From Magnetospirillum sp. XM-1 (GTDB lineage: Bacteria > Pseudomonadota > Alphaproteobacteria > Rhodospirillales > Magnetospirillaceae): a stretch of 64,000 bases of DNA. Both the position numbers and the translations under genes were made by a program. The notes under the pieces are model-generated. The model saw nothing but the letters and a program-made list of their open reading frames with translations. It did not search any database and was not told the origin of the DNA. This document shows, one piece after another, positions 1 through 64,000 of the stretch. The DNA is taken from assembly GCF_001511835.1 (NCBI RefSeq), contig NZ_LN997848.1, forward strand, positions 2,508,001-2,572,000. Direction: 5' to 3'. Every line of letters starts with the position of its first letter. Within the stretch, counting starts at the first letter, position 1.

Positions 1-197
1 GTCTCGGTCGGCAGCAGGGTCTCGCAGAATTCCGAGCCCAGATGGAGGCGGGTCACCGCCTCGTCCTCGACGCCATGGGGGAGCGGCGGCGCCGACCAAC
101 CCAGCGCCCCGGCGCAATCGGCCACCCGGAGCGGCCCATTGGCCGGCAGCCGCTCCAACTCCTTCGCCTGGGTCAAGGCCAGGGCGATGCCGCTCAT
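1..197 (-). CDS. Unidentified protein, N-terminal part only (runs off the left edge)
   Basis: The first 65 codons of a minus-strand gene are visible and the 3' end lies outside the window. The start ATG overlaps the TGA of the CcmF-like gene in an ATGA arrangement, so it is almost certainly the next gene of the same operon and translationally coupled. The visible residues (starting MSGIALALTQAKELERLP) show no signal peptide, membrane segment or Rossmann glycine motif. QHNDH operons usually also carry qhpG, an FAD monooxygenase; the start seen here does not look like a flavoprotein N terminus, so I do not assign that name. Confidence 0.6.
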   Translation of the reverse strand, partial: MSGIALALTQAKELERLPANGPLRVADCAGALGWSAPPLPHGVEDEAVTRLHLGSEFCETLLPTE

Positions 198-2191
198 CTT
201 TGCCTCCTCGCATGGAATCCCATGGCCAGGGCCGACAGCAGGGTGAGCGCAAGGCCGCCCCACAGCCACGATACCAGGGGAAAGGTCTTCACCACCACCG
301 GCAGGTCATGGGACGCGCCGGAGTCCAGGGCCGGGAGCCAGACCTGGACGTCCCGCCACAGGCCGCGATGGATGAAGGGATCGATCATGTGGCCGCGTCC
401 CGAGATCTGCCGGGCATAGCGGTAGTCGAGGATCTCGCAGACCATCCGCTGCGATCCCCGCTGCCCGGCGGGAAACGGCGTGTCGTCGCGGACATGGACC
501 AGCCCCTCGGCCCGTTCCGTCTCGACGCCGTCGCGTTCCAGCCGCCAGACGGCGCGGGCGGTCGCGGGCGCTCCGGCGGCGGGGGGAAAGATCCCGACGC
601 TCTGGCCGTCGGGCAGGGCGACCAGGGCGCCCGCCTGGTCCGGCCAGCGGATGATCCGCTGGGCGATTCCGTCGAAGACCGTGGCGGCCAGCAGCGCGGC
701 CAGCGCCACGGCGATGCCCAGGTGCAGCCCGGCCGCCAGGGCGGGCCTCGCCTGCCGTTGGCGCAGCGCCGTCCCCAGCCGCGCCAGCGCCGCCAGCCCG
801 AGATAGGCCATCGCCGCCCACAGGCCGCCGATCAAGTCCAGATGGGCGACGGTGCCGGCGGCGGTGATGCCGGAGCCGTCGAAGCGGGCGGTCACCGGAT
901 CGACGACGATGGCCAGGACCACCGCCAGGACCGCCGCCACTGTCGCCGGACGGCGGAAGCGGGGCAGCAGGGCATGGCCCCCGGCCAGCCCCAGGGCGGT
1001 GGCCGGGGGCAGCAGCCAGAGGTTGACGGCCACCGGATCGGGCTCCCATTGGGCGAAGGCCTGCCGCAGGGCTTCGGCCTCCGTGGGGGTAGCCCAGCGC
1101 AGCAGCATGTCGAGGAACGGCTTCAGGCCGTCCGGGCGGGGCAGGTGCAGCAGTGCGGCGGCCAGGGAATGACCCAGATGCAGCACCGCCACGGCCGCTG
1201 CGACCATCATCAGCGCCACCGCCACATCAAGGGCGTCGCGGGGCGCCGTCGCCCGGCCGGCGGGGCGCCGCCAGACGGCCAGCGCCGTCGCCATTGCCAG
1301 GAGGACGGCCAGACCGGCCAGCAGCGGCGCCGAGGTGTCGCCCACATAGCGGTGCGAGGAGGCCAGCATGGGTAGGCGGATGACCGCCATGGCGGCCAGG
1401 GCCAGGACGGCGGCGACCAGCCCCAGCAGGGGGTGCAGGACGGCGAAGCGCCGCCCATTGCTGCGGCGGTGGGCCTCGTGGGTATGGATCTGGGCGGTCA
1501 GCGCCATCCACACCGCGAAGATGGCGGTCTGGGCCGGGTCCCAGTGCCAGAACTGCCCGAAGGTGAAATCCTGGTAGGCCCACCACATCCCGGCGGCGAG
1601 GCCGGCGCCCAGGATGATCCAGGCCGCCCTGACGCAGCCGCCGGCCAGTTCGCTCCATTGAGTCTGGCCGGGCCGGGCCAGGGCCTGGCAGGCGGCGCCG
1701 GCCGGGGCGATGACCAGGGCCAGGGCGGCCAGCAGCAGCGGGGGATGGATCACCATCCACGGGGTGGCGAGGTGGGAGTTGTGGCGGGGCGGCGGCCCGG
1801 CCAGCGCCTCGGGGGAGGTGGCGTCGAAGGGATTCCACAGCACCGTGCCGATGGTGAAGGCCAGGGCCAGCGCCTGGGCGCCGCGAGCGGCCCAGCCGTC
1901 ACCGCCGCTCCACCGCGCCCCCATCCCGGCCAGCATCAGGGCCATCAGCAGCAGGGTTCCCTGGTCGCTGGCCCACAGGCCGGCCAGCCGCAGCGGCCAC
2001 GGCTGGTCGCCGCCGGCATGGCGGAACACCAGGGCGTTGCCGCCATCGTCGGCCAGAAAACGGGCCGCCAGCCCCAGGACGGCCAGGAGCAGCAGGACCA
2101 CCGCGCCGTATCCGGCCGGGCGGGAATGGCGCGCCACCGCCATGGCCAGGGCCGCGATCGCCAGCGGGGGCAGGACGGCCTCAGCCGACAT
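194..2191 (-). CDS. CcmF-like cytochrome c heme lyase
   Basis: This 665-residue polytopic membrane protein has the layout of CcmF. It has an early periplasmic HPP motif (HPPLLL), a tryptophan-rich heme-handling segment ending FWHWDP, a downstream ASSH histidine corresponding to the second heme-ligand position, and a soluble periplasmic section before the last membrane helix. CcmF and CcsA proteins attach heme to CxxCH cysteines of exported cytochromes. No other ccm gene is nearby, and the gene sits at the end of the QHNDH operon (its start overlaps qhpE by 11 bases). I therefore infer a lyase dedicated to the diheme alpha subunit QhpA. The tryptophan motif is divergent from classical CcmF (FGQFWHWDP rather than WGGWWFWDP). 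It could instead serve general cytochrome c assembly. Confidence 0.78.
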   Translation of the reverse strand: MSAEAVLPPLAIAALAMAVARHSRPAGYGAVVLLLLAVLGLAARFLADDGGNALVFRHAGGDQPWPLRLAGLWASDQGTLLLMALMLAGMGARWSGGDGWAARGAQALALAFTIGTVLWNPFDATSPEALAGPPPRHNSHLATPWMVIHPPLLLAALALVIAPAGAACQALARPGQTQWSELAGGCVRAAWIILGAGLAAGMWWAYQDFTFGQFWHWDPAQTAIFAVWMALTAQIHTHEAHRRSNGRRFAVLHPLLGLVAAVLALAAMAVIRLPMLASSHRYVGDTSAPLLAGLAVLLAMATALAVWRRPAGRATAPRDALDVAVALMMVAAAVAVLHLGHSLAAALLHLPRPDGLKPFLDMLLRWATPTEAEALRQAFAQWEPDPVAVNLWLLPPATALGLAGGHALLPRFRRPATVAAVLAVVLAIVVDPVTARFDGSGITAAGTVAHLDLIGGLWAAMAYLGLAALARLGTALRQRQARPALAAGLHLGIAVALAALLAATVFDGIAQRIIRWPDQAGALVALPDGQSVGIFPPAAGAPATARAVWRLERDGVETERAEGLVHVRDDTPFPAGQRGSQRMVCEILDYRYARQISGRGHMIDPFIHRGLWRDVQVWLPALDSGASHDLPVVVKTFPLVSWLWGGLALTLLSALAMGFHARRQR

Positions 2192-2876
2192 GGAGATGCT
2201 CCCGCTGGGGGCCGAGCGGCAGGGCGGCTTCCTCCAGCCGGGCCAGCAATCGCGCGTTGTCGTCGCCGGGAAAGCGGAGCAGCAGGCCGGCCAGCCGGGC
2301 GGTGACGCGGGCGGTGGCCACGCTGGCGCCGGCCACGGCGCTCCGCCGCCAGGGCGTTTCCGGCTTGAGGGCGAGATGGGGGCTGGCGCCGAAATGGACG
2401 CGGTCGTCGTCGATCCGCGAGACCTCGCCGGGCCGGCAGCGCCCGTCGCCGGTCACCCGCACCGTTCCTGGATAGGCGGCGGGAAAGACCATGGCGCCCA
2501 TGGCCGGGACGGCGGCCACCAGCAGAATTCCGGCCCGCACGGCGGCGGAGCAGGCCTCGGCCAGGATGCGGCGGTCCTCGGCGAGGCCGAAACTCATGTT
2601 GACGATGCGGACGCCCTTGGCCACCAGCCAGTCCAGGCCGGCGGCGATGGCGACGGGGGGCGCCGCGCCGTCGGCGCCGAACACCTGGGCGTTGACGATG
2701 GGGGCCGAGGGGCAGCCCGCCTGGATCAGCCCGGCCAGGGCGGTGCCGTGGCCCATCAGGTCGGGGCGGGCGGGGCCGTCGGCGACACGACCGTCCCCAT
2801 CCAGCCAGAAACGGTGGGACAGCCGGGTGCTGCCCGCCAGAGGCCCGGACAGGCCGGTGTCGAGCAGGCCGATCAT
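2181..2876 (-). CDS. qhpE: Subtilisin-like serine protease QhpE (gamma-subunit leader peptidase)
   Basis: This is a compact 231-residue S8 peptidase without signal peptide. The catalytic triad is readable as Asp6 in LLDTG, His43 in GHGTALAG and Ser185 in GASVATA. In Paracoccus denitrificans QhpE removes the 28-residue leader of QhpC in the cytoplasm after the thioether cross-links are made, and the same job is inferred here from synteny. The start codon overlaps the stop of the ABC transporter gene (ATGA), and its own 3' end overlaps the CcmF-like gene, so expression is coupled within the operon. It is shorter than secreted subtilisins, as expected for an intracellular maturation protease. 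Confidence 0.88.
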   Translation of the reverse strand: MIGLLDTGLSGPLAGSTRLSHRFWLDGDGRVADGPARPDLMGHGTALAGLIQAGCPSAPIVNAQVFGADGAAPPVAIAAGLDWLVAKGVRIVNMSFGLAEDRRILAEACSAAVRAGILLVAAVPAMGAMVFPAAYPGTVRVTGDGRCRPGEVSRIDDDRVHFGASPHLALKPETPWRRSAVAGASVATARVTARLAGLLLRFPGDDNARLLARLEEAALPLGPQREHLHVG

Positions 2877-4531
2877 GCCACCGCCTCGGCGGCGTGCGGC
2901 CGCAGCCCGGCGGGGGTGAGCTCCAGGATCAGTCCGGCTCCGGCCAGCGCGTCGGGATGATGCGAGATGACGATCCTGGTGCGGTGGTGGAACAGGGTGT
3001 CGATGGTGCGGGCGATGCGGCGGCCGGACTCGAGGTCCACCGCCGAAACCGCCTCGTCGAGGACCAGCACCAGGGGATCGAGGAGCAATGCCCGGGCGAT
3101 GGCCAGACGCTGGCGCTCGCCGCCCGACAAGGTGGCGCCGCGTTCCCCCACCAGGGTGTCGAGGCCCAGATGGCCGATCTCGGCCAGCGCGGCCGCCCGC
3201 TCTACCGTCCGGTCGTCGGCGTCGGGGGCGGCCAGGCGGATGTTGTCGGCGATGGTTCCGGCCACCACCGGGCTGTCCTGCGCCACCACCGCGATGCGGC
3301 GGCGCAATTCGGCCAGGTCCAGATGGCGCAGGTCCACGCCGTCCAGCAGGATGCGGCCGCGATCCGGGTCGTAATGGCGGTGCAGCAGGTCGACCAGGGT
3401 GCTCTTGCCGATGCCCGAGGCGCCGACCAGCCCGACCTTGGCGCCGGCGGGAATGACGGCGTCCAGCCCGCTGAACACCGGCCCGCCGCCCCCATAGGAG
3501 AAGGTGACGGCGTCGAGGCGGATGGCCCCGGCGGCCGTGGCTGGCAGGGCGAGGGGGACGGGCGGATTTTCCACCGCCACCGGCTCGTCGAGAATCTCCA
3601 TGACCCGGTCGAGGCTGACGCGGGCGCGGCGCTGGGCCAGGATCAGCCCCAGCAGGGTGTTCACCGGCCCCACGGCGCGCCCGAGATACAAGGTGAAGGC
3701 CACCAGGGCGCCCACCGTCACCGTGCCTTCCATCACCAGCAGGCCGCCGGCCAGGAACACCGCCGCCGCCGCCAGCCCGTTCAGCAGGCCGGGGATGCCG
3801 CCGGCCACCGCCGAGAACAGTTCGGCGCGGCGCAGGTCGTCGAGGTAATGGCGGTTGAGGGCGCTAAAGCGGGCGGCGTCGCGGGCCTCGCCCCCCATGG
3901 CCTGGATCAGCTTCATGGATTGCAGGCCGTGGACCAGGAAGCCGGACATCTCGCCGTTGCGTTCGCGCAGGCGGCGGACCAAACGCTCCATGCGGGGGCG
4001 CAGGCGCCGCGCCACCACGATCTGCAGCGGCAGCAGCACGAAGGCCGGGGCCAGCAATTGGGGAGCCAGCGCCGCCATCACCGCCAAGGTCCCGGCCAGC
4101 ACCAGCACGGCGTTGACCGTCGCCAGCACCGTGTCGACGACGAAGCGCTGGACTTCGGCCACGTCGCCGTCGATGCGCGACAGGATCTCGCCGGTGCTCC
4201 GGCGGGCGAAATAGGTGGGCGGTAGGCGCTGGAGATGGCCGAACACCCGCTCCCTCAGGGCGAACAGCACCTTTCCCGACAGGGTCAGGTAGTGCCAGCG
4301 GTTGAAGGCCCCCACCCCGAGCGCCAGCAGGGCCGCCCCCAGGATCAGGGCGCAGGTCGCGGCGACCACCGGCATCTGCCGGGCGATCAGCCCGTCGTCG
4401 ATCAGCCGCTTGGCCAGCCAGGGCTGGGCCAGGGCCAGGGCCGAGGCGGCCGCCGACGCGCCCAGCACCAGGGCGACCGATCCCAGATGCGGCCGCAGAA
4501 GATGGAACAGAGGGCGGAAACCATGGGCCAT
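2873..4531 (-). CDS. qhpF: ABC exporter QhpF (fused membrane and ATPase domains)
   Basis: This 552-residue half-transporter has an N-terminal six-helix exporter domain (about residues 15-300) and a C-terminal ATPase. The ATPase has Walker A GASGIGKST, signature LSGGERQ, Walker B LVLVLDEA and the switch histidine in ISHHP. In QHNDH operons the ABC protein QhpF is thought to move the cross-linked gamma subunit, or its cleaved leader, across the inner membrane. It begins 6 bases after qhpB and overlaps qhpE by four. The family resembles peptide and lipid exporters, so the substrate assignment rests on operon context. Confidence 0.88.
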   Translation of the reverse strand: MAHGFRPLFHLLRPHLGSVALVLGASAAASALALAQPWLAKRLIDDGLIARQMPVVAATCALILGAALLALGVGAFNRWHYLTLSGKVLFALRERVFGHLQRLPPTYFARRSTGEILSRIDGDVAEVQRFVVDTVLATVNAVLVLAGTLAVMAALAPQLLAPAFVLLPLQIVVARRLRPRMERLVRRLRERNGEMSGFLVHGLQSMKLIQAMGGEARDAARFSALNRHYLDDLRRAELFSAVAGGIPGLLNGLAAAAVFLAGGLLVMEGTVTVGALVAFTLYLGRAVGPVNTLLGLILAQRRARVSLDRVMEILDEPVAVENPPVPLALPATAAGAIRLDAVTFSYGGGGPVFSGLDAVIPAGAKVGLVGASGIGKSTLVDLLHRHYDPDRGRILLDGVDLRHLDLAELRRRIAVVAQDSPVVAGTIADNIRLAAPDADDRTVERAAALAEIGHLGLDTLVGERGATLSGGERQRLAIARALLLDPLVLVLDEAVSAVDLESGRRIARTIDTLFHHRTRIVISHHPDALAGAGLILELTPAGLRPHAAEAVA

Positions 4532-4537
4532 GGCGGG

Positions 4538-5629
4538 CTAACGCTGGACCATTCTGATCCAGGTCCCTCCCATGTCATGGCCGTCGGGCAGGTTGATCTC
4601 GCCGATGCGCTCCAGGGTCTCGGTGGAGTAGATTCCGATGTCGCTGATGGTTCCCGCCACGTAGACCTCCTTGCCGTCGCCGGAAATGTTCAGGCAGTAA
4701 TAGGTGTGGGGCAGGGTCACCCGCTTGACCAGCTGATTGCTGGCGGTGTCGGTCTTCGACAGCGTGTTGTAGACCGAGAACACCTCGTTGCGGCGCACCG
4801 GGTTGACCACCGACGAGAAGATCACCGCGCTGGTGTCCTCGAACTCGCCCATGGTGAGCTTGCCGGTGGCGAAGTCGAGCGTCAGCATGCCGGTGCGGGC
4901 CGCCGCCGGGTCCTTGGGGTCGAGATCGGTGCGGGTGGCGAAGTAGGGATTGGCGAAGACCTTGGCCTGCTCGTAGTGGTTCCACACCCCGAAGACGTCG
5001 GGAACGCCCCAATTGGGACGCTCCCAATTGGCCACCTTGTCCACCTTGAGGACCTTGCCGTCCTTGGGGTCCAGGGTGTGGATGTCCCAGTTGACCGCAT
5101 ACAGCTTGCTTCCGTCGGGGGCCATGAACAGCCCGGTGGTGCGGCGCGGCACCGGCAGGATGCGGTCGGGCCTGGCGTTCAGCCCGGCATCGGTGCGGTA
5201 GACGGCGATGCCCACGTCCTGCACCTCGTACTCGCCCTGGCCGAGGCGGACCGGCGAGCGCATGACGAACACTTCCTTGCCGTCGGGGCTGATCTCCAGC
5301 CCGAACATGTTGCGGGCCCGGACGTTGCCGTCGCTCAAATCGGCGCGGAACACCTCCTTGCCGCTGTCCAGGTCGATGCCCACCAGGCTGCCCCAGTGGT
5401 TGGTGACGACATAGGCCACCTTGCCGTCGGGCGAGGGCACGATGCCCAAGGGCGCGCCCGGTCCGGGGATCTGGTAGGTGCGCTCCACCTTGCGCGCGGC
5501 GGGGTCTACCAGCACCAGGGTGTTCGGCTTGGTCGAGGTCAGGATGTATTCCTTGGCTCCCGCGGCCGCCGGATCGAACGACAATGTGCCAAGCGCCAGC
5601 AGCGCGGCGGCGAAGACCTTGGACGTCAT
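4538..5629 (-). CDS. qhpB: Quinohemoprotein amine dehydrogenase beta subunit
   Basis: This 363-residue exported protein (signal peptide about residues 1-24, ending near AAAGA) contains repeated PDGK blade motifs of a seven-bladed beta-propeller. It matches the QHNDH beta subunit, which closes over the gamma subunit and helps form the active-site cavity in the periplasm. The ATG at 5629 is chosen because the signal peptide begins there and GGGGAG lies about 8 bases upstream. It sits between qhpC and qhpF in the conserved order. On its own a propeller is not diagnostic; the neighbours make the assignment firm. Confidence 0.92.
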   Translation of the reverse strand: MTSKVFAAALLALGTLSFDPAAAGAKEYILTSTKPNTLVLVDPAARKVERTYQIPGPGAPLGIVPSPDGKVAYVVTNHWGSLVGIDLDSGKEVFRADLSDGNVRARNMFGLEISPDGKEVFVMRSPVRLGQGEYEVQDVGIAVYRTDAGLNARPDRILPVPRRTTGLFMAPDGSKLYAVNWDIHTLDPKDGKVLKVDKVANWERPNWGVPDVFGVWNHYEQAKVFANPYFATRTDLDPKDPAAARTGMLTLDFATGKLTMGEFEDTSAVIFSSVVNPVRRNEVFSVYNTLSKTDTASNQLVKRVTLPHTYYCLNISGDGKEVYVAGTISDIGIYSTETLERIGEINLPDGHDMGGTWIRMVQR

Positions 5630-5646
5630 GGGTGGGCTCCCCTGAA

Positions 5647-5967
5647 TCACTTCTTGTTGAACACCGACTGAAGCTTGCGCCAGTCGCGCATGGCCGAGGG
5701 AACCTCGGTGCTCCAGTCCGGGTGGGTGTTGATGGTGTCGGGCACCTGGACCGGCCACCAGCACGGGTCGGAACAGCCGTAGAGATCGGCCTCCACCGGC
5801 TGGCACAGGGCGGCGATGCCGCCGAAGGGATCGACCTCCCAGCCGGGGTCCAGGGTCGAGGTGCAGCCGTTGACCACCTGCATGACGCGGGCTTCCGGGG
5901 CCTTGCCCTCCTCGGCGGCGCGCCGCACCTGCTCGGCCTTGCGGTTGACGGGTTTCAGATGCTTCAT
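5647..5967 (-). CDS. qhpC: Quinohemoprotein amine dehydrogenase gamma subunit (CTQ cofactor precursor)
   Basis: This 106-residue precursor consists of a 28-residue charged leader and a 78-residue mature chain. Spacing of the cross-linking residues agrees with the Paracoccus protein: thioether pairs Cys35-Glu44, Cys55-Asp61 and Cys69-Asp77, and the cysteine tryptophylquinone pair Cys65-Trp71 in the GCSDPCWW segment. The redox cofactor is therefore made from this protein's own side chains. The leader is expected to keep the chain unfolded for QhpD and then be cut by QhpE. The start overlaps the qhpD stop (ATGA), coupling substrate and modifying enzyme. Confidence 0.96.
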
Positions 5968-7391
5968 GAGTCGCTCCCTCGAGGTCCCGCCCTGCGGGCC
6001 ATGAACGTAGGATTGGCCGCCATGATCCCGGCATAGATGGTGATGCCGAGGTCCACCCATTCCCGCATCATCTCGCAGTAATGGTCGGTGGGGCGGAACA
6101 TGTCGCCGTGGCGGGCGTAGGATTCGTGATAACAGCCGCCGGCGCACAGGTGGCGGGCGTGGCAATCGCCGCAGAAGCCCTCGCTGCGGTCCAGGGCGCG
6201 GTCGACGAAGGCCGCCACCGCCCCATGGTCGAGGCCGGTCTCCACATGGCCGAAGCCGTCCTGGCCGCTGCCGGCGAAGCGATGGCACAGCGCCAGGGCG
6301 CCGGTGGTGTCCACCGCCAGCAGGGCCACCGCCGCGCCGCAGGGGATCAGCTTGGTGCTGCCCTCGTGCAGGGCGGTCATCATCTGGCTGATATTGGAAA
6401 ACCCGATGTCATGCCCCTCGATGGCCGCGTCGCGCCATTTCAGGGCCAGGGCCTTGAGGTTGTCGAACACCACCCGGGTGCCGTCGTCGCCCAGTCCGAA
6501 TCCGGCGGGCAGGCCGGCGGTGACCGGCGCGAAGCCCACCTCGGCGAAGCCGATCTCGTTCTTCAGGTGGTGGTGGATGCCGGCCACGTCGGTCATGCCG
6601 GCGGCCAGGGTGACCCGCGCGCCTACCGGCCGCAGGCGGTAGCGCTGCAGCAGGCGGCGGGCATTCTCGGCCACCACCGCATAGGTGCCGGCACCGCCGA
6701 TGGTGCGGCGGTTGCGGTCGTGAACCGCCGGGGGGCCGTCCATGCTGACGGTGATGGCGAAGCGGTGGGCGGCCAGGAAATCCACCGTCGCGTCGTCCAG
6801 CAGGGTGGCGTTGGTGGTCAGGGAATAGTCGAATTCCTTGCCGGTCTCCATGCCGCGGCGCTCGGCATAGGCCACCGTATGGCGGATCAGCGGCAGGGCG
6901 GTCAGCGGCTCGCCGCCGAAGAAGGTGAGGTTGAGCCGCCGGCGCGGGCCGGATTCGGAGATCAGCAGCTCCACCGCCTGCTCGGCATGGGCCGGCGACA
7001 GCCGGGCGGCCCCGGCCGGGCGGCTCAAGTCTTCCTTGTAGCAATAGGTGCAGGCCAGGTTGCAGCCGGTGGTCAGGGTGAGCACCAGGGTGGTGAGGGA
7101 ATGGCCGGGCAAAGGCGGCCGGGCGGCGGGGCGGGGCGCCGCCTCCCGCCGCCGGATCACTTCCAGGGCGGCGAGGTCCTGCAGTGCCTCCTCCACCGCC
7201 TCGGCGCCGAACCGGCCGTCGAGGGCGGAGGTTTCGTCCTCCGCGTCCAGCCGGTCGAGCACGGCGCCCGCCACCGGGTCCAGCTCGAACAGGCTGGTGG
7301 TGGGGACGTGGAACAGGATGCGGCGCCCGTCGACCGCGAGGTCGCGCAGATCGGCATCGGCCTTGCGCCAGGTTGCTTTCACCACGTTCAT
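5964..7391 (-). CDS. qhpD: Radical SAM/SPASM thioether-forming enzyme QhpD
   Basis: This 475-residue protein has the radical SAM cluster motif CNLACTYC (Cys110, Cys114, Cys117) and a C-terminal SPASM region rich in cysteine ([14 protein letters not shown], then a final Cys near DHYC) for auxiliary iron-sulfur clusters. QhpD installs the three intra-peptide Cys-to-Asp/Glu thioether bonds in QhpC. The start at 7391 gives the family's usual length and has AAGGA just upstream; an in-frame ATG at 7415 lies inside the qhpA end. Placement between qhpA and qhpC matches the Paracoccus order. Confidence 0.94.
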
Positions 7392-7395
7392 TTCC

Positions 7396-8955
7396 TTACC
7401 GGATCTCGGCGTCATTCCAGCGCTGGGGGGCGACCACGAGGTGGGCGCTTCCCGCGACCGTGGCGCCGCCCTCGGCCACTTCGGCCTTGATCAGCAGGTT
7501 GGCGACGTTGTTCAGGTTCTTCCGGGCCGGATTGGGCCCCGCGCCGGCGGGCATGAACAAGCCGTCGGGGCGCAGCTGGCCGCCGAATCTGGCATCCTGG
7601 TCGTGTTCGGCGGTCTCGTCGAAATTACCCACCGACCACTTGGCTGTGACCGGGCCGATGCGGAGGTTGTCGGCGGTGAAGGCCACGGCGTCGAACTGGG
7701 CGGGGGCGGGCGGCACCGGGCCGCCGTTGCCGCCGAGGCGCGCCACCATGGTTTCCGGCTCGACCTTGAGGCTGGCGATCCGGTCATAGACCAGCAGCGC
7801 CGCCTTGGCCTTGCCCACGGAAATCTCGCGCGGGCCGGTGGCGGTCGCGGCCGAGGCCGAAACCAGAAGGGTGAGGGCCTCGGGCGTGGCCGAGACCACC
7901 TTTTCCACCTTGAGGCCATTGCCGAGGGACACCTCCTTGTCCAGGGCGTTGCCGCTGATCACCAGACGGGTGGTCTCGCCCGCCTTGACGGCGGAGGGCG
8001 ACAGGTTGGCGATGGCCCCCTTGCCGCGCACCGCGACCATGGTGGCGCCGATGGCGTCCTGATCGTCCAGGTACCAGCGTCCCTCCAGGCGGTTGCCGTC
8101 GGCCGAGGCCTGCAGGACCTCGCTGACCTGTTCGCGGCCCAGCCTGGTGCTGCCACGCCACTCGAAGCCGGTATAGACCACCGAGCGACCCTCGCCGGTC
8201 TCGATGCCGCCGTCGGCCCAGGTCAGCCGGTAGCTCAGGCGGTAGGAATCCGCGGCGCTGCGCTTGACCTCCATCCGGCCCCAGTAATCGCCCTTGCCCG
8301 GCCGGTGGCCGGCGACGGCCCAGTCTCCCGCCAGATTGGGCGAGGGGTGGGCCTTCCAGGTCTTCCAGGCGGCCGAATCCAGGGGCCATTTGGCCGCCAG
8401 CTTTTCCGGCAGCGGGCCGGAGACGATCTCCCACCATTTGCGGTCGCGGGCCAGGGCCTGGTATTCGGCGGTCGGCCATTGGCCGAGATGCATGTGGGCG
8501 AGGCGGCGCCATTCGGCGGCGGTGCGGCGCTGCAGGCCGACGCGGGCATAGGAATGGCAGCGGGCACACAGTACCGCCACGTCGGAATCGTCGGGGCTTT
8601 CCACCAGCGTGCGCCGTTCCAGGGCATAGCGGAAGGGTTTGGTCTCCTCGGGGGCGAGACCCTGGCGGTCGGCGAGATGCTTCACCACGTTCTGCGCCTC
8701 GGCGTCGCTGAGGATCACCCCGTGCCACTGGCGCATGCGCCGCACGGTCATGGCCCAGCCCTCGGGCGACTTGCGCTGCTCGTCGATGCGGAACAGCCCG
8801 CCCGTGGCCGTGCGGGGATGGCAGGTCGAGCACTTGGTGTTGAGCACCGCCTCGGCCGACGGCTCCTTGGCCTGGACGGAGGGGGCCGCCGCCAATCCCG
8901 CGAAAGCCAGGGCGAGGACCGCCAGCGGCACGAAACGCCAGGACTTATGCTTCAT
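7396..8955 (-). CDS. qhpA: Quinohemoprotein amine dehydrogenase alpha subunit, diheme cytochrome c
   Basis: This 519-residue periplasmic protein has a signal peptide (residues 1-29, ending VQA) and two c-type heme sites: CSTCH at residues 42-46 and CARCH at 130-134. The rest is beta-rich, as in the known alpha subunit. It takes electrons from the CTQ cofactor of QhpC and passes them to a periplasmic cytochrome or cupredoxin during oxidation of primary amines to aldehydes. ATG 8955 is preferred over an in-frame ATG at 8976 because it begins the signal peptide and has GGAG 7 bases upstream. It needs cytochrome c maturation, which may explain the CcmF-like gene in the operon. Confidence 0.94.
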   Translation of the reverse strand: MKHKSWRFVPLAVLALAFAGLAAAPSVQAKEPSAEAVLNTKCSTCHPRTATGGLFRIDEQRKSPEGWAMTVRRMRQWHGVILSDAEAQNVVKHLADRQGLAPEETKPFRYALERRTLVESPDDSDVAVLCARCHSYARVGLQRRTAAEWRRLAHMHLGQWPTAEYQALARDRKWWEIVSGPLPEKLAAKWPLDSAAWKTWKAHPSPNLAGDWAVAGHRPGKGDYWGRMEVKRSAADSYRLSYRLTWADGGIETGEGRSVVYTGFEWRGSTRLGREQVSEVLQASADGNRLEGRWYLDDQDAIGATMVAVRGKGAIANLSPSAVKAGETTRLVISGNALDKEVSLGNGLKVEKVVSATPEALTLLVSASAATATGPREISVGKAKAALLVYDRIASLKVEPETMVARLGGNGGPVPPAPAQFDAVAFTADNLRIGPVTAKWSVGNFDETAEHDQDARFGGQLRPDGLFMPAGAGPNPARKNLNNVANLLIKAEVAEGGATVAGSAHLVVAPQRWNDAEIR

Positions 8956-8978
8956 TCTCGATCTCCGGCAAATCATCC

Positions 8979-9003
8979 GCGGGGGCGGCGGAACCGCCCC
9001 CGC
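8979..9003. terminator. GC-rich hairpin between the aldehyde dehydrogenase gene and qhpA
   Basis: Perfect 10-base-pair inverted repeat (8979-8988 with 8994-9003, loop of five). On the minus strand there is no U-run after it, so it may be a partial terminator or an mRNA-processing hairpin that lowers qhp expression relative to the upstream aldehyde dehydrogenase. Confidence 0.5.
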
Positions 9004-9013
9004 TCCCTTTTTC

Positions 9014-10528
9014 CTAATAGGCCAGGCAGACGGACTTGGTTTCGGTGTAGGCGTCGATGGCCGTCTTGCCCAATTCCCGTCCCCAGCCGGATTGCTTGTA
9101 GCCGCCGAACGGCAGGGCGGCGTCCACCAGGCCGTGGCAGTTGACCCAGACGGTGCCGGCCTTCAGCGCCGGGGTGATGCGATGCATCTTGGCCAGATCC
9201 CTGGTCCAGATGCTGGCCCCCAGGCCGTAGATGCTGTCGTTGGCCGCCGCGATGACCTCGTCCAGCTCGGTGTAGGGCATGGCGACCACCACCGGGCCGA
9301 AGATCTCCTCGCGCACCACCTTCATGCTCGGCTTGGTGTTGACCAGCACGGTCGGCTCGACGAAATAGCCGGGCTGGTCGAGGCGGCGGCCACCGGCCAC
9401 GGCCTGGGCGCCCTCGGCCAGGCCGCTGTCGATGTAGCCGCAGACCCGCCGGGCCTGCTCTTCCGAGACCAGCGGGCCCATCTGGGTGGCGGGCGACATG
9501 CCGTGGCCCAGCGAGAATTGCTTGGCGGCTCCGGCCACGCCGTCCACAACCTTGTCGAACACCGACTTGTGGACATAGAGGCGCGAACCGGCGGCGCAGA
9601 CCTGACCGTGGTTGAAGAAGATGGCCATGGCGGCGCCGGGGATGGCGATGTCCAGGTCGGCGTCGTCCAGCACGATGGCCGGGGACTTGCCGCCCAGTTC
9701 CAGGGAGACCTTCTTCAGGTTGCCCATGGCCGCCTGGGTGATCAGCTTGCCCACCTCGGTGGAGCCGGTGAACGCCACCTTGTCGACGCCGGGATGGGCG
9801 CTGATGGCCGCGCCGGCGGTGTGGCCGTAGCCGGGCAGGATGTTGACCACGCCGGCGGGATAGCCCGCTTCCATGATCAGCTCGCCCAGGCGCAGCGCGG
9901 TCAGCGGTGTCTGCTCGGCCGGCTTGAGGATGGAGGTGCAGCCCGAGGCCAGGGCGGGAGCCAGCTTCCACGCGGCCATCAGCAGCGGGAAGTTCCACGG
10001 GATGATCTGGCCGACCACGCCCACCGGCTCGCGCTGGGTATAGGCGAAGAACTTGCCCTCGGGGACATAGGGGAACGACACCGGGATGGTCGCCCCCTCG
10101 TTCTTGGTCGGCCAGCCGGCCATGTAGCGGCAGAAATCCACCGCCGCCACCACGTCCAGGTGGCGGGCCATCATCACCGACTTGCCGTTGTCGAGCGATT
10201 CCAGCTCGGCCAGCTGGTCGGCGTTGGCCTCGATCAGGTCGGCCAGGCGATGGAGCAAGCGCTCGCGGTCGCTGGCCTTCATGTCGCGCCAGGCCTTGCT
10301 CTCGAAGGCGGCGCGGGCGGCGCTCACCGCCCGGTCCACGTCGGCGGAATCGGCCTCGGCGACGGCGGCGATCTGGCGGCCGGTTCCCGGGTCGTAGACG
10401 GGGAACGTCTTACCGGATGCGGCATCCTGCCACTGACCGCCGATCAGCAGTTTATGCTTTCTCGCAAGAAAATCCTTGGTGTCCTGACGAATTTTACCGG
10501 CCAGTTCATCTGGATTCATGATTGTCAT
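9014..10528 (-). CDS. NAD-dependent aldehyde dehydrogenase (likely arylacetaldehyde)
   Basis: This 504-residue protein carries the full class set: the PWNFPL cofactor motif, FTGSTEVGK glycine motif, catalytic Glu in LELGGKSP, nucleophile Cys in GQVCAAGSR and EEIFGPV near the C terminus. Overall it resembles the betaine/phenylacetaldehyde dehydrogenase branch. Lying 58 bases upstream of qhpA on the same strand, it would oxidise the aldehyde released by QHNDH to the carboxylate. A phenylacetaldehyde substrate is plausible because phenylethylamine clusters pair the same two enzymes, but the residues alone do not fix chain length or aromaticity. A strong palindromic operator candidate lies 69-86 bases upstream of its start codon. 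Confidence 0.88.
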   Translation of the reverse strand: MTIMNPDELAGKIRQDTKDFLARKHKLLIGGQWQDAASGKTFPVYDPGTGRQIAAVAEADSADVDRAVSAARAAFESKAWRDMKASDRERLLHRLADLIEANADQLAELESLDNGKSVMMARHLDVVAAVDFCRYMAGWPTKNEGATIPVSFPYVPEGKFFAYTQREPVGVVGQIIPWNFPLLMAAWKLAPALASGCTSILKPAEQTPLTALRLGELIMEAGYPAGVVNILPGYGHTAGAAISAHPGVDKVAFTGSTEVGKLITQAAMGNLKKVSLELGGKSPAIVLDDADLDIAIPGAAMAIFFNHGQVCAAGSRLYVHKSVFDKVVDGVAGAAKQFSLGHGMSPATQMGPLVSEEQARRVCGYIDSGLAEGAQAVAGGRRLDQPGYFVEPTVLVNTKPSMKVVREEIFGPVVVAMPYTELDEVIAAANDSIYGLGASIWTRDLAKMHRITPALKAGTVWVNCHGLVDAALPFGGYKQSGWGRELGKTAIDAYTETKSVCLAY

Positions 10529-10583
10529 CCTTTATTAAGCCGCTTCGTTGGTATGAAATCTTGTCAACATTAGGCCAAGAACC

Positions 10584-10599
10584 TATCGCCAAGGCGATA
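10584..10599. promoter_or_regulatory. Palindrome TATCGCC-AA-GGCGATA
   Basis: Perfect 7-base arms with a 2-base spacer, abutting (3-base overlap) the ATAACCA palindrome. It could be a second operator or, together with the next element, a hairpin ending the upstream transcript. Confidence 0.4.
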
Positions 10600-10614
10600 A
10601 CCACTTTTGGTTAT
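10597..10614. promoter_or_regulatory. Operator-like palindrome ATAACCA-N4-TGGTTAT (copy 1)
   Basis: Perfect 7-base arms around CTTT, between the YCF48-like gene and the aldehyde dehydrogenase start and overlapping the stop codon of the former. The same arms and spacing recur at 17415-17432 in front of the other half of this cluster. A shared regulator site is the simplest reading; the protein that binds is unknown. Confidence 0.6.
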
Positions 10615-11597
10615 GGGCTCTTGTTCTTCAGCTCCAGCCTGGTGACGCCGCCAAGCCCCGCCAGGACGACATCGGACTCCCCCACCGCCAGGGTGGAGGC
10701 AAGATTGATGCGGTCCGGCTGGGTGAAGGCGGAAAAGCCGCTGCCGTCGCTCCGGCCGGTCAGGACCGTTCCCGCCAGTCCGACCACCACCAGCCGGCCA
10801 TCGGCCAGCTGGACCGCGCCGCTCAGGCTTTGGGTGGTCGGGGATGGCAGCGCCGTCCAGGTCAGTCCGTCGTCTCTGGAGCGGAACAGCCGCCCCCCCA
10901 TGGCGGTGGCCAGCAGCGAGCGGTCGCCGAGGCCGAGGATTCTCCAGACCGAGCCCTTGATGGGCAGGGTGACGGTGGACCAGGAGCGGCCGCCATCGGC
11001 GGAGCGGAAGATGGTTCCCACCTCGGCCGCCACCAGGAGGCTTCCCGCCGCCGAGACGGCCACATGATTGAGGTGGCGGTCGGAATCCTCGCCGGTTCCC
11101 AGCGTGGCCGGGGCCCAACTGGCGCCTCCATCCTCGGTGACCAGCGCGGCGCCGTAAGCCCCGACGGCGATGCCCCGCTCCGGGGTCTCGAAGGCCAGCG
11201 ACATCAGCACCATGTCCGGGGCGGCCTGATGGGCCAGCGTCCAGGTTTCCCCGCCGTTGACCGTCTTGAGGATCACCCCGCCATGGCCCGCCGCCCAGCC
11301 GGTTTCCGGCCCGGTGAAGGCGACGGCGGTGAGCATGGTGTCGGTGGCGACGCTGCGCGCCTGCCGCCATGTGCGGCCCCCGTCGTCGGACAGCAGGATG
11401 GTGCCGTAATCCCCGACGGCGACCAGCCGCTTGCCGGCATAGGCAAGCTCGACCATGGGGGCGTGCTGCGCCATGGGGCCGCGGAAGGCGGCGCGTGGAG
11501 GAGGGGGCCTGATCCCCTCGGCTTGGGAGGGGGGAGCGGGGAGGGAGATCAGGCCCGCGAAGACGAACGCAAGAAGAGTCCGGGTTCTCATGTTCAT
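10611..11597 (-). CDS. YCF48/BNR-type beta-propeller, exported
   Basis: This 328-residue protein has a signal peptide (MRTRTLLAFVFAGLISLP...QA) and a series of blades with repeated DGG.TW or DDG.TW motifs (sDDGGRTW, vNGGETW, eDGGASW, aDGGRSW, rDDGLTW), as in YCF48/photosystem II assembly factor-like propellers. It starts 5 bases after the RND exporter stop, so the two are co-translated. Such propellers accompany DUF1302, DUF1329 and RND genes in many proteobacteria and probably act as a periplasmic accessory; no enzymatic residues are evident. ATG 11597 or 11591 could be used; both give the same signal peptide. Confidence 0.82.
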   Translation of the reverse strand: MNMRTRTLLAFVFAGLISLPAPPSQAEGIRPPPPRAAFRGPMAQHAPMVELAYAGKRLVAVGDYGTILLSDDGGRTWRQARSVATDTMLTAVAFTGPETGWAAGHGGVILKTVNGGETWTLAHQAAPDMVLMSLAFETPERGIAVGAYGAALVTEDGGASWAPATLGTGEDSDRHLNHVAVSAAGSLLVAAEVGTIFRSADGGRSWSTVTLPIKGSVWRILGLGDRSLLATAMGGRLFRSRDDGLTWTALPSPTTQSLSGAVQLADGRLVVVGLAGTVLTGRSDGSGFSAFTQPDRINLASTLAVGESDVVLAGLGGVTRLELKNKSP

Positions 11598-11602
11598 CTC
11601 CG

Positions 11603-13963
11603 TCAATGGGCGACCAGCGGTGCGCGGACCGGGCCGGTGCGCGGCACCGCCTTGTCGATGATCACTGCCAGGGCCGGCAGCAGGGTTATGGCCATCAGCA
11701 TGTTGATCATGAACATGAAGGTCAGCAGCAGCCCCATGTCGGCCTGGAATTTCAGCGCCGAGAACGACCAGGTGGCGATGCCGATGGAGAGCGTCAGGGC
11801 GGTGAAGATGGTCGCCACCCCCACCTCGATCAGCGATCGCTTGAAGGCGGTGACGATTTCCTCGCCGTGGGCCAGGTGGAACTGCAGGCGGTTGTAGATG
11901 TAGAAGGCGTAATCGACGCCGATGCCCACCGCCAGCACCATCACCGGCAGGGTGGCGACGGTCAGGCCGATGGACAGCTCCTTCATGAACCAGTAGCCGA
12001 GGAAGCTGGAAAGCGTCAGCGGCACGCAGCAGGCGATGGTGGCGCGCCAGTCGCGATAGGTGATGAAGACCAGGGCGACGATGGTGGCGTAGACCCAGGC
12101 CATCATGGGCAGCTCGGTGGTTTCCAGAACCTCGTTGATGGCGGCCTGGATGCCGGCGTTGCCGCTGGCCAGGCGGATATGGACGCCCTCCATGGGATAG
12201 GCGGCGCGGAACGACTTCACCGCCGCCACCACCTGCTTGATGGTTTCCGCCTTGTGGTCGGACAGATAGATGTTGGAGGCCAGCACCGTGCAGTTCTGGT
12301 TGAACAGCCCGGCATTGTCGGGGGCGAAGCCCATGGTGCTGGTCAGCGCCTGCTGCTCGAAGGGCAGGGCGGCCCGCTTGGGGTGCCCCTCGTTCAGGCC
12401 GGAATTGGCGGTCTTGACCACGTTGGGCAGGGCCAGCACCGAGATCACGCCCGGCTGATTGGCCATTTCCCAGCCGAAGCGGTCGATCAGGCTCATCACC
12501 GCGTAGCTGCCGCAGGATTCCGCCGGGGTCTCGAACACCACCGTCAGCACGTCGAGGCCGATGTCGAAATTGGCGGCGATGGACGCGGCGTCGAGATTGT
12601 AGCGGGAGTCCGCCCGCAGCTCGGGCACGCCGGCGTTGACGTGGCCCAGCTGGCGGTCCTGGCTCTGCCATGCCGCCACCACCATCAGCACCAGGCCGGT
12701 CAGGGCGATGGGATAGGCGTAGTGGGGCTCGGCCACCCGGGCCAGGACCGACATCCAGCGGTCGCGGTCGCGGCGCAGGCGTTCGACCTTCTCGGTGTAT
12801 TCCGGCGGGAACGAGAAATAACTGGCCACCACCGGCAGCATGATCAGGTTGGTGACGATCTTGTAGGCCACGCCGATGGAGGCGGTGATGCCCAGCTCGC
12901 GGATCATCGGGATGGGAATGAGCATCAGGGTGGCGAAGCCGACGAAGGCGGTGACCAGGGCCAGGGTGCCGGGAATCAGCAGGCTGGTGAAGCTGGTCCG
13001 GGCCGCCGTGTAGCCGTCGACCCCCAGCGCCACCTCCTTGGAAATGGCGTTGACCTGCTGCACGCCGTGGGAAACGCCGATGGCGAACACCAGGAAGGGG
13101 ACCAGGATGGCCAGCGGGTCCAGTCCGAAGCCCAGCAGGGTCAGGGTCCCGAACTGCCACACCAGGGACACCAGCGAGCAGACCAGCGGCAGGAAGGTCA
13201 TGCGCTTGGAGCGGGTGTACCAGTAGACGGCGGCGACGGTCAGCACGAAGGCCAGGGCGAAGAATTCCAGCACGCTGGTGGCGCTGTCGGCGATGTCGCC
13301 GATCTGCTTGACGAAGCCGATGATCTGGATCTGGTAGCGGTCGTCCTCGAAGCGCTCGCGGATTTCCGCCTCGATGCGGTGGTTGAGCTCCAGATAGTCG
13401 AGCGGCTTGCGGGTGGCGGGATCGGTTTCCAGCAGGTCGGCCACCACCATGGCGGCGCTGCCGTCACGGGCCACCAGGTTGCCCATGTAGCCGCCGATCA
13501 CCGTGTTGTCGCGGATGCGCACGATGCGTTCCGGCGTCAGCCGGTCGGGGGTGACGTCGCCGCCGATCACGTCCTCGGCCTTCAACCCTTCCTCGGTGAT
13601 TTCCAGCGAACGGGTGTTGGGGGTCCACAGCGACTGGACCGTGCGGCGGTCGACGCCGGGCAGGAACATGGTCGCCTGGGTGACCTCGTGAAGCCGCTTC
13701 AGCGCCTCGGCGTTCCAGATGTCGCCCTTTTCGGGGCGCAGCACGACGATGACGCGGTTGGCGCCGAACAGGTCGCCGCGATAGCGCTCGAAGGTTTCGA
13801 TGTATTCGTGCCCGGACGGAAGCTGCTTGTCGAATCCGGCGGACATCTTCAATTGAGCGCCGAAATAGCCCATGACGATGGTCAGAACCGCCAATGAGCA
13901 CAAGACGATGGCCCTGTTTTCGAAAAATACGGCCCCGAGGTGATCGACCACCCTCTTGAGCAT
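11603..13963 (-). CDS. RND-superfamily (MMPL-type) exporter
   Basis: This 786-residue protein has the duplicated RND architecture: a first helix near residue 20, a large periplasmic loop (about 50-230), a bundle of helices, a second loop, and a second bundle ending near the C terminus. The GIGVDYAFYIYNR motif in the second bundle is the proton-relay helix of MMPL/HAE2-type exporters. No membrane-fusion protein gene is adjacent, which separates it from drug-efflux HAE1 systems. Partners appear to be the DUF1302 and DUF1329 proteins upstream. The substrate is probably a hydrophobic or lipid-like compound. ATG 13963 is favoured by GGAG about 7 bases upstream. Confidence 0.86.
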   Translation of the reverse strand: MLKRVVDHLGAVFFENRAIVLCSLAVLTIVMGYFGAQLKMSAGFDKQLPSGHEYIETFERYRGDLFGANRVIVVLRPEKGDIWNAEALKRLHEVTQATMFLPGVDRRTVQSLWTPNTRSLEITEEGLKAEDVIGGDVTPDRLTPERIVRIRDNTVIGGYMGNLVARDGSAAMVVADLLETDPATRKPLDYLELNHRIEAEIRERFEDDRYQIQIIGFVKQIGDIADSATSVLEFFALAFVLTVAAVYWYTRSKRMTFLPLVCSLVSLVWQFGTLTLLGFGLDPLAILVPFLVFAIGVSHGVQQVNAISKEVALGVDGYTAARTSFTSLLIPGTLALVTAFVGFATLMLIPIPMIRELGITASIGVAYKIVTNLIMLPVVASYFSFPPEYTEKVERLRRDRDRWMSVLARVAEPHYAYPIALTGLVLMVVAAWQSQDRQLGHVNAGVPELRADSRYNLDAASIAANFDIGLDVLTVVFETPAESCGSYAVMSLIDRFGWEMANQPGVISVLALPNVVKTANSGLNEGHPKRAALPFEQQALTSTMGFAPDNAGLFNQNCTVLASNIYLSDHKAETIKQVVAAVKSFRAAYPMEGVHIRLASGNAGIQAAINEVLETTELPMMAWVYATIVALVFITYRDWRATIACCVPLTLSSFLGYWFMKELSIGLTVATLPVMVLAVGIGVDYAFYIYNRLQFHLAHGEEIVTAFKRSLIEVGVATIFTALTLSIGIATWSFSALKFQADMGLLLTFMFMINMLMAITLLPALAVIIDKAVPRTGPVRAPLVAH

Positions 13964-13997
13964 GGAAAACTCCTGGACTGACGGTTCTAAGGGGAAT

Positions 13998-14033
13998 GGC
14001 CGCCCCGGCAAGGGGAAGGGTGCCGGAGCGGCC
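13998..14033. terminator. Intercistronic hairpin between DUF1302 and RND genes
   Basis: A 13-base-pair stem with one mismatch (13998-14010 with 14021-14033) and a 10-base loop lies in the 78-base gap after the DUF1302 stop. No U-run follows on the minus strand, so attenuation or mRNA processing is more likely than full termination. Confidence 0.45.
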
Positions 14034-14041
14034 GGTGCGGA

Positions 14042-15724
14042 TCAGAACGAGGTGGAGACGCTGGCTCCCCAGAAATCCCGATCACGCATCAGGTTGTTGT
14101 CGCCACCGCCCCAATAGTTGACGTAGGTCAGGGCCAACTTCGCCCGGTCCTGGTAGTTGAAGTTCAGGCCGAGGGCCAAGGACATGCGGTCCTGAATGAA
14201 GGGCAGGGCGTTGGGCGTCGTTCCCTGCACGTCATGCGAGAAGTCGATGACCGGCGTCATGTTGACGGAGCTTCCGAACACTTCCGGGTAGACCACGCCG
14301 ATCTCGGCGATGTAGCCCCACGAGAAGCGGTCGGGGATGCTGTAGTTGGGCAGCAGGTAGGGGACGCTGCGGTCGCGGGCCAGGTTGGGGTAGTAGGCGG
14401 CCGCCGCCTCCACCAGGAAATAGCCGTCGGTGGCGCCGATCCTGTCCTGGAGGTTGCCCAGGACGGTGTTGGGCTCGAACAGATAATTGGCGGTAACGTG
14501 TCCCTGCCATTTCTTCTCTTCGACGAAGCCGCGGTTGTAGGTGCCGATGGAGTAGCGGCCCGAGGCCGGAACGGTCGGGTCGATGGCCACGGAATCGCGG
14601 GGACGGTAGGAAAGCTCGGCGCCCACCGCCACCGGACCGAGGCGGGAATTGGCCGAGACGCCGAACAGGTCGCGGTCCTCGCCGTAATCGTTGAAGAAGG
14701 TGGTCGGGGTCTGCGCCGTGGTGCCGGTGAAGCTCACCTGCGGCAGCTTGTCGTGGTAGTGCAGGTAATAGGCGCCGACTTCGGTGATGCCCAGGCGATA
14801 GCGCAAGGCGGCGCCGAACTGTCCGCTGTTCCTGGGATTGTGGGGTGAAACGCCCGGAACAAAGGTTTGGTTGGTGGCGCCGGGCGTCCCTTCGTCGCCG
14901 CCGTTGCCGCCGGCCGAGGCCGGCAGGAAGAAGTGGCGGCGGCCCGGTCCGACCACGTCGCTGGTCGAGAAGAAGGTGCCCACCGGATCGAAGGTGTAGG
15001 AGTTCCACATCACCTGGTAATAGGCTTCGGCGCTCAGGTTGTCGGTGAGCCCCGTGCTGGCGTAGATCATGGGCGCCGGCTTGAAGACTTCCTTCAACTG
15101 GGTGCCGGGGACGTGGAGCTTGCGGAAGTCGATGGCGTTGATGACGTTGATGCCGCCGGGGATGAAGATGTCCTCGCCCCAGCTCACCACCTGGTTGCCC
15201 ACCTTGATCTTGGCGTTGTTGCCGGCCCAGGTGAACGACTTCGACACATAGGCGTCGAGCAGTTCGGCATGGGGGTTCATCAGCAGCTTGGCCTCGTGCT
15301 CCAGCGCGGTGCGCCGGGTGTCGCCCGCCATGGCGTCGCCCGACCAGGTGCCGCGCACCAGGGCGCTCCATCCGTCCGGTCCCTTGAGGGACAGGTCGTG
15401 GGTGCCCTTGTAGACCAGCGAGACGATGTCACCCTTCTTGTAGTTCAGGTTGCCGCTGTCGGCGTTGAGGTTGTTGATGTCGGGATTGGACCCGGGAACC
15501 TCGCCGACGATGCGCGAACAGCCGCCGTTGTCGCGGCTGATGGATTTGCAGCTGGCGTTCTCCAGCCGCTGCTGGAAGCCGATGGACAAGGTGGTGTCGA
15601 AGCTGCCGGAGATCCCGCCATAGGTGAAATCGGCGGCATGGGCCTGGGTGCCCCAGGACAGTCCGGCCAGGATGGCGCCCGCGGCAACGCTGGCCCGCAG
15701 GAACGCCTTGTTTGAATAGCTCAT
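14042..15724 (-). CDS. DUF1302 outer-membrane beta-barrel protein
   Basis: This 560-residue exported protein begins with a signal peptide (MSYSNKAFLRASVAAGAILAG, cut after AHA). Alternating amphipathic strands and a C-terminal phenylalanine (STSF) are typical of an outer-membrane barrel. The sequence has the hallmarks of DUF1302: an FTYGGISGSFDTTLSIG start and a VSWGEDIFIPGGINVIN segment in the middle. DUF1302 proteins nearly always occur beside DUF1329 proteins and RND exporters, as here, and probably form the outer-membrane part of a lipid or hydrophobic-substrate pathway. GGGGGAA upstream of ATG 15724 supports this start. Confidence 0.88.
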   Translation of the reverse strand: MSYSNKAFLRASVAAGAILAGLSWGTQAHAADFTYGGISGSFDTTLSIGFQQRLENASCKSISRDNGGCSRIVGEVPGSNPDINNLNADSGNLNYKKGDIVSLVYKGTHDLSLKGPDGWSALVRGTWSGDAMAGDTRRTALEHEAKLLMNPHAELLDAYVSKSFTWAGNNAKIKVGNQVVSWGEDIFIPGGINVINAIDFRKLHVPGTQLKEVFKPAPMIYASTGLTDNLSAEAYYQVMWNSYTFDPVGTFFSTSDVVGPGRRHFFLPASAGGNGGDEGTPGATNQTFVPGVSPHNPRNSGQFGAALRYRLGITEVGAYYLHYHDKLPQVSFTGTTAQTPTTFFNDYGEDRDLFGVSANSRLGPVAVGAELSYRPRDSVAIDPTVPASGRYSIGTYNRGFVEEKKWQGHVTANYLFEPNTVLGNLQDRIGATDGYFLVEAAAAYYPNLARDRSVPYLLPNYSIPDRFSWGYIAEIGVVYPEVFGSSVNMTPVIDFSHDVQGTTPNALPFIQDRMSLALGLNFNYQDRAKLALTYVNYWGGGDNNLMRDRDFWGASVSTSF

Positions 15725-15741
15725 TTCAGGTTCCCCCTTGT

Positions 15742-17106
15742 TCAGCGGTCGCCTTGGCGGCGCAGCTCGCCCGGATCGAACAGATTCTTCCTGACCCGGC
15801 CCTCGCGGGCGGCCAGCCAATCGGTTTCCGGACCATCCTGGGTGGCGTTCTCGCCGATGTAGCGGTCGGCGCTGAGGTCGTAGCCGACGAATTCCTGCTG
15901 GACGCAGGCCGGCAGTTCCCAGGCCATCCACAGCGAGCCTTCCTGGACGCGCCACAGCTTGCCCTGGGCGTCGTAGAGGTCGGCGTGCAGCATCTGCCAG
16001 CTGTCCTCGTCCAGGTAGAAGACGCGCTTGGCGGCGTTGTGACGCATGCCGTCCCTGATGGTTCCCTCGACCTTCCAGACCCGGTGGAGCTCGTAGCGGG
16101 AAAGGTCCCGGTTGACGTATTCGCCCTGATAGATCTCGTGCAGGTCGGGGCGGCGGGCGCGCAGCTCATAGCTGTTGTAGGGGACGTACATCTCCATCTT
16201 GCCCGCCAGCTTCCACTCGTAGCGATCCGGCGAGCCGGCATACATGGGGTACTGGTCGACCATCTCCAGGTTCTCGTAACCCGGGACCGGATTGTCGTAG
16301 GCGAAGGTCGGGGCGCGACGCACCCGGCGCTGGCCGGGGAAGTACAGCCAGGCGTCGCCGCTCGGCCGGTCGATATAGTTCAGGACCAGGATCATCTCGC
16401 CGTTGCGGGCCGGCGGCGCCACCACGGTGTTGAGGATCATCCATTCCAGGTGGTCCACCTGATCGGCCGACTCCACCTTGGGATCGGACAGCGGATGCAG
16501 GACGCTCTGGCTCTGCTTCAGGCTGCCGAAATTGCCGTTCTTGCTCGAGAACACCGTGGTGTAGTGCTCGATCTTGCCTTCACCGGCATAGCGCAGCTTG
16601 AAGTTCCACAAGGCCTCGGTGCCGGTCTTGGGAATGGGGAACGGCACGGCGCCGCCCACGATGCCCTTGGCGTAGACGCCGTCGATGGTCGGCTTGGAGG
16701 CGTTGGCCGCCGTCCGCTCATAATACCACTTGGGATAGGCACAGGAGCGGTGGGTGGGATAGATGTCCAGGCGATAGCCGGGCTTGGTCTTGATCAGCTG
16801 GATCTGGCCCTCGGGCAGCTTGTCCTTGTACTGGTCGACGTTCTGGGCATCGATCGAGAACAGCTTCTTCTCGCCCTGATAGGGATTGGGGCGCGGGTCG
16901 CCCACCTTCCAGCCCGCCGGCGGCGTGGGGTTGCCTCCCTCCCAGGCGGGGATGGTGCCGTCCTTGTTGCCGGCCTTCTCCGCCCCCACCGGGGTCAGAT
17001 CCTTGCCGAGGCGTCCGATCTCGTCCGATGTCGGGCCAGCCATGGTCCCGAAGCTGAGCAGCACGGAAGCAGCAGCGCCGAGAGCGAGTGAATGAGCAAA
17101 TCGCAT
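15742..17106 (-). CDS. DUF1329 periplasmic protein
   Basis: This 454-residue exported protein has a signal peptide of about 23 residues. The body carries family-typical segments such as GGNPTPPAGWKVGDPRPNP near residue 60 and PGQRRVRRAP near residue 260. DUF1329 is related in fold to LolA/LolB-type lipid carriers (family knowledge), which fits a periplasmic shuttle between the RND pump and the DUF1302 barrel. The gene starts with a clear GGGAGG 4-5 bases upstream and ends 17 bases before the DUF1302 start. It is the first gene of the long minus-strand unit. Confidence 0.88.
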   Translation of the reverse strand: MRFAHSLALGAAASVLLSFGTMAGPTSDEIGRLGKDLTPVGAEKAGNKDGTIPAWEGGNPTPPAGWKVGDPRPNPYQGEKKLFSIDAQNVDQYKDKLPEGQIQLIKTKPGYRLDIYPTHRSCAYPKWYYERTAANASKPTIDGVYAKGIVGGAVPFPIPKTGTEALWNFKLRYAGEGKIEHYTTVFSSKNGNFGSLKQSQSVLHPLSDPKVESADQVDHLEWMILNTVVAPPARNGEMILVLNYIDRPSGDAWLYFPGQRRVRRAPTFAYDNPVPGYENLEMVDQYPMYAGSPDRYEWKLAGKMEMYVPYNSYELRARRPDLHEIYQGEYVNRDLSRYELHRVWKVEGTIRDGMRHNAAKRVFYLDEDSWQMLHADLYDAQGKLWRVQEGSLWMAWELPACVQQEFVGYDLSADRYIGENATQDGPETDWLAAREGRVRKNLFDPGELRRQGDR

Positions 17107-17534
17107 GGAACCTCCCTAGCTATGGTCATGGCTGCCCCTGCCTTTCGGCTGGAATTTAGGTCGATACGCATACTCGTAAACGCAGATAAACTGCCTGATA
17201 TAGGCAATAATTCAGCGTTGCCGGGCTGCGTTTCATCAGCAGGCATGGCTTTGGTATGTCATTGTTGGACTCTTGTTAGAGTCTTCTGTCTCTTTTTTCT
17301 ACGTACAGCCTCATCAACGGACGATGTATCCGTTGAGCCCGCCGACGGTTGATTATAATTATTCAACCTTTTCTGCAGGCATTACTGTGATACCAAGGCT
17401 GTCCATTCCGTGAAATAACCAAATGTGGTTATTCGGAGGGGGAGGAGTGCATGTTAGGTTAGGTCATCTGGTAGCCCATTCGGTGCGGCTGCGTACCGTG
17501 CGGGCCACCTCACTTCGGCTGAGGTTGCTGACGG
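17107..17534. other. Divergent control region between the DUF1329 gene and the response regulator
   Basis: These 428 bases contain no credible gene. They are much richer in A+T than their surroundings and hold promoters for both directions. They also hold the ATAACCA palindrome copy 2 and a strong Shine-Dalgarno (GGAGGGGGAGGAG) followed by a three-codon reading frame, ATG TTA GGT TAG at 17451-17462, in frame with the regulator start. I could not fix a sigma-70 or sigma-54 promoter with confidence. Confidence 0.6.
17415..17432. promoter_or_regulatory. Operator-like palindrome ATAACCA-N4-TGGTTAT (copy 2)
   Basis: Perfect arms around AATG, extended by one further matching pair to AATAACCA and TGGTTATT. 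It lies 103 bases upstream of the response regulator start and about 310 upstream of the DUF1329 start. Arms and spacing are identical to the copy at 10597-10614. Confidence 0.62.
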
Positions 17535-18209
17535 ATGCTTCGTGCCTTGATCGTGGATGATCACCCGCTGTTCCGCGAAGCCCTGGCCTTTGTCATTTCC
17601 CGTATCACCGACGATTACGTCTGCGTCGAGGCCGAATCCATGGAGCAGGCCACCAGCCTGCTGACCGGCGGTTCGCCGTTTGACGTCATCATGCTCGACC
17701 TGGGCTTGCCCGGGGCAAGCGGGCTGGCTGGCATCCTCAGCATTCGCGGCCTGGCCCCGTCGACTCCGGTGGTCGTGGTGTCGGCCGTCGAGGATGCCGA
17801 CACCATTCGCCGCGCCGCCTGCTTCGGGGTCAGCGGCTATATCCTGAAAAGCTCTCAAGGCAGCGTCATGCATGCGGCGCTGGCCAAGATCCTGGCCGGC
17901 GGCACCCATTTCCCCCAGGAGACGGGAGACGGCATCGCCCCCGGTCTTCTCCGCCCGGCCGAATTGGAGATGCTGACGCCGCGGCAGATGACCGTCCTGC
18001 GGCTTCTGGGGGAGGCGAAGTCCAACAAGCAGATCGCCTACGAGCTCAATATCAGCCAGGAAACGGTCAAGATCCATATCTCGGCCATTCTGCGCAAACT
18101 CGGCGCCAGCAGCCGGGCCCAGGCGGTCATGATGGCGCATCAGATGCGCGAGCTTCCGCGGCTGGTCGACGCGGACCCGGCACACGACGCCCCGTCCGGA
18201 GCCGCCTGA
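17535..18209 (+). CDS. NarL/LuxR-family response regulator
   Basis: This 224-residue protein has a receiver domain with acidic pocket Asp8/Asp9, phosphoacceptor Asp55 (MLDLGLPG) and Lys105, then a LuxR-type helix-turn-helix (about residues 145-210; TPRQMTVLRLLGEAKSNKQIAYELNISQETVKIH). No kinase is directly adjacent on this strand; the nearest is the membrane kinase at 20071-21666, which is paired with its own FixJ-type regulator. The gene borders the palindrome shared by the export and amine units, so it is a candidate activator of them. That link is an inference from position. The Shine-Dalgarno before its ATG is weak, whereas a strong one serves a tiny upstream reading frame. Confidence 0.88.
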   Translation: MLRALIVDDHPLFREALAFVISRITDDYVCVEAESMEQATSLLTGGSPFDVIMLDLGLPGASGLAGILSIRGLAPSTPVVVVSAVEDADTIRRAACFGVSGYILKSSQGSVMHAALAKILAGGTHFPQETGDGIAPGLLRPAELEMLTPRQMTVLRLLGEAKSNKQIAYELNISQETVKIHISAILRKLGASSRAQAVMMAHQMRELPRLVDADPAHDAPSGAA

Positions 18210-18326
18210 TCCGGCCGCCGATTTTTCCGTAGTTCCCGGGGATTATCGTCGCCCAGGCGCCTCGATACAGTTTTCCCGTACTTGCCGGGCTTTTGCCGAG
18301 CCCGCAGGAAATCGGGGGGGCGGAAT

Positions 18327-19463
18327 TTGAGGCAGGAAGATGCTGCACGGCTTGCGACCGTTCCGGCCGGAAGCGGGCTTGCCGGTATGGTCGAACTGGA
18401 TATCCCGATGGATGACGGTTCGGTTCGCTGTTTCAGCGCGTGGCGCTGCCGGCACGACCTGGGCTTCGAGCGTTCCATCGGCACCGTCAGGATCGAGCCC
18501 GGGCTGACCCCTGCCGACACCGACCGTGAGGCGTTCGCCGCCCTGATGCAGGCCGGCTCCCTGAGGCTGCCCTATGGTGGGGCATGCGGCGGCATCGATG
18601 CTGATCTCCGGCGGTTGTCCACGGCCGAGCTGGGACGTCTGGCCCGCTGTTTCGTCCAGTCCTTTCCCGACATGGCGGCGACGGGCCGGTCGGCCTTTTC
18701 CGGCGGGCTGGCCGGGACGCTGCTGTCTGGCTGGGTTGATGGCGGGGGGCGGTCGCTGTGGCTGGGTATCGAGGGGGGAACTCCCTCCAGGCTCGGTCGG
18801 GAGGAGGCCATCGCCCTGGGCGCCTTCACCCAGATTCGCCGTTTCGCAGGCAAGGAGGGACGCTGGGCGCTGTGGGGTTGCGACCAGTCCTCGCTGCTGC
18901 TGGCGCGCCGGTTGTGTGCCCTCGGGTGGGAACTGACGGGCGTTTCCGACCGGCGGGGCGCCGTGGTCAACGCGTGGGGGCTGACCCCGTCGGAATTGGC
19001 CTGCGGCATGGCCAATGTGGATGGTGTGGTGTCCATGGCCGGAGAGCGGGGAAGCGTTTCGGCGGACACCCCCCTGGACGGGGGAGTGGAACTGGTGGTG
19101 GTGGCCGGTCGGGAGGGTCCGGACGCCGCCGCCCTGGGGGGCACGGGGTGCCGCATGGTGGTGGAACTGGTTCCTGGTGGCATCAGCCGCCGGACGGAAG
19201 CCGAGCTTGCCGCCCGTGGAATCGTCGTGCTCCCCGAGATCGTCGCGACCTCGGGCCAGTCGCTGCTGACCCATCTCGGGTGGCTGCGGCGGCGCTGGCG
19301 CCGCGACTGGACCGATGGCGAGATGAAGGACAGGCTGCTGCAGCGGATGCACGCCATGGCGGAAGGGGACGAGGGGCCCACCGGCCGGGCCGAGGCCACC
19401 GCCGGGGCGCTGCGCTTCATCGGCGCGGCGCAGGCGGCGGGGCGCTCGCTGCTGGCGGTCTGA
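18327..19463 (+). CDS. Catalytically dead glutamate dehydrogenase homologue (pseudoenzyme)
   Basis: This reading frame of about 378 residues aligns along its length with the glutamate dehydrogenase encoded at 21726-22994. Shared blocks include MDDGS, FSAWRCRHD, LRLPYGG and GVSDRRGAVV. Key residues are gone: TKGGIRFHP is SIGTVRIEP, the PYGGGKG lysine is cysteine (PYGGACG), the PAPDVYT aspartate segment is ATGRSAF, and the dinucleotide motif GYGNAG is GCDQSS. The frame is nevertheless unbroken and uses normal high-GC codons, arguing for a retained, perhaps regulatory, function. The start is uncertain: TTG 18327 aligns best, TTG 18282 and ATG 18388 are alternatives. It follows the response regulator by 117 bases and converges on the FixJ-type gene. 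Confidence 0.75.
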   Translation: MRQEDAARLATVPAGSGLAGMVELDIPMDDGSVRCFSAWRCRHDLGFERSIGTVRIEPGLTPADTDREAFAALMQAGSLRLPYGGACGGIDADLRRLSTAELGRLARCFVQSFPDMAATGRSAFSGGLAGTLLSGWVDGGGRSLWLGIEGGTPSRLGREEAIALGAFTQIRRFAGKEGRWALWGCDQSSLLLARRLCALGWELTGVSDRRGAVVNAWGLTPSELACGMANVDGVVSMAGERGSVSADTPLDGGVELVVVAGREGPDAAALGGTGCRMVVELVPGGISRRTEAELAARGIVVLPEIVATSGQSLLTHLGWLRRRWRRDWTDGEMKDRLLQRMHAMAEGDEGPTGRAEATAGALRFIGAAQAAGRSLLAV

Positions 19464-20078
19464 TCAGGCGTCCTTGCCCAGCAGCCGCAGGTGCAGCCGG
19501 GTCAGTTCGGACAGGCTGGCGGTTCCCATCTTCTTCAGGACGTTGGCGCGGTGGCTTTCCACCGTACGGATTCCGATTTTCAGCTCGGCGGCGATCAGCT
19601 TGTTGGCCAGGCCGCGCACCATCAGCTCCATCACCGACTTCTCGCGCCGGCTGAGGCGGCGATAGCGGGTGAAGGCGTTGGATTTCTCGCCGGCCCGCTG
19701 GCGGGATTGGGCGTCGCGCACGAAGGCCTGGCGCACCCGATTCAGAAAGTATTCGTCGGCGAAGGGCTTTTCCAGGAAGTCGATGGCGCCGTTCCGGAAG
19801 GCGTTGACCGCCACCGGCACGTCGCCGTGGCCGGTGATGATGATGACCGGCAGCGGCTGGGGCTGGGCCTCCATCCATTGCAGCAGTTCAAGCCCGCTCA
19901 TCCCCGGCATGCGCTGGTCCACCACCAGGCAGCCCGGCCGGGCCGGCTGATAGGCGGATATGAAGCTCTCGCCATCGGCAAAGGTCTCGCAGGGCAGGTC
20001 GGCAAGGGCGCACATCACCGAGATGCAGTGGCGGACGGCGGAATCGTCATCGACGACGAAGACTGTCGGTTCAGGCAT
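19464..20078 (-). CDS. FixJ-family response regulator
   Basis: This 204-residue protein has a receiver domain (Asp10, Asp11, phosphoacceptor Asp54 in VVDQRMPGMSGLELL, Lys104 in FLEKPF) and a LuxR-type helix-turn-helix from about residue 140 (RLSRREKSVMELMVRGLANKLIAAEL). The start overlaps the histidine-kinase stop by 8 bases, so the two form a co-translated pair. FixJ/TodT/TtrR-type proteins of this form are activators. The likely targets are amino-acid catabolism genes nearby, but no binding site is identified. Confidence 0.92.
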   Translation of the reverse strand: MPEPTVFVVDDDSAVRHCISVMCALADLPCETFADGESFISAYQPARPGCLVVDQRMPGMSGLELLQWMEAQPQPLPVIIITGHGDVPVAVNAFRNGAIDFLEKPFADEYFLNRVRQAFVRDAQSRQRAGEKSNAFTRYRRLSRREKSVMELMVRGLANKLIAAELKIGIRTVESHRANVLKKMGTASLSELTRLHLRLLGKDA

Positions 20079-21666
20079 GGCTCACCAGGGGAAGGGTGAA
20101 GGAAAAGCAGGCGCCGTCGGGGCCGTTGCGGGCCAGCCACAGGCGTCCGCCGTGGGATTCGACGATGGAGCGGCAGATGGGCAGGCCGAGCCCCATTCCC
20201 GAAGGCTTGGTGGTGAAGAACAGGTCGAACAGCGGCCCCACCTTGTCCTCGGGGACGCCGGGGCCGGTGTCGGCCACCGACACCTCGACCGTCCGCTCGC
20301 GGCGGGTGGCGGCGATGGCGATGCGCCCGCTTCCGTCGGGCCGCTCGCGGTTGGCCAGGGCGTCGATGCTGTTGCGCAGCAGGTTGAGCAGTACCTGGTC
20401 CAACTGCACCGGGTCGATCCAGACCGGCTGCAGGTCGGGAGGCAGGTCCACGGTCAAGGTGATGCCGTGCCGGCGGATTTCCGGCATCACGAAGCCCAGG
20501 ATGCCGTCCAGGGCGGCCTTCAGCTCCACCTGGGCGGGCTGGCCGTCCTGGCGCAGGAAGCCGCGGATGGACCGCAGCACCTCGGCGGCGCGCTCGGCCT
20601 CGGCCACCGCCCGGTTCATCAGGTCCAGCACCTCGGCCTGGTCGCCGCCCCGGGCCAGCAACTGGCGCGAGGCGCGGGTGTAGCCCATGGTGGTGAACAG
20701 CGGCTGGTTCAATTCGTGCGCCAGACTCGACGCCATCTCGCCGATCAGGCTGAGGCGGGCCACCCGCGCCAGTTCGGCCCGGCGCTGGCCCAGGCTGGCC
20801 TCCAGGCGCCAGCGCTCGCTGACCACCGCGCCGACCAGCAGGCCGGTGGCGGCCAGCGCCACCATCACCGTCTGGTAGTAGGTCAGGTCCTGCCAGTGCC
20901 CGGGCAACACGGACAGGCCGGCGATGACGCCCATCTGGACTCCCAGAACCGCCACCGTCGTGCCGGCCAGGCCCCGGCGCATGGCAACCCAGATCACCGG
21001 CAGGAACAGGACATAGAGAATCTTCGACGGGTCGGGGACCAGCGGATTGAAGGTGACGGCCAGGGCGCAGGCCACCGCCAGGGCGTGCGAGGCGGTCTCG
21101 AACCGCGAGCGTCGCGGACCGTTGCCCGGCGTACGGCGCCGGAGCAGCAGCAGGAACGGCGTCACGGTCAGGATGGCGATGACGTCGCCCACCCAGTACT
21201 GGGCGGTGACGGCCGGCAGCTCGCTCCACGGCAGCAATCCGGCCGCCATGTAGGGCAGGGCGAAACCCAGCGCGGCCGCCACGGCGGCCACCGGCACCAT
21301 GATCACCAGCCAGACGGTGTCGTACATGCGCCCCAGGGTGGCGTCGAAGGCCAGGCGGCCCGACAGCAGCCATACTCCGGCGCCATAGGCGGCGACGATC
21401 AGCAGGTTGCTCAACGCCAGTACGGGAATGGGGGCCGGGCTGCCGCGCACCAAGAGGTCCCCCAGCATGAGGGCGGCGAAGGTCAGCGCCGCGCCGTATC
21501 CCCGCCGCTCCAGCAGCAGCAGGGCGACGTAAAGGCCGGCCGGCGGGTTCCAGGGGGTGATGTTGATGGCGGGCGGGTCGTGGATGAAGGTGCCCCAGTC
21601 CACCACGACATAGACGGCGAGAAAGACGAGGGGGAACAGCTTTCCGCCCATAGCGAAGCGCCGCAC
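20071..21666 (-). CDS. Membrane sensor histidine kinase (MASE1-like sensor domain)
   Basis: The N-terminal half (about 300 residues) has eight or so membrane helices of the MASE1 type, with the characteristic ITPWNPPAGL segment near residue 35. The C-terminal half is a kinase: H-box SSLAHELNQPL, N-box NLLRNSIDAL, then DTGPGVP and GMGLGL. It is paired with the FixJ-type regulator through an 8-base overlap. GTG 21666 is chosen as start because GGAGGAG lies 8-9 bases upstream; an ATG at 21651 would remove five residues. The integral-membrane sensor suggests a hydrophobic or membrane-state signal. Confidence 0.88.
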   Translation of the reverse strand: MRRFAMGGKLFPLVFLAVYVVVDWGTFIHDPPAINITPWNPPAGLYVALLLLERRGYGAALTFAALMLGDLLVRGSPAPIPVLALSNLLIVAAYGAGVWLLSGRLAFDATLGRMYDTVWLVIMVPVAAVAAALGFALPYMAAGLLPWSELPAVTAQYWVGDVIAILTVTPFLLLLRRRTPGNGPRRSRFETASHALAVACALAVTFNPLVPDPSKILYVLFLPVIWVAMRRGLAGTTVAVLGVQMGVIAGLSVLPGHWQDLTYYQTVMVALAATGLLVGAVVSERWRLEASLGQRRAELARVARLSLIGEMASSLAHELNQPLFTTMGYTRASRQLLARGGDQAEVLDLMNRAVAEAERAAEVLRSIRGFLRQDGQPAQVELKAALDGILGFVMPEIRRHGITLTVDLPPDLQPVWIDPVQLDQVLLNLLRNSIDALANRERPDGSGRIAIAATRRERTVEVSVADTGPGVPEDKVGPLFDLFFTTKPSGMGLGLPICRSIVESHGGRLWLARNGPDGACFSFTLPLVSHA

Positions 21667-21693
21667 GTCCCGTCTCCTCCATTCCGGAATGGA

Positions 21694-21719
21694 GGGGCGG
21701 CCCCGCCTGGGGCCGCCCC
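21694..21719 (-). terminator. Hairpin after the glutamate dehydrogenase gene
   Basis: A perfect 11-base-pair GC stem (21694-21704 with 21709-21719) and a four-base loop lie six bases past the gdh stop codon on the minus strand. No U-run is present, so it may act with Rho or insulate the downstream kinase gene. Confidence 0.6.
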
Positions 21720-21725
21720 GATTGC

Positions 21726-22994
21726 TCAGTTGGTAAAGTAGGCCTGGGTGCCGTGGGCCGCAATGGCGTCGGACAGGCGCTGCAGCGCATGGACATAGGC
21801 GGCCGTGCGCATGGAGGCCTTCTTGTCCTGGTGGATGTTCCACACGTGGCGTCCCTCGGCCTCCATGATGGCCTTGAGGCGCTGGTGAACCTCCTCCAGC
21901 TGCCAGTAATAGCCCTGGCGGTTCTGCACCCACTCGAAGTAGGACACGGTCACGCCGCCGGCATTGGCCAGGATGTCGGGCAGCACGGTGATGCCCTTGG
22001 CCTCCAGCAGGCCGTCGGCCTCCTTGGTGACGGGGCCGTTGGCCAGCTCCAGGATGACCTTGGTGCGGATGGTGTCGGCGTTGTCGATGTGGATCTGGTC
22101 TTCCAGCGCCGCCGGAACCAGCAGGTCGCTTTCCACCGCCAGCAGTTCGTCGGCGGCCACCACGCGGGCGCGGCCGCTCTTGGCGTAGGCCGAGACCGAG
22201 CCGGCGGCGTCCTTGGCCTCCAGCACGGCGTCGGGGTCCAGCCCGTCACCCGACACGATGGCGCCCCGCGAATCCGAGATGCCGATGATCTTGTAGCCGT
22301 CGGCATGCAGCAGCCTGGCGATGTGGATGCCGGCGTTGCCATAGCCCAGGACGACGACGCGCTTGGCCGACTTGTCCAGGCCCAGCTCGGTCTCCAGGTG
22401 CTTGACCAGATAATAGCCGCCGCGCGCCGTGGCGTCGTCGCGGCCCAGCGAGCCGCCCAGGGGGATCGGCTTGCCGGTGATCACCGCCGGGCTGGGCTGG
22501 CGGACCATGGAGCTGTACTCGTCGGCCATCCAGCCCATGATCATGGAATTGGTGTAGACGTCGGGCGCCGGGATGTCGCGGTCGGGGCCGATCATGCTGG
22601 CGAAGGCCTGGACATAGGCGCGCGACAGGCGCTCGAGCTCGGCGCGCGACAGGCCGCGCGGGTCCACCTGCACCGCGCCCTTGCCGCCGCCATAGGGCAG
22701 GTTCATCACCGCGCACTTGAAGGTCATCCAGAAGGCCAGGGTCGAGACCTCGCCCACCGTCGAGGCGGGATGGAAGCGAATCCCGCCCTTGGTCGGGCCG
22801 CGGGTGTCGTCGTAGCGGCAGCGCCAGGCGGTGAACGACCGCCGCGAGCCGTCGTCCATGCGGATGGTCAGGCGGGTGGTCAGCGTCTCCTTGGGGTGAC
22901 GGAGCTTCTCCAGCACCTCGGGGTCCACCTGCACGTGGCGCGCCGCCTCGTCAAGTCGGGTGAGGGCGTGGGAAAGCATTGCCATGTCGGTCAT
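21726..22994 (-). CDS. Glu/Leu/Phe/Val-type dehydrogenase, probable glutamate dehydrogenase
   Basis: This 422-residue protein has all the active-site features that the neighbouring homologue lacks: Lys69 in TKGGIRFHP, Lys93, Lys105 in PYGGGKG, Asp145 in PAPDVYT, and the nucleotide-binding GYGNAG. The enzyme interconverts glutamate and 2-oxoglutarate plus ammonium. In this setting it would recycle the 2-oxoglutarate needed for transamination of amino acids fed to the ferredoxin oxidoreductase. The start ATG 22994 has GGAGAG 8 bases upstream. Related amino-acid dehydrogenases share the fold, but length and motifs favour glutamate. Confidence 0.92.
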   Translation of the reverse strand: MTDMAMLSHALTRLDEAARHVQVDPEVLEKLRHPKETLTTRLTIRMDDGSRRSFTAWRCRYDDTRGPTKGGIRFHPASTVGEVSTLAFWMTFKCAVMNLPYGGGKGAVQVDPRGLSRAELERLSRAYVQAFASMIGPDRDIPAPDVYTNSMIMGWMADEYSSMVRQPSPAVITGKPIPLGGSLGRDDATARGGYYLVKHLETELGLDKSAKRVVVLGYGNAGIHIARLLHADGYKIIGISDSRGAIVSGDGLDPDAVLEAKDAAGSVSAYAKSGRARVVAADELLAVESDLLVPAALEDQIHIDNADTIRTKVILELANGPVTKEADGLLEAKGITVLPDILANAGGVTVSYFEWVQNRQGYYWQLEEVHQRLKAIMEAEGRHVWNIHQDKKASMRTAAYVHALQRLSDAIAAHGTQAYFTN

Positions 22995-23236
22995 ACGGGT
23001 CTCTCCAATGATATGATTCCGGTGACCGTCTCGCCCCGCCCCCCAAACATCCGTCCGAGGCGTCGGACCATATCGTCCCACCGAAAGATGACCGTAAATG
23101 TACGGTGTTCGGCGGAACATGCAGAGACCGTGATTCTGCTGAATTTTAGCGCTTGACTTTGCGCTGTCGTCGCGATCTTGCGGTCTGTTGTCGCGGCTTT
23201 GCCGCGGTCAAATAACGCCCAAAAGATGCAAGGGCT

Positions 23237-23533
23237 CTATACGCCTTCGTCACGGGCCATCCGCTCGATCAGCGACAATATTCTCAGCGCGGTGGCGTGT
23301 TCGCTCCAGCTGGCCGAGCGTTCGAGGGAAGCGGCCCATTCTTCCGCCAACAGGCGGGCGGCGGTGCCGTGCCGGTCGAAGATCTTGTGTGCCGCCTGGG
23401 CAATTTCGTCGTTAGAGGGTCTGTCCGTAGGGAAAATCGCGTTTGCAAGGGGCATCAGGGCTTGTTTATCCAGACATATGATTGATGCAGCACCACGGTA
23501 TGATATCAAGCCAATGGGTTGCGATTCAATCAC
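23237..23533 (-). CDS. Small hypothetical protein
   Basis: This frame of up to 98 residues is predicted largely helical (NDEIAQAAHKIFDRHG, WSEHATALRILSLIERMA). A shorter start at the Met of MPLANAIFP would leave about 72 residues. It has no signal peptide or membrane segment and I recognise no family. It lies between gdh and the Rnk-like gene in a region of lower GC. Helical periodicity and absence of an opposing gene make it plausible. Confidence 0.5.
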   Translation of the reverse strand: MIESQPIGLISYRGAASIICLDKQALMPLANAIFPTDRPSNDEIAQAAHKIFDRHGTAARLLAEEWAASLERSASWSEHATALRILSLIERMARDEGV

Positions 23534-23647
23534 CGGAAAATACGGAGAAATATTCCTTGGACCCGCTTGGTCGCTTTGCCATCGTTATGCTGATCAATGA
23601 CCATGTGCCGTACGTGGTAATGCGGATTTTTACTAAGGAGTGCAGCC

Positions 23648-24073
23648 ATGCGGTCCGACGCTTCTCTTCCTCCGATCATCGTCAGCCGCGAGGATGCGGA
23701 GCGCCTTTGGGCGCTGTGCGGGCTATTGTGGGAAACCGTGCCCAAGATCGCTGCCTTCCTGGAGGAGGAACTGGATCGCGCCGACACGGTGGCGTGCGCC
23801 GACCTGGCCGCCGACATCGTCCGCATGGGGTCCAGCGTCCGCTTCCGTGACGAGGCGACCGGCATCCCGGCACAGGCGACGCTGGTTTATCCTGGCCAGG
23901 AGGATGCCGACCGGCATCTGGTCTCGGTTCTGTCGCCGGTGGGGGCCGCGTTGCTGGGCCTGCGTCCCGGACAGTCCATCAACTTCAAGCTGGCCAACGG
24001 CCGGATGCGGCGGCTGACGGTGCTGGCGGTGAAAAACCCGCCGGAGAACGGCCGGGTCTTTCGTGCCGCATAG
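23648..24073 (+). CDS. Rnk/GreA-GreB C-terminal domain protein
   Basis: This 141-residue protein resembles Rnk (regulator of nucleoside diphosphate kinase): a short helical N-terminal region followed by the FKBP-like domain seen at the end of GreA/GreB (MGSSVRFRDEATG, VLSPVGAALLGLRPGQSINFKL). Such proteins bind RNA polymerase near the secondary channel without a long coiled coil, tuning elongation. A weak AGGAG precedes the ATG by about 8 bases. The next gene, the Lrp-type regulator, converges on it. Confidence 0.82.
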   Translation: MRSDASLPPIIVSREDAERLWALCGLLWETVPKIAAFLEEELDRADTVACADLAADIVRMGSSVRFRDEATGIPAQATLVYPGQEDADRHLVSVLSPVGAALLGLRPGQSINFKLANGRMRRLTVLAVKNPPENGRVFRAA

Positions 24074-24108
24074 CCAGGTCCATGCCGGCGGGGCGCGCTT
24101 TCGGGGTT

Positions 24109-24567
24109 TTAGGCCGGCGGGGCGGCCCCGTTGCCCTTGACCGCCTTCAGTGCGAAGCTCGACTTGATGTTCTGCACTCCCGGCAGGTGAATCAAGGTTT
24201 CGCGCAGGAAGCGGTCGAAGGCGGCGATGTCGGCGGCGGCGATGTGCATCAGATAGTCCTGCTCGCCGGTCATGGCGTAGCATTCCAGCACCTCGGGGCA
24301 TTGCCGCACCGCGTCCTCGAAGGCGGCGGCGCGATGCAGGTCGAGCGAGGCGGCGACGAAGACGTCGAGGCCAAGGCCCAGCGCCGCCGGATCGACCAGG
24401 GCGGTATAGCCCCGGATCACCCCGGATTCCTCCAATAGCCGCACCCGCCGCCAGCAAGGCGAGGTGGACAGCCCGACCCGGGTCGACAACTCGGCGATGG
24501 ACATCCGTCCGTCCCGCTGCAATTCGGCGATGATGCGTCGGTCGAAAGTGTCCGGGTCGGTCAGCAT
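24109..24567 (-). CDS. Lrp/AsnC-family transcriptional regulator
   Basis: This 152-residue protein has an N-terminal winged helix-turn-helix (DRRIIAELQRDGRMSIAELSTRVGLSTSPCWRRV) and a C-terminal ligand-binding RAM domain with the VLECYAMTGEQDYLM signature. It is divergent from the indolepyruvate:ferredoxin oxidoreductase gene, the classic layout for an amino-acid-responsive local regulator. The 230-base gap between them carries a perfect 17-base palindrome and three AAGTAT-type elements. Control of the oxidoreductase and TrpB-like genes by an aromatic amino acid is inferred. Confidence 0.92.
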   Translation of the reverse strand: MLTDPDTFDRRIIAELQRDGRMSIAELSTRVGLSTSPCWRRVRLLEESGVIRGYTALVDPAALGLGLDVFVAASLDLHRAAAFEDAVRQCPEVLECYAMTGEQDYLMHIAAADIAAFDRFLRETLIHLPGVQNIKSSFALKAVKGNGAAPPA

Positions 24568-24662
24568 GAATCGTCTGCAATCATGGTATTGGTCGGAAAA
24601 ATCATCTTCAAACCTAGCGTCACGCGGCTATTAAAGCAAAGAAATGCCGTGGATATTGGATT

Positions 24663-24700
24663 ATACTTCCTGCCATAAAGTATTTCTACTACCGAAGTAT
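24663..24700. promoter_or_regulatory. Triple AAGTAT element upstream of the oxidoreductase gene
   Basis: ATACTT at 24663-24668 and AAGTAT at 24678-24683 form an inverted pair. A third AAGTAT follows at 24695-24700, 17 bases after the second. Multiple degenerate sites in helical phase are typical of Lrp/AsnC-type binding. Confidence 0.45.
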
Positions 24701-24709
24701 GATGAATAT

Positions 24710-24726
24710 TTGCTGCAATGCAGCAA
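24710..24726. promoter_or_regulatory. Perfect palindrome TTGCTGCA-A-TGCAGCAA
   Basis: Eight-base perfect arms around a single A, midway between the divergent lrp-type gene and the oxidoreductase gene. It is a strong operator candidate for the adjacent regulator. Confidence 0.55.
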
Positions 24727-24797
24727 GACTATGACGAATGTCAAGCCTGACAAAGAATTAGGCGGATAAGTAAAGCATCGCGAAAGGGAGGGGCCGG

Positions 24798-27700
24798 ATG
24801 GAGGCATCCGCGGTCAATGGCGGTGTTTGGCCTGAACGGGCGTTCCTGACCGGAACGCAGGTGCTGGTGCGGCTGCCGCTGGAACAGGCGCGGCGCGACC
24901 GGGCGGCAGGGCTCGGCACCGGCGGCTTCATCTCGGGCTATCGCGGTTCGCCGCTAGGCGGCTACGACAAGGCGCTGTGGCGAGCCTCGGCCGAACTGGA
25001 GGCGGCCGGCATCGTCTTTCGCCCGGCCATCAACGAGGAGATGGCCACCACCGCCATCATCGGCAGCCAGCAGGTTGGGCTGTTTCCCGGCTCGCGCCGC
25101 GACGGTGTCTTCGCCATCTGGTACGGCAAGGGCCCTGGCCTCGACCGTGCCGGCGACGCCTTCAAGCATGCCAATTCGCTGGGTTCGTCGCCGCTGGGCG
25201 GAGTGCTGGCGGTGGTCGGTGACGATCACGGCGCCATGTCGTCGTCCATGGCGCACCAGAGCGAACAGCTGATGATGGCCTGGATGATGCCGGTGCTGGT
25301 GCCGGCGGGATTGCAGGATTACCTCGATTTCGGGCTGCTGGGCCTGGCGATGTCGCGGTTCTCGGGCTGCTGGAGCGGCCTGATCACGGTGAGCGAGGTG
25401 GTGGAGAGCGGCGCGGTGGTGGAGACCGCCGCCGGGCCGGAGATCGTCCGCCCGGTGTTCGACGCCCCGCCCGGCGGGTTGCACATCCGCCTGCGCGATC
25501 CCCAGCTCGCCCAGGAATCAAGGCTGTGGGAGCACAAGCTCGGCGCCGTCAGGGCCTTCGCCCGCGCCAACCGCATCGACCGGGTGGTGTGGGACAGCCC
25601 GGCGCCCCGCTTCGGCATCGCGGCGGCGGGCAAGGCGTGGCTCGACCTCCGCCAGGCGCTGGACGATCTCGGCATCGATGCCGCACGGGCGGCCGAGCTG
25701 GGCCTGCGGCTCTACAAGGTGGGCATGAGCTGGCCGCTGGAGCAGGACGGCGCACTGGCCTTCGCGCGGGGCCTGCGCACGGTGCTGGTGGTCGAGGAAA
25801 AGCGCGGAATCATCGAGCCGGCCCTCAAGGAGCTGTTCTATCACCTGCCGGCCGACCAGCGGCCGCAGGTGCTGGGCAAGACCGATGCGGCCGGCCGGCC
25901 GCTGCTGCCCTCGACCGGCGAGCTGTCGCCCGAACTGATCGCCCGCGTCCTGGTCGAGCGGCTGGGCCTGGGCGCCGATCCCGCCATCCGTGCCCGGCTC
26001 GACCGCGCCGAGGCCGCCCGCCGGGCGGCGGAAAGCGCTCCGCTGGCTCCGCGTCCGCCCTTCTTCTGCTCGGGCTGCCCGCACAACTGCTCGACCCGCG
26101 TGCCCGAGGGCAGCCGCGCCCTGGCCGGAACCGGCTGCCACGTCATGGCCGCCTGGATGCCGAGACAGACCGCCAGCGTGCTGCACATGGGGGCCGAGGG
26201 CGCCAACTGGGTGGGAGTGCAGCCGTTCAGCGACATCGGGCACGTCTTCCAGAACCTGGGCGACGGCACCTATGTCCATTCCGGCAGCACCGCCATCCGT
26301 CAGGCGGTGGCCGCCGGCATCACCATCACCTACAAGATTCTCTACAACGACGCCGTCGCCATGACCGGCGGCCAGCCGCTGGACGGCCAGCCCGACATCG
26401 CCCGCATCACCCATCAGGTCCACCACGAGGGCGTCGGCCGGATCGCGGTGGTGTCGGACGATCCCGGCCGCCACCGCCGGAGCGGGCTGGCCGACGGCGT
26501 CACCTTGCATCCCCGCGCCGAACTCGATCGGGTCCAGCGCGAACTGCGCCGGTCGCCGGGCGTGTCGGTCCTGATCTACGACCAGGGCTGCGCCGCCGAG
26601 AAGCGCCGCCGTCGTCGCCGGCACGAACTGGCGGCGCCCACCCGCCGGGTGGTGATCAACGAGGAGGTCTGCGACGGCTGCGGCGATTGCCTGACGGCGT
26701 CCAACTGCGTCTCGCTGCTGCCGGTGGCCAGCCCCGACGGGGTCAAGCGCCGGGTCGACCAGTCGGCTTGCAACCAGGACTTCTCGTGCGCCGACGGCTT
26801 TTGCCCCAGTTTCGTCACGGTGGAGGGCCACCGCGCCGCCCGGCCGCCGATCATGCCGCCCCCGGTCGAATTGCCGCCGCCCGCCGCCGCCCAGGAACGC
26901 GGCCGATCGATCCTGGTGGCCGGAATCGGCGGCACAGGTGTGGTGACCATCACCCAGATCATCGGCCATGCCGCCTTCGCCGACGGTCTGGCGGCGACCA
27001 CGCTCGACTTCAACGGCCTGGCCCAGAAGGGCGGCGGCGTGCTCGGCTATGTCCGTCTGGCCGCCACCGCCGAGATGCTGCACGCGCCTCGGATCGGACT
27101 GGGCGGCGCCGATTCGCTGCTGGCCTGCGACATGGTGGTGGCGACCGGCTGGGCGGCGCTGTCCCGGCTGGATTCCGAGCGGACCAGGGCGGTGATCAAT
27201 CTCGACGTGGCCCCCACCGCCGCCAGCGTCCTCGACCCCGACGCGCTGCCGGACGAGGCCGGGCTGCACCGGGCGCTGGCCGCCCGGCTGGGGCCGGGAG
27301 CGGCCCGCTTCGTTTCCGCCGGCGAAGCGGCGCGGCGGCTGTCGGGCGATGCCATCTTCACCAACATCGTCTTGCTGGGCCATGCCTGGCAGAGCGGCCT
27401 GATTCCACTGTCCGAGGCGGCCATGGTTCATGCCATCCGCCTCAACGGCGTTGACGTGGACGACAACCTGGCGGCCTTCGCCTGGGGGCGCTGGCTGGCC
27501 CACGACGCCCCGGCCGCCACCGCCGGTCTTGGCCTGGACGCCCCGGCCGCCGCCGCCGAGCCCGAACTGGCCGAACTGGTCGAGGCCAATGCCGCCCGGC
27601 TGACCGACTACCACGACGCGGCCCTGGCCGAACGCTACCGGGCGCTGGTGGCCAGGGTGGAGCGGCAGGACCGCGCCCTGGCCGGCGGTGGGCTGCGCCT

Positions 27701-28226
27701 GTCGCGGATTGTGGCGGTGGCCTATGCCCGGCTGCTCGCGGTCAAGGACGAGTTCGAGGTGGCGCGGCAGCTGACCGATCCCGGCTTCCTGGCCCGGCTG
27801 GCCGAAGGCTTCGAGGGGCCGGTGCGGCCGACCTTCATGCTCGGCTTCGGCGACGGCGGGGCTGGTAATGCGGATCGGGGCGGCCGGCCGCGCAAGCGGG
27901 CGTTCGGGCCGTGGCTGCTGGCGCCGCTGCGCCTGCTGGCCCGAATCCGGCGCTGGCGTGGCTCGCTGCTCGATCCGTTCCGCTTCAACGCCGACCGCCA
28001 ACTGGCGCGCGGCCTGATCGCCGAATACGAGGCAGACATCGACCTGATCTGCGCCGCTTCCGGCCCCGGCGGCTATGACGCGCTGGTCGAACTGGCCGCC
28101 CTGCCCCGGCGGATCAGGGGCTATGGTCCGATCCGGCGCCGCTCGGTCGACGCCGCGAGGACGCGCCGCATGGAACTGCGCCAGCAGCTGCGGGGCGAAA
28201 ACGAGCGGTCGCTGGCCGCCGAATGA
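24798..28226 (+). CDS. Fused indolepyruvate:ferredoxin oxidoreductase
   Basis: This 1142-residue protein corresponds to the fused IorA-IorB enzymes of proteobacteria. The order is a pyrimidine-binding/TPP half, the CSGCPHNCST motif near residue 424, a TPP-binding segment around 450-580, a ferredoxin-like motif CDGCGDC near residue 625, and a C-terminal gamma (POR) domain beginning GIGGTGVVT near residue 710 with FNGLAQKGGGV. It decarboxylates aryl-2-oxoacids such as indolepyruvate or phenylpyruvate to aryl-acetyl-CoA, reducing ferredoxin. A good AAGGGAGG precedes the start. With the aldehyde dehydrogenase and QHNDH upstream, it points to aromatic amino acid breakdown. The precise oxoacid is not readable from sequence. 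Confidence 0.93.
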   Translation: MEASAVNGGVWPERAFLTGTQVLVRLPLEQARRDRAAGLGTGGFISGYRGSPLGGYDKALWRASAELEAAGIVFRPAINEEMATTAIIGSQQVGLFPGSRRDGVFAIWYGKGPGLDRAGDAFKHANSLGSSPLGGVLAVVGDDHGAMSSSMAHQSEQLMMAWMMPVLVPAGLQDYLDFGLLGLAMSRFSGCWSGLITVSEVVESGAVVETAAGPEIVRPVFDAPPGGLHIRLRDPQLAQESRLWEHKLGAVRAFARANRIDRVVWDSPAPRFGIAAAGKAWLDLRQALDDLGIDAARAAELGLRLYKVGMSWPLEQDGALAFARGLRTVLVVEEKRGIIEPALKELFYHLPADQRPQVLGKTDAAGRPLLPSTGELSPELIARVLVERLGLGADPAIRARLDRAEAARRAAESAPLAPRPPFFCSGCPHNCSTRVPEGSRALAGTGCHVMAAWMPRQTASVLHMGAEGANWVGVQPFSDIGHVFQNLGDGTYVHSGSTAIRQAVAAGITITYKILYNDAVAMTGGQPLDGQPDIARITHQVHHEGVGRIAVVSDDPGRHRRSGLADGVTLHPRAELDRVQRELRRSPGVSVLIYDQGCAAEKRRRRRRHELAAPTRRVVINEEVCDGCGDCLTASNCVSLLPVASPDGVKRRVDQSACNQDFSCADGFCPSFVTVEGHRAARPPIMPPPVELPPPAAAQERGRSILVAGIGGTGVVTITQIIGHAAFADGLAATTLDFNGLAQKGGGVLGYVRLAATAEMLHAPRIGLGGADSLLACDMVVATGWAALSRLDSERTRAVINLDVAPTAASVLDPDALPDEAGLHRALAARLGPGAARFVSAGEAARRLSGDAIFTNIVLLGHAWQSGLIPLSEAAMVHAIRLNGVDVDDNLAAFAWGRWLAHDAPAATAGLGLDAPAAAAEPELAELVEANAARLTDYHDAALAERYRALVARVERQDRALAGGGLRLSRIVAVAYARLLAVKDEFEVARQLTDPGFLARLAEGFEGPVRPTFMLGFGDGGAGNADRGGRPRKRAFGPWLLAPLRLLARIRRWRGSLLDPFRFNADRQLARGLIAEYEADIDLICAASGPGGYDALVELAALPRRIRGYGPIRRRSVDAARTRRMELRQQLRGENERSLAAE

Positions 28227-28303
28227 TACCGGACGACCTTTGATATGCCGGTCGGTATGAAATCAATAGGCCGGGAACCGGCCGAACGAGGGAGGAGATG
28301 AAC

Positions 28304-29668
28304 ATGAGCGAAAGCACGAAGTACCTGCTGTCCGAGGATCGCCTGCCCAAGGCCTGGTACAACCTCAATGCCGATCTGGCCGTCCCCGCGCCGCCGCCGC
28401 TGCATCCCGGCACCGGCCAGCCCATCGGCCCCGACGATCTGGCTCCCATTTTCCCCATGGCGGTGATCGCCCAGGAAGTGACGCAGGAACGCTGGGTCGA
28501 GATCCCCGAGCCGGTGCGGGACGTCTATCGCCTGTGGCGGCCCAGCCCGCTGGTCCGGGCCCGGCGCCTGGAGAAGGCGCTGGGCACGCCTGCCAAGATC
28601 TATTTCAAGTACGAGGGCGTCAGCCCGGCCGGCAGCCACAAGCCCAACACTTCGGTGCCCCAGGCCTTCTACAACAAGCAGGAAGGCGTCAAGCGCATCG
28701 CCACCGAGACCGGCGCCGGGCAGTGGGGGTCGTCCATGGCCTTCGCCGGCTCGCTGTTCGGCCTGGATGTCGAGGTGTTCATGGTCAAGGTCTCCTTTGA
28801 TCAGAAGCCCTATCGCCGGGCGCTGATGGAGACCTACGGCGCCAAGTGCATTCCCAGCCCGTCCAACCTGACCCATGCCGGCCGCGCCATCCTGGAGAAG
28901 GATCCCAATTCCAACGGCTCGCTGGGTATCGCCATCTCGGAAGCAGTCGAGGTCGCCGCCTCGCGCGACGACACCAAGTACGCGCTGGGCAGCGTCTTGA
29001 ACCACGTCTGCCTGCACCAGACCATCATCGGCGAGGAAGCCATGATGCAGATGGAGATGGCCGACGATTCTCCGGACATCGTCATCGCCTGCACCGGCGG
29101 CGGCTCCAACTTCGCCGGCCTGGCCTTCCCCTACATCCGCGAGAACCTGAAGGGGGCCAAGACCCGCGTCATCGGCGTCGAGCCCGCCTCGTGCCCGACG
29201 CTGACCAAGGGCCTCTACGCCTACGATTTCGGCGATACCGGCAAGCTGACCCCGCTGGTCAAGATGCACACGCTGGGCGCCACCTTCATGCCGCCGGGCT
29301 CGCATGCCGGCGGCCTGCGCTATCACGGCATGGCCCCCATGGTCAGCCATGTGAAGGAACTGGGCCTGATGGAGGCGCGCGCCTATCACCAGACCGAGTG
29401 CTTCGCGGCCGCCGTGCAGTTCGCCCGCTCGGAAGGCATCGTGCCCGCACCTGAATCGTCGCACGCCGTCAAGGGCGCCATCGACGAGGCCCTGCGCTGC
29501 AAGGCCGAGGGCAAGGCCGAGACCATCCTGTTCAACCTGTCGGGCCACGGCCATTTCGACATGCAGGCCTATACCGACTTCTTCGCCGGCAAGCTCAAGG
29601 ACAACACCTACCAACAGGCCGACCTGGACAAGGCCCTGGCCGAACTGCCCAAGGTGGCGGCGGAGTAG
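28304..29668 (+). CDS. TrpB-like PLP enzyme (TrpB2 branch of tryptophan synthase beta)
   Basis: This 454-residue fold-type II PLP enzyme has the cofactor lysine in GSHKPNT (Lys113), the substrate/ammonia-channel region ETGAGQWGSS and the phosphate loop CTGGGSNFAG. The N-terminal extension and sequence match the TrpB2 group, which often lacks a TrpA partner; no trpA is nearby. It follows the fused oxidoreductase by 77 bases on the same strand, and this pairing is recurrent in proteobacteria and archaea (general knowledge). A role in serine/indole chemistry linked to indolepyruvate metabolism is possible. ATG 28304 is preferred to ATG 28298 because GGAG is then six bases upstream. Confidence 0.88.
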   Translation: MSESTKYLLSEDRLPKAWYNLNADLAVPAPPPLHPGTGQPIGPDDLAPIFPMAVIAQEVTQERWVEIPEPVRDVYRLWRPSPLVRARRLEKALGTPAKIYFKYEGVSPAGSHKPNTSVPQAFYNKQEGVKRIATETGAGQWGSSMAFAGSLFGLDVEVFMVKVSFDQKPYRRALMETYGAKCIPSPSNLTHAGRAILEKDPNSNGSLGIAISEAVEVAASRDDTKYALGSVLNHVCLHQTIIGEEAMMQMEMADDSPDIVIACTGGGSNFAGLAFPYIRENLKGAKTRVIGVEPASCPTLTKGLYAYDFGDTGKLTPLVKMHTLGATFMPPGSHAGGLRYHGMAPMVSHVKELGLMEARAYHQTECFAAAVQFARSEGIVPAPESSHAVKGAIDEALRCKAEGKAETILFNLSGHGHFDMQAYTDFFAGKLKDNTYQQADLDKALAELPKVAAE

Positions 29669-29676
29669 AGCGGACC

Positions 29677-29710
29677 GGAAGGCTTCGGGCACGGCCGCCC
29701 GGAGCCTTCC
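29677..29710 (+). terminator. Terminator-like hairpin after the TrpB-like gene
   Basis: A 14-base-pair stem (29677-29690 with 29697-29710, one G-U pair) and a six-base loop start 9 bases after the stop codon. It is followed by a C/T-rich rather than T-only tract. Confidence 0.65.
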
Positions 29711-29799
29711 TCCCGCCCGCCATGAGGGCTGGTGGGGGAGGGGCCAACGGCCGCTGCTTCGACTGGACAATTCAGGCCAGGGTCAGTGGCCAAAGAGCG

Positions 29800-30660
29800 T
29801 CATTTCGGCTCAACGAATTCGACGGCTTGGGGGCGGCCCTTATCTTCAGTGTTTTTTGCCTCGGAAGACATCGGGCCGGTAGCTGGCATGGGGGTGCCTG
29901 ATGTTTCCTGCGGCAGCGGCCCATCGCTTTCCTGAACCCCACGCGCCTTCAGGACCGAAGCCTTGCGCGTCTGCTGAAACAAGCTTCTGAGGGTGGCGTA
30001 TTGGTCGATTGAGTTGCGGCGGATATCGTTCATGGCGTCGATACGGTTGGCGCGTGTGTCAAGCGCACCTGTGCCCAATCGTGCCGCACTGACGGCACCG
30101 AGCCCTTGCGCGCCAAGCACCGCTCCCGTCGGTTCAAGCCAGAATTCGGCAACCCTGGCACTTCCGTCACGGAGATTGGAGGGGCCGAACAGCGGAACCA
30201 TCAAATAGGGCCCCTCCTCGACACCCCAGACTCCCAACGTCACCCCGAGATCAGTGCTGTGGGGTTTGGCACCGCCGGTTTCCGCGACGGCGTCGTTGGT
30301 TCCCAGTAGCCCGAATGTGGAATTAACCATGAATCGCCCCAATGAATCCGCTGCGCCCTGTGGGTTTCCTTGCAGCAGGTCATTGCCGGCAACGTAGGGT
30401 TCTTGGAGATTGACCAGAAAATTATGGACACCGTTTCGAAGCCACTCGGGCATATCGTCCCGATAGGCCTGGGCGATCGGCTCCAGGAGATTCTGATCCA
30501 GATACATGTTCATGCTGAAAATGGCCCGATTGGCGGGCTCCAACGGATCGTTGATAGCCTCCGCTTCCGCCCGCTCCTCAGGATCGCTCGGTATTTCGGC
30601 GCAGGCGGTGACGGCCAATGCCAAGGCCGCCGCTGTCAGGAAGGAGGAAATCCGGGCCAT
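29800..30660 (-). CDS. mlaA: MlaA (VacJ) family outer-membrane lipoprotein
   Basis: This 286-residue lipoprotein has a lipobox LAVTAC (Cys20). The MlaA core follows, with NDPLEPANRAIFSMN, LQEPYVAGNDLLQG, FMVNSTFGLLGTNDAV and the GVEEGPYLMVPLFGPSNLRD signature. MlaA sits in the outer membrane with porins and removes misplaced phospholipid from the outer leaflet, passing it to MlaC. No mlaBCDEF genes are in the window. The C-terminal 50 residues are low-complexity. It lies 33 bases downstream of the autotransporter-type barrel gene on the same strand, which suggests co-transcription. Confidence 0.93.
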   Translation of the reverse strand: MARISSFLTAAALALAVTACAEIPSDPEERAEAEAINDPLEPANRAIFSMNMYLDQNLLEPIAQAYRDDMPEWLRNGVHNFLVNLQEPYVAGNDLLQGNPQGAADSLGRFMVNSTFGLLGTNDAVAETGGAKPHSTDLGVTLGVWGVEEGPYLMVPLFGPSNLRDGSARVAEFWLEPTGAVLGAQGLGAVSAARLGTGALDTRANRIDAMNDIRRNSIDQYATLRSLFQQTRKASVLKARGVQESDGPLPQETSGTPMPATGPMSSEAKNTEDKGRPQAVEFVEPK

Positions 30661-30693
30661 TTCTGTCCTCCTTCCTGATTCGGTTGCCTGAGA

Positions 30694-31812
30694 TCAGAAG
30701 GCCAGGCGCAAATTTGCCGAGCCGCCGACGTCACTCTGCGATTCTCGGCCAACATTGGCCGTAGCCTCGACGACCAGGGCGAGATCCTTGGTCAGCGCAC
30801 TCTCCAGACCGCCGCTGAGGCGCGCCGAATTCTCGCCGATACCCTTCTGGGCGCTGGTCCGCTCCCACGCCGCGGAGACGTAGGTCATCACGGCCTCGTT
30901 GACGTTGTAGGAAAGCTGGGATCCGACCTTGCCCATCATCAGGTTGGAGTGGTCGCCGATCACCCGGGTTCCGCCGCTGTCGGTGTATGCCGCCGTCCGG
31001 GCCATTTGGCCGCTGATCCCGGCAAAGGGCTTCAGGGTAAAATCGGCGTCGAGGGGAATGAAATAGGCGGCGTTGATGGCCGCGAACATGGTGTGGGCCG
31101 AGGTGTTGCTCGAGACCAGCGACCGGGTCTTGAAGTCCTTGTTGGCGATGTCCGAATAGCTGTATCCGACCAGGCCGTCGATCAGCAGGCGATCCGTGAC
31201 GGACCAACCGATATAAGGGGTCACGGTGTAGGTCCGCATCCGCTGGTCAAGGCGTGTCAGGTTGACGTTGCGCCCATCGGTTCCGGCGTAGGTGTAGGCT
31301 CCGGCCAAGCCGACGGCGACCTTGTCGAACACCTTGACGTCGCCGCCAGCCACCATGGAATAGATGTTGGTCAGTCGACGCTGCTCCTCATTGCCATCGG
31401 GAGCGACGCGCAAGCGCACATAATCGCCCGTGGTCCAGGCCGAGGCGGCCCTCCCCGCGGCATCTCCGGAATTGATGCCCGAGGGCTGTATTGCGTTTGA
31501 CGGGTTGGAGCGGATGCCGGCCATGGTGGCCTGGGCCAGACTGGCCTGGACACTGGTCGACACCGTGCTGATCACCGACTGAGTCGATGCCTGGTTGACA
31601 GTAACCGTCGTCTGATTGGCGACCGGGGTGGTATTGCTGGCCGATTGGGCGAAGGCTTCGGAGGTCCCGCCGACAACCGCGGAGGCAATGGCGATTGCCA
31701 CGATTGTCTGTGTTGTGCGGCCGAGCCACGATATCGGCTGGCGACAAATGCTTTGATTGTCGGTAACCTTGCCGAAAGAAGCGCAATCAATGAACGAATA
31801 CCCGGCTCTCAT
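30694..31812 (-). CDS. Autotransporter-type beta-barrel protein with minimal passenger
   Basis: This 372-residue protein has an extended N-terminal signal region, with the hydrophobic core around residues 35-55 ending AFAQ. A Thr/Ser/Asn/Gln-rich segment of about 70 residues follows, then roughly 250 residues of amphipathic strands ending in RLAF, the terminal Phe recognised by the Bam machinery. The repeat of strand pairs (VAVGLAGAYTYAG, LLIDGLVGYSYSD, LKPFAGISGQMAR) fits the autotransporter beta domain. The passenger is nearly absent, so it may act as a surface barrel rather than secrete a domain. Upstream of mlaA. Confidence 0.78.
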   Translation of the reverse strand: MRAGYSFIDCASFGKVTDNQSICRQPISWLGRTTQTIVAIAIASAVVGGTSEAFAQSASNTTPVANQTTVTVNQASTQSVISTVSTSVQASLAQATMAGIRSNPSNAIQPSGINSGDAAGRAASAWTTGDYVRLRVAPDGNEEQRRLTNIYSMVAGGDVKVFDKVAVGLAGAYTYAGTDGRNVNLTRLDQRMRTYTVTPYIGWSVTDRLLIDGLVGYSYSDIANKDFKTRSLVSSNTSAHTMFAAINAAYFIPLDADFTLKPFAGISGQMARTAAYTDSGGTRVIGDHSNLMMGKVGSQLSYNVNEAVMTYVSAAWERTSAQKGIGENSARLSGGLESALTKDLALVVEATANVGRESQSDVGGSANLRLAF

Positions 31813-32054
31813 CTCTTCCCCCTTGGTCTAAGACAGCATAATTTTTATGGACACTATCGAGGGAGAATGGTCGAGTCAATGTGACTTGTACTCGCGGACG
31901 TATTTCGCGAGAATCCGGTGGTCAAACTGGGAAAAAGTGACAGGTGTCAATCATATGATCGTATTCGGAGGTGTCTCCGTTTTCGGCATCTAGGAAAAAT
32001 ATAAACCGTTACATTTCGACAAGTTGCGCATTGCTCCATTACGCCCGCATCCTG

Positions 32055-32894
32055 ATGAGCGTGCATCAAAAGGCAATGGCATCTTTTAATAGATTTTTCG
32101 GAGAGACGCCTTTGCAGTGCCCGTTCTGTATCGAGGAAATCAGCGACCATGCCCTCTCCTGCGGGAAATGCGGAAAGGACATTTCCGCCATGGTCTTTCG
32201 CGACATGCGCGAACAACTGGGGGATGCCAGAGAACGCATCGAAGCGCTTGAAACCGCAATTCAGAAGCTTGGCTTGCATGTGGAGCATTTGGACGGCAGG
32301 GCGAAGCACGTCCATCACCCGATGCTGGATGGCCGAAACCTGGTCAGTGCGCTGGCCTGGATCGCGTTGCCCATCGCTCTCCTGATGATCGCTCACTGGA
32401 CGCTGATCAGCGTTCTCGACCTCAACACCTGGGTCTTACGGCTGGTATCCATTCTGATTCCCCTGCCGTTCGGGTTCCGGCGCCTCGAATCGGTGAGCGC
32501 CACACTTTGGGCAGCCTTGCTGATCTCGATCCTCAGTGTTGCGGGCATGCTGGTTTCCACCAGCCTCATGGATCATGTGCCGATTCTACCCCAGGGGGCC
32601 TCCGAGTGGACAGAAACGCTGCAATACGTTTCCAGCATCGGGCTTTCCTATATCGTCGGAAATCTGATCGCCTGGTGGTGGCAGGCGAGAAAGTCGAGAT
32701 CCTCGGTCTCGAAGGGCCTGACCGGCGAAATTGCCGCCGTCCTGGCCCGAAGCCTTGCCAGCGGCAATGAAAAGCCCGCCAAAATGCACGAGCGCATCGC
32801 CACCATCGCCGGGTGGATCAATGCGGTCATGGTCATTCTGACCACTGGTGCCGCGGTGCTTACTGCGCTTGGTCGCTTTTGGCTGCACTCTTGA
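32055..32894 (+). CDS. Zinc-ribbon inner-membrane protein of unknown function
   Basis: This protein of about 279 residues starts with a rubredoxin-like zinc ribbon (CPFC and CGKC separated by 11 residues, within the first 40 residues). A coiled-coil-like helix follows (REQLGDARERIEALETAIQKLG), then at least four membrane helices between about residues 100 and 210 and one at the C terminus. The ribbon resembles those on membrane-bound stress or envelope proteins, but I recognise no named family. ATG 32055 is proposed; an ATG at 32076 also precedes the ribbon. The 3' end overlaps the convergent gene by 35 bases. Confidence 0.68.
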   Translation: MSVHQKAMASFNRFFGETPLQCPFCIEEISDHALSCGKCGKDISAMVFRDMREQLGDARERIEALETAIQKLGLHVEHLDGRAKHVHHPMLDGRNLVSALAWIALPIALLMIAHWTLISVLDLNTWVLRLVSILIPLPFGFRRLESVSATLWAALLISILSVAGMLVSTSLMDHVPILPQGASEWTETLQYVSSIGLSYIVGNLIAWWWQARKSRSSVSKGLTGEIAAVLARSLASGNEKPAKMHERIATIAGWINAVMVILTTGAAVLTALGRFWLHS

Positions 32895-33375
32895 CCGAGG
32901 GCTGTTCCGATGTCGAGCGGCGCACGGCCTCGAGGGTGATCAGGGACTGGGCCGAATGCCCTTTGCTGTCTTCGACCTCGATGCGTAACAGATGCACGCC
33001 GGCAGGAACTTCGGCGGAGGGCATGTCGATGCCCTTGGTCGTGACGAAGGGACGCACCCGCTCGGTCAGATCGATGGCGGGAACCTTTAGGTAGGTTATC
33101 CGCACCTTGGCGGGGTCGATGGTTGCCCCGCCGTGGGGGGACAGTCTGACCTTGAATTCAAAGGGACTGTACGCGACCACACCCTCGCGCGGTTCCTGAT
33201 ACTCGATCCCCGGGCCCCGGCTGATTCCGCGCACCCGCAACTCTGAGGGCGCATCGGGCTTGTTCGCCTCGTTGTCCGAGATGAGCGTAGCGGCGTGTGC
33301 CTCGCCACCGCAGATACCGGCGGCCAGGCACGCGACGAAAACACCGTATCGAATATTACGCCTCATCTTCCCCAC
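32860..33375 (-). CDS. Exported hypothetical protein
   Basis: This 171-residue protein has a signal peptide (MRRNIRYGVFVACLAAGICGGEAHA) and a compact beta-rich domain. The domain includes FEFKVRLSPHGGATIDPAKVRITYLK and VPAGVHLLRIEVEDSKGHS, reminiscent of an immunoglobulin-like or CopC-type sandwich. No catalytic or metal motif is visible. It is convergent with the zinc-ribbon gene and divergent from the LuxR-type gene. The start may be 33375 or 33366; both keep the signal peptide. Confidence 0.68.
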   Translation of the reverse strand: MGKMRRNIRYGVFVACLAAGICGGEAHAATLISDNEANKPDAPSELRVRGISRGPGIEYQEPREGVVAYSPFEFKVRLSPHGGATIDPAKVRITYLKVPAIDLTERVRPFVTTKGIDMPSAEVPAGVHLLRIEVEDSKGHSAQSLITLEAVRRSTSEQPSVKSAAKSDQAQ

Positions 33376-33545
33376 CTCCTGATTTCCGCCGCGTTACGAG
33401 GGCAGTCTATCAGACCATCCACCGAATCCGAGGGCGTATTCCTCCCAACTTTTGGGAGCCTACCCATCCGATTGTACTGGGGCAAGTGGATGGTTGTCCC
33501 AGGATAACCGGCATTGGCTTCAGGTTGCATACAGGGGAGGCGAAG

Positions 33546-34220
33546 TTGGGCGGGCAGATCAATCTGCGACGGGTCATCGAGTTGATCGACACCTTATACG
33601 AGGCTCCCGAGACGCCGGCCTTATGGGACGGGGTCCTGTCCGGGTTGTCCGAGGTTTTGGGGGCACGCGCCTTCTGCTTGTCGCAAGTCGGCCCCGAGGG
33701 GACGCGTCTGTGCCTCGACAATCTCGATCGCCACGTGGCTTCCGCCGAGGATCTCACCGCGTGGATCACTGATCTGGTGGCGAGAGGGCCCGTCCCCCTG
33801 GGCGTCATCCAGCAGGACCGCCGCCTTGCCGCCCCACTGGGGGGAACGGATGGCGTCCTCACCATCATCGGTCTGGTCAAGCACTCCGACGATCCGCCCT
33901 TCGCTTGCGAGGAGGCCGAATTGTTCGCCCTTCTGGTGCCGCTGATGGCGCGGGCCTTCCGCCTGCACAAAATCTTTGCCGCAAAGGTGTCGAAACTCGC
34001 CTTGCCCCCCCGCCAGCGCGAGGTCCTGGCCCTCGGCGCCAAGGGGCTGCGCTCCAAGGAGATCGCCGAGCAACTGGGCCTGTCCCAACGCACCGTCGAG
34101 CATCACTTCACGGAAGCCACCAAGCGTCTGGGGGCTCGCGGTCGCGCGCAGGCCATCGCCAGCGCCCTGGACCAGGGGCTGATCACTGGAGGCACCCGGC
34201 AGACAACTAGGAAAAAATGA
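33546..34220 (+). CDS. LuxR-family transcriptional regulator
   Basis: This protein of about 224 residues has an N-terminal sensor-like region of some 150 residues (no receiver aspartates) and a C-terminal LuxR helix-turn-helix, PPRQREVLALGAKGLRSKEIAEQLGLSQRTVEHHF. The TTG start at 33546 is chosen because AGGGGAGG lies six bases upstream and the alignable part begins there, although the frame stays open farther upstream. It precedes the large autotransporter gene by 319 bases on the same strand, so it may control the surface gene cluster. The ligand or signal is unknown. Confidence 0.8.
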   Translation: MGGQINLRRVIELIDTLYEAPETPALWDGVLSGLSEVLGARAFCLSQVGPEGTRLCLDNLDRHVASAEDLTAWITDLVARGPVPLGVIQQDRRLAAPLGGTDGVLTIIGLVKHSDDPPFACEEAELFALLVPLMARAFRLHKIFAAKVSKLALPPRQREVLALGAKGLRSKEIAEQLGLSQRTVEHHFTEATKRLGARGRAQAIASALDQGLITGGTRQTTRKK

Positions 34221-34539
34221 CAACTTGTCGGCGGGGGCGGCATGGATGCAGATATCGCCGGTTAAGGCCCTCATAAATTTTAATATGACGAAATGTGTCT
34301 GTTTTGATCGACTGACATCTTATTTAAATCCCTCAAAACGAGAATAATTCTTAATTTATCATAGAGTTTTCCATACATATTTGCACCTATTGAGGTTGGC
34401 AACATTGCATGCTAAGTGCCTTCAGCGGATTTTTATCCTTTTGACGGCTTTGCCATTCGTACGGAACAGCGCCTGACCGGTTATCGGGGCGGGCGGAATT
34501 CATGATCGTGCCAAGCGGCACTTGACCTAGGGGGGGCTT
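34221..34539. other. A+T-rich intergenic region upstream of the autotransporter
   Basis: No gene is visible. The stretch around 34310-34400 is strikingly A+T-rich for this genome and includes a small perfect inverted repeat AGAAT-A-ATTCT at 34341-34351. It presumably holds the autotransporter promoter; no confident -35/-10 pair could be chosen. Confidence 0.5.
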
Positions 34540-37476
34540 ATGAACCGGTCGTTGCAACATACCTTGCTGGCGGGTGTCTCTGTGTTGGCGCTGCTGACGT
34601 GTTCCGGGGCGGCAATGGCCGGGGCCGGGGATGGGTTGATCTTCAGCACGACCGACGGCTCTATCTCCAACCAGAACACAGGAACCAGTTACTCGTCCGG
34701 TACGCTGACCATTGGCGGCTCTCAGACGGGCACTCTCGCCGAGAGCGGTGCCGGCGCAGCGATTTCTGGCGACGGGTCGGGTGTCACATCCCTGTCCGTC
34801 AATATCGGATCGACGCTCATGGGGGCCGGAGCCGCCAACCCCAGCGACAATACGGGCCTCAGTCTAACGGCGACCGGTCCTACCCTCGCCGTGACCGTCT
34901 TATCTGGCGGCAATATCTACGCCTCCAATGGCAGCGTCGGCGACGCGGTCTATATTGAATCAGCCCTGTCCTCGTTCACCAATTATGGGACCATCCGGGG
35001 CGGTACCGGCAGTGGCAGCAACGGCATTTCGATCGGGTCGGGCGGTAATGTTTCCGCCCTTTCGAACTATGGCACCATCACCAGTTCCGGCACGGCCCCT
35101 ACCGTTTTCGTTCAGTCCGGATCGACGCTCAACAGTCTGACCAACCAGAGCGCCGGCACGATCAGCAACACCGGAGGCGGTCCTGCGGTGGAACTGAATG
35201 GGCTGACCAGCAACAGTACGATCACCAATTATGGATCGATCTCGTCGTCGAACGGCCACCGCGCCATTTATGTCACCGGGGGCAGCGGCACGACCACCAT
35301 CGTCAACGAGGGAGCGGTAACGGGGGGAAGTGGGCAGAAGACTCCAACCGAAACCAGCTCCGGCTCAGGTGTCATGGTTGATACGGACGTGACGGGGGCT
35401 GTCACCATCACCAATCGGGGCACAATTGTCGGTGGCGCGGAGGGAACGAACTATTCCGCTGGCACCGCCGTCGATGTTGGCTCGTCCGGCTCGATTACCG
35501 TGAATAACTATGGGACCCTGAGCGCCGGTGCGGCCGGAAGTTTTGGCAATCCCAGAATTGCCCTCACATTTGATCTGGCCGGTGCGGCCGCGACATTCAA
35601 CAATTACGGCGGCACCTTGAATGGTGGGATCGGGCTCTCTACCCATGGTGACCAGATCAATTTCTACGGCGGCACCCTGAACGGCAGCATCTACGGGATG
35701 GCGACCTCCGGCGGCGCCATGAACGGTACTGGTGCCGACATCTATTTCCGTTCCGGCACAACCACCGTCAACGGCGACATCGGCAAGGCGTTTGGAACCA
35801 CCTTTACGTCCCAGGGACAGACTGCCTATGTGGGGCCGGTCAACTCGGTGACGCTGTCCGATGGGGCTACGCTGGCGTTTGGCCAGGATACCGAGATTCA
35901 TGCCGGCGCCAGCAGTATCATCAACGGCGGCACCTTTGATCTTGGCACCTACAAGGTCACCTATAACCATTATGACGCGATGAACGTTTCCGAGAGCTTC
36001 AGCGGCACGCTCTATATGAAGACGACCATCAACGCCAATACCGGCAAGCACGGCTATTGGATTTTCACCAAGGCGAGCGGTCCGGTTGACACCACCATGT
36101 TCAGCAATGGCGTTCCCACCATTGTCCCCACGGTGGTCGGCACGGTTGCAACCGGCTCAAAGTATATCGTCATCCAGGACACCGATGGCCGCACCGTGGT
36201 CAATCTCCCCTCCGTGATCAATTCGGGCAGCTACCGCTGGACGGTCAGCACCGTGACCGGGGCCGGCCAGACCGACACCGATGGCGTGTCCTACGGCACC
36301 GGGTACAGCAACATCATCATCACCAATTCCGGTTCCAACGCGGCCGGTTCGGCCAGCGGCACCAACGGCGCGGGCGTCAAAGCCATTGCGTCCTATTCCG
36401 GCAGCAACTCGGCCATGACGGCGCTGTCCAATGCGGTCAACAACCTGACTTCGGCGGCCGAGATCGAGAAGGCCGGCGCCCAACTGCGCCCCTCGGCCAA
36501 CGGCGCCACCACCCAGGCGGCGCTGGGGGCGGTGGGCCAGGCGGTCAACACCATCTCGGTGCGCACCGACAGCGTGCGCGCCGCCTCGGCGGAGACCGGC
36601 GGCGGCACGGGCGTTTCCTCGGGTGAAATGCTGCGCGGCCTCGGCGTCTGGACACAGGCCTTCGGCTCGGTCGCCAACCAGGATCGCCGCTTGGGGGGCG
36701 ACGGCTATACCGCCGACACCTACGGCGTGGCCTTCGGCGCCGACGCCAAGGTGGCCGAGCCTCTGCGTCTCGGCCTGTCCTTCGCCTATGCCCGCACCGG
36801 CGTCGACGATGCCGGCTCGCGCGAGGGCTCGGGTCAGACCATCAACTCCTATATCGGCAGCCTCTATGGCACCTATACCGCCAACCGTTGGTACGTAGAC
36901 GGGGCGCTCACCTACGGCCATCACACCTATGACGGTATCCGCGTCATTAATGTTACCGGCGCCGCCCGCCAGACCGCCAAGTCGTCCTATGGCGGCAACC
37001 AGTACGGCGCCAAGGCCGAGCTGGGCGTGCCCTTCGCCGTCGGGGCGGGCATCACCCTGACCCCGCTGGCCGGCATCGCCTATAACCACCTGCGCCAGGA
37101 CGGCTACACCGAGAAGGACGCCGCCGCCGCGCTGACCGTCGGCTCGTCCAACACCGATTCCATCAAGTCCAGCCTGGGCGTCAAGGCCGCCGCCACCGTC
37201 GCCCAGTGGCGCGAATGGAACGTCAGGCCCAATGCCCGGGCGGTGTGGAGCCACGAGTTCAACACCAAGGCCCACGACCAGACCTCGGCCTATGTGGACG
37301 GCGGTTCCTCCTTCACCAACACCGGCACGGACGCCGCCAGCGAGTCCTTCACCCTGGGCATCGGCCTCGACCTGGCCTCGGTGCGCAACACCACCCTGTC
37401 GGCCAAGTACGACGCCGGCCTTTCCGACCGCTATGTCAGCCATACCGGTTCGCTCCAGGCCAGGATGGAGTTCTGA
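34540..37476 (+). CDS. Large autotransporter (type Va secretion) with beta-helix passenger
   Basis: This 978-residue protein has a signal peptide (MNRSLQHTLLAGVSVLALLTCSGAAMA). A passenger of about 600 residues is rich in Gly/Ser/Thr/Asn and made of repeats of the form NYGTI or NRGTI (LSNYGTITSSG, ITNYGSISSSN, VNNYGTLSAG), as in right-handed beta-helix adhesins. A translocation barrel of about 280 residues ends in RMEF. The barrel begins around residue 690 (GLGVWTQAFGSVANQDRR). Product: a surface adhesin or exposed fibre. The lipoprotein hydrolase gene starts two bases after its stop, suggesting one transcript. Confidence 0.92.
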   Translation: MNRSLQHTLLAGVSVLALLTCSGAAMAGAGDGLIFSTTDGSISNQNTGTSYSSGTLTIGGSQTGTLAESGAGAAISGDGSGVTSLSVNIGSTLMGAGAANPSDNTGLSLTATGPTLAVTVLSGGNIYASNGSVGDAVYIESALSSFTNYGTIRGGTGSGSNGISIGSGGNVSALSNYGTITSSGTAPTVFVQSGSTLNSLTNQSAGTISNTGGGPAVELNGLTSNSTITNYGSISSSNGHRAIYVTGGSGTTTIVNEGAVTGGSGQKTPTETSSGSGVMVDTDVTGAVTITNRGTIVGGAEGTNYSAGTAVDVGSSGSITVNNYGTLSAGAAGSFGNPRIALTFDLAGAAATFNNYGGTLNGGIGLSTHGDQINFYGGTLNGSIYGMATSGGAMNGTGADIYFRSGTTTVNGDIGKAFGTTFTSQGQTAYVGPVNSVTLSDGATLAFGQDTEIHAGASSIINGGTFDLGTYKVTYNHYDAMNVSESFSGTLYMKTTINANTGKHGYWIFTKASGPVDTTMFSNGVPTIVPTVVGTVATGSKYIVIQDTDGRTVVNLPSVINSGSYRWTVSTVTGAGQTDTDGVSYGTGYSNIIITNSGSNAAGSASGTNGAGVKAIASYSGSNSAMTALSNAVNNLTSAAEIEKAGAQLRPSANGATTQAALGAVGQAVNTISVRTDSVRAASAETGGGTGVSSGEMLRGLGVWTQAFGSVANQDRRLGGDGYTADTYGVAFGADAKVAEPLRLGLSFAYARTGVDDAGSREGSGQTINSYIGSLYGTYTANRWYVDGALTYGHHTYDGIRVINVTGAARQTAKSSYGGNQYGAKAELGVPFAVGAGITLTPLAGIAYNHLRQDGYTEKDAAAALTVGSSNTDSIKSSLGVKAAATVAQWREWNVRPNARAVWSHEFNTKAHDQTSAYVDGGSSFTNTGTDAASESFTLGIGLDLASVRNTTLSAKYDAGLSDRYVSHTGSLQARMEF

Positions 37477-37478
37477 GG

Positions 37479-38306
37479 ATGAAGCGGGCCGTCTGCCTTC
37501 TGGCGCTGGTCATCCCGTTTCTGGGCGGCTGCGCCACCCTGGACCGGGACGCCAACGCCGATGCCATCGCCGGGCCGGCGGGGCTGACGCGGATGCTGAT
37601 CAAGACCGATCCGTTCGTGCTGACCACCTTTGCCCGGATCACCGACCTCAATGCCCCCATCGACATCTACATCGAGGGAGATGGCCTCGCCTGGGTGTCG
37701 CGATCCGAGGTGTCGCTTGACCCGACACCTCGTGAAGCCATGGGGCTGCAGTTGGCGGCCCAGGACCGCGCCCCCAACGTGGTCTATCTGGCGCGGCCCT
37801 GCCAGTTCACTGCCAGGGCGAAGAATCCCGCCTGCGGCATTCCCTATTGGACAGGCAAGCGATTCGCGCCCGAGATCATCGCCGCCATGAATCAGGCGGT
37901 CGACCAAGTGGCCGCCCATGCCCCGGGCCAGAAGATCAACCTGATCGGCTATTCCGGGGGCGGGGCCGTGGCGGTCCTGGTGGCGGCCAGGCGCCAGGAT
38001 GTGGCGAGCATCCGCACCGTGGCCGGCAATCTCGATCATGCCGAGGTCAATCGCCTCGCCAAGGTTTCCCCCCTGTCGGGTTCGTTGAACGCCATCGACG
38101 CGGCGGGGCAATTGGCCAAAACGCCTCAGATTCACTTCAGCGGCAGCGCTGATTCCGTTGTTCCTCCGGTTATCGCCGATCGATTCCGTCAGGCCTCGGC
38201 ATCGCCTTGCGTGAGCGTAAGGACGGTACCGGGAGCGACCCATGAGACCGGCTGGCGGGAACGTTGGGCCGACCTGTTGCGCGAGCCGCCGCGATGCGGA
38301 AGCTAG
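37479..38306 (+). CDS. Lipoprotein alpha/beta hydrolase
   Basis: This 275-residue lipoprotein has a lipobox FLGGC (Cys18). The hydrolase-type nucleophile elbow is LIGYSGGGA with Ser159, a likely acid lies in SADSVVPP, and a C-terminal histidine occurs in PGATHETG. The disposition suits an esterase or lipase anchored in the outer membrane facing the periplasm. It begins two bases after the autotransporter stop with GAGG spanning the stop codon, so it is translationally coupled. A role in trimming or assembling the surface protein is possible but not shown. Confidence 0.8.
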   Translation: MKRAVCLLALVIPFLGGCATLDRDANADAIAGPAGLTRMLIKTDPFVLTTFARITDLNAPIDIYIEGDGLAWVSRSEVSLDPTPREAMGLQLAAQDRAPNVVYLARPCQFTARAKNPACGIPYWTGKRFAPEIIAAMNQAVDQVAAHAPGQKINLIGYSGGGAVAVLVAARRQDVASIRTVAGNLDHAEVNRLAKVSPLSGSLNAIDAAGQLAKTPQIHFSGSADSVVPPVIADRFRQASASPCVSVRTVPGATHETGWRERWADLLREPPRCGS

Positions 38307-38382
38307 AAGGCGCCTGACGGCAGCGCGATGACAATCGGCTCGGCTTGGCTATACTGGTACGCCTATTGCGGAGGGGGGCTGG

Positions 38383-40707
38383 TTGATGCGTCGACTTGTG
38401 GGGGCGTTGGTTGGGGCGTTGGTGTTGACCGCCCACAATCCTGCAGTTCAGGCCCAGGGGAAGTTTTCAGTCATTCAGCGGCAGACGCAGTCGATCGGAC
38501 AGGCTGTCCAGCGCAACGTTGAACGCATATTCCGGCCCAAACTGGTGGTGGCGGAAGGAGCCACCGGAGGGGTCAGCGCGCTGGCCCTTACCGGGGACGA
38601 GCACACCCTGGTGTCTGCTGTCGGCAACAATACCGTCAGAGTATGGGATCTATGGGTCGGCCAGGAAGTCGCCCGTTTGAAGGGGCATCAGGCCCGGATC
38701 GCCGCCGTGGCGGTGGCATCCGATGGGAGCCGCGCGGTAACCGTCGGCGAGGACAGGCTGGTCAAGGTCTGGAACCTGAGAAACCTGGGTGAGGTCACCA
38801 ATCTCGGCCAACACCCGACCACCGTTACGGACGTCGCCATCGCCGCCAGCGGCGCTCGGCTGGTCACCGCCGCCGATGACGGACATGTCCGGCTGTGGTC
38901 CCTGCCGGATGGGCGTATCGAACGGGAGTTCGCGGCCCATGACTCCGGGGCGACGCATGCCCGCTTCCTGCCCGGAGGTACGACGCTGGTGACGGCCGGA
39001 GCCGATGGGCATCTCAGGATATGGGATCTCTCCACTGGTCAAAAGGTGGCGGATCTTGACGGCGGAGCCGCCATAACCGCCCTGGCGGTCAATGCCGACG
39101 GAAACATGGTGGCGGCGGGGACACGTCGCGGCAAGATCCATATCTGGCGCCCCGACGGCGGAGACGTGGCGTCTTTCAGCGGTGATTCCACCAAGATCAC
39201 CAGCATCGCCTTTTCTCCGAAGGTGGCGGGACTGTTGATCGGCGACGATGACGGGGCAATCCGTTTCTGGCCCTATCTTCGTGGCGGCGACACCCGTGAA
39301 TTGGGCAAGCATGACAAGGCGGTAACCCAGGTCATCGCCAGCCGGGTCGGCGAGATGGCGCTTTCCGCCTCGGAGGATGGCACGACGCGCCTATGGAATT
39401 TGAACAGCGGATCAACTCTGCTCCGCTTGATTTCCACGCAGGCCGGTTGGGCGGTGATCGACGCCAAAGGCCGATATGACGGAAATCAGGATGCCTTGGA
39501 CGGCATCGAATGGCAGGCCGACGACAACGTCGCCAAGGTGGAGGATTTCGCCGAAACCCACTATGAGGCGGCGCTGTTGCCACGAACCGTGGCGGGGGGC
39601 GCCAACATCGCCGATGTCAGCAGCATCCCGGACGGCGTGCCCTTTCCGGCCAAGGTGGAGATCAAGGCTGAAAACGAACCGACCCGTCAAAGGCGGGTCA
39701 CGGTCGAGGTGGTGGCTGCCGATGACGGCGGCGGGGTGGCGGAAATTCGCCTGTACCGGAATGGGAAGCTGATCCCCGGCAATGCCGGCGAGGTCGTGAA
39801 GAGATCCATTGGCGGCAAGGATGAACTGGTCGGCCGATATGATGTCGAACTCGGTCCGGGGCGCAATACGCTTAGCGCCACGGCGGTCAACGCCGAACGG
39901 CTGGAGAGCCGGCCCAAGCGGGTCGTCGTCGATGCCGGCGCCGCGATTCAGTTGACAGGAAAGCTGCATCTGGTGGTGGTCGGCATCAACCGCTATGACC
40001 AGAAATCGCTACAACTGTGGTTTGCCCGCCGGGATGCCGAGTCTATTTCCCGCTTCCTGACGGCGCCGAACCATGTCCCGCTTCCCATTGCCGAGGTCAT
40101 CCCGCTCATCGACGAGGGGGCAACCAAGGCGCACATCCTCGAAACATTGGGGAAGTTGCGCTCCGTTCCTCCGGAAGACGTCGTGGTGCTGTACATGGCC
40201 GGTCACGGTGTCAGCGTCGGTGACGAATGGTATTTCATATCCCAGGAGATCCACATTCCCGCCGATGAGACGCAATTGGCGGGGGTGGCGCTATCAGCCC
40301 AGGATATCAAGGCGGCGATGGAGGCGATGGCCGCCGAGCGGACCTTGGTTCTGATCGATACCTGCAATTCCGGAGCCGCGGTGTCGCCGCTCAATGATTA
40401 TCGCGGCCTGAAGTCGCTGCGCCTGATGGCGCGGACGGTCGGGACCCATGTGCTGGCGGCGACGGATCGGAACCAATACGCGCTCGAGATTCCCGAACTG
40501 CGCCACGGCGTGTTTACCTACGCGCTTCTGGCGGCGCTCGGAGGCAAGGCGGCCCGGCCCGACGGCCTGGTCACGGCAAAGGGGCTAATCCAATATGTCC
40601 AAGAGGAAGTCCCCGCCCTGGTGAGCAAATACCCCGAATATCCGCAATACCCCACGGGATACTCCCGCGGGACCGACTTTGCCGTGGCGGGTCGGGGCGC
40701 GCACTAG
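38383..40707 (+). CDS. Exported WD40-repeat caspase-family (C14) protein
   Basis: This 774-residue protein has a signal peptide ending VQAQ (about residue 25). Six to seven WD40 blades follow at about residues 55-360 (VRVWDL, VKVWNL, VRLWSL, LRIWDL, IHIWRP, TRLWNL), then an Ig-like linker and a C-terminal metacaspase-like domain (about 525-765). The catalytic dyad is His608 in YMAGHGVS and Cys661 in LIDTCNSG. Bacterial WD40-caspases are mostly cytoplasmic; this one is predicted to be exported, and follows a lipoprotein hydrolase gene. Function may be proteolysis at the envelope. No toxin or phage-defence partner gene is adjacent. Confidence 0.87.
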   Translation: MMRRLVGALVGALVLTAHNPAVQAQGKFSVIQRQTQSIGQAVQRNVERIFRPKLVVAEGATGGVSALALTGDEHTLVSAVGNNTVRVWDLWVGQEVARLKGHQARIAAVAVASDGSRAVTVGEDRLVKVWNLRNLGEVTNLGQHPTTVTDVAIAASGARLVTAADDGHVRLWSLPDGRIEREFAAHDSGATHARFLPGGTTLVTAGADGHLRIWDLSTGQKVADLDGGAAITALAVNADGNMVAAGTRRGKIHIWRPDGGDVASFSGDSTKITSIAFSPKVAGLLIGDDDGAIRFWPYLRGGDTRELGKHDKAVTQVIASRVGEMALSASEDGTTRLWNLNSGSTLLRLISTQAGWAVIDAKGRYDGNQDALDGIEWQADDNVAKVEDFAETHYEAALLPRTVAGGANIADVSSIPDGVPFPAKVEIKAENEPTRQRRVTVEVVAADDGGGVAEIRLYRNGKLIPGNAGEVVKRSIGGKDELVGRYDVELGPGRNTLSATAVNAERLESRPKRVVVDAGAAIQLTGKLHLVVVGINRYDQKSLQLWFARRDAESISRFLTAPNHVPLPIAEVIPLIDEGATKAHILETLGKLRSVPPEDVVVLYMAGHGVSVGDEWYFISQEIHIPADETQLAGVALSAQDIKAAMEAMAAERTLVLIDTCNSGAAVSPLNDYRGLKSLRLMARTVGTHVLAATDRNQYALEIPELRHGVFTYALLAALGGKAARPDGLVTAKGLIQYVQEEVPALVSKYPEYPQYPTGYSRGTDFAVAGRGAH

Positions 40708-40749
40708 GATCGCATCCAGATCTTCCTGCAATGTAAGGAATTGGGAAGA

Positions 40750-41352
40750 ATGAGTGAGTCTTGTCTCGGTGGGCTGGAATTTCGTTGCCTGGACGCCATG
40801 CGCACGGCGCGATCAAAATTCTTTGACGACCTTGTGACCTTCGCCCGACAGCATCATGCCAACCAACCTTCCCCTGGAAAGGGTGGCAAGGAACTGCCCG
40901 TTGCCATACTGAGAAGTGACAATGCCTATCAGATCGCCGAGTTCTACTTCCTGATCGAGGAGTTTCGCCTGAACGATCCGGAAAGGATCGGGGCCTTCAT
41001 CGATCACCATAACCGGGATATGGTGGCCATGCTTGACGCCCCGGACATCCTCAAGCAGCAAGGAGTGGCGCGCCAGCGTATCGAGGAAGCCGTCTTTTCC
41101 CCAGAGCAGAGGGCGAAAGTGCTTGAGAATGCCGGTGCCGGCAGGTTACGCCTTGATCAGTCCGACATCGGACGGTTCCTGGCGCCGCTGATCTCGCCCG
41201 AGACCTGTCGGAAGACGCTGGTTGCTCTGGCGGATGGCGGTTTGTTGGATCGGCGGAATATAGGACAGGTGATCGTTGCCTCTAACGGGGTTATCGAGGG
41301 GTATTTTCGCAGTCACCTGCGCCAGGTGGTCAACGCCATCTCAACCAGGTGA
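40750..41352 (+). CDS. Hypothetical cytoplasmic protein following the caspase gene
   Basis: This protein of about 200 residues lacks a signal peptide and membrane helix. It is helical, with segments such as AYQIAEFYFLIEEFRLNDPERIGAFIDHHN and QRIEEAVFSPEQRAKVLENAG. The start could be ATG 40750 or TTG 40741. It is on the same strand 42 bases after the WD40-caspase gene and 33 before a small lipoprotein gene, so it is probably in the same operon. I recognise no family. Confidence 0.65.
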   Translation: MSESCLGGLEFRCLDAMRTARSKFFDDLVTFARQHHANQPSPGKGGKELPVAILRSDNAYQIAEFYFLIEEFRLNDPERIGAFIDHHNRDMVAMLDAPDILKQQGVARQRIEEAVFSPEQRAKVLENAGAGRLRLDQSDIGRFLAPLISPETCRKTLVALADGGLLDRRNIGQVIVASNGVIEGYFRSHLRQVVNAISTR

Positions 41353-41385
41353 TGCAAGTGATCGGGATTTGGTAGGGGACAGGAC

Positions 41386-41643
41386 GTGAAACGAGTTGCT
41401 CTTGTGTTGGTTGTCGTCGGAACGCTTGCGGGATGCGCTACGGCTAAGACCGAAGCCGGCCCTGGCTCTACCGTTTCAGTTCAGCCTCAGACGCCATCTC
41501 CAGCCCCTGCGGACGTTCCCGATGGCTCATCGGATGATGTGGCGACAGCACCAGGAGCGGGCGTGCGAGTTCGTGGTATCGATCCTGATGCGCAGAAGGG
41601 GCTTGTTGATCGAATGAAGGCGTGTTGCGGCCCGGCGAAATAG
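41386..41643 (+). CDS. Small lipoprotein
   Basis: This is an 85-residue lipoprotein with a GTG start (GGGGACAG upstream) and lipobox LAGC (Cys17). A proline/serine/threonine-rich linker follows, and the tail contains a CC pair (MKACCGPAK). It is the last member of the caspase-associated group. Function unknown; probably outer-membrane anchored. Confidence 0.65.
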   Translation: MKRVALVLVVVGTLAGCATAKTEAGPGSTVSVQPQTPSPAPADVPDGSSDDVATAPGAGVRVRGIDPDAQKGLVDRMKACCGPAK

Positions 41644-41831
41644 GGCAGGGCCGTCCCGAACTCACTGATCGCTGACCCGAACCTGAGACCGGCTCCTGCC
41701 TTTGACCGGAAGCAATCAGGGGAACAGGTCACCCGCTCCCGTAGCGGTTCGACCTGCGGTGCTTTCTCGCCCCAGTCGCGGCAGGCCCCGAGCGGGTAAT
41801 TTCGTTTGGACGTCGTGGCGTACCGGGGGTG

Positions 41832-42488
41832 TCAGTCGCTTAAGTCACCCTCATCTTCCCACTCGTGCTCGGTCCACCACTCGGCCTCGAATCCGTCGCA
41901 GGTCTCGCCGTAGGCCCGGCACATGAAACAACCGTCACCGCGCGTGAGCGTCGAGTCTTCGACCGGCGGATAAACGAGCAGCAGGGCCGCGCCGTCCTCT
42001 CGCGCGGCCGCCTCAGCGTCGTTCATCGGTCGATCCGACAACTCGCGAACGCCGCATCGGTAAAGCCGCTCGGCCCCTTCCGGGTACAAGACGGAATTTT
42101 CCGCGTCGATATGACGCCAGAGCGCGTGTGAGTAACGGGTTGCCAGAGCCTGAAGCCGAACACGATCGTCCTCGGATTGCGGCCTTTGTTCGAGCAACGG
42201 CGTCATCTCGCGCAGCCAGCCCCCCATCTCGGCGTGCTCGTGCGCCACGGCATACAATGGCCCGCGGTCGCCCGGCAGTTCCGCCTCCGTCACGAGCGCC
42301 TCGAAGAACACGCCCTCCTCGCGATCATGATGGAAATGGCCTGCGAACTCAGTGAAGAACGCAGCGAAGCGTCTGCCGTCAACCGGGTCCGCAGCCCCGT
42401 CAACGAGCCTGTCCACATATACGCGAAGGGATCCCAGCACCTGTTCGATCAGCACGTGTTCGTCTTGGAGGGCATCGATCAGCTTCAT
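41832..42488 (-). CDS. Hemerythrin-like protein with C-terminal cysteine motif
   Basis: The N-terminal 150 residues form a four-helix hemerythrin-type domain with the expected iron-ligand histidines and acids (DEHVLIEQVL, HFHHDREEGVFFE, HEHAEMGGWL, HIDAENSVLYPE). Such domains carry a diiron site that senses oxygen or nitric oxide or stores iron. A C-terminal extension of 70 residues has three cysteines in the pattern GCFMCRAYGETC and a very acidic tail (EWEDEGDLSD), which is not usual. ATG 42488 is favoured; an in-frame ATG at 42524 would add 12 residues. Confidence 0.78.
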   Translation of the reverse strand: MKLIDALQDEHVLIEQVLGSLRVYVDRLVDGAADPVDGRRFAAFFTEFAGHFHHDREEGVFFEALVTEAELPGDRGPLYAVAHEHAEMGGWLREMTPLLEQRPQSEDDRVRLQALATRYSHALWRHIDAENSVLYPEGAERLYRCGVRELSDRPMNDAEAAAREDGAALLLVYPPVEDSTLTRGDGCFMCRAYGETCDGFEAEWWTEHEWEDEGDLSD

Positions 42489-43004
42489 TGTTGTTTCATC
42501 CTGGTCTACCGCTCCGGTCCCCATGCACCATCACCCGGCGCCGATGCTGCGCCGCCTCAATGCGGCTTCAGCGCCAAGCATGTTTAATCGGGTCGAGGAA
42601 CGTATCCATGACGTTCATCAACAGGGGCTTTCCTGGAAATGTCGGGGTCTTTGGGGACGCAATGTGTCGGCATGCTGCCGTCAATGCACCGTGCAGACCA
42701 TGGATGCGTGGGAAGGCGGGGGATTCTGATGTGAATTCAATGAGGTGGTGGAAATTGGGGGCGGCCGGAAACGTCGGGAAACGGTGTTTTTCGCTTCAAT
42801 GAAATCAGACGGTTAGGGGATGGTTTTGGACGGCTGAAAGCTGCCATGTCGAAGAGTGGCGGGCCAGCGGCACAGGCCGCTATGCGCCCATAGCGGTCAT
42901 CCTGCGGATCAGTACCGTCCCCCGTTAGCGGCCATTGCGTTGAAGAACTGTCGCAGCGGCTACCATCCTCTCCTCAGTCACAATTGGCCAAGAGGAGAAC
43001 GGCT
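42489..43004. other. Gene-poor stretch upstream of the recombinase
   Basis: No convincing coding sequence on either strand. A perfect palindrome CCGCTATG-cgcc-CATAGCGG lies at 42877-42896, about 110 bases before the recombinase start, and could be an operator or recombination-related site. Confidence 0.45.
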
Positions 43005-43637
43005 ATGGGACGCTCCGAATTTGATCCATGTGCGAAAGATCAGCGACCGTGGAACGCTGGACGGAAGGTTGGCGCCAAGCGTGCGCTGAAGCCGCAGCAA
43101 GTTTGGGCTATCCGGTTCTGGTTGGATCGAGAGCAGAGGTTGCGCGACCGCGCGATGTTCGACCTGGCGACCGACAGCAAGCTTCAAGGGTGCGACATCG
43201 TCAAGATCAGAATTGGAGATGTCGTCAGAGGCGGGCAAGTTCGCCCAAGGGCGATCGTCGTTCAGCAGAAAACCGGCCGGCCGGTTCAGTTCGAGCTCCT
43301 TGAACCCGCTCGCAACAGCATTCTTGCCTGGCTCGATCGTCGAGGAGGCACGCTTGACGATTTCGTGTTTCCCAGCAGGGTCGATCATACCAAGCACATC
43401 AGCACTCGTCAGTATGCGCGTCTCGTCGATGAATGGGTTACTGGGATCGGTCTGCGTCCGGAGGACTACGGAACGCATTCTCTGCGCCGCACCAAGGCGT
43501 CCATCATCTACAAGCAGACGGGCAACCTGCGCGCCGTGCAGATCCTGCTTGGCCACACCAAAATCGAGAGCACGCTCCGCTACCTTGGCGTCGACATAGA
43601 GGACGCACTGCATCTTGCAGAAAGCACCGAAATATAA
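43005..43637 (+). CDS. Short tyrosine recombinase
   Basis: This 210-residue protein is confined to the catalytic domain of phage-type integrases. It carries the THSLRRTKAS box and the final LLGHTKIESTLRYLGVD box with the nucleophile Tyr. At the position where most family members have the first catalytic Arg, this group shows SKLQGCDIV with Lys. No N-terminal arm or core-binding domain is present. AGAGGAG sits about 8 bases before ATG 43005. No cargo or tRNA is beside it, so it looks like a stand-alone recombinase of the type common in alphaproteobacteria. Confidence 0.88.
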   Translation: MGRSEFDPCAKDQRPWNAGRKVGAKRALKPQQVWAIRFWLDREQRLRDRAMFDLATDSKLQGCDIVKIRIGDVVRGGQVRPRAIVVQQKTGRPVQFELLEPARNSILAWLDRRGGTLDDFVFPSRVDHTKHISTRQYARLVDEWVTGIGLRPEDYGTHSLRRTKASIIYKQTGNLRAVQILLGHTKIESTLRYLGVDIEDALHLAESTEI

Positions 43638-43645
43638 GGCTGGAG

Positions 43646-43677
43646 AGAACTCCTCGGCTTCAATGCCGAGGAGTTCT
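43646..43677 (+). terminator. Terminator hairpin after the recombinase
   Basis: A perfect 13-base-pair stem (43646-43658 with 43665-43677) and a six-base loop lie 9 bases after the stop codon. There is no T-run downstream. Confidence 0.6.
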
Positions 43678-43787
43678 GCCTGCTATCCGCATGACCTGAG
43701 CCAAACCCAACTCGGTCGGTATCACGGCAAATTAGGGGGGCGGTAGACCGAAATCCTGATGACGTTGACGGCAGGCTGCGAGCCGCG

Positions 43788-45170
<1,383 letters not shown>

Positions 45171-45209
45171 GCGCGGCTCCTCTCCAGGCTGACCTCGTTG
45201 GAGATCATC

Positions 45210-47921
45210 ATGCTCCCAGATCCGTTCGGCGCGTTGCGCAATCTTTCGCTCGGCCATGAAAGGCTTTCCCGCTATTACGCCTTGGCCGCCCTGGATGCCG
45301 TGACCGATGGTCCGGTGTCGCGCCTGCCGGTATCCATCCGCATCGTGCTGGAATCCGTGCTGCGCAATTGCGACGGCAAGCGAATCACCGAGGAGCACGT
45401 CCGTCAGTTGGCCAATTGGCGCCCCGACGCGCCGCGCACCCAGGAAATTCCCTTCGTCGTCGCCCGCATCGTGCTGCAGGACTTCACCGGCGTGCCGCTG
45501 CTGTGCGATCTGGCGGCCATGCGTGGCGTGGCCCAGGCCTTCGGCAAGAACCCGAAGATCATCGAGCCGCTTGTTCCGGTCGATCTGGTGGTCGACCATT
45601 CCGTCCAGGTGGACCATTACGGCGAGGCGGATTCACTGGACCTCAACATGCGCCGGGAGTTCCAGCGCAACGCCGAACGCTACCGCTTCATCAAATGGGG
45701 TATGCAGGCCTTCGACACCTTCCGGGTGGTGCCGCCGGGCATCGGCATTGTCCATCAGGTCAATCTGGAATTCCTGGCGCGCGGCGTGCTCGAGAAGGAC
45801 GGCATCACCTATCCCGATACCCTGGTCGGCACAGATTCCCACACCACCATGATCAACGCCCTGGGCGTGGTCGGCTGGGGCGTCGGCGGCATCGAGGCGG
45901 AGGCCGGCATGCTGGGCCAGCCCCTGGTGTTCCTCACCCCCGACGTGGTCGGTGTGCATCTGCACGGACGCCTGCCCGAAGGCGCCACCGCCACCGATCT
46001 GGTGCTGATTCTTACCGAACGTCTGCGCCGCGCCAAGGTGGTGGGCAAGTTCGTCGAGTTCTTCGGCGAAGGCACCCGCTCGCTGGCGGTGCCGGACCGC
46101 GCCACCATCGCCAACATGGCGCCGGAATACGGCGCCACCATGGGCTTCTTCCCGGTGGATGAGGAAACCGTCAGGTATCTGGAGGCCACCGGCCGCACGG
46201 ACAGCGAAATCGAGGTCTTCCGCGCCTATTATTCTGCCCAAGGCCTGTTCGGCATGCCCATGCCGGGTGACATCGATTACAGCGAGGTGATCGAGTTCGA
46301 CCTGGGCTCGGTTCAGCCCTCCATCGCCGGCCCCAAACGGCCACAGGACCGCCTGAACCTTTCCGACATGCGCCGCGCCTTCACCTCCCTGTTCTCCGCC
46401 CCCGCAAAAGACGATGGTTATGGCCGACCGGCCGAGGCGTTGGGCCGGCGCCATCGGGTGGAGACAACGGCCGCCGCCGATATCGGCCATGGCGATGTCC
46501 TGATCGCCGCCATCACGTCGTGCACCAACACCTCCAATCCCGGCGTCATGCTGGCCGCCGGCCTGCTGGCCCGCAAGGCGGTGGCGCTGGGGCTGAAAGT
46601 GGGGCCACGGGTCAAGACCTCCCTGGCTCCGGGTTCGCGGGTGGTCACCGAATACCTGGCCAAGGCCGGGCTGCTGGGAGATCTGGAATCGCTGGGCTTC
46701 GGCGTGGTCGCCTATGGCTGCACGACCTGCATCGGCAATTCGGGCCCGCTGATGCCCGATCTGGAGCAGGCCATCGCTGCCGACGATCTGGTCTGCGCCG
46801 CGGTGCTGTCGGGCAACCGTAATTTTGAGGCCCGCATCCACCCGGCGATCAAGGCCAATTTCCTCATGAGCCCGCCGCTGGTGGTGGCCTTCGCCATCGC
46901 CGGCCGCATCGCCATCGACATGACTCAAGAGCCGTTGGGGACCGGCAAAGACGGCAAACCGGTGATGCTCAAGGACATCTGGCCGAGCGGCCGTGAGGTG
47001 GCCGACGCCCTGCTCGTCGCCACCGATCCCGAGCTCTATCGCCGTCTCTACAGCGATTTCGTCCACGGCAATCCGCTGTGGAACGACATCCCGACCCAAA
47101 CCGGGCCAGCTTATGCCTGGGAGACGTCAACCTATATCGCCGAACCACCGTTCTTCGAACGCTTTTCCCCGCAGCCCGCCGGCGTCGGCGACATCGTCGG
47201 CGCCCGTGCCCTGGCGATTTTCGGGGATTCGGTCACCACCGACCATATCAGCCCGGCCGGCTCCATCGCCGTCTCTTCACCCGCTGGGCAATACCTGCTG
47301 GCCCACGGCGTCGCCGCCGGCGATTTCAACAGCTATGGTGCCCGGAGGGGGAACCACGAGGTGATGATGCGCGGCACTTTCGCCAACGTCCGCATCCGCA
47401 ACCTGATGCTCCCCGCCAAGGTCGACGGATCGCGGGTCGAAGGCGGCCTCACCCTCCATCAGCCCGAAGGCTCGGAGATGCCGATCTTCGATGCGGCAAG
47501 CCGGTATCAGGAGGCGGGCATTCCCTCCATCGTCTTCGCCGGGACCGAGTACGGCACCGGGTCCAGCCGCGACTGGGCGGCAAAAGGGCCGAAGCTGTTG
47601 GGCGTCCGGGCGGTGGTAGCGCAAAGCTTCGAGCGTATCCATCGCTCCAATCTGGTGGGGATGGGGGTGCTTCCGCTGCAGTTCCGGGACGGCGAGTCCG
47701 CGGCGTCTCTGGGGATCGCGGGGGATGAGGAATTCCATGTCCGCGGCCTGAGCGGGGTCTTGCGGCCCAGGCAGGAAGTCGTCTTGGAGATCGTCAACCG
47801 CCAAGGCCGTAGCCGTGCGATCAGCCTGCAATTGAGGGTCGATACCGCCATCGAGCTGGACTATCTCAGCCATGGCGGAATCCTGCCTTATGTGCTTCGT
47901 GACTTGCTGGCGGCGGGTTAG
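45210..47921 (+). CDS. acnA: Aconitate hydratase A
   Basis: This 903-residue member of the AcnA/IRP family carries the cluster-ligand cysteines in SCTNTSNP and [10 protein letters not shown] and the swivel-domain motif [13 protein letters not shown]. It isomerises citrate and isocitrate. Several positions look divergent from housekeeping AcnA (for example the NYKEL-type start is replaced by a [12 protein letters not shown] start), so it may be a second, condition-specific copy; a search of the genome would be needed to say. TTGGAG precedes ATG 45210 by about 7 bases. Divergent from fumC. Confidence 0.94.
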
Positions 47922-48262
47922 TCCGGGCTCGGCAGTGTCGGGACCGGCAAGAAAAAATTGGAATCCGTCAGGGTGATGGCCGAGATGATCCGCGTTTCCC
48001 CCTGTCCATCCAGACATCTGAGGCGGACATGGAGAAGGCCGTCGACGGCGGTCCATATCCGGACGACTTCCCAGACCTTGTCAAACTGGTCCATGGCCTT
48101 TCTGAAACGGTCGCCGAGCCGCAGGGGGGAGACCGGCCGCCCCAGCCGCAGGAACTTGAACAGGGCACGTCCCGCCTTGACGGCCGGTCCCGCATGGCCA
48201 GCCTCCAGCACCATTGGGGCCAGAGGCTGGCCGATCGTCACCCCACGGAATCGGGCTGTCAT
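47918..48262 (-). CDS. Hypothetical protein (114 residues)
   Basis: The mixed alpha/beta sequence shows no signal peptide ([35 protein letters not shown]). Its start overlaps the stop of the upstream 63-residue gene in an ATGA arrangement and its stop overlaps the acnA stop on the other strand. The tight coupling supports both small genes being real. I recognise no family. Confidence 0.6.
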
Positions 48263-48450
48263 TGGAGCCGCCTTTGCGTCGTGAGGATGAGAGCCTCCAT
48301 GGCGCCCATCTCGATGCCATCGCACGCCATCAGGCAATGGATGATGGGGTCGCGCAGCACATCCTCCAACAGCGGCTCATGGTCGCCGAAAGTCGGCAGA
48401 CTCCCTGGCAATGGCCTGGGCCGCATGAACTTGTTCCACGGATGAGACAT
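48259..48450 (-). CDS. Small hypothetical protein (63 residues)
   Basis: Starts MSHPWNKFMRPRPLPG and contains LRDPIIHCLMACDGI, with a helical C-terminal half. It is co-translated with the following 114-residue gene. The upstream 130 bases (48451-48580) are A+T-rich and lie between this gene and the convergent-side end of the P-type ATPase gene; they may hold its promoter. Function unknown. Confidence 0.55.
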   Translation of the reverse strand: MSHPWNKFMRPRPLPGSLPTFGDHEPLLEDVLRDPIIHCLMACDGIEMGAMEALILTTQRRLQ

Positions 48451-48580
48451 AATTGACACCAGTAGTTGAGGCAACTTCCATTAATCCCAGCCACGCCTAC
48501 ACAACCCGACACAAGGTATGAAAAATGAATAAAATCCAATAAATACAGTACACGATATTATCTATTTTCGCGATTTAATA

Positions 48581-51232
48581 TTATTTATTTTGCAAAACTC
48601 CATGGCGGACGAACAATTTCCTCACCTCTTCCGCCAGCAGCAGCGCGGCGAACAGGCATGCCCGCAGCCAATCGCCCCACATCAGGGGGGCCGTTGCGAA
48701 TAAGATATTGCCCAGCGGCGAATAGACCAGGGCGGTGATCAGAACCCCCTCGAAGGCCAGCCCGGCGGGGATCAGGCGGTTGGTCCGGGGACCCAGCCAG
48801 AACGCCGACCGGTCATGGCTGCGGCAGACGAATAGATTGGCCATCTGCATGATCACCACGGTGGCAAGGCAGGCGGTGGTGGCATGCAGGTACAGCACCG
48901 AATCCGTTGGAAGTTCCTTGCCCCAGAACCAGCCTCCGGCATGGAGGACCGCGAAGAATGCCGCCATGGCGCCCGCCGCCTGCAAGGGGCCGAGGAAACC
49001 GTAGGCGCGGACCAGCAGGGCGGTATCGATCAAGCGTTCGCGGCGGGCGCGAGGCGGGCGATTCATAACGTCGGCCCGGGGCTGCTCCACCGCCAGGGCC
49101 AGGGCCGGCACCATGTCGGTGCCCAAGTCGATGGCCAGGATCTGCGCCACCGTCAAGCCCAGCGGCACGCTGAACACCGCGAACAGCAGGTAGGGCACCA
49201 TCTCGGGAATGTTGGAGGTCAGGATGTAGGTCAAGAACTTGCGGATGTTGTCGAAGACGGCGCGCCCCTCCTCGATGGCGGCGACGATGCTTGCGAAATT
49301 GTCGTCCAGCAGCACCATGTCGGCGGCCTGCCGCGCCATGTCGGTGCCCGACGCTCCCATGGCGATGCCGATATCGGCCTGCTTGAGGGCCGGGGCGTCA
49401 TTGACGCCGTCGCCTGTGACGGCCACCACCTCGCCCTTGGCCTGCAACGCTTCGACGATGCGCCATTTCTGGTCGGCCCGGGTGCGGGCGAAGATGATCT
49501 CCGGGGCGTCCAGCGCCAACTGAAGTTGGGTTTTGGAAATGCGTTGCAGGTGATCGCCGACGATGATGCGCGGACGGTGCCGGGTGACCAGCCCCACCTG
49601 GCGGGCCACCGCCTCGGCGGTGCGGGGATGATCGCCGGTGACCATCACCACCTTGATGCCGGCCACGCGGCAGCGCGCCACCGCGTCGGGAACCTCGGGA
49701 CGCGGCGGATCCTGCAAGCCGACCAGGCCCAACAGCACCAACTCGTTCTCCCATTCCTCCTTGGCGGTACCGGGTTCCATCTCCCGGCGAGCCAGGGCCA
49801 GCACCCGCATGCCCGCCTCCGCCATATCGATCTCGGCCTGGGCGAGGGCCTTGCGGTCGGCTTCGGCGATCGTCCGGACGCCGTCGGAGCCGGCGATCCG
49901 GTCGCAAAGCGGCAGCAGCGATTCCAGCGCCCCCTTCACATGCAGCACCGGACCGCTTTCCCCGGAATAAAGCAGCGCCATGCGGCGGCGGGAGGAATCG
50001 AAGGAAATCCCGTCGAGCGGTTCGACGGCGGGCATACCACCTGCCAGGTTCACCAGGGCGATCTCGGTCGGGTCGCCCACCAGCTTCTGGTCCACCACGT
50101 CCAGGGTCTGGCACAGGCCGGCGGTTTCCAGGGCCAGCCTTCCGGCCAGACCGCCCGCGGCGATGGAATCGGCCTCCATCAGACGGCCGGCCATGAAGGC
50201 CCGCCGGGCCTGCATGCGGTTTTCGGTCAAGGTACCGGTCTTGTCGGTGCAGATGACGGTGGTCGAGCCCAGGGTCTCCACCCCGGTCAGCTTGCGGACC
50301 AGCACGTTCTTGCGGGCGAGCCGCCGGCTGGCCATGGCCAGGGCCAGGGTGACGGTGGGCAGCAGCCCCTCGGGCACGTTGGCGACCATCAGCCCGATGG
50401 CGAAGATGGAGGCGTGCCAGATCTCCATGCCGCCGGCCATGCCGATGGCGAAGAACGCCACGCCGCTGCCCGCCGCCATCAGGGTGATGATCCGCGACAG
50501 CCGGATGACCTCCTTTTGCAGCGGCGACGCCTGTTGGCCCGCGGTCTGGGTCAGGTGGGCGATGGCGCCAAGCATGGTGCGCATGCCGGTAGCGAAGACC
50601 ACCGCCTCGGCCTCACCGGAAGCGATATCGGCTCCGGTCGGCAGAACGTTGCGGGCCTCGCCCGGCTCCGCCGAAGAATCAGGTTCGGAATCGCGGACCA
50701 CCGGCACGGATTCCCCGGTGATGGAGGCCAGGTTGACCTGAACGCCCATGGAGCGGACCACGCGGCAATCGGCCGGAACCGCGTTGCCCTCCTCCAACAC
50801 CACCACGTCGCCCGGCACCAGTTCGGTGACCGCGACCTCGACCAGTTCACCGCCGCGCCGGACCTTGACCTTGAGCGGCAGCAGCAGGATCAGGGATTCC
50901 AGGGCGCGCTCGCTGCGGTATTCCTGCCAGAAGGAAAAGCCGCCGTTGATGACGATCACCAGCACGATGGCGATGGCCAGGGTTCCCATGCCCTGGCCGG
51001 GCTGCCGGGTCTCGGCGAACAGGGCCATGCCCGCCGCCAGCCACAGTACCACCGCGAACAGATGGGTGAACTGGCGGGCGAAGCGCAACGGCAGGGGGTC
51101 CGAAACGATCCGCTCCACCTGGTTGACGCCGAACTCCGCCAGACGCCGCGCGACCTCTGCGGCGGAAAGGCCCTCCGACGAGGTGCCCAGGGCCTCGTAA
51201 ACCGCTTCGGCCGGCAGGTCCTGGATGCGCAT
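48581..51232 (-). CDS. P-type cation ATPase (P2-type, Ca2+/Na+/K+-ATPase-like)
   Basis: This 883-residue pump has an N-terminal cation_ATPase_N region (EALGTSSEGLSAAEVARRL), the actuator TGES motif, the phosphorylation site CTDKTGTLTENRM near residue 330, the hinge TGDGVNDAPALKQADIGIAMG and about ten membrane helices. The ion-site helix reads ANVPEGLLPTVTLALA, closest to the Na+/K+-ATPase-like P2C branch rather than SERCA. The transported ion cannot be decided by eye. It is the last gene of a minus-strand group with the CheB-CheR protein (22-base gap) and a PAS kinase, which suggests signal-dependent ion transport. Confidence 0.9.
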   Translation of the reverse strand: MRIQDLPAEAVYEALGTSSEGLSAAEVARRLAEFGVNQVERIVSDPLPLRFARQFTHLFAVVLWLAAGMALFAETRQPGQGMGTLAIAIVLVIVINGGFSFWQEYRSERALESLILLLPLKVKVRRGGELVEVAVTELVPGDVVVLEEGNAVPADCRVVRSMGVQVNLASITGESVPVVRDSEPDSSAEPGEARNVLPTGADIASGEAEAVVFATGMRTMLGAIAHLTQTAGQQASPLQKEVIRLSRIITLMAAGSGVAFFAIGMAGGMEIWHASIFAIGLMVANVPEGLLPTVTLALAMASRRLARKNVLVRKLTGVETLGSTTVICTDKTGTLTENRMQARRAFMAGRLMEADSIAAGGLAGRLALETAGLCQTLDVVDQKLVGDPTEIALVNLAGGMPAVEPLDGISFDSSRRRMALLYSGESGPVLHVKGALESLLPLCDRIAGSDGVRTIAEADRKALAQAEIDMAEAGMRVLALARREMEPGTAKEEWENELVLLGLVGLQDPPRPEVPDAVARCRVAGIKVVMVTGDHPRTAEAVARQVGLVTRHRPRIIVGDHLQRISKTQLQLALDAPEIIFARTRADQKWRIVEALQAKGEVVAVTGDGVNDAPALKQADIGIAMGASGTDMARQAADMVLLDDNFASIVAAIEEGRAVFDNIRKFLTYILTSNIPEMVPYLLFAVFSVPLGLTVAQILAIDLGTDMVPALALAVEQPRADVMNRPPRARRERLIDTALLVRAYGFLGPLQAAGAMAAFFAVLHAGGWFWGKELPTDSVLYLHATTACLATVVIMQMANLFVCRSHDRSAFWLGPRTNRLIPAGLAFEGVLITALVYSPLGNILFATAPLMWGDWLRACLFAALLLAEEVRKLFVRHGVLQNK

Positions 51233-51254
51233 GGCCTATCCTTTCCGCAGGCGG

Positions 51255-54128
51255 TTATCCGGCGGCGTTCTCCTCGAACGTCAGCAGGATCAGCGGCTTG
51301 CCGCTGGTCTTGCAGACGATCTGCCGGCCGCTCAGCCGCATCTTGTAGTGATCCAGCAAGAAGCCGTCGAAGCTCTGCCGGTTGGGCAGGATGGTTTCGA
51401 GCTGGTCCCGCAGGGCCGGGGTGTCCCAGGTGTTGTGCCCCAGGGCGTAGACCGACCGCCCCCGCGTCTCCGCCGGCGAGACGTTGAATCCGCGATAGAA
51501 CGAATTGCTGGCGAAGATGACGGTGAAGGCGCCGTCCAACACCAGCAGGGGCTTGTCCACCGCATCGACGATGCTATCGGCGATGTCGCGGCCCTCCTGC
51601 TCGGCCTGTTCGGCGGCGACCCGGGCGCTGACATTGGAAAAGGTGATCACCACGCCGTCGATGACGTTGTCCAGGGTGCGGTAGGGCTGGATACGGGTGA
51701 GATACCAGTCGCCGCCGATGGTGCGCACCTCCCGTTCAAAGGGGATCAGGGAGTCGATCACCTTCTGCGCCTGGGCCAGCAAATCGTCGCCGTCCAGGTC
51801 GGATTTGATGTCGCCCAAGGGGCGCCCCACGTCGGTGGTGACCAGACGGTAAACCTTGGCCGCCTCGCGCGTGAAGCGGCGGATGGCCAGGCGGTCGTCG
51901 AGGAAGATGGTGCCGACATTGATGTTGTCGAGCAGGTTCTTCATGTCGTTTTGCATGCCGGCCAGTTGCTCGATCTTGGCCTGCAGCTCGGCGTTGACGG
52001 TGATCAGCTCTTCGTTGACCGACTGCAGCTCCTCCTTGGAGGTTTCCAATTCCTCGTTGGTGGATTGCAGTTCCTCGTTGGTGGATTGCAGCTCCTCGTT
52101 GGCGGATTTCAGCTCCTCGTTGGAGGATTGCTGTTCCTCGATAGTGGCCTGGAGGTTTTCCCTGGTGTAGGCCAGATCGCGCTCCAGTTCCTCGATGCGC
52201 TCGCGGTCGGCGGAGCCGGGGGCGCGGCGACGGCGCGCCGGCTTTCCGGGATCAGAGACCGGCAGATCCTGGAAGCTGATCAGCACCAGCCCCAGACCGG
52301 GCTCGGGATCCGGCAGCGGCCTGACGCCCAGCCGGACGCGGCGGACCTCCTCGCCGACCAGGAACGACACCTCCCGCTCCAGGGTCGGCGTGCCGTGGCT
52401 GACCGCCTGGCCCAGTGCGCTCCGCAGTTCGAGCTGCAAGCCTTCATGGGCCATCTCCACGGCGTTCAGCGTCGCCTGTCCGGGCGGGGGGCGCAGATAG
52501 CGGCTGGTGTCGCCATGGACATAGAGAATGTCACCCTTGCTGTCGGTCATCACCGAGACCGGGGCGAAGGACTGGACCAGCGCCCGGCGGGTCATTTCGG
52601 CGATGTTGCTGTCCTTGGTCTTGGTCATCACTTCCACGGGGGGGCTGCGGGTGGCGTCGGTGGTCCAGGCGAGACCGCTGGCCATCATCGCCCGGGTCGA
52701 GACGAGGGATGGAGCTGTCCGGTAGAACTTCCACTTTCGGTTCAAGGGCGAAAACAGCTCGGTATGGCCGCCTATGCTCTCGGACGGCGACAGGAACAGC
52801 ACGCCGCCGGGCCTGAGCGCGTAGTGAAAGGCGGGGATCAGGCGGCCTTGCAGGTCGGCTTCCAGATAGATCATCAGGTTACGGCAACTGACCAGATCCA
52901 TCCGGGTGAAAGGCGGGTCCTTGATGACGTTCTGGATGGCGAACACCACCATCTCGCGGATGTCCTTCCTCACCCGGTAGCCGTTCTCCTCCTTGACGAA
53001 GAAGCGGCGCAGCCGTTCGGGCGAGACGTCCTGGGTAATGTTGACGGGGTAAAAGCCCGTGCGCGCCGTGGCGATGGCGTCGTCGTCGAGATCGGTGCTG
53101 TAGATCTGAGCCTTCAGTTCACGACCGGATTCCTCCATGACCTCGCGCAGGACCATGGCGATGGAATAGGCCTCCTCGCCGGTGGCACAGCCGGCGACCC
53201 ATAGCCGGGCCACGTAATCGTCGGGCTTGCCGGCCAGGATCTGCGGCAGGATGTCCTTTTTCAGGATGGCGAAGGCTTCGGGGTCGCGGAAGAAGCTGGT
53301 GACGTTGATCAGCAACTCCTTGAACAGGGTCTGGATCTCGGCGGGATGCGCCTTGAGATAACGGGCATAAACCTCAATGTCCTCGATATCGTGCTGGGCC
53401 ATGCGCCGCTCGATGCGCCGGCCGATGGTGCTTTTCTTGTAGCCGGAAAAGTCGTGCCCGGTACCCGAGCGCAGCAGCATCATGATCCTGTTCATGCCGC
53501 CGATGGTCGCCGGGGCAGACGAAATCTCGGCATGGTGGCGACGATTGGCCTGCAAGATGGCGGGCATCCGCTCGGGCGCCAGCACATGGGTGGCGAAGCC
53601 GGCCTGAATGGCGCTGAGCGGCATGCCGTCGTATTGGGCGGTGGCCGGGTCCTGCACCAGGCTGATGCCGCCGGCCCCCAGAATGGAGCGCAGGCCCAGG
53701 GTGCCGTCCGAGCCGGTGCCCGACAGGACGATGCCGATGGCGTGTTCGCCCCGATCCTCGGCCAGCGAACGCAGGAAGGCGTCGATGGGCATGCGCTGGC
53801 CGCGCGGCTGTTCCGGCAGGCTCAGTTGCAGGCGCCCCTGCAACAGGGTCATGTCGCGATTGGGCGGGATGACGTGGACCCGGTTGGCCTCCACCTTCAT
53901 CTGGTCGGCGGCCTCGACCACCGGCATGGCGGTGGTCCGCTGCAGAATCTCGGTCAGGATGCTGGTGTGGCTGGGGTCGAGATGGGAGACCAGAACGAAG
54001 CCCATGCCGGTATCGGCCGGCAAATTGCGAAAGAAGGCCTCGAACGCCTCCAGGCCGCCGGCCGACCCCCCCAGACCGACAATGGACAGTTCGGCCGCGG
54101 GGGGCTGAGGCAAGGTCTTGCTCGTCAC
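51255..54128 (-). CDS. CheB-CheR fusion protein with coiled coil and PAS domains
   Basis: This 957-residue protein has, in order: a CheB-type methylesterase (residues about 15-195, nucleophile in GLGGSAGG, His in SHLDPSH, Asp in GTGSDGTLG), a CheR-type methyltransferase (about 215-480; LLINVTSFFRDPEAF, AGCATGEEAYS), and a long heptad-repeat coiled coil (about 640-720). Two PAS-like domains (about 735-950) complete it. Unlike many homologues it has no C-terminal histidine kinase, but a separate PAS kinase gene lies 51 bases upstream and may supply it. No CheA/CheW genes are present, so chemotaxis proper is unlikely; these hybrids act in stress or envelope signalling. Confidence 0.92.
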   Translation of the reverse strand: MTSKTLPQPPAAELSIVGLGGSAGGLEAFEAFFRNLPADTGMGFVLVSHLDPSHTSILTEILQRTTAMPVVEAADQMKVEANRVHVIPPNRDMTLLQGRLQLSLPEQPRGQRMPIDAFLRSLAEDRGEHAIGIVLSGTGSDGTLGLRSILGAGGISLVQDPATAQYDGMPLSAIQAGFATHVLAPERMPAILQANRRHHAEISSAPATIGGMNRIMMLLRSGTGHDFSGYKKSTIGRRIERRMAQHDIEDIEVYARYLKAHPAEIQTLFKELLINVTSFFRDPEAFAILKKDILPQILAGKPDDYVARLWVAGCATGEEAYSIAMVLREVMEESGRELKAQIYSTDLDDDAIATARTGFYPVNITQDVSPERLRRFFVKEENGYRVRKDIREMVVFAIQNVIKDPPFTRMDLVSCRNLMIYLEADLQGRLIPAFHYALRPGGVLFLSPSESIGGHTELFSPLNRKWKFYRTAPSLVSTRAMMASGLAWTTDATRSPPVEVMTKTKDSNIAEMTRRALVQSFAPVSVMTDSKGDILYVHGDTSRYLRPPPGQATLNAVEMAHEGLQLELRSALGQAVSHGTPTLEREVSFLVGEEVRRVRLGVRPLPDPEPGLGLVLISFQDLPVSDPGKPARRRRAPGSADRERIEELERDLAYTRENLQATIEEQQSSNEELKSANEELQSTNEELQSTNEELETSKEELQSVNEELITVNAELQAKIEQLAGMQNDMKNLLDNINVGTIFLDDRLAIRRFTREAAKVYRLVTTDVGRPLGDIKSDLDGDDLLAQAQKVIDSLIPFEREVRTIGGDWYLTRIQPYRTLDNVIDGVVITFSNVSARVAAEQAEQEGRDIADSIVDAVDKPLLVLDGAFTVIFASNSFYRGFNVSPAETRGRSVYALGHNTWDTPALRDQLETILPNRQSFDGFLLDHYKMRLSGRQIVCKTSGKPLILLTFEENAAG
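52030..52134. repeat. Five tandem 21-base repeats encoding coiled-coil heptads
   Basis: Period-21 repeats inside the CheB-CheR gene, units beginning at 52030, 52051, 52072, 52093 and 52114. Each encodes a heptad of the NEELQST type. The units at 52051 and 52072 are almost identical, so copy number could vary by slippage. Confidence 0.8.
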
Positions 54129-54179
54129 CGGAAATACTCCTGAGCCCTGGCGGGATTGCGTGCCCTTGGCGCAGGTGCG

Positions 54180-55397
54180 TCAGGGGTCCGGTGCCGTGAA
54201 GAAAAACGTGCTGCCCGCCCCGGGGGTCGATTCCACCCAGATGCGACCGCCATGATGTTCGACGATCTTCTTGCAGACGGCAAGGCCGATACCGGTGCCT
54301 CCGTACCGGTCGCGGGTATGGAGGCGGCGAAAAACGGCGAATATCTGCTCGAAATAGGCCGGGTCGATTCCGATGCCGTTGTCGCTGACGGAAAACTCCC
54401 ATTGATGCCCGTCGCGGCGGGCGGTGACGGTGACCTTGGGCGGTCGGCCCGGGTCGTGATACTTAAGGGCGTTACCGATCAGGTTTTGCATCAGCCGGAC
54501 GAACTGGTGGCGATCGTAGACGATCTCCGGCAGACCGGCATGACCGATCTCGGCGGCGGATTCCGCGATGGCCTGGGATAGGCTGAACTTGGCGTCCTCC
54601 ACCGCCTTGCCGCTGTCGAACGGCTCCCGCTCTCCTCCCATGCGGTCGACCCGCGAGAATTCCAGCAGGTCGGTGATCATGGCCTGCATCCTGGCGCCGG
54701 CATCGACCATAAAACCGATGAAGGTATGGGCGTCGTCGTCCAGTCGGTCCTGGTACTTCTTTTCCAGCAGTTGGCCATAGCTGACCACCATGCGCAGCGG
54801 TTCCTGCAAGTCGTGGGAGGCCACGTAGGCGAATTGCTCGAGGTCCCGGTTCGAGGCTCGCAGTCTCTCGTTAGCCCGCAGCAGCGCCTCGCGGGTATCG
54901 GCCAGTTCCGTCTCGGCACGCTTGCGCGCGGTGATATCGGTCAGAGCGACGCGCAGGACCGGGGCAGCATCCTGTTCCTGCAACTGGCAATCGAGATGGA
55001 CGCTGAAGTTGCTGCCGTCCGCCCGCAGAAGGGCAAGCTCGCATTCGTGCCGGCCTGAATGGTTGAGGGCATGCGCCAGATGCCGATGCCAGCGGTCATG
55101 GTCGGCGCCAGCGACGAAGGCGTCGAAGCGCTGGGCAATCACCCCGGCGCGCTCCACTCCCAGCAAGGCCGCGCCGGTCAGATTGATCTGGGTAATTACG
55201 CCGACACGGGACAGGATCAGATAGCCGACCGGAGCGAATTCAAAGAGATCGACATAGCGGTCGCGGGATTCTTCCAGGGCCAGTTGGGCCCGCCGCAATT
55301 CGTCGTTCTGCATCTCCAGTTCGATCTGGTGGACGCGGAGTTCGTGGAGCAGGTGTTCTGGTGACGGCGGCGTTTCGTCGCCAGGGTTCTGGTTCAT
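54180..55397 (-). CDS. PAS-domain sensor histidine kinase
   Basis: This 405-residue soluble kinase has an N-terminal helical module HELRVHQIELEMQNDELRRAQ, a PAS domain (about 45-165), a HisKA dimerisation helix with FAYVASHDLQEPL and an ATPase domain (NLIGNALKYHD, DNGIGIDPAYFEQIF, GTGIGLAVCKKIVEHHGG). It belongs to the phytochrome-like/cyanobacterial type that often partners CheB-CheR hybrids. ATG 55397 follows AAAGGGG. The same N-terminal module occurs in the kinase at 62352-63959. No response regulator is adjacent. Confidence 0.9.
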   Translation of the reverse strand: MNQNPGDETPPSPEHLLHELRVHQIELEMQNDELRRAQLALEESRDRYVDLFEFAPVGYLILSRVGVITQINLTGAALLGVERAGVIAQRFDAFVAGADHDRWHRHLAHALNHSGRHECELALLRADGSNFSVHLDCQLQEQDAAPVLRVALTDITARKRAETELADTREALLRANERLRASNRDLEQFAYVASHDLQEPLRMVVSYGQLLEKKYQDRLDDDAHTFIGFMVDAGARMQAMITDLLEFSRVDRMGGEREPFDSGKAVEDAKFSLSQAIAESAAEIGHAGLPEIVYDRHQFVRLMQNLIGNALKYHDPGRPPKVTVTARRDGHQWEFSVSDNGIGIDPAYFEQIFAVFRRLHTRDRYGGTGIGLAVCKKIVEHHGGRIWVESTPGAGSTFFFTAPDP

Positions 55398-55465
55398 CAA
55401 AGCCCCTTTCCACCCAAAGACATAGTCTACACGACTTCGTGCCAATGGATTAAAGAGTCTAGCCG

Positions 55466-56011
55466 TTAAGGCGAAATATCCGCCAGAAGTTTATCAATTC
55501 GGGCGTTTGCCAGCTTCCGGGCCGCTTGAATCTTCCGCCTTGCGGCCATGTCCCCCCGCCGCAAGGTCATGGCGGCATCGTCCGCGGCATCCAACACCAC
55601 GCTGGCGGCCAAACTGGATTCGGGGCGGCAAGCTTCGACGCCTCCTCTCAGGGCGTCTAAGGCGAGTCCTGCATCATTCTGGGTCTTCAAGGACACTCCA
55701 ACTGCCAGGATATGGATTTGCTCCAAGGTGGCATTGCCGGCGGCCTCCAATTTGTCGGCTCCCGCATCCGCTTCAAGGCGAAGAATCTGATCAAGGGGAG
55801 GCGCGGCTGTGGCGGCAATGGTCCACAACCTCTCCTTAATGGCCTGCGTCCCGGCCGACAGATGCGTGCAGGCCATGGAGCAGAGGGCCCCGATACGCTC
55901 GACGGTGGCATCCACATCATCGTTAAAGTCTGAGGCCAGCAGATGAGCCATGGCGATGCGACCCTGCGCGTTCCCGGCAATCGGCTTGAGGTCCGGAGGG
56001 GAATTGGGCAT
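55466..56011 (-). CDS. Helical hypothetical protein, first gene of the signalling operon
   Basis: This 181-residue protein is predicted almost wholly alpha-helical (MAHLLASDFNDDVDATVERIGALCSM, LEQIHILAVGVSLKTQND, RRKIQAARKLANARIDKLLADI). It has neither signal peptide nor membrane segment. ATG 56011 is selected by GGAG 6-7 bases upstream. Lying 68 bases upstream of the PAS kinase on the same strand, it may be a soluble signalling accessory. No recognised family. Confidence 0.62.
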   Translation of the reverse strand: MPNSPPDLKPIAGNAQGRIAMAHLLASDFNDDVDATVERIGALCSMACTHLSAGTQAIKERLWTIAATAAPPLDQILRLEADAGADKLEAAGNATLEQIHILAVGVSLKTQNDAGLALDALRGGVEACRPESSLAASVVLDAADDAAMTLRRGDMAARRKIQAARKLANARIDKLLADISP

Positions 56012-56385
56012 CTGGTACTCCTGCCTTACTTCAGGATGTCGGCCGGCCCCTGGCGCAGATGCGGGTGATGTCCCACCGGCAAATCTAGTCCTGGGCGATC
56101 TTCCGGTTGATGGCGATTGCGGAATGCCCCCCTCAGACTCAGGCTGATCGGAATGCATCCCGGATTCATCGCCGCACCTCCCACCAGGGAACACGCCTAC
56201 TGGGATGGTATTGCATAATAAATAAAATACAATACGCGCTGCGCGTTATCACAAATACCCATAAATAGGTACCTAAAATAACCTGTCTTTATTGACGATT
56301 AATTCGGCGCATATCAATTGTGATATTATTATTTGCCATTATATATATTACACCGACGCCGCAAGCGCCGGCGGAGGATGACAGC
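56012..56385. other. Divergent control region of the signalling operon and the small-protein cluster
   Basis: There is no gene here. The right half (56210-56350) is very A+T-rich. A perfect inverted repeat ATATCA-ATTG-TGATAT lies at 56311-56326, about 60 bases before the first small gene. A TTGTGA/ATATAT pair spaced 17 bases (56318-56323 and 56341-56346) could be its promoter, overlapping the repeat. Confidence 0.5.
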
Positions 56386-56511
56386 ATGAATTGCTCACAA
56401 TCAAAAGCCTGCCATTTCATAAGCGAATGGATGGTTCCGCCACTACTGATCCCACTGGCCCTGATTCTCATGATCGCGATCTGGGTCGCCGTGCGCCCCC
56501 ATCTGGGCTGA
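56386..56511 (+). CDS. Tiny single-span membrane protein (41 residues)
   Basis: MNCSQSKACHFISEW followed by one hydrophobic helix (VPPLLIPLALILMIAIWVAV). GGAGG lies 9 bases upstream of ATG 56386. It is the first of four very short genes in a row on the plus strand. Such one-helix proteins often modulate larger membrane complexes; the partner is unknown. Confidence 0.6.
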   Translation: MNCSQSKACHFISEWMVPPLLIPLALILMIAIWVAVRPHLG

Positions 56512-56532
56512 GCCGCAACCGGAGTGCCAAGC

Positions 56533-56742
56533 ATGACCGTCAATACGATGGCCTTTCCTGTCTCCCCCGGAATCGAGGGGATGAATACGCTGGCCGTGTT
56601 CCTCAACGCCTCGCATCCCGCGGGGGGATGGCATTTCGGCCGCGGTACCCGCTTCGACCAGGCCATGGTGGACATCGACTTCGACGATCCCGCCGACTTG
56701 GCCCCTGCGTGGCGGAGCTATTGCAGCACCCGGGCTCCATGA
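56533..56742 (+). CDS. Small hypothetical protein (69 residues)
   Basis: Starts MTVNTMAFPVSPGIEGMNTLAVF and contains WHFGRGTRFDQAMVDIDFDDPADL. A GGAG precedes the ATG by 9 bases. Its stop overlaps a possible ATG of the next gene (ATGA). No family recognised. Confidence 0.55.
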   Translation: MTVNTMAFPVSPGIEGMNTLAVFLNASHPAGGWHFGRGTRFDQAMVDIDFDDPADLAPAWRSYCSTRAP

Positions 56743-56768
56743 ACCGGGATCAGCGGAAGGGAACGCCC

Positions 56769-56996
56769 ATGTCCGAGAGCACGCTCTTCCAACTCAGCCG
56801 CATCTATGCCGGCGGTTGGCTGGCGGGACGAAAATGCCCCGACACCGATCCGGCCGACATGGATTCCGTGGCGGATCGCCTCAATCCATACCAAGCGCCC
56901 GCCGAACGTCAGCGTTGGAACCGGGGATTCAAGGATGCGGTATTGCGCATCCAGGGTATCCGGGTGAAATCCCTTGACCGGCTTGTAGGAGAATAA
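56769..56996 (+). CDS. Ribosome modulation factor-like protein
   Basis: This 75-residue protein shares the RMF pattern: Y..G..AG, a cysteine/proline region, NPY, then R..W..G..DA (IYAGGWLAGRK, LNPYQAPAERQRWNRGFKDAV). RMF dimerises 70S ribosomes in stationary phase. GGAAGGG lies about 7 bases before ATG 56769; an upstream ATG at 56739 overlapping the previous stop would add 10 residues. Resemblance is by motif spacing rather than close identity. Confidence 0.7.
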   Translation: MSESTLFQLSRIYAGGWLAGRKCPDTDPADMDSVADRLNPYQAPAERQRWNRGFKDAVLRIQGIRVKSLDRLVGE

Positions 56997-56998
56997 AG

Positions 56999-57154
56999 AT
57001 GGCAAAAAGTCAGAAACGTAGCGGTCGCGAGCCCAAAAAGCCAAAGACCGCAGTAAAAAAGGCTTCGCAAGCGGCATCGCTCTTTACCGACGACAGCCGT
57101 ATGGGTAAGAAGCCGCCCCGCGTCACCGGCCCGCCGCCGCCAAAGCCGGAATAA
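56999..57154 (+). CDS. Very small lysine/proline-rich protein (51 residues)
   Basis: Begins MAKSQKRSGREPKKPKT and ends PPRVTGPPPPKPE. AGGAG lies 8 bases upstream of the ATG. Short basic proteins beginning with this kind of segment are common and unannotated in alphaproteobacteria. It starts 2 bases after the RMF-like stop, so it is co-transcribed. RNA or ribosome association is a guess from charge and neighbour. Confidence 0.68.
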   Translation: MAKSQKRSGREPKKPKTAVKKASQAASLFTDDSRMGKKPPRVTGPPPPKPE

Positions 57155-57162
57155 GCCCGGAT

Positions 57163-58008
57163 TCAGTCCGCCTCCCGCCGCCGGGTGGCGCCAGTCAGGT
57201 GCCGCTCGGCGAATGCTTTCATGGACAGGCCGATGATCCAGTCGGAAATGACCATGGGAATGCGTGACGGCGTGAGGAAGGGGAAGCTGCGCACGAACGG
57301 CACCAGGGTAGAAAGCCCCCCCGACAGGATGCCCCTGACCAGCAGGCGGACGACGATACCGACCCGCTGGCCCATGGGATAGCCGCTGCCATAGACCGGG
57401 ACACGCAGATACGCCGCCTTGTTGCGGATACGCCGCCCGATTTCCGGGCCGGTGAGCAGGCGGCCGTAAAGCATCTGATAGCCCGCCGCCATGGCTTCGG
57501 CGCTCATGCATTTCGGCACGATATTGGTGGTCAGGCTGGTGTTGTCCGAATGTCTTGCGACGGGCAGCAGGCGGCCTTCGCGCTCCATTCGCAGGTGCAG
57601 GGGAGTCCGTGGCAGGGCCATGAGCAGGCCGATCATGGCCGACTGGATTCCCGCCTCGGTGATGAAGCGATACTGATGCTCGAAGGTATCCAGGGTGTCG
57701 TGGTCGAAGCCGATGATGAAGCCGCCCAGCACGTCGATGCCATGGGCGTAGATGCGCCGGACCGCCGTCAGGGTGTCTTCCCGCAGGTTCTGGGTCTTGC
57801 CGGTCTCCTTGAGGCCCACCGGATCGGTGGTCTCGATACCGATGAACACCCAGCCGAAATTGGCGGCGCTGAACAACTCCAGCAATTCGTCGTCCTGGGC
57901 CATGTTGAGCGACGCCTCGGTGCCGAAGCTGAACATGTAGCCGTGACGCTGCTGGTACTCGGCCAGGAAGCGCAGCAGGTCCTTGGCCTCCTTCGGATTG
58001 CCGACCGT
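57163..58008 (-). pseudogene. B12-binding radical SAM protein, 3' fragment (DUF4070 end)
   Basis: About 281 codons correspond to the C-terminal half of HpnJ-like radical SAM enzymes: TVGNPKEAKDLLRF, FSFGTEASLNMAQDDELLELF, GWVFIGIETTDP, GGFIIGFDHDT, then the DUF4070 tail. The N-terminal B12-binding domain and the CxxxCxxC motif are missing. At about 58008 the frame runs directly into the 5' part of an integrase gene in another frame. The remnant has no start codon of its own until an internal ATG at 57936. It is convergent with the small-protein cluster. Confidence 0.85.
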
Positions 58009-58219
58009 TTCCTTTGACGCGGTCGATCAGACGAGGAGATGTCTCAAGGCCGGCTATGTAGAGGTTCGCCTCAATGGCTTCCTGCACCGCCATGGCCTTG
58101 TCGCGGCCAAGGCCATGGGTCTTGCCGTCGACGGGGTTACGCCACCAGAAGTAACCCCGCCGTTCATACAGGTTTACGGGTAGTCCGCGCTTGCGGATGC
58201 TACGCCTTCGCCCGTTCAC
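58009..58219 (-). pseudogene. Lambda-type integrase, 5' fragment
   Basis: From a GTG at 58219 about 70 codons match the N-terminal arm-binding domain of lambda Int (NGRRRSIRKRGLPVNLYERR, GLGRDKAMAVQEAIEANLYIAG). The catalytic domain is absent: the sequence changes to radical SAM coding DNA in another frame near 58008. The start overlaps the excisionase gene by 20 bases, as in lambda. So the element has lost its ability to integrate by this enzyme. Confidence 0.85.
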
Positions 58220-58511
58220 TGATCAGCCTCGAAACAAGACCAGTCCGGATGCTTTGGGGGCTGGCATCGGGCCGAATTTGGGTTCTCGGCGACACGTAGA
58301 CCGCCTCGCGGTCAACGAAGTAGCTCCGCCCGTGTTTCTCGGGGATGGGGTAGATACGGCCATCCCGCGCCCAGCTCCGCAGCGTCGTGATGCTCGGCGC
58401 CATGTCGCCATAGGTCACGGCGGCCCACTGCTCAAGCGTGGTCATCCGCCCCAGGCGGGGCGAGCCCGCACCCTGGCGGGGTTCTGAATTGTGATGGTCC
58501 CAGGTCTTCAT
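58200..58511 (-). CDS. xis: Excisionase (lambda Xis-like)
   Basis: The reading frame is 103 residues; the recognisable Xis domain starts at an internal Met (MTTLEQWAAV, codon at 58445). The domain reads like lambda Xis: LEQW, then TLRSWARDGRIYPIPEKHGRSYFVDREAVYV, a winged-helix DNA-binding architecture. ATG 58511 has AGGTGA upstream; ATG 58445 would give 81 residues, nearer to lambda Xis (72). It lies just upstream of and overlapping the truncated integrase. Confidence 0.82.
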   Translation of the reverse strand: MKTWDHHNSEPRQGAGSPRLGRMTTLEQWAAVTYGDMAPSITTLRSWARDGRIYPIPEKHGRSYFVDREAVYVSPRTQIRPDASPQSIRTGLVSRLISERAKA

Positions 58512-59022
58512 CGTTCACCTGCCGAATAATGTTCATGGTCTCTCATGCTCCCGTCGACGCAAGGGGACGCCCTTTGGCGGGCATCCACCCGGATCGACTT
58601 GACGACAAGGCAATAGCCTTCTTACCCGGAGCCCCATTGCTTGGGCTTCGGGCGGACACGTTGACGATCAACGGTAGGATTGGGCGAGCCGCCCCTGCCT
58701 GCTGCGGCCGAGGATCGGTGGTCACCCTGGGGTCAGGGAGCACTCCGGACCCGAGGAATCGGTACGAAACCGCCTCATGGGACAGAGCAGGGATTTGGAC
58801 GGAGTCCGGGGGCCGTGGCGGGATAGGCCTCCCGCAAAGGCTTTGCTTGTCGTCTACGGCATTATTGCCACAGACCTTCGGGGATCACCCGGTAGGGGCT
58901 GCGTTTGGCTGTAACAGCCGAGGCGCAAAGCTCAACCTCTCGAAAAATACTCTCTTGCCGACCGGCTGGCGGTCAAGTCGAAATTTTTCTGGCGCCGACA
59001 ACCTCCCAATTCGGAGCAGTTG
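58512..59022. other. Gene-free stretch within the element
   Basis: No reading frame on either strand has coding character. A long plus-strand open frame (58529-59110) runs antisense into the XRE gene and has no recognisable features. Possible control DNA for xis and the repressor. Confidence 0.4.
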
Positions 59023-59241
59023 TCATCCCCGATCCGGCCTCTTCAGGAACTCGCCCGGATCCGCCTCCAGAACCTCGGCCAACCGGCCGATTATCTTGAG
59101 GCTGGCGTAGTACTTCCCCTTCTCAAGCTGGCTCAGATAGCTGCGGCTCACCCCCGCGTCATAGGCGAGTTCATCCTGCGACAGGCCCTTGGCGTGCCGT
59201 AATCGACGCAAGTTGGTGGCGAACAGCTCCCGAAGATCCAT
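59023..59241 (-). CDS. XRE-family helix-turn-helix repressor
   Basis: This 72-residue protein consists essentially of one lambda-repressor-like domain (NLRRLRHAKGLSQDELAYDAGVSRSYLSQLEKGK). ATG 59241 is chosen because the domain begins directly after it; an upstream in-frame ATG adds 17 residues without domain features. It is a likely regulator of the integrative element. No ligand or peptidase domain is attached. Confidence 0.87.
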   Translation of the reverse strand: MDLRELFATNLRRLRHAKGLSQDELAYDAGVSRSYLSQLEKGKYYASLKIIGRLAEVLEADPGEFLKRPDRG

Positions 59242-59315
59242 GCGGGAAGCAAGCCAGCTTGCTCGAAAATTACACCTCGATATACTGAACAATCGTAATC
59301 ATCGAGACGCCTGCC

Positions 59316-59969
59316 ATGAGCCTGTCCACCCCGAAAGAAACACCAGCCGTCCCCCAGGACCCTGCCCTGTGGTTTCTGAAGGGCGTGGAATTCTGGGAAA
59401 TCCGTGGTGTCGTGCTCTCCAGCGAGAAGTGCTCCGAATCCCACGTCCACGGATTTGGCGGCGGCGGCGGGATCGGGACGGACGCCAACGGCTGCGTCTA
59501 TGGCTCCGTCGATCCGGTGGAAATCAACACGACCATCAACCGTTCCCAGGAGTTCTGGCTGCGGGATGAATCCGGTCGGGAAGTTCATTTCGAACTGGGG
59601 GACTGGTCCGTTCCCCTGCGCCCGGACCAAACCGTCTCGGTCCTATGCGCACGGCGAAAGCACCGGTGGTGCCTGGCAGGCATCTGCAACCATACGGCCA
59701 GCACCCATCACTCCAACCCGAATGCCCTCGCGCTTTTCGCGCCGGTACCACGGTTCATTCCCTGGATTGACGGCGAACGGGCCATCGCGGTGGTTACCGG
59801 CCTGTTCCTCGCCCTGATGTTCCTTACTGGATCCCACTGGATGGTGGTGGAGGGCATCGTATTCGGCCCATGGCTCGCCGGATGGCTCATCGTGGGGCAG
59901 CACCGAAGGTCTTTCCGGAACGCGCTCCACAACCGCGCTCGAACGCTCATGGATTTCGCCGCTGGATGA
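59316..59969 (+). CDS. Hypothetical protein with two C-terminal membrane helices
   Basis: This 217-residue protein has an N-terminal soluble domain (about 1-135) containing FWEIRGVVLSSEK and an SHVHGFGGGGGIG loop. Two hydrophobic helices follow near residues 150-195 (AIAVVTGLFLALMFLTG, GIVFGPWLAGWLIVG). The soluble part resembles domains that distinguish a bound small molecule from buffer only in a general way; I cannot name a family. It lies in the element between the repressor and other small membrane proteins. Confidence 0.68.
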   Translation: MSLSTPKETPAVPQDPALWFLKGVEFWEIRGVVLSSEKCSESHVHGFGGGGGIGTDANGCVYGSVDPVEINTTINRSQEFWLRDESGREVHFELGDWSVPLRPDQTVSVLCARRKHRWCLAGICNHTASTHHSNPNALALFAPVPRFIPWIDGERAIAVVTGLFLALMFLTGSHWMVVEGIVFGPWLAGWLIVGQHRRSFRNALHNRARTLMDFAAG

Positions 59970-60005
59970 ATGGGGCGCCCGAAAGAAAGAAGCTGGGGGA
60001 GTGCA

Positions 60006-60362
60006 ATGCGTTCCATTATGCAGATAATTGTTAAATACATCGCTCCCTGGTTTTGGGTGACGACCTATTTCCCCAGGGTGATTCTGCGAGGAGCATCTAG
60101 ATTTTTGTTTAATGTTTTTGTTGGTGGAAATCTCGTTCTGAGCATCATCCTGATGGCGACGGTCTTTCCGTACTGTGTAGTCGCACTATTTTTCGCCCGA
60201 GACACAACGCCATATTGGAACGGAATTGGCTTTTCCCTGTTCACCGTTGCGTGGACTCTCATTGTATTTGCCGTCGTCCGCGTGCTTGCGAAAATGCGGG
60301 ATCGCGCCCGAGGCGCCATCGACGACTTTTGCCGCAGAAACCAGACAGGTCAGCAGCCCTGA
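60006..60362 (+). CDS. Small membrane protein (118 residues)
   Basis: Two or three hydrophobic segments are visible (VFVGGNLVLSIILMATVFPYCVVALFF, FSLFTVAWTLIVFAVV), with a basic C-terminal tail. GGGGGAG lies 6 bases upstream of ATG 60006. Its stop overlaps the start of the next gene (TGATG), so the two are co-translated. Function unknown. Confidence 0.62.
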   Translation: MRSIMQIIVKYIAPWFWVTTYFPRVILRGASRFLFNVFVGGNLVLSIILMATVFPYCVVALFFARDTTPYWNGIGFSLFTVAWTLIVFAVVRVLAKMRDRARGAIDDFCRRNQTGQQP

Positions 60363-60616
60363 TGGATTGGCTGGCCAAGGCCACTACAGGCGCAGCAAGG
60401 CCGACAGACAACGAGGCGATCCGGATCATGTCCATACGACAGCAATTGGTCGCCTACCTGGTAAGCCTGCTGGGGTGGGGTATCGGCTTCCCGCTTCTGG
60501 CCCATGCCGTCCTGGCTCCCAGTTGGTTGGAACTGGTCGCGGGTCTTCTGACCGTGGCAGCTTTCCAGGGCGGAGCCCTCTGCCTGTTCTGCCTGAACAG
60601 ACAAACCGCAGCTTAG
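60362..60616 (+). CDS. Small membrane protein (84 residues)
   Basis: After a hydrophilic start (MDWLAKATTGAARPTDNEA) come two membrane helices (LVAYLVSLLGWGIGFPLLAHAVL, LELVAGLLTVAAFQGGALCLF). It begins on the TGATG overlap with the preceding gene and ends overlapping the convergent resolvase stop. Function unknown. Confidence 0.62.
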   Translation: MDWLAKATTGAARPTDNEAIRIMSIRQQLVAYLVSLLGWGIGFPLLAHAVLAPSWLELVAGLLTVAAFQGGALCLFCLNRQTAA

Positions 60617-61254
60617 GCCCGCGCCAGCAGGTTCCGCACAGTCGTCGCCTGCCACTCCCGGCCATGGGATGTCTTGATGCCTCGCTCGTTCAGGCGGCGG
60701 GCAATCTCCCGCAGCCCCAGTCCCTGCGACGCCAGCCCAGTAACCATCGGCAACACCGTTGCGGCAAACTGGTCCGCTTTCGCGATTAGACGCGCCGTAG
60801 CGGCCTTTCGGGCCGTTTTGCCATCAGGATTGCCCAAACGAGTTCCCCGAGCCTTGGCGGCCGCCAGAGCGGCTTTTGTCCGCTGAGAGATCATGTCCCT
60901 CTCGTGTTCCGCCACCGCCGCCAGGATGTGGAGCGTCAGGCGATTGGCTTCTGGCATGTCGCATGCGATGAAGTCCACCCGGCTGTCCATCAGGTTGGCG
61001 ATAAAAGCGACGTTACGCGCCAAGCGATCAAGGCGGGCAATGACCAATGTGGCGCGATGCCTTGCAGCCACGTCCAGAGCCGCCCGCAATTGGGGGCGAT
61101 CCGCCTTGCTCCCGGACTCGATTTCGGTGAATTCGCCCACGATCTCACCGCGCCCCGTAACGAACCGGGTTACGGTGGAACGCTGGGCGTCTAAGCCCAG
61201 CCCAGAGCGCCCCTGGCGGTCAGTGGACACACGGAAATACGCAACGAACTTCAT
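60613..61254 (-). CDS. Serine recombinase (resolvase/invertase family)
   Basis: This 213-residue protein has catalytic Ser10 in YFRVSTDRQ, the conserved arginine region LVIARLDRLARNV and the E-helix segment AEHERDMISQRTKAAL. A C-terminal helix-turn-helix domain completes it (GLREIARRLNERGIKTSHGREW). It is typical of small resolvases on plasmids and mobile elements. Adjacent to the repeat-rich gap that begins at 61255, which may contain its res site. Confidence 0.94.
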   Translation of the reverse strand: MKFVAYFRVSTDRQGRSGLGLDAQRSTVTRFVTGRGEIVGEFTEIESGSKADRPQLRAALDVAARHRATLVIARLDRLARNVAFIANLMDSRVDFIACDMPEANRLTLHILAAVAEHERDMISQRTKAALAAAKARGTRLGNPDGKTARKAATARLIAKADQFAATVLPMVTGLASQGLGLREIARRLNERGIKTSHGREWQATTVRNLLARA

Positions 61255-61683
61255 GGCGTTAAACTCCTAAACGGACGATTAGAAGCTTAACGCCGGTCGT
61301 CTTCGATGCACGTCGGCGCCGGCCCATCGGGTGCCGTTGCATCCGAGGCGCGATATGGGACCATGTGGGGAGTGGCTCCATGAGCCCTCCTGCCCACCTC
61401 TTCCAGCGAAGAGCGGCGATCGTTGGTACAGAGCACAGGGGGCGGCCACCGCTCCCATAAGGCCCAGCATCCCCAGCCAGTGTCCCGGCCAGTTCCCCTG
61501 CCAGTTTTGAACCGCCCTACCGCCGCGACCGCCTCCCCTCATTCCCCGGCCAGTATCGACACACCTCCCCAGTCCCCGGCCACTTGCAGGTGACGCCCCC
61601 CTGCAACCGAGATCCGTCGCGGACAGGCGCGATTCGCAACGGCGACGTTTTCACCCCCTCGGGCACTATCCTTGTCTTGTAGC

Positions 61684-61916
61684 GCCCGTGACCCCACGGG
61701 CACTAGGAGAGTTTATGAGCCCTTGGAAAGGTCAGACCCCACCCCACGGGCACTATAATAAATATAATGATTCATAGTGCCCGTGGGTCAGACGGCGCAG
61801 CATGGAGAGGGCAACTTGACGGTTTGTGAGCACTGTCAAGTTCAAGAACATCACCCATTACGACGCAGACCCCACCCCACGGGCAGTATACATAGTGCCC
61901 GTGGGGTGGGGTCTGC
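61684..61916. repeat. Cluster of CCCACGGGCACTAT inverted repeats
   Basis: Five copies of the CCCACGGGCA(C/G)TA core: plus orientation at about 61694, 61743 and 61877, and minus orientation at 61774-61787 and 61894-61906. The second and fourth positions form a 14-base-pair inverted repeat (61743-61756 with 61774-61787). The left flanks at 61733 and 61866 also share CAGACCCCACC. Confidence 0.8.
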
Positions 61917-62068
61917 ATTTTTGGCACCACGCCTAGACTTGACGGAACCGTCAATTTCCCAAGAATGTTCCCATTATGAACTTGGCGAAACCGTCAACTC
62001 GAATATCTCACAGATCAATAACTTTCTGAATTATATATGTTTTCTGAAACCAACAAGGGTTGACGGTT
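61813..62068. promoter_or_regulatory. Cluster of TTGACGG/CCGTCAA operator-like sites
   Basis: Four related sites: AACTTGAC...GTCAAGTT (61813-61842), TTGACGG-AA-CCGTCAA (61939-61954, perfect), TTGGCGA-AA-CCGTCAA (61982-61997, imperfect) and a half-site TTGACGGTT (62060-62068). They flank the long hairpin and end about 280 bases before the kinase gene. Confidence 0.6.
61865..61916 (+). terminator. Perfect 21-base-pair hairpin followed by ATTTTTGG
   Basis: Arms 61865-61885 and 61896-61916 are perfectly complementary with a 10-base loop, and a short T-run follows on the plus strand. It could be a strong terminator or part of a small RNA; no gene ends immediately before it. Confidence 0.55.
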
Positions 62069-62351
62069 CATAGAACACTTATAAATAAGCTTGCCGAGCC
62101 CCCCTCAACAGATCGGATCTCATGGTTTGAAAAAGTGACAGCCCGAAAGGCCCTTATGGGCCGATTGCGGAAGGGCGGCTATCGGGTCCAGACTAGGTAA
62201 AGCCGACAACGTCGGCATGGTATTCTAGGCATCGCCGATGCCCATGCGCCCTTTGGTCGGACAACCATGGCTCCCTTCCTGCGATTCATTGCTACCCGGT
62301 AAGAATGGCAATAGCCTAGTTTGGATCGGGCACGGAGCAGAGGTTCATATC

Positions 62352-63959
62352 ATGACCATGAGGCCCGGCTCTTCCAAAGAAGATCAATCTCACGACGCGC
62401 GTCGTGCGAAGGCCGAGGTGCAGGCTCGTCGGAATCAGGGGGAGAGCGATCTTCTCCACGAACTCCGCGTCCACCAGATCGAGTTGGAGATGCAGAACGA
62501 GGAACTGCGTCGGGTTCAATTGGAACTGGAGGAATCACGGGACCGATATATCGATCTCTACGAATTCGCTCCGGTCGGTTACGTGACGCTGAGTTCGTCC
62601 GGCCATATCGAATCAGCCAACCTGACCCTCTCTTCAATGCTGGGCTTCGAGCGCGCCGGCTTGCTGAAATTACGGTTCAGCGCCCTGGTGCTGGAAGCAA
62701 GCGGCGATGATTGGCATCGTTTCATGGTGGCCATTCTGAACGACCAGGAGGATCGCCATCGAACAACCGACATTCGGCTTCGGCGCCGGGACGAGGGCAC
62801 AATCGAGGCACGTCTGGATTGCCGACGCGTCCCGAATGTCGTCCATGGTGCGATGGTTCGGGTCGCCATAACCGATATCACCCAGGTCAAGCAGGCCGAA
62901 ATCGCGCTGCAAGCCAGCGAGAAGCGTTATAGCCTGCTCGCCGCGTCAACTTTCGAAGGTATTGTCATCTCCGCCAAGGGGCGCATCGTCGATGTGAACG
63001 AGCGGTTGGTCGAAATGATCGGCTTTCCACGAGCAGAGTTGATCGGCCGACCGGTGGCGGAGTTGATCTCGGACGAGGATTATGACCGTGTCATGGACAA
63101 TATCCATCGTGGAGATGAAAGCCATATCGAGCACGGCATGGTCCGCAAGGATAGTTCCCGGATCGAGGTCGAGGCCCATGGCCAGCCATTCAGCGACAAT
63201 GGTCGGGCTTTTCGTCTCACGGCGCTGCGCGACATCACGGCACGGAGGGAGGACGAAGCTGCGGCTCGTATTGCCCTGCATATGGAACATCTCCGCAATC
63301 TGGCGATCGAGGCCACGCTTTCCGAAGAGCGGGAACGCCATTCCATCGCCAAGGACCTTCACGACGGCCTGGGACAGACTCTGCATCTGGCCCGGTTCAA
63401 ACTGGACCGGCTGGTGAAGGCTCTGCCGCAGGAGCTCCCCGCCGCTACCTTGGTGCATGAGCTGATCGGCCTTCTCTCCGAGGCTAGCGGTGAGGTGCGC
63501 TCGCTGACATCCAAACTCAGTCCCCCGGCGCTCAAGGACTTGGGATTGGTGCCGGCCATATCGTGGCTGGCGGACGAAATGGGGCGGCGCCACGAGTTGC
63601 AGGTCGTTGTGGAAGACGACGGCGTCCCGAAGCCCCTCACCGAAGGACAGTCAACCCTTCTGTTCCGGGCTGTGCGCGAACTTGTCATCAACATCGCCAA
63701 ACACGCGGGCGTGGGCGCCGCCCGGATTGGACTTCGTGTTTGCAATAGCCGCCTCATCATAACGGTCGCGGACAAGGGCGTCGGATTTACCGACTGGCGA
63801 GCAACCCTTGAAGCCCGGCGTGGTTTCGGACTGTCCAGCGTGCGAGAGCGCATCACCTTCCTCAAGGGAGCCATGGACATCCAAACTCGCACGGGCGAGG
63901 GAACCACCGTCGTGCTGGAGATGCCGTTGGACTCCATGCCCACGGAGATGCAGCCATGA
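62352..63959 (+). CDS. PAS-domain sensor histidine kinase, NarX/HisKA_3 type
   Basis: This 535-residue protein has an N-terminal helical module LLHELRVHQIELEMQNEELR (also present in the kinase at 54180), two PAS domains (about 70-190 and 205-320), a HisKA_3 dimerisation helix with RHSIAKDLHDGLGQTL and an ATPase domain (RAVRELVINIAKHAG, DKGVGF, GFGLSSVRERI). Such kinases phosphorylate NarL/LuxR-type regulators, and one begins in the ATGA overlap at its 3' end. ATG 62352 follows AGAGG; upstream in-frame ATGs lack a Shine-Dalgarno. Confidence 0.92.
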   Translation: MTMRPGSSKEDQSHDARRAKAEVQARRNQGESDLLHELRVHQIELEMQNEELRRVQLELEESRDRYIDLYEFAPVGYVTLSSSGHIESANLTLSSMLGFERAGLLKLRFSALVLEASGDDWHRFMVAILNDQEDRHRTTDIRLRRRDEGTIEARLDCRRVPNVVHGAMVRVAITDITQVKQAEIALQASEKRYSLLAASTFEGIVISAKGRIVDVNERLVEMIGFPRAELIGRPVAELISDEDYDRVMDNIHRGDESHIEHGMVRKDSSRIEVEAHGQPFSDNGRAFRLTALRDITARREDEAAARIALHMEHLRNLAIEATLSEERERHSIAKDLHDGLGQTLHLARFKLDRLVKALPQELPAATLVHELIGLLSEASGEVRSLTSKLSPPALKDLGLVPAISWLADEMGRRHELQVVVEDDGVPKPLTEGQSTLLFRAVRELVINIAKHAGVGAARIGLRVCNSRLIITVADKGVGFTDWRATLEARRGFGLSSVRERITFLKGAMDIQTRTGEGTTVVLEMPLDSMPTEMQP

Positions 63960-64000
63960 CCATCCGCGTCATGTTGGTGGACGACCACCGCATGTTCCGA
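63956..64000 (+). CDS. Response regulator, first 15 codons (runs off the right edge)
   Basis: MTIRVMLVDDHRMFR is the canonical N terminus of a NarL/FixJ-family receiver domain with the two pocket aspartates. The start overlaps the kinase stop (ATGA), so it is its cognate regulator. Confidence 0.88.
   Translation, partial: MTIRVMLVDDHRMFR

Follow-up and report, generated by a model that had tools for sequence, protein, structure and literature searches.

A conserved family with the glutamate dehydrogenase fold but without its catalytic residues in Magnetospirillum sp. XM-1 and relatives

Within a 64,000-nucleotide stretch of the Magnetospirillum sp. XM-1 genome (the window), we describe a gene whose product keeps the fold of glutamate dehydrogenase (GDH) but none of the catalytic residues. 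We are highly confident that this protein, here called pseudo-GDH, is a conserved and maintained pseudoenzyme and not a dying gene, given its intact reading frame, its well-supported branch, losses shared by all 14 members, purifying selection and a predicted GDH fold. Judged from its residues, pseudo-GDH is not expected to hold glutamate/2-oxoglutarate or NAD(P) as the enzyme usually does, and it would act through binding, most likely to GDH subunits; to the reading that it is a partner or modulator of GDH we give slightly less than even weight. An inactive GDH subunit is already known from Thermus, but with most of its active site kept, and an intact family with catalytic and cofactor residues erased would show the fold of a central metabolic enzyme turned regulator. 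The features concerned are listed in Table 1.

Table 1. The pseudo-GDH gene, its replaced active-site positions and its neighbours (window positions; residue counts among 14 pseudo-GDH members and 28 GDHs)
Feature	Position	Strand	Remarks
Pseudo-GDH gene	18327..19463	+	378 aa; TTG start at 18327; fold of GDH, catalytic residues absent
Ile51 codon, replaces substrate Lys K89	18477..18479	+	I/L/M/V in 14/14; K in 28/28 GDHs
Gln75 codon, replaces substrate Lys K113	18549..18551	+	Q in 14/14; K in 28/28 GDHs
Cys87 codon, replaces catalytic Lys K125	18585..18587	+	C 11, S 1, G 1, A 1 (n=14); K in 28/28 GDHs
Segment replacing catalytic-Asp PAPD motif, about residues 119-136	18681..18734	+	Low-confidence loop, then strand with GTxLSGW
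G184-C-D186-Q-S-S, replaces GxGxxG dinucleotide loop	18876..18893	+	Second Gly to Asp in 14/14; Gly in 28/28 GDHs
Active-looking GDH	21726..22994	-	422 aa, all motifs kept; 85% identical in SpK
MASE1 histidine kinase, FixL-like kinase core	20071..21651	-	Start 21651 chosen by eye; searches used 20074-21660
FixJ-like response regulator	19464..20078	-	Scores 217 bits against an NCBIfam cut-off of 255; tail to tail with pseudo-GDH
LuxR-type response regulator	17535..18209	+	Best NCBIfam match ErdR, below cut-off; upstream of pseudo-GDH, same strand

The original prediction, made from the letters and their open reading frames, had proposed an intact GDH homologue without a stop in about 378 codons, and this is borne out. 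Counted from the TTG, the frame runs through 378 codons without a stop and is fixed by homologues, and of 2000 sequences made by mononucleotide shuffling of its bases, one was open in that frame. Alternative starts are possible, either a longer in-frame TTG at 18282 or an ATG at residue 21. Both GDH domains pass their Pfam cut-offs, ELFV_dehydrog_N with 53.6 bits (cut-off 25.3) and ELFV_dehydrog with 40 bits (cut-off 23.4), and they are the only domains found by the Pfam search; matches to the NCBIfam GDH equivalogs are weak, scoring 79 bits (cut-off 620) and 75 bits (cut-off 750). The AlphaFold2 model is a GDH fold in which residues 1-17 have a pLDDT below 50, and residues 1-21 have an identity of 0.00 to the XM-1 GDH. 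The protein seems to lack the N-terminal helices of GDH, which may weaken its GDH-type contacts. No Rfam family matched at gathering level between 15000 and 26000, no tRNA was found within the 64-kb window, and a promoter and terminator scan gave a result at chance level.

The active-site positions were compared in an alignment of 42 rows, comprising 14 pseudo-GDH family members and 28 GDHs; K89, K113, K125, D165 and S380 are what we take to be C. symbiosum GDH residue numbers. The 28 GDH rows, used for both tree and residue table, were picked from the matches obtained, with near-copies and some remote matches excluded (L006, L008, L015, L017, L023, L025, L028, L029, L031 and L042/L050; P0012-P0014, P0016, P0022 and P0024-P0032), and rows derived from loci were read stop to stop, some with extra N-terminal residues. 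At all five positions the enzyme residue is present in 28 of 28 GDHs and in none of the 14 pseudo-GDH members. The alignment thus upholds the earlier claims that two substrate lysines, the catalytic-aspartate motif and the GxGxxG loop are lost, and adds two losses that had gone unnamed, a third lysine (K89) and the substrate serine (S380). In XM-1 pseudo-GDH the D165 position is Ser122, within a segment unrelated to the enzyme motif, and the S380 position is Thr315. Two replacements are fixed throughout the family, the Gln that stands for K113 and the Asp that stands for the second loop glycine; that at K125 is not fixed, and the third loop glycine has become Ser in eight members and Ala in six. 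The structural blocks that had been described as retained are indeed there (MDDG, WR-x-R, LPYGG, G184, D208, E280, P303 and G310), and D208, the acidic residue that ends strand 2, is kept in 13 of the 14. Twenty columns, including those of Q75, D186, T131, H316, R241, R322 and R340, are conserved in 13 or more of the 14 members and in fewer than 10% of the 28 GDHs.

Searching for orthologues with the same substitutions recovered 13 further relatives, all with these losses. Protein searches gave P0002-P0005 (73-86% identity), P0006-P0009 (38-46%), P0018-P0020 (38-45%) and P0023; about 8000 candidates were scored per search, and the family size is a lower bound. The genome scan added a member from Magnetospirillum aberrantis SpK (L011:9908-11041, 44-45% identical): a contig scan with P0005 as query found no match, and a second scan with query A2 found the SpK copy. 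In the tree, the 13 pseudo-GDH members included (P0023 was found later) form a single branch with support of 100/100, though six of the 13 rows were flagged as unusual in composition and the result may be affected by long branches. Such a small family is consistent with a single loss of catalysis, after which specific replacement residues would have been retained. As to its origin, the second strand carries WR-x-R-x-D in all 14 pseudo-GDH members, and at the same place 19 of the 28 GDHs have A[WF]RCR[YH] (the 17-row clade of the XM-1 GDH, P0021 and L022), with [YF]RVQH in seven of the other nine. This likeness suggests descent from GDHs of the A[WF]RCR[YH] kind; the tree is compatible with more than one origin. 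A duplication of the neighbouring GDH within the XM-1 lineage was considered and rejected, since pseudo-GDH sits on a separate long branch; an origin beside the HK-linked GDHs is still allowed (AU p 0.17).

Pseudo-GDH is under purifying selection. Between the XM-1 and SpK copies we obtained a dN of 0.557 and a dS of 1.45, that is, a ratio of about 0.38, which is rough because it comes from one distant pair with dS near saturation; in the same two genomes the GDH has a ratio of 0.16, the kinase 0.29 and the regulator 0.25. A second test, which does not use dS, agrees, in that columns invariant in nine distant members vary within the close clade in 4 of 54 cases, and other columns in 105 of 268 (Fisher p 1.3e-6; gap columns and the first 29 residues dropped). 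The prediction had named a lack of orthologues and a dN/dS near 1 as marks of a recent pseudogene; what we find are relatives with the same substitutions, intact frames and a dN/dS below 1, albeit from that single distant pair, which supports its reading as a pseudoenzyme. Pseudo-GDH nevertheless evolves faster than GDH (44% versus 85% identity between XM-1 and SpK) and has a lower GC3 (0.83 versus 0.93), so that constraint looks looser, or expression lower, for pseudo-GDH. Its dS also exceeds the 0.60-0.79 of the module genes, which hints that the two copies may predate the species split, may have been transferred or may be less codon-biased; they also fall in different sub-branches of the tree, in keeping with copies older than the split or with transfer of one.

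The active-looking neighbour, previously placed about 2.3 kb away, is a whole GDH with all motifs, 2.26 kb distant and convergent. Together with the MASE1 kinase and the FixJ-like regulator it makes up a unit (19464-22994) that may be a control circuit dedicated to catabolic GDH. In genomes G010, G014, SpK, G431 and G449, relatives of the three genes stand side by side; a GDH, an ATP-binding protein and a response regulator recur together in Azospirillum brasilense; and in G562 the kinase adjoins GDH, where the examined piece ends. The three-gene unit may control glutamate catabolism in Magnetospirillum and Azospirillum. Among the loci examined, pseudo-GDH adjoins this module in XM-1 only, and in SpK the two lie on different contigs.

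If pseudo-GDH is a partner of GDH, it would still make GDH-type subunit contacts, and would bind either the true GDH, in a mixed or capping assembly, or the kinase/regulator pair; such binding would tune glutamate catabolism, and the altered cleft may hold an effector. Going further, one could read the family as having erased both old sites and built a new one, and as being, in Magnetospirillum and relatives, a metabolite sensor or allosteric partner dedicated to switching catabolic GDH on or off. This we consider unlikely; it would draw on the fixed Gln at the substrate-lysine site, the fixed Asp in the nucleotide loop and the fixed His and Arg residues elsewhere. The original suggestion of a regulatory subunit co-assembling with the enzyme is possible: it is favoured by co-occurrence with GDH, adjacency in XM-1 and the Thermus GdhA precedent, but the N-terminal helices are seemingly missing, the SpK copy is unlinked to the GDH module, G014, G431 and G449 have the module without the gene, and pseudo-GDH evolves faster than its presumed partner. 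Its other suggestion, an amino-acid sensor, is weakly supported at best if sensing runs through the old pocket, because the lysines and the serine that hold the substrate are gone from all 14 members.

The co-occurrence itself was assessed at several taxonomic levels. In the genus, with all candidate places scored, pseudo-GDH was found in XM-1 only (1 of 17 genomes) and GDH in three of the 17. In the order, with the top six candidates per genome scored, it was found in 2 of 317 genomes, XM-1 and G437 (taken as SpK, since its contig places and scores equal those of the SpK genome G424), and a threshold that also catches close GDHs was reached by seven of the 317. In the family, where up to 35 candidate places per genome were scored (the class and order searches scored the top five or six), GDH at 75% identity or more is present in 6 of 55 genomes, and both holders of pseudo-GDH are among them. 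By chance this co-occurrence would arise with a probability of 0.010 at family level and 0.0004 at order level, figures that derive from two genomes, XM-1 and SpK, one of them a draft, and ignore relatedness. The family search did not find pseudo-GDH in G014, G431 or G449, which possess the GDH module, so the enzyme does not need pseudo-GDH. In G010 the ends of contigs C83 and C29 flank the place where the gene would be (ending at window 18146 and starting at 19462), so that its absence there is not secure and may be an assembly gap. Across a sample of 385 genomes of the class, 23 had a match, the best besides XM-1 reaching 178 bits, below XM-1's own GDH (189); a match to the large NAD-GDH family was found in XM-1 as well. 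Carriage on plasmids was rejected: the records inspected (20 of 173, 5 of 11 and 5 of 185) stood at 26-36% identity, the level of real GDHs, and all plasmid records fell below 60% identity. One scan of viral contigs found no relative of pseudo-GDH.

Comparison with known systems places the family apart. The closest functional parallel, a distant one, is Thermus thermophilus GdhA (PDB 3AOE), a catalytically inactive regulatory subunit of a hetero-hexameric GDH; leucine is reported to activate the hetero-hexamer through GdhA (PMC9570180). Both proteins have the GDH fold and have lost the catalytic lysine, but GdhA keeps the equivalents of K89, K113, D165 and S380 as well as the GxGxxG loop, whereas pseudo-GDH lacks all four and its loop is broken. 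The leucine-site aspartate of GdhA, D166 (PMC9570180), is found in none of the 14 pseudo-GDH members (G 9, R 3, L 1, V 1); seven have an Asp one column earlier, where a shift is possible. For the leucine-site arginine (R135) the numbering is unsure, with Args at 133 and 134; R occurs at the first of these in six of the 14 members and at the second in none. Leucine sensing at a Thermus-type site is unlikely, since the aspartate is not conserved in place. In gene arrangement the family also differs from GdhA, pseudo-GDH being convergent to GDH in XM-1 and unlinked in SpK. By analogy it may work in the manner of GdhA, though it is not a member of the GdhA type. Relative to the XM-1 GDH and its clade, with which it shares both Pfam domains, the MDDG...WR[CS]R strand motif and about 30-33% identity, pseudo-GDH differs in its lost catalytic residues, its seemingly missing N-terminal helices and its separate long branch. 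A further comparison is with Bacillus RocG and GudB (PDB 3K92, 3K8Z), which we take to be a trigger enzyme and a cryptic GDH. Either the active site is intact in them or a small repeat abolishes activity, and they are not, unlike pseudo-GDH, a family stripped of catalytic motifs. Among open-licence PMC texts we found no paper on such a pseudo-GDH family.

The main rival to a partnership with GDH is a separate new ligand site. Here pseudo-GDH would be a neofunctionalised protein independent of GDH, its cleft rebuilt for another ligand or reaction and acting as a sensor or another enzyme, with family-fixed residues such as Gln75, Asp186, Arg241, His316, Arg322 and Arg340 put to use. The 20 family-specific columns, which hold these residues and T131, argue for it, as does the SpK copy, unlinked to GDH and beside other genes, which we take to be a hydrolase-like frame of HD type on one side and, on the other, a HAD-phosphatase-like frame with glycine-cleavage genes after it. 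Against it, Pfam gives two GDH domains only, the Cys87 position is variable, and GDH is present in both genomes found with pseudo-GDH; we regard it as somewhat unlikely.

Quite improbable, in our assessment, is a sensor or regulator that acts on the MASE1 kinase or the response regulators nearby and not on GDH itself. The two response regulators flanking pseudo-GDH in XM-1 invite this reading, but the SpK copy lies on a different contig from the module, the module occurs without pseudo-GDH in G014, G431 and G449, and the region is a rearrangement junction between XM-1 and G014 (18181-19464). The two genomes are colinear up to window 18181 and module matches resume at 19464; in G014 the block corresponding to window 3-18181 has the module on its opposite side, with the GDH about 22 kb from the regulator. 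With the junction rearranged, the neighbourhood of pseudo-GDH says little.

A decaying or neutral relic, such as a recent pseudogene, is highly improbable: that XM-1 and G437 are the only carriers among the 317 order genomes (top six candidates each), together with the faster evolution and lower GC3, would fit it, but the 13 relatives with common losses and the selection results, along with two replacement residues invariant in all 14, contradict a recent pseudogene. Equally improbable is an active dehydrogenase with unusual catalytic residues and relaxed or shifted specificity, for although the whole fold, G184 and D208 (in 13 of 14) are retained, no member has kept any of the three lysines, the aspartate, the serine or the second loop glycine, the third loop glycine is Ser or Ala, and the loop Asp presumably stands where the pyrophosphate should lie.

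Several observations concern the surroundings. Adjoining the ErdR-like regulator, an aldehyde dehydrogenase, a YCF48/BNR protein, an MMPL exporter, a DUF1302 and a DUF1329 protein stand in a row (9014-17106, minus strand), and the regulator's relatives L063 and L064 (in G007 and G001) each have one stop inside the match (TAG and TGA). In G431 the GDH is flanked by two FixJ-like regulators, one to either side (L055:6797-9591), and upstream of the SpK GDH module the frame at L053:172-2520 reads, we presume, like nitrous-oxide reductase. An amino-acid metabolism neighbourhood occupies 24109-29668 of the window, with an AsnC/Lrp regulator, a 1142-aa fusion (POR, DUF6537) that we take to be indolepyruvate-oxidoreductase-like, and a long PALP enzyme, presumably TrpB-like.
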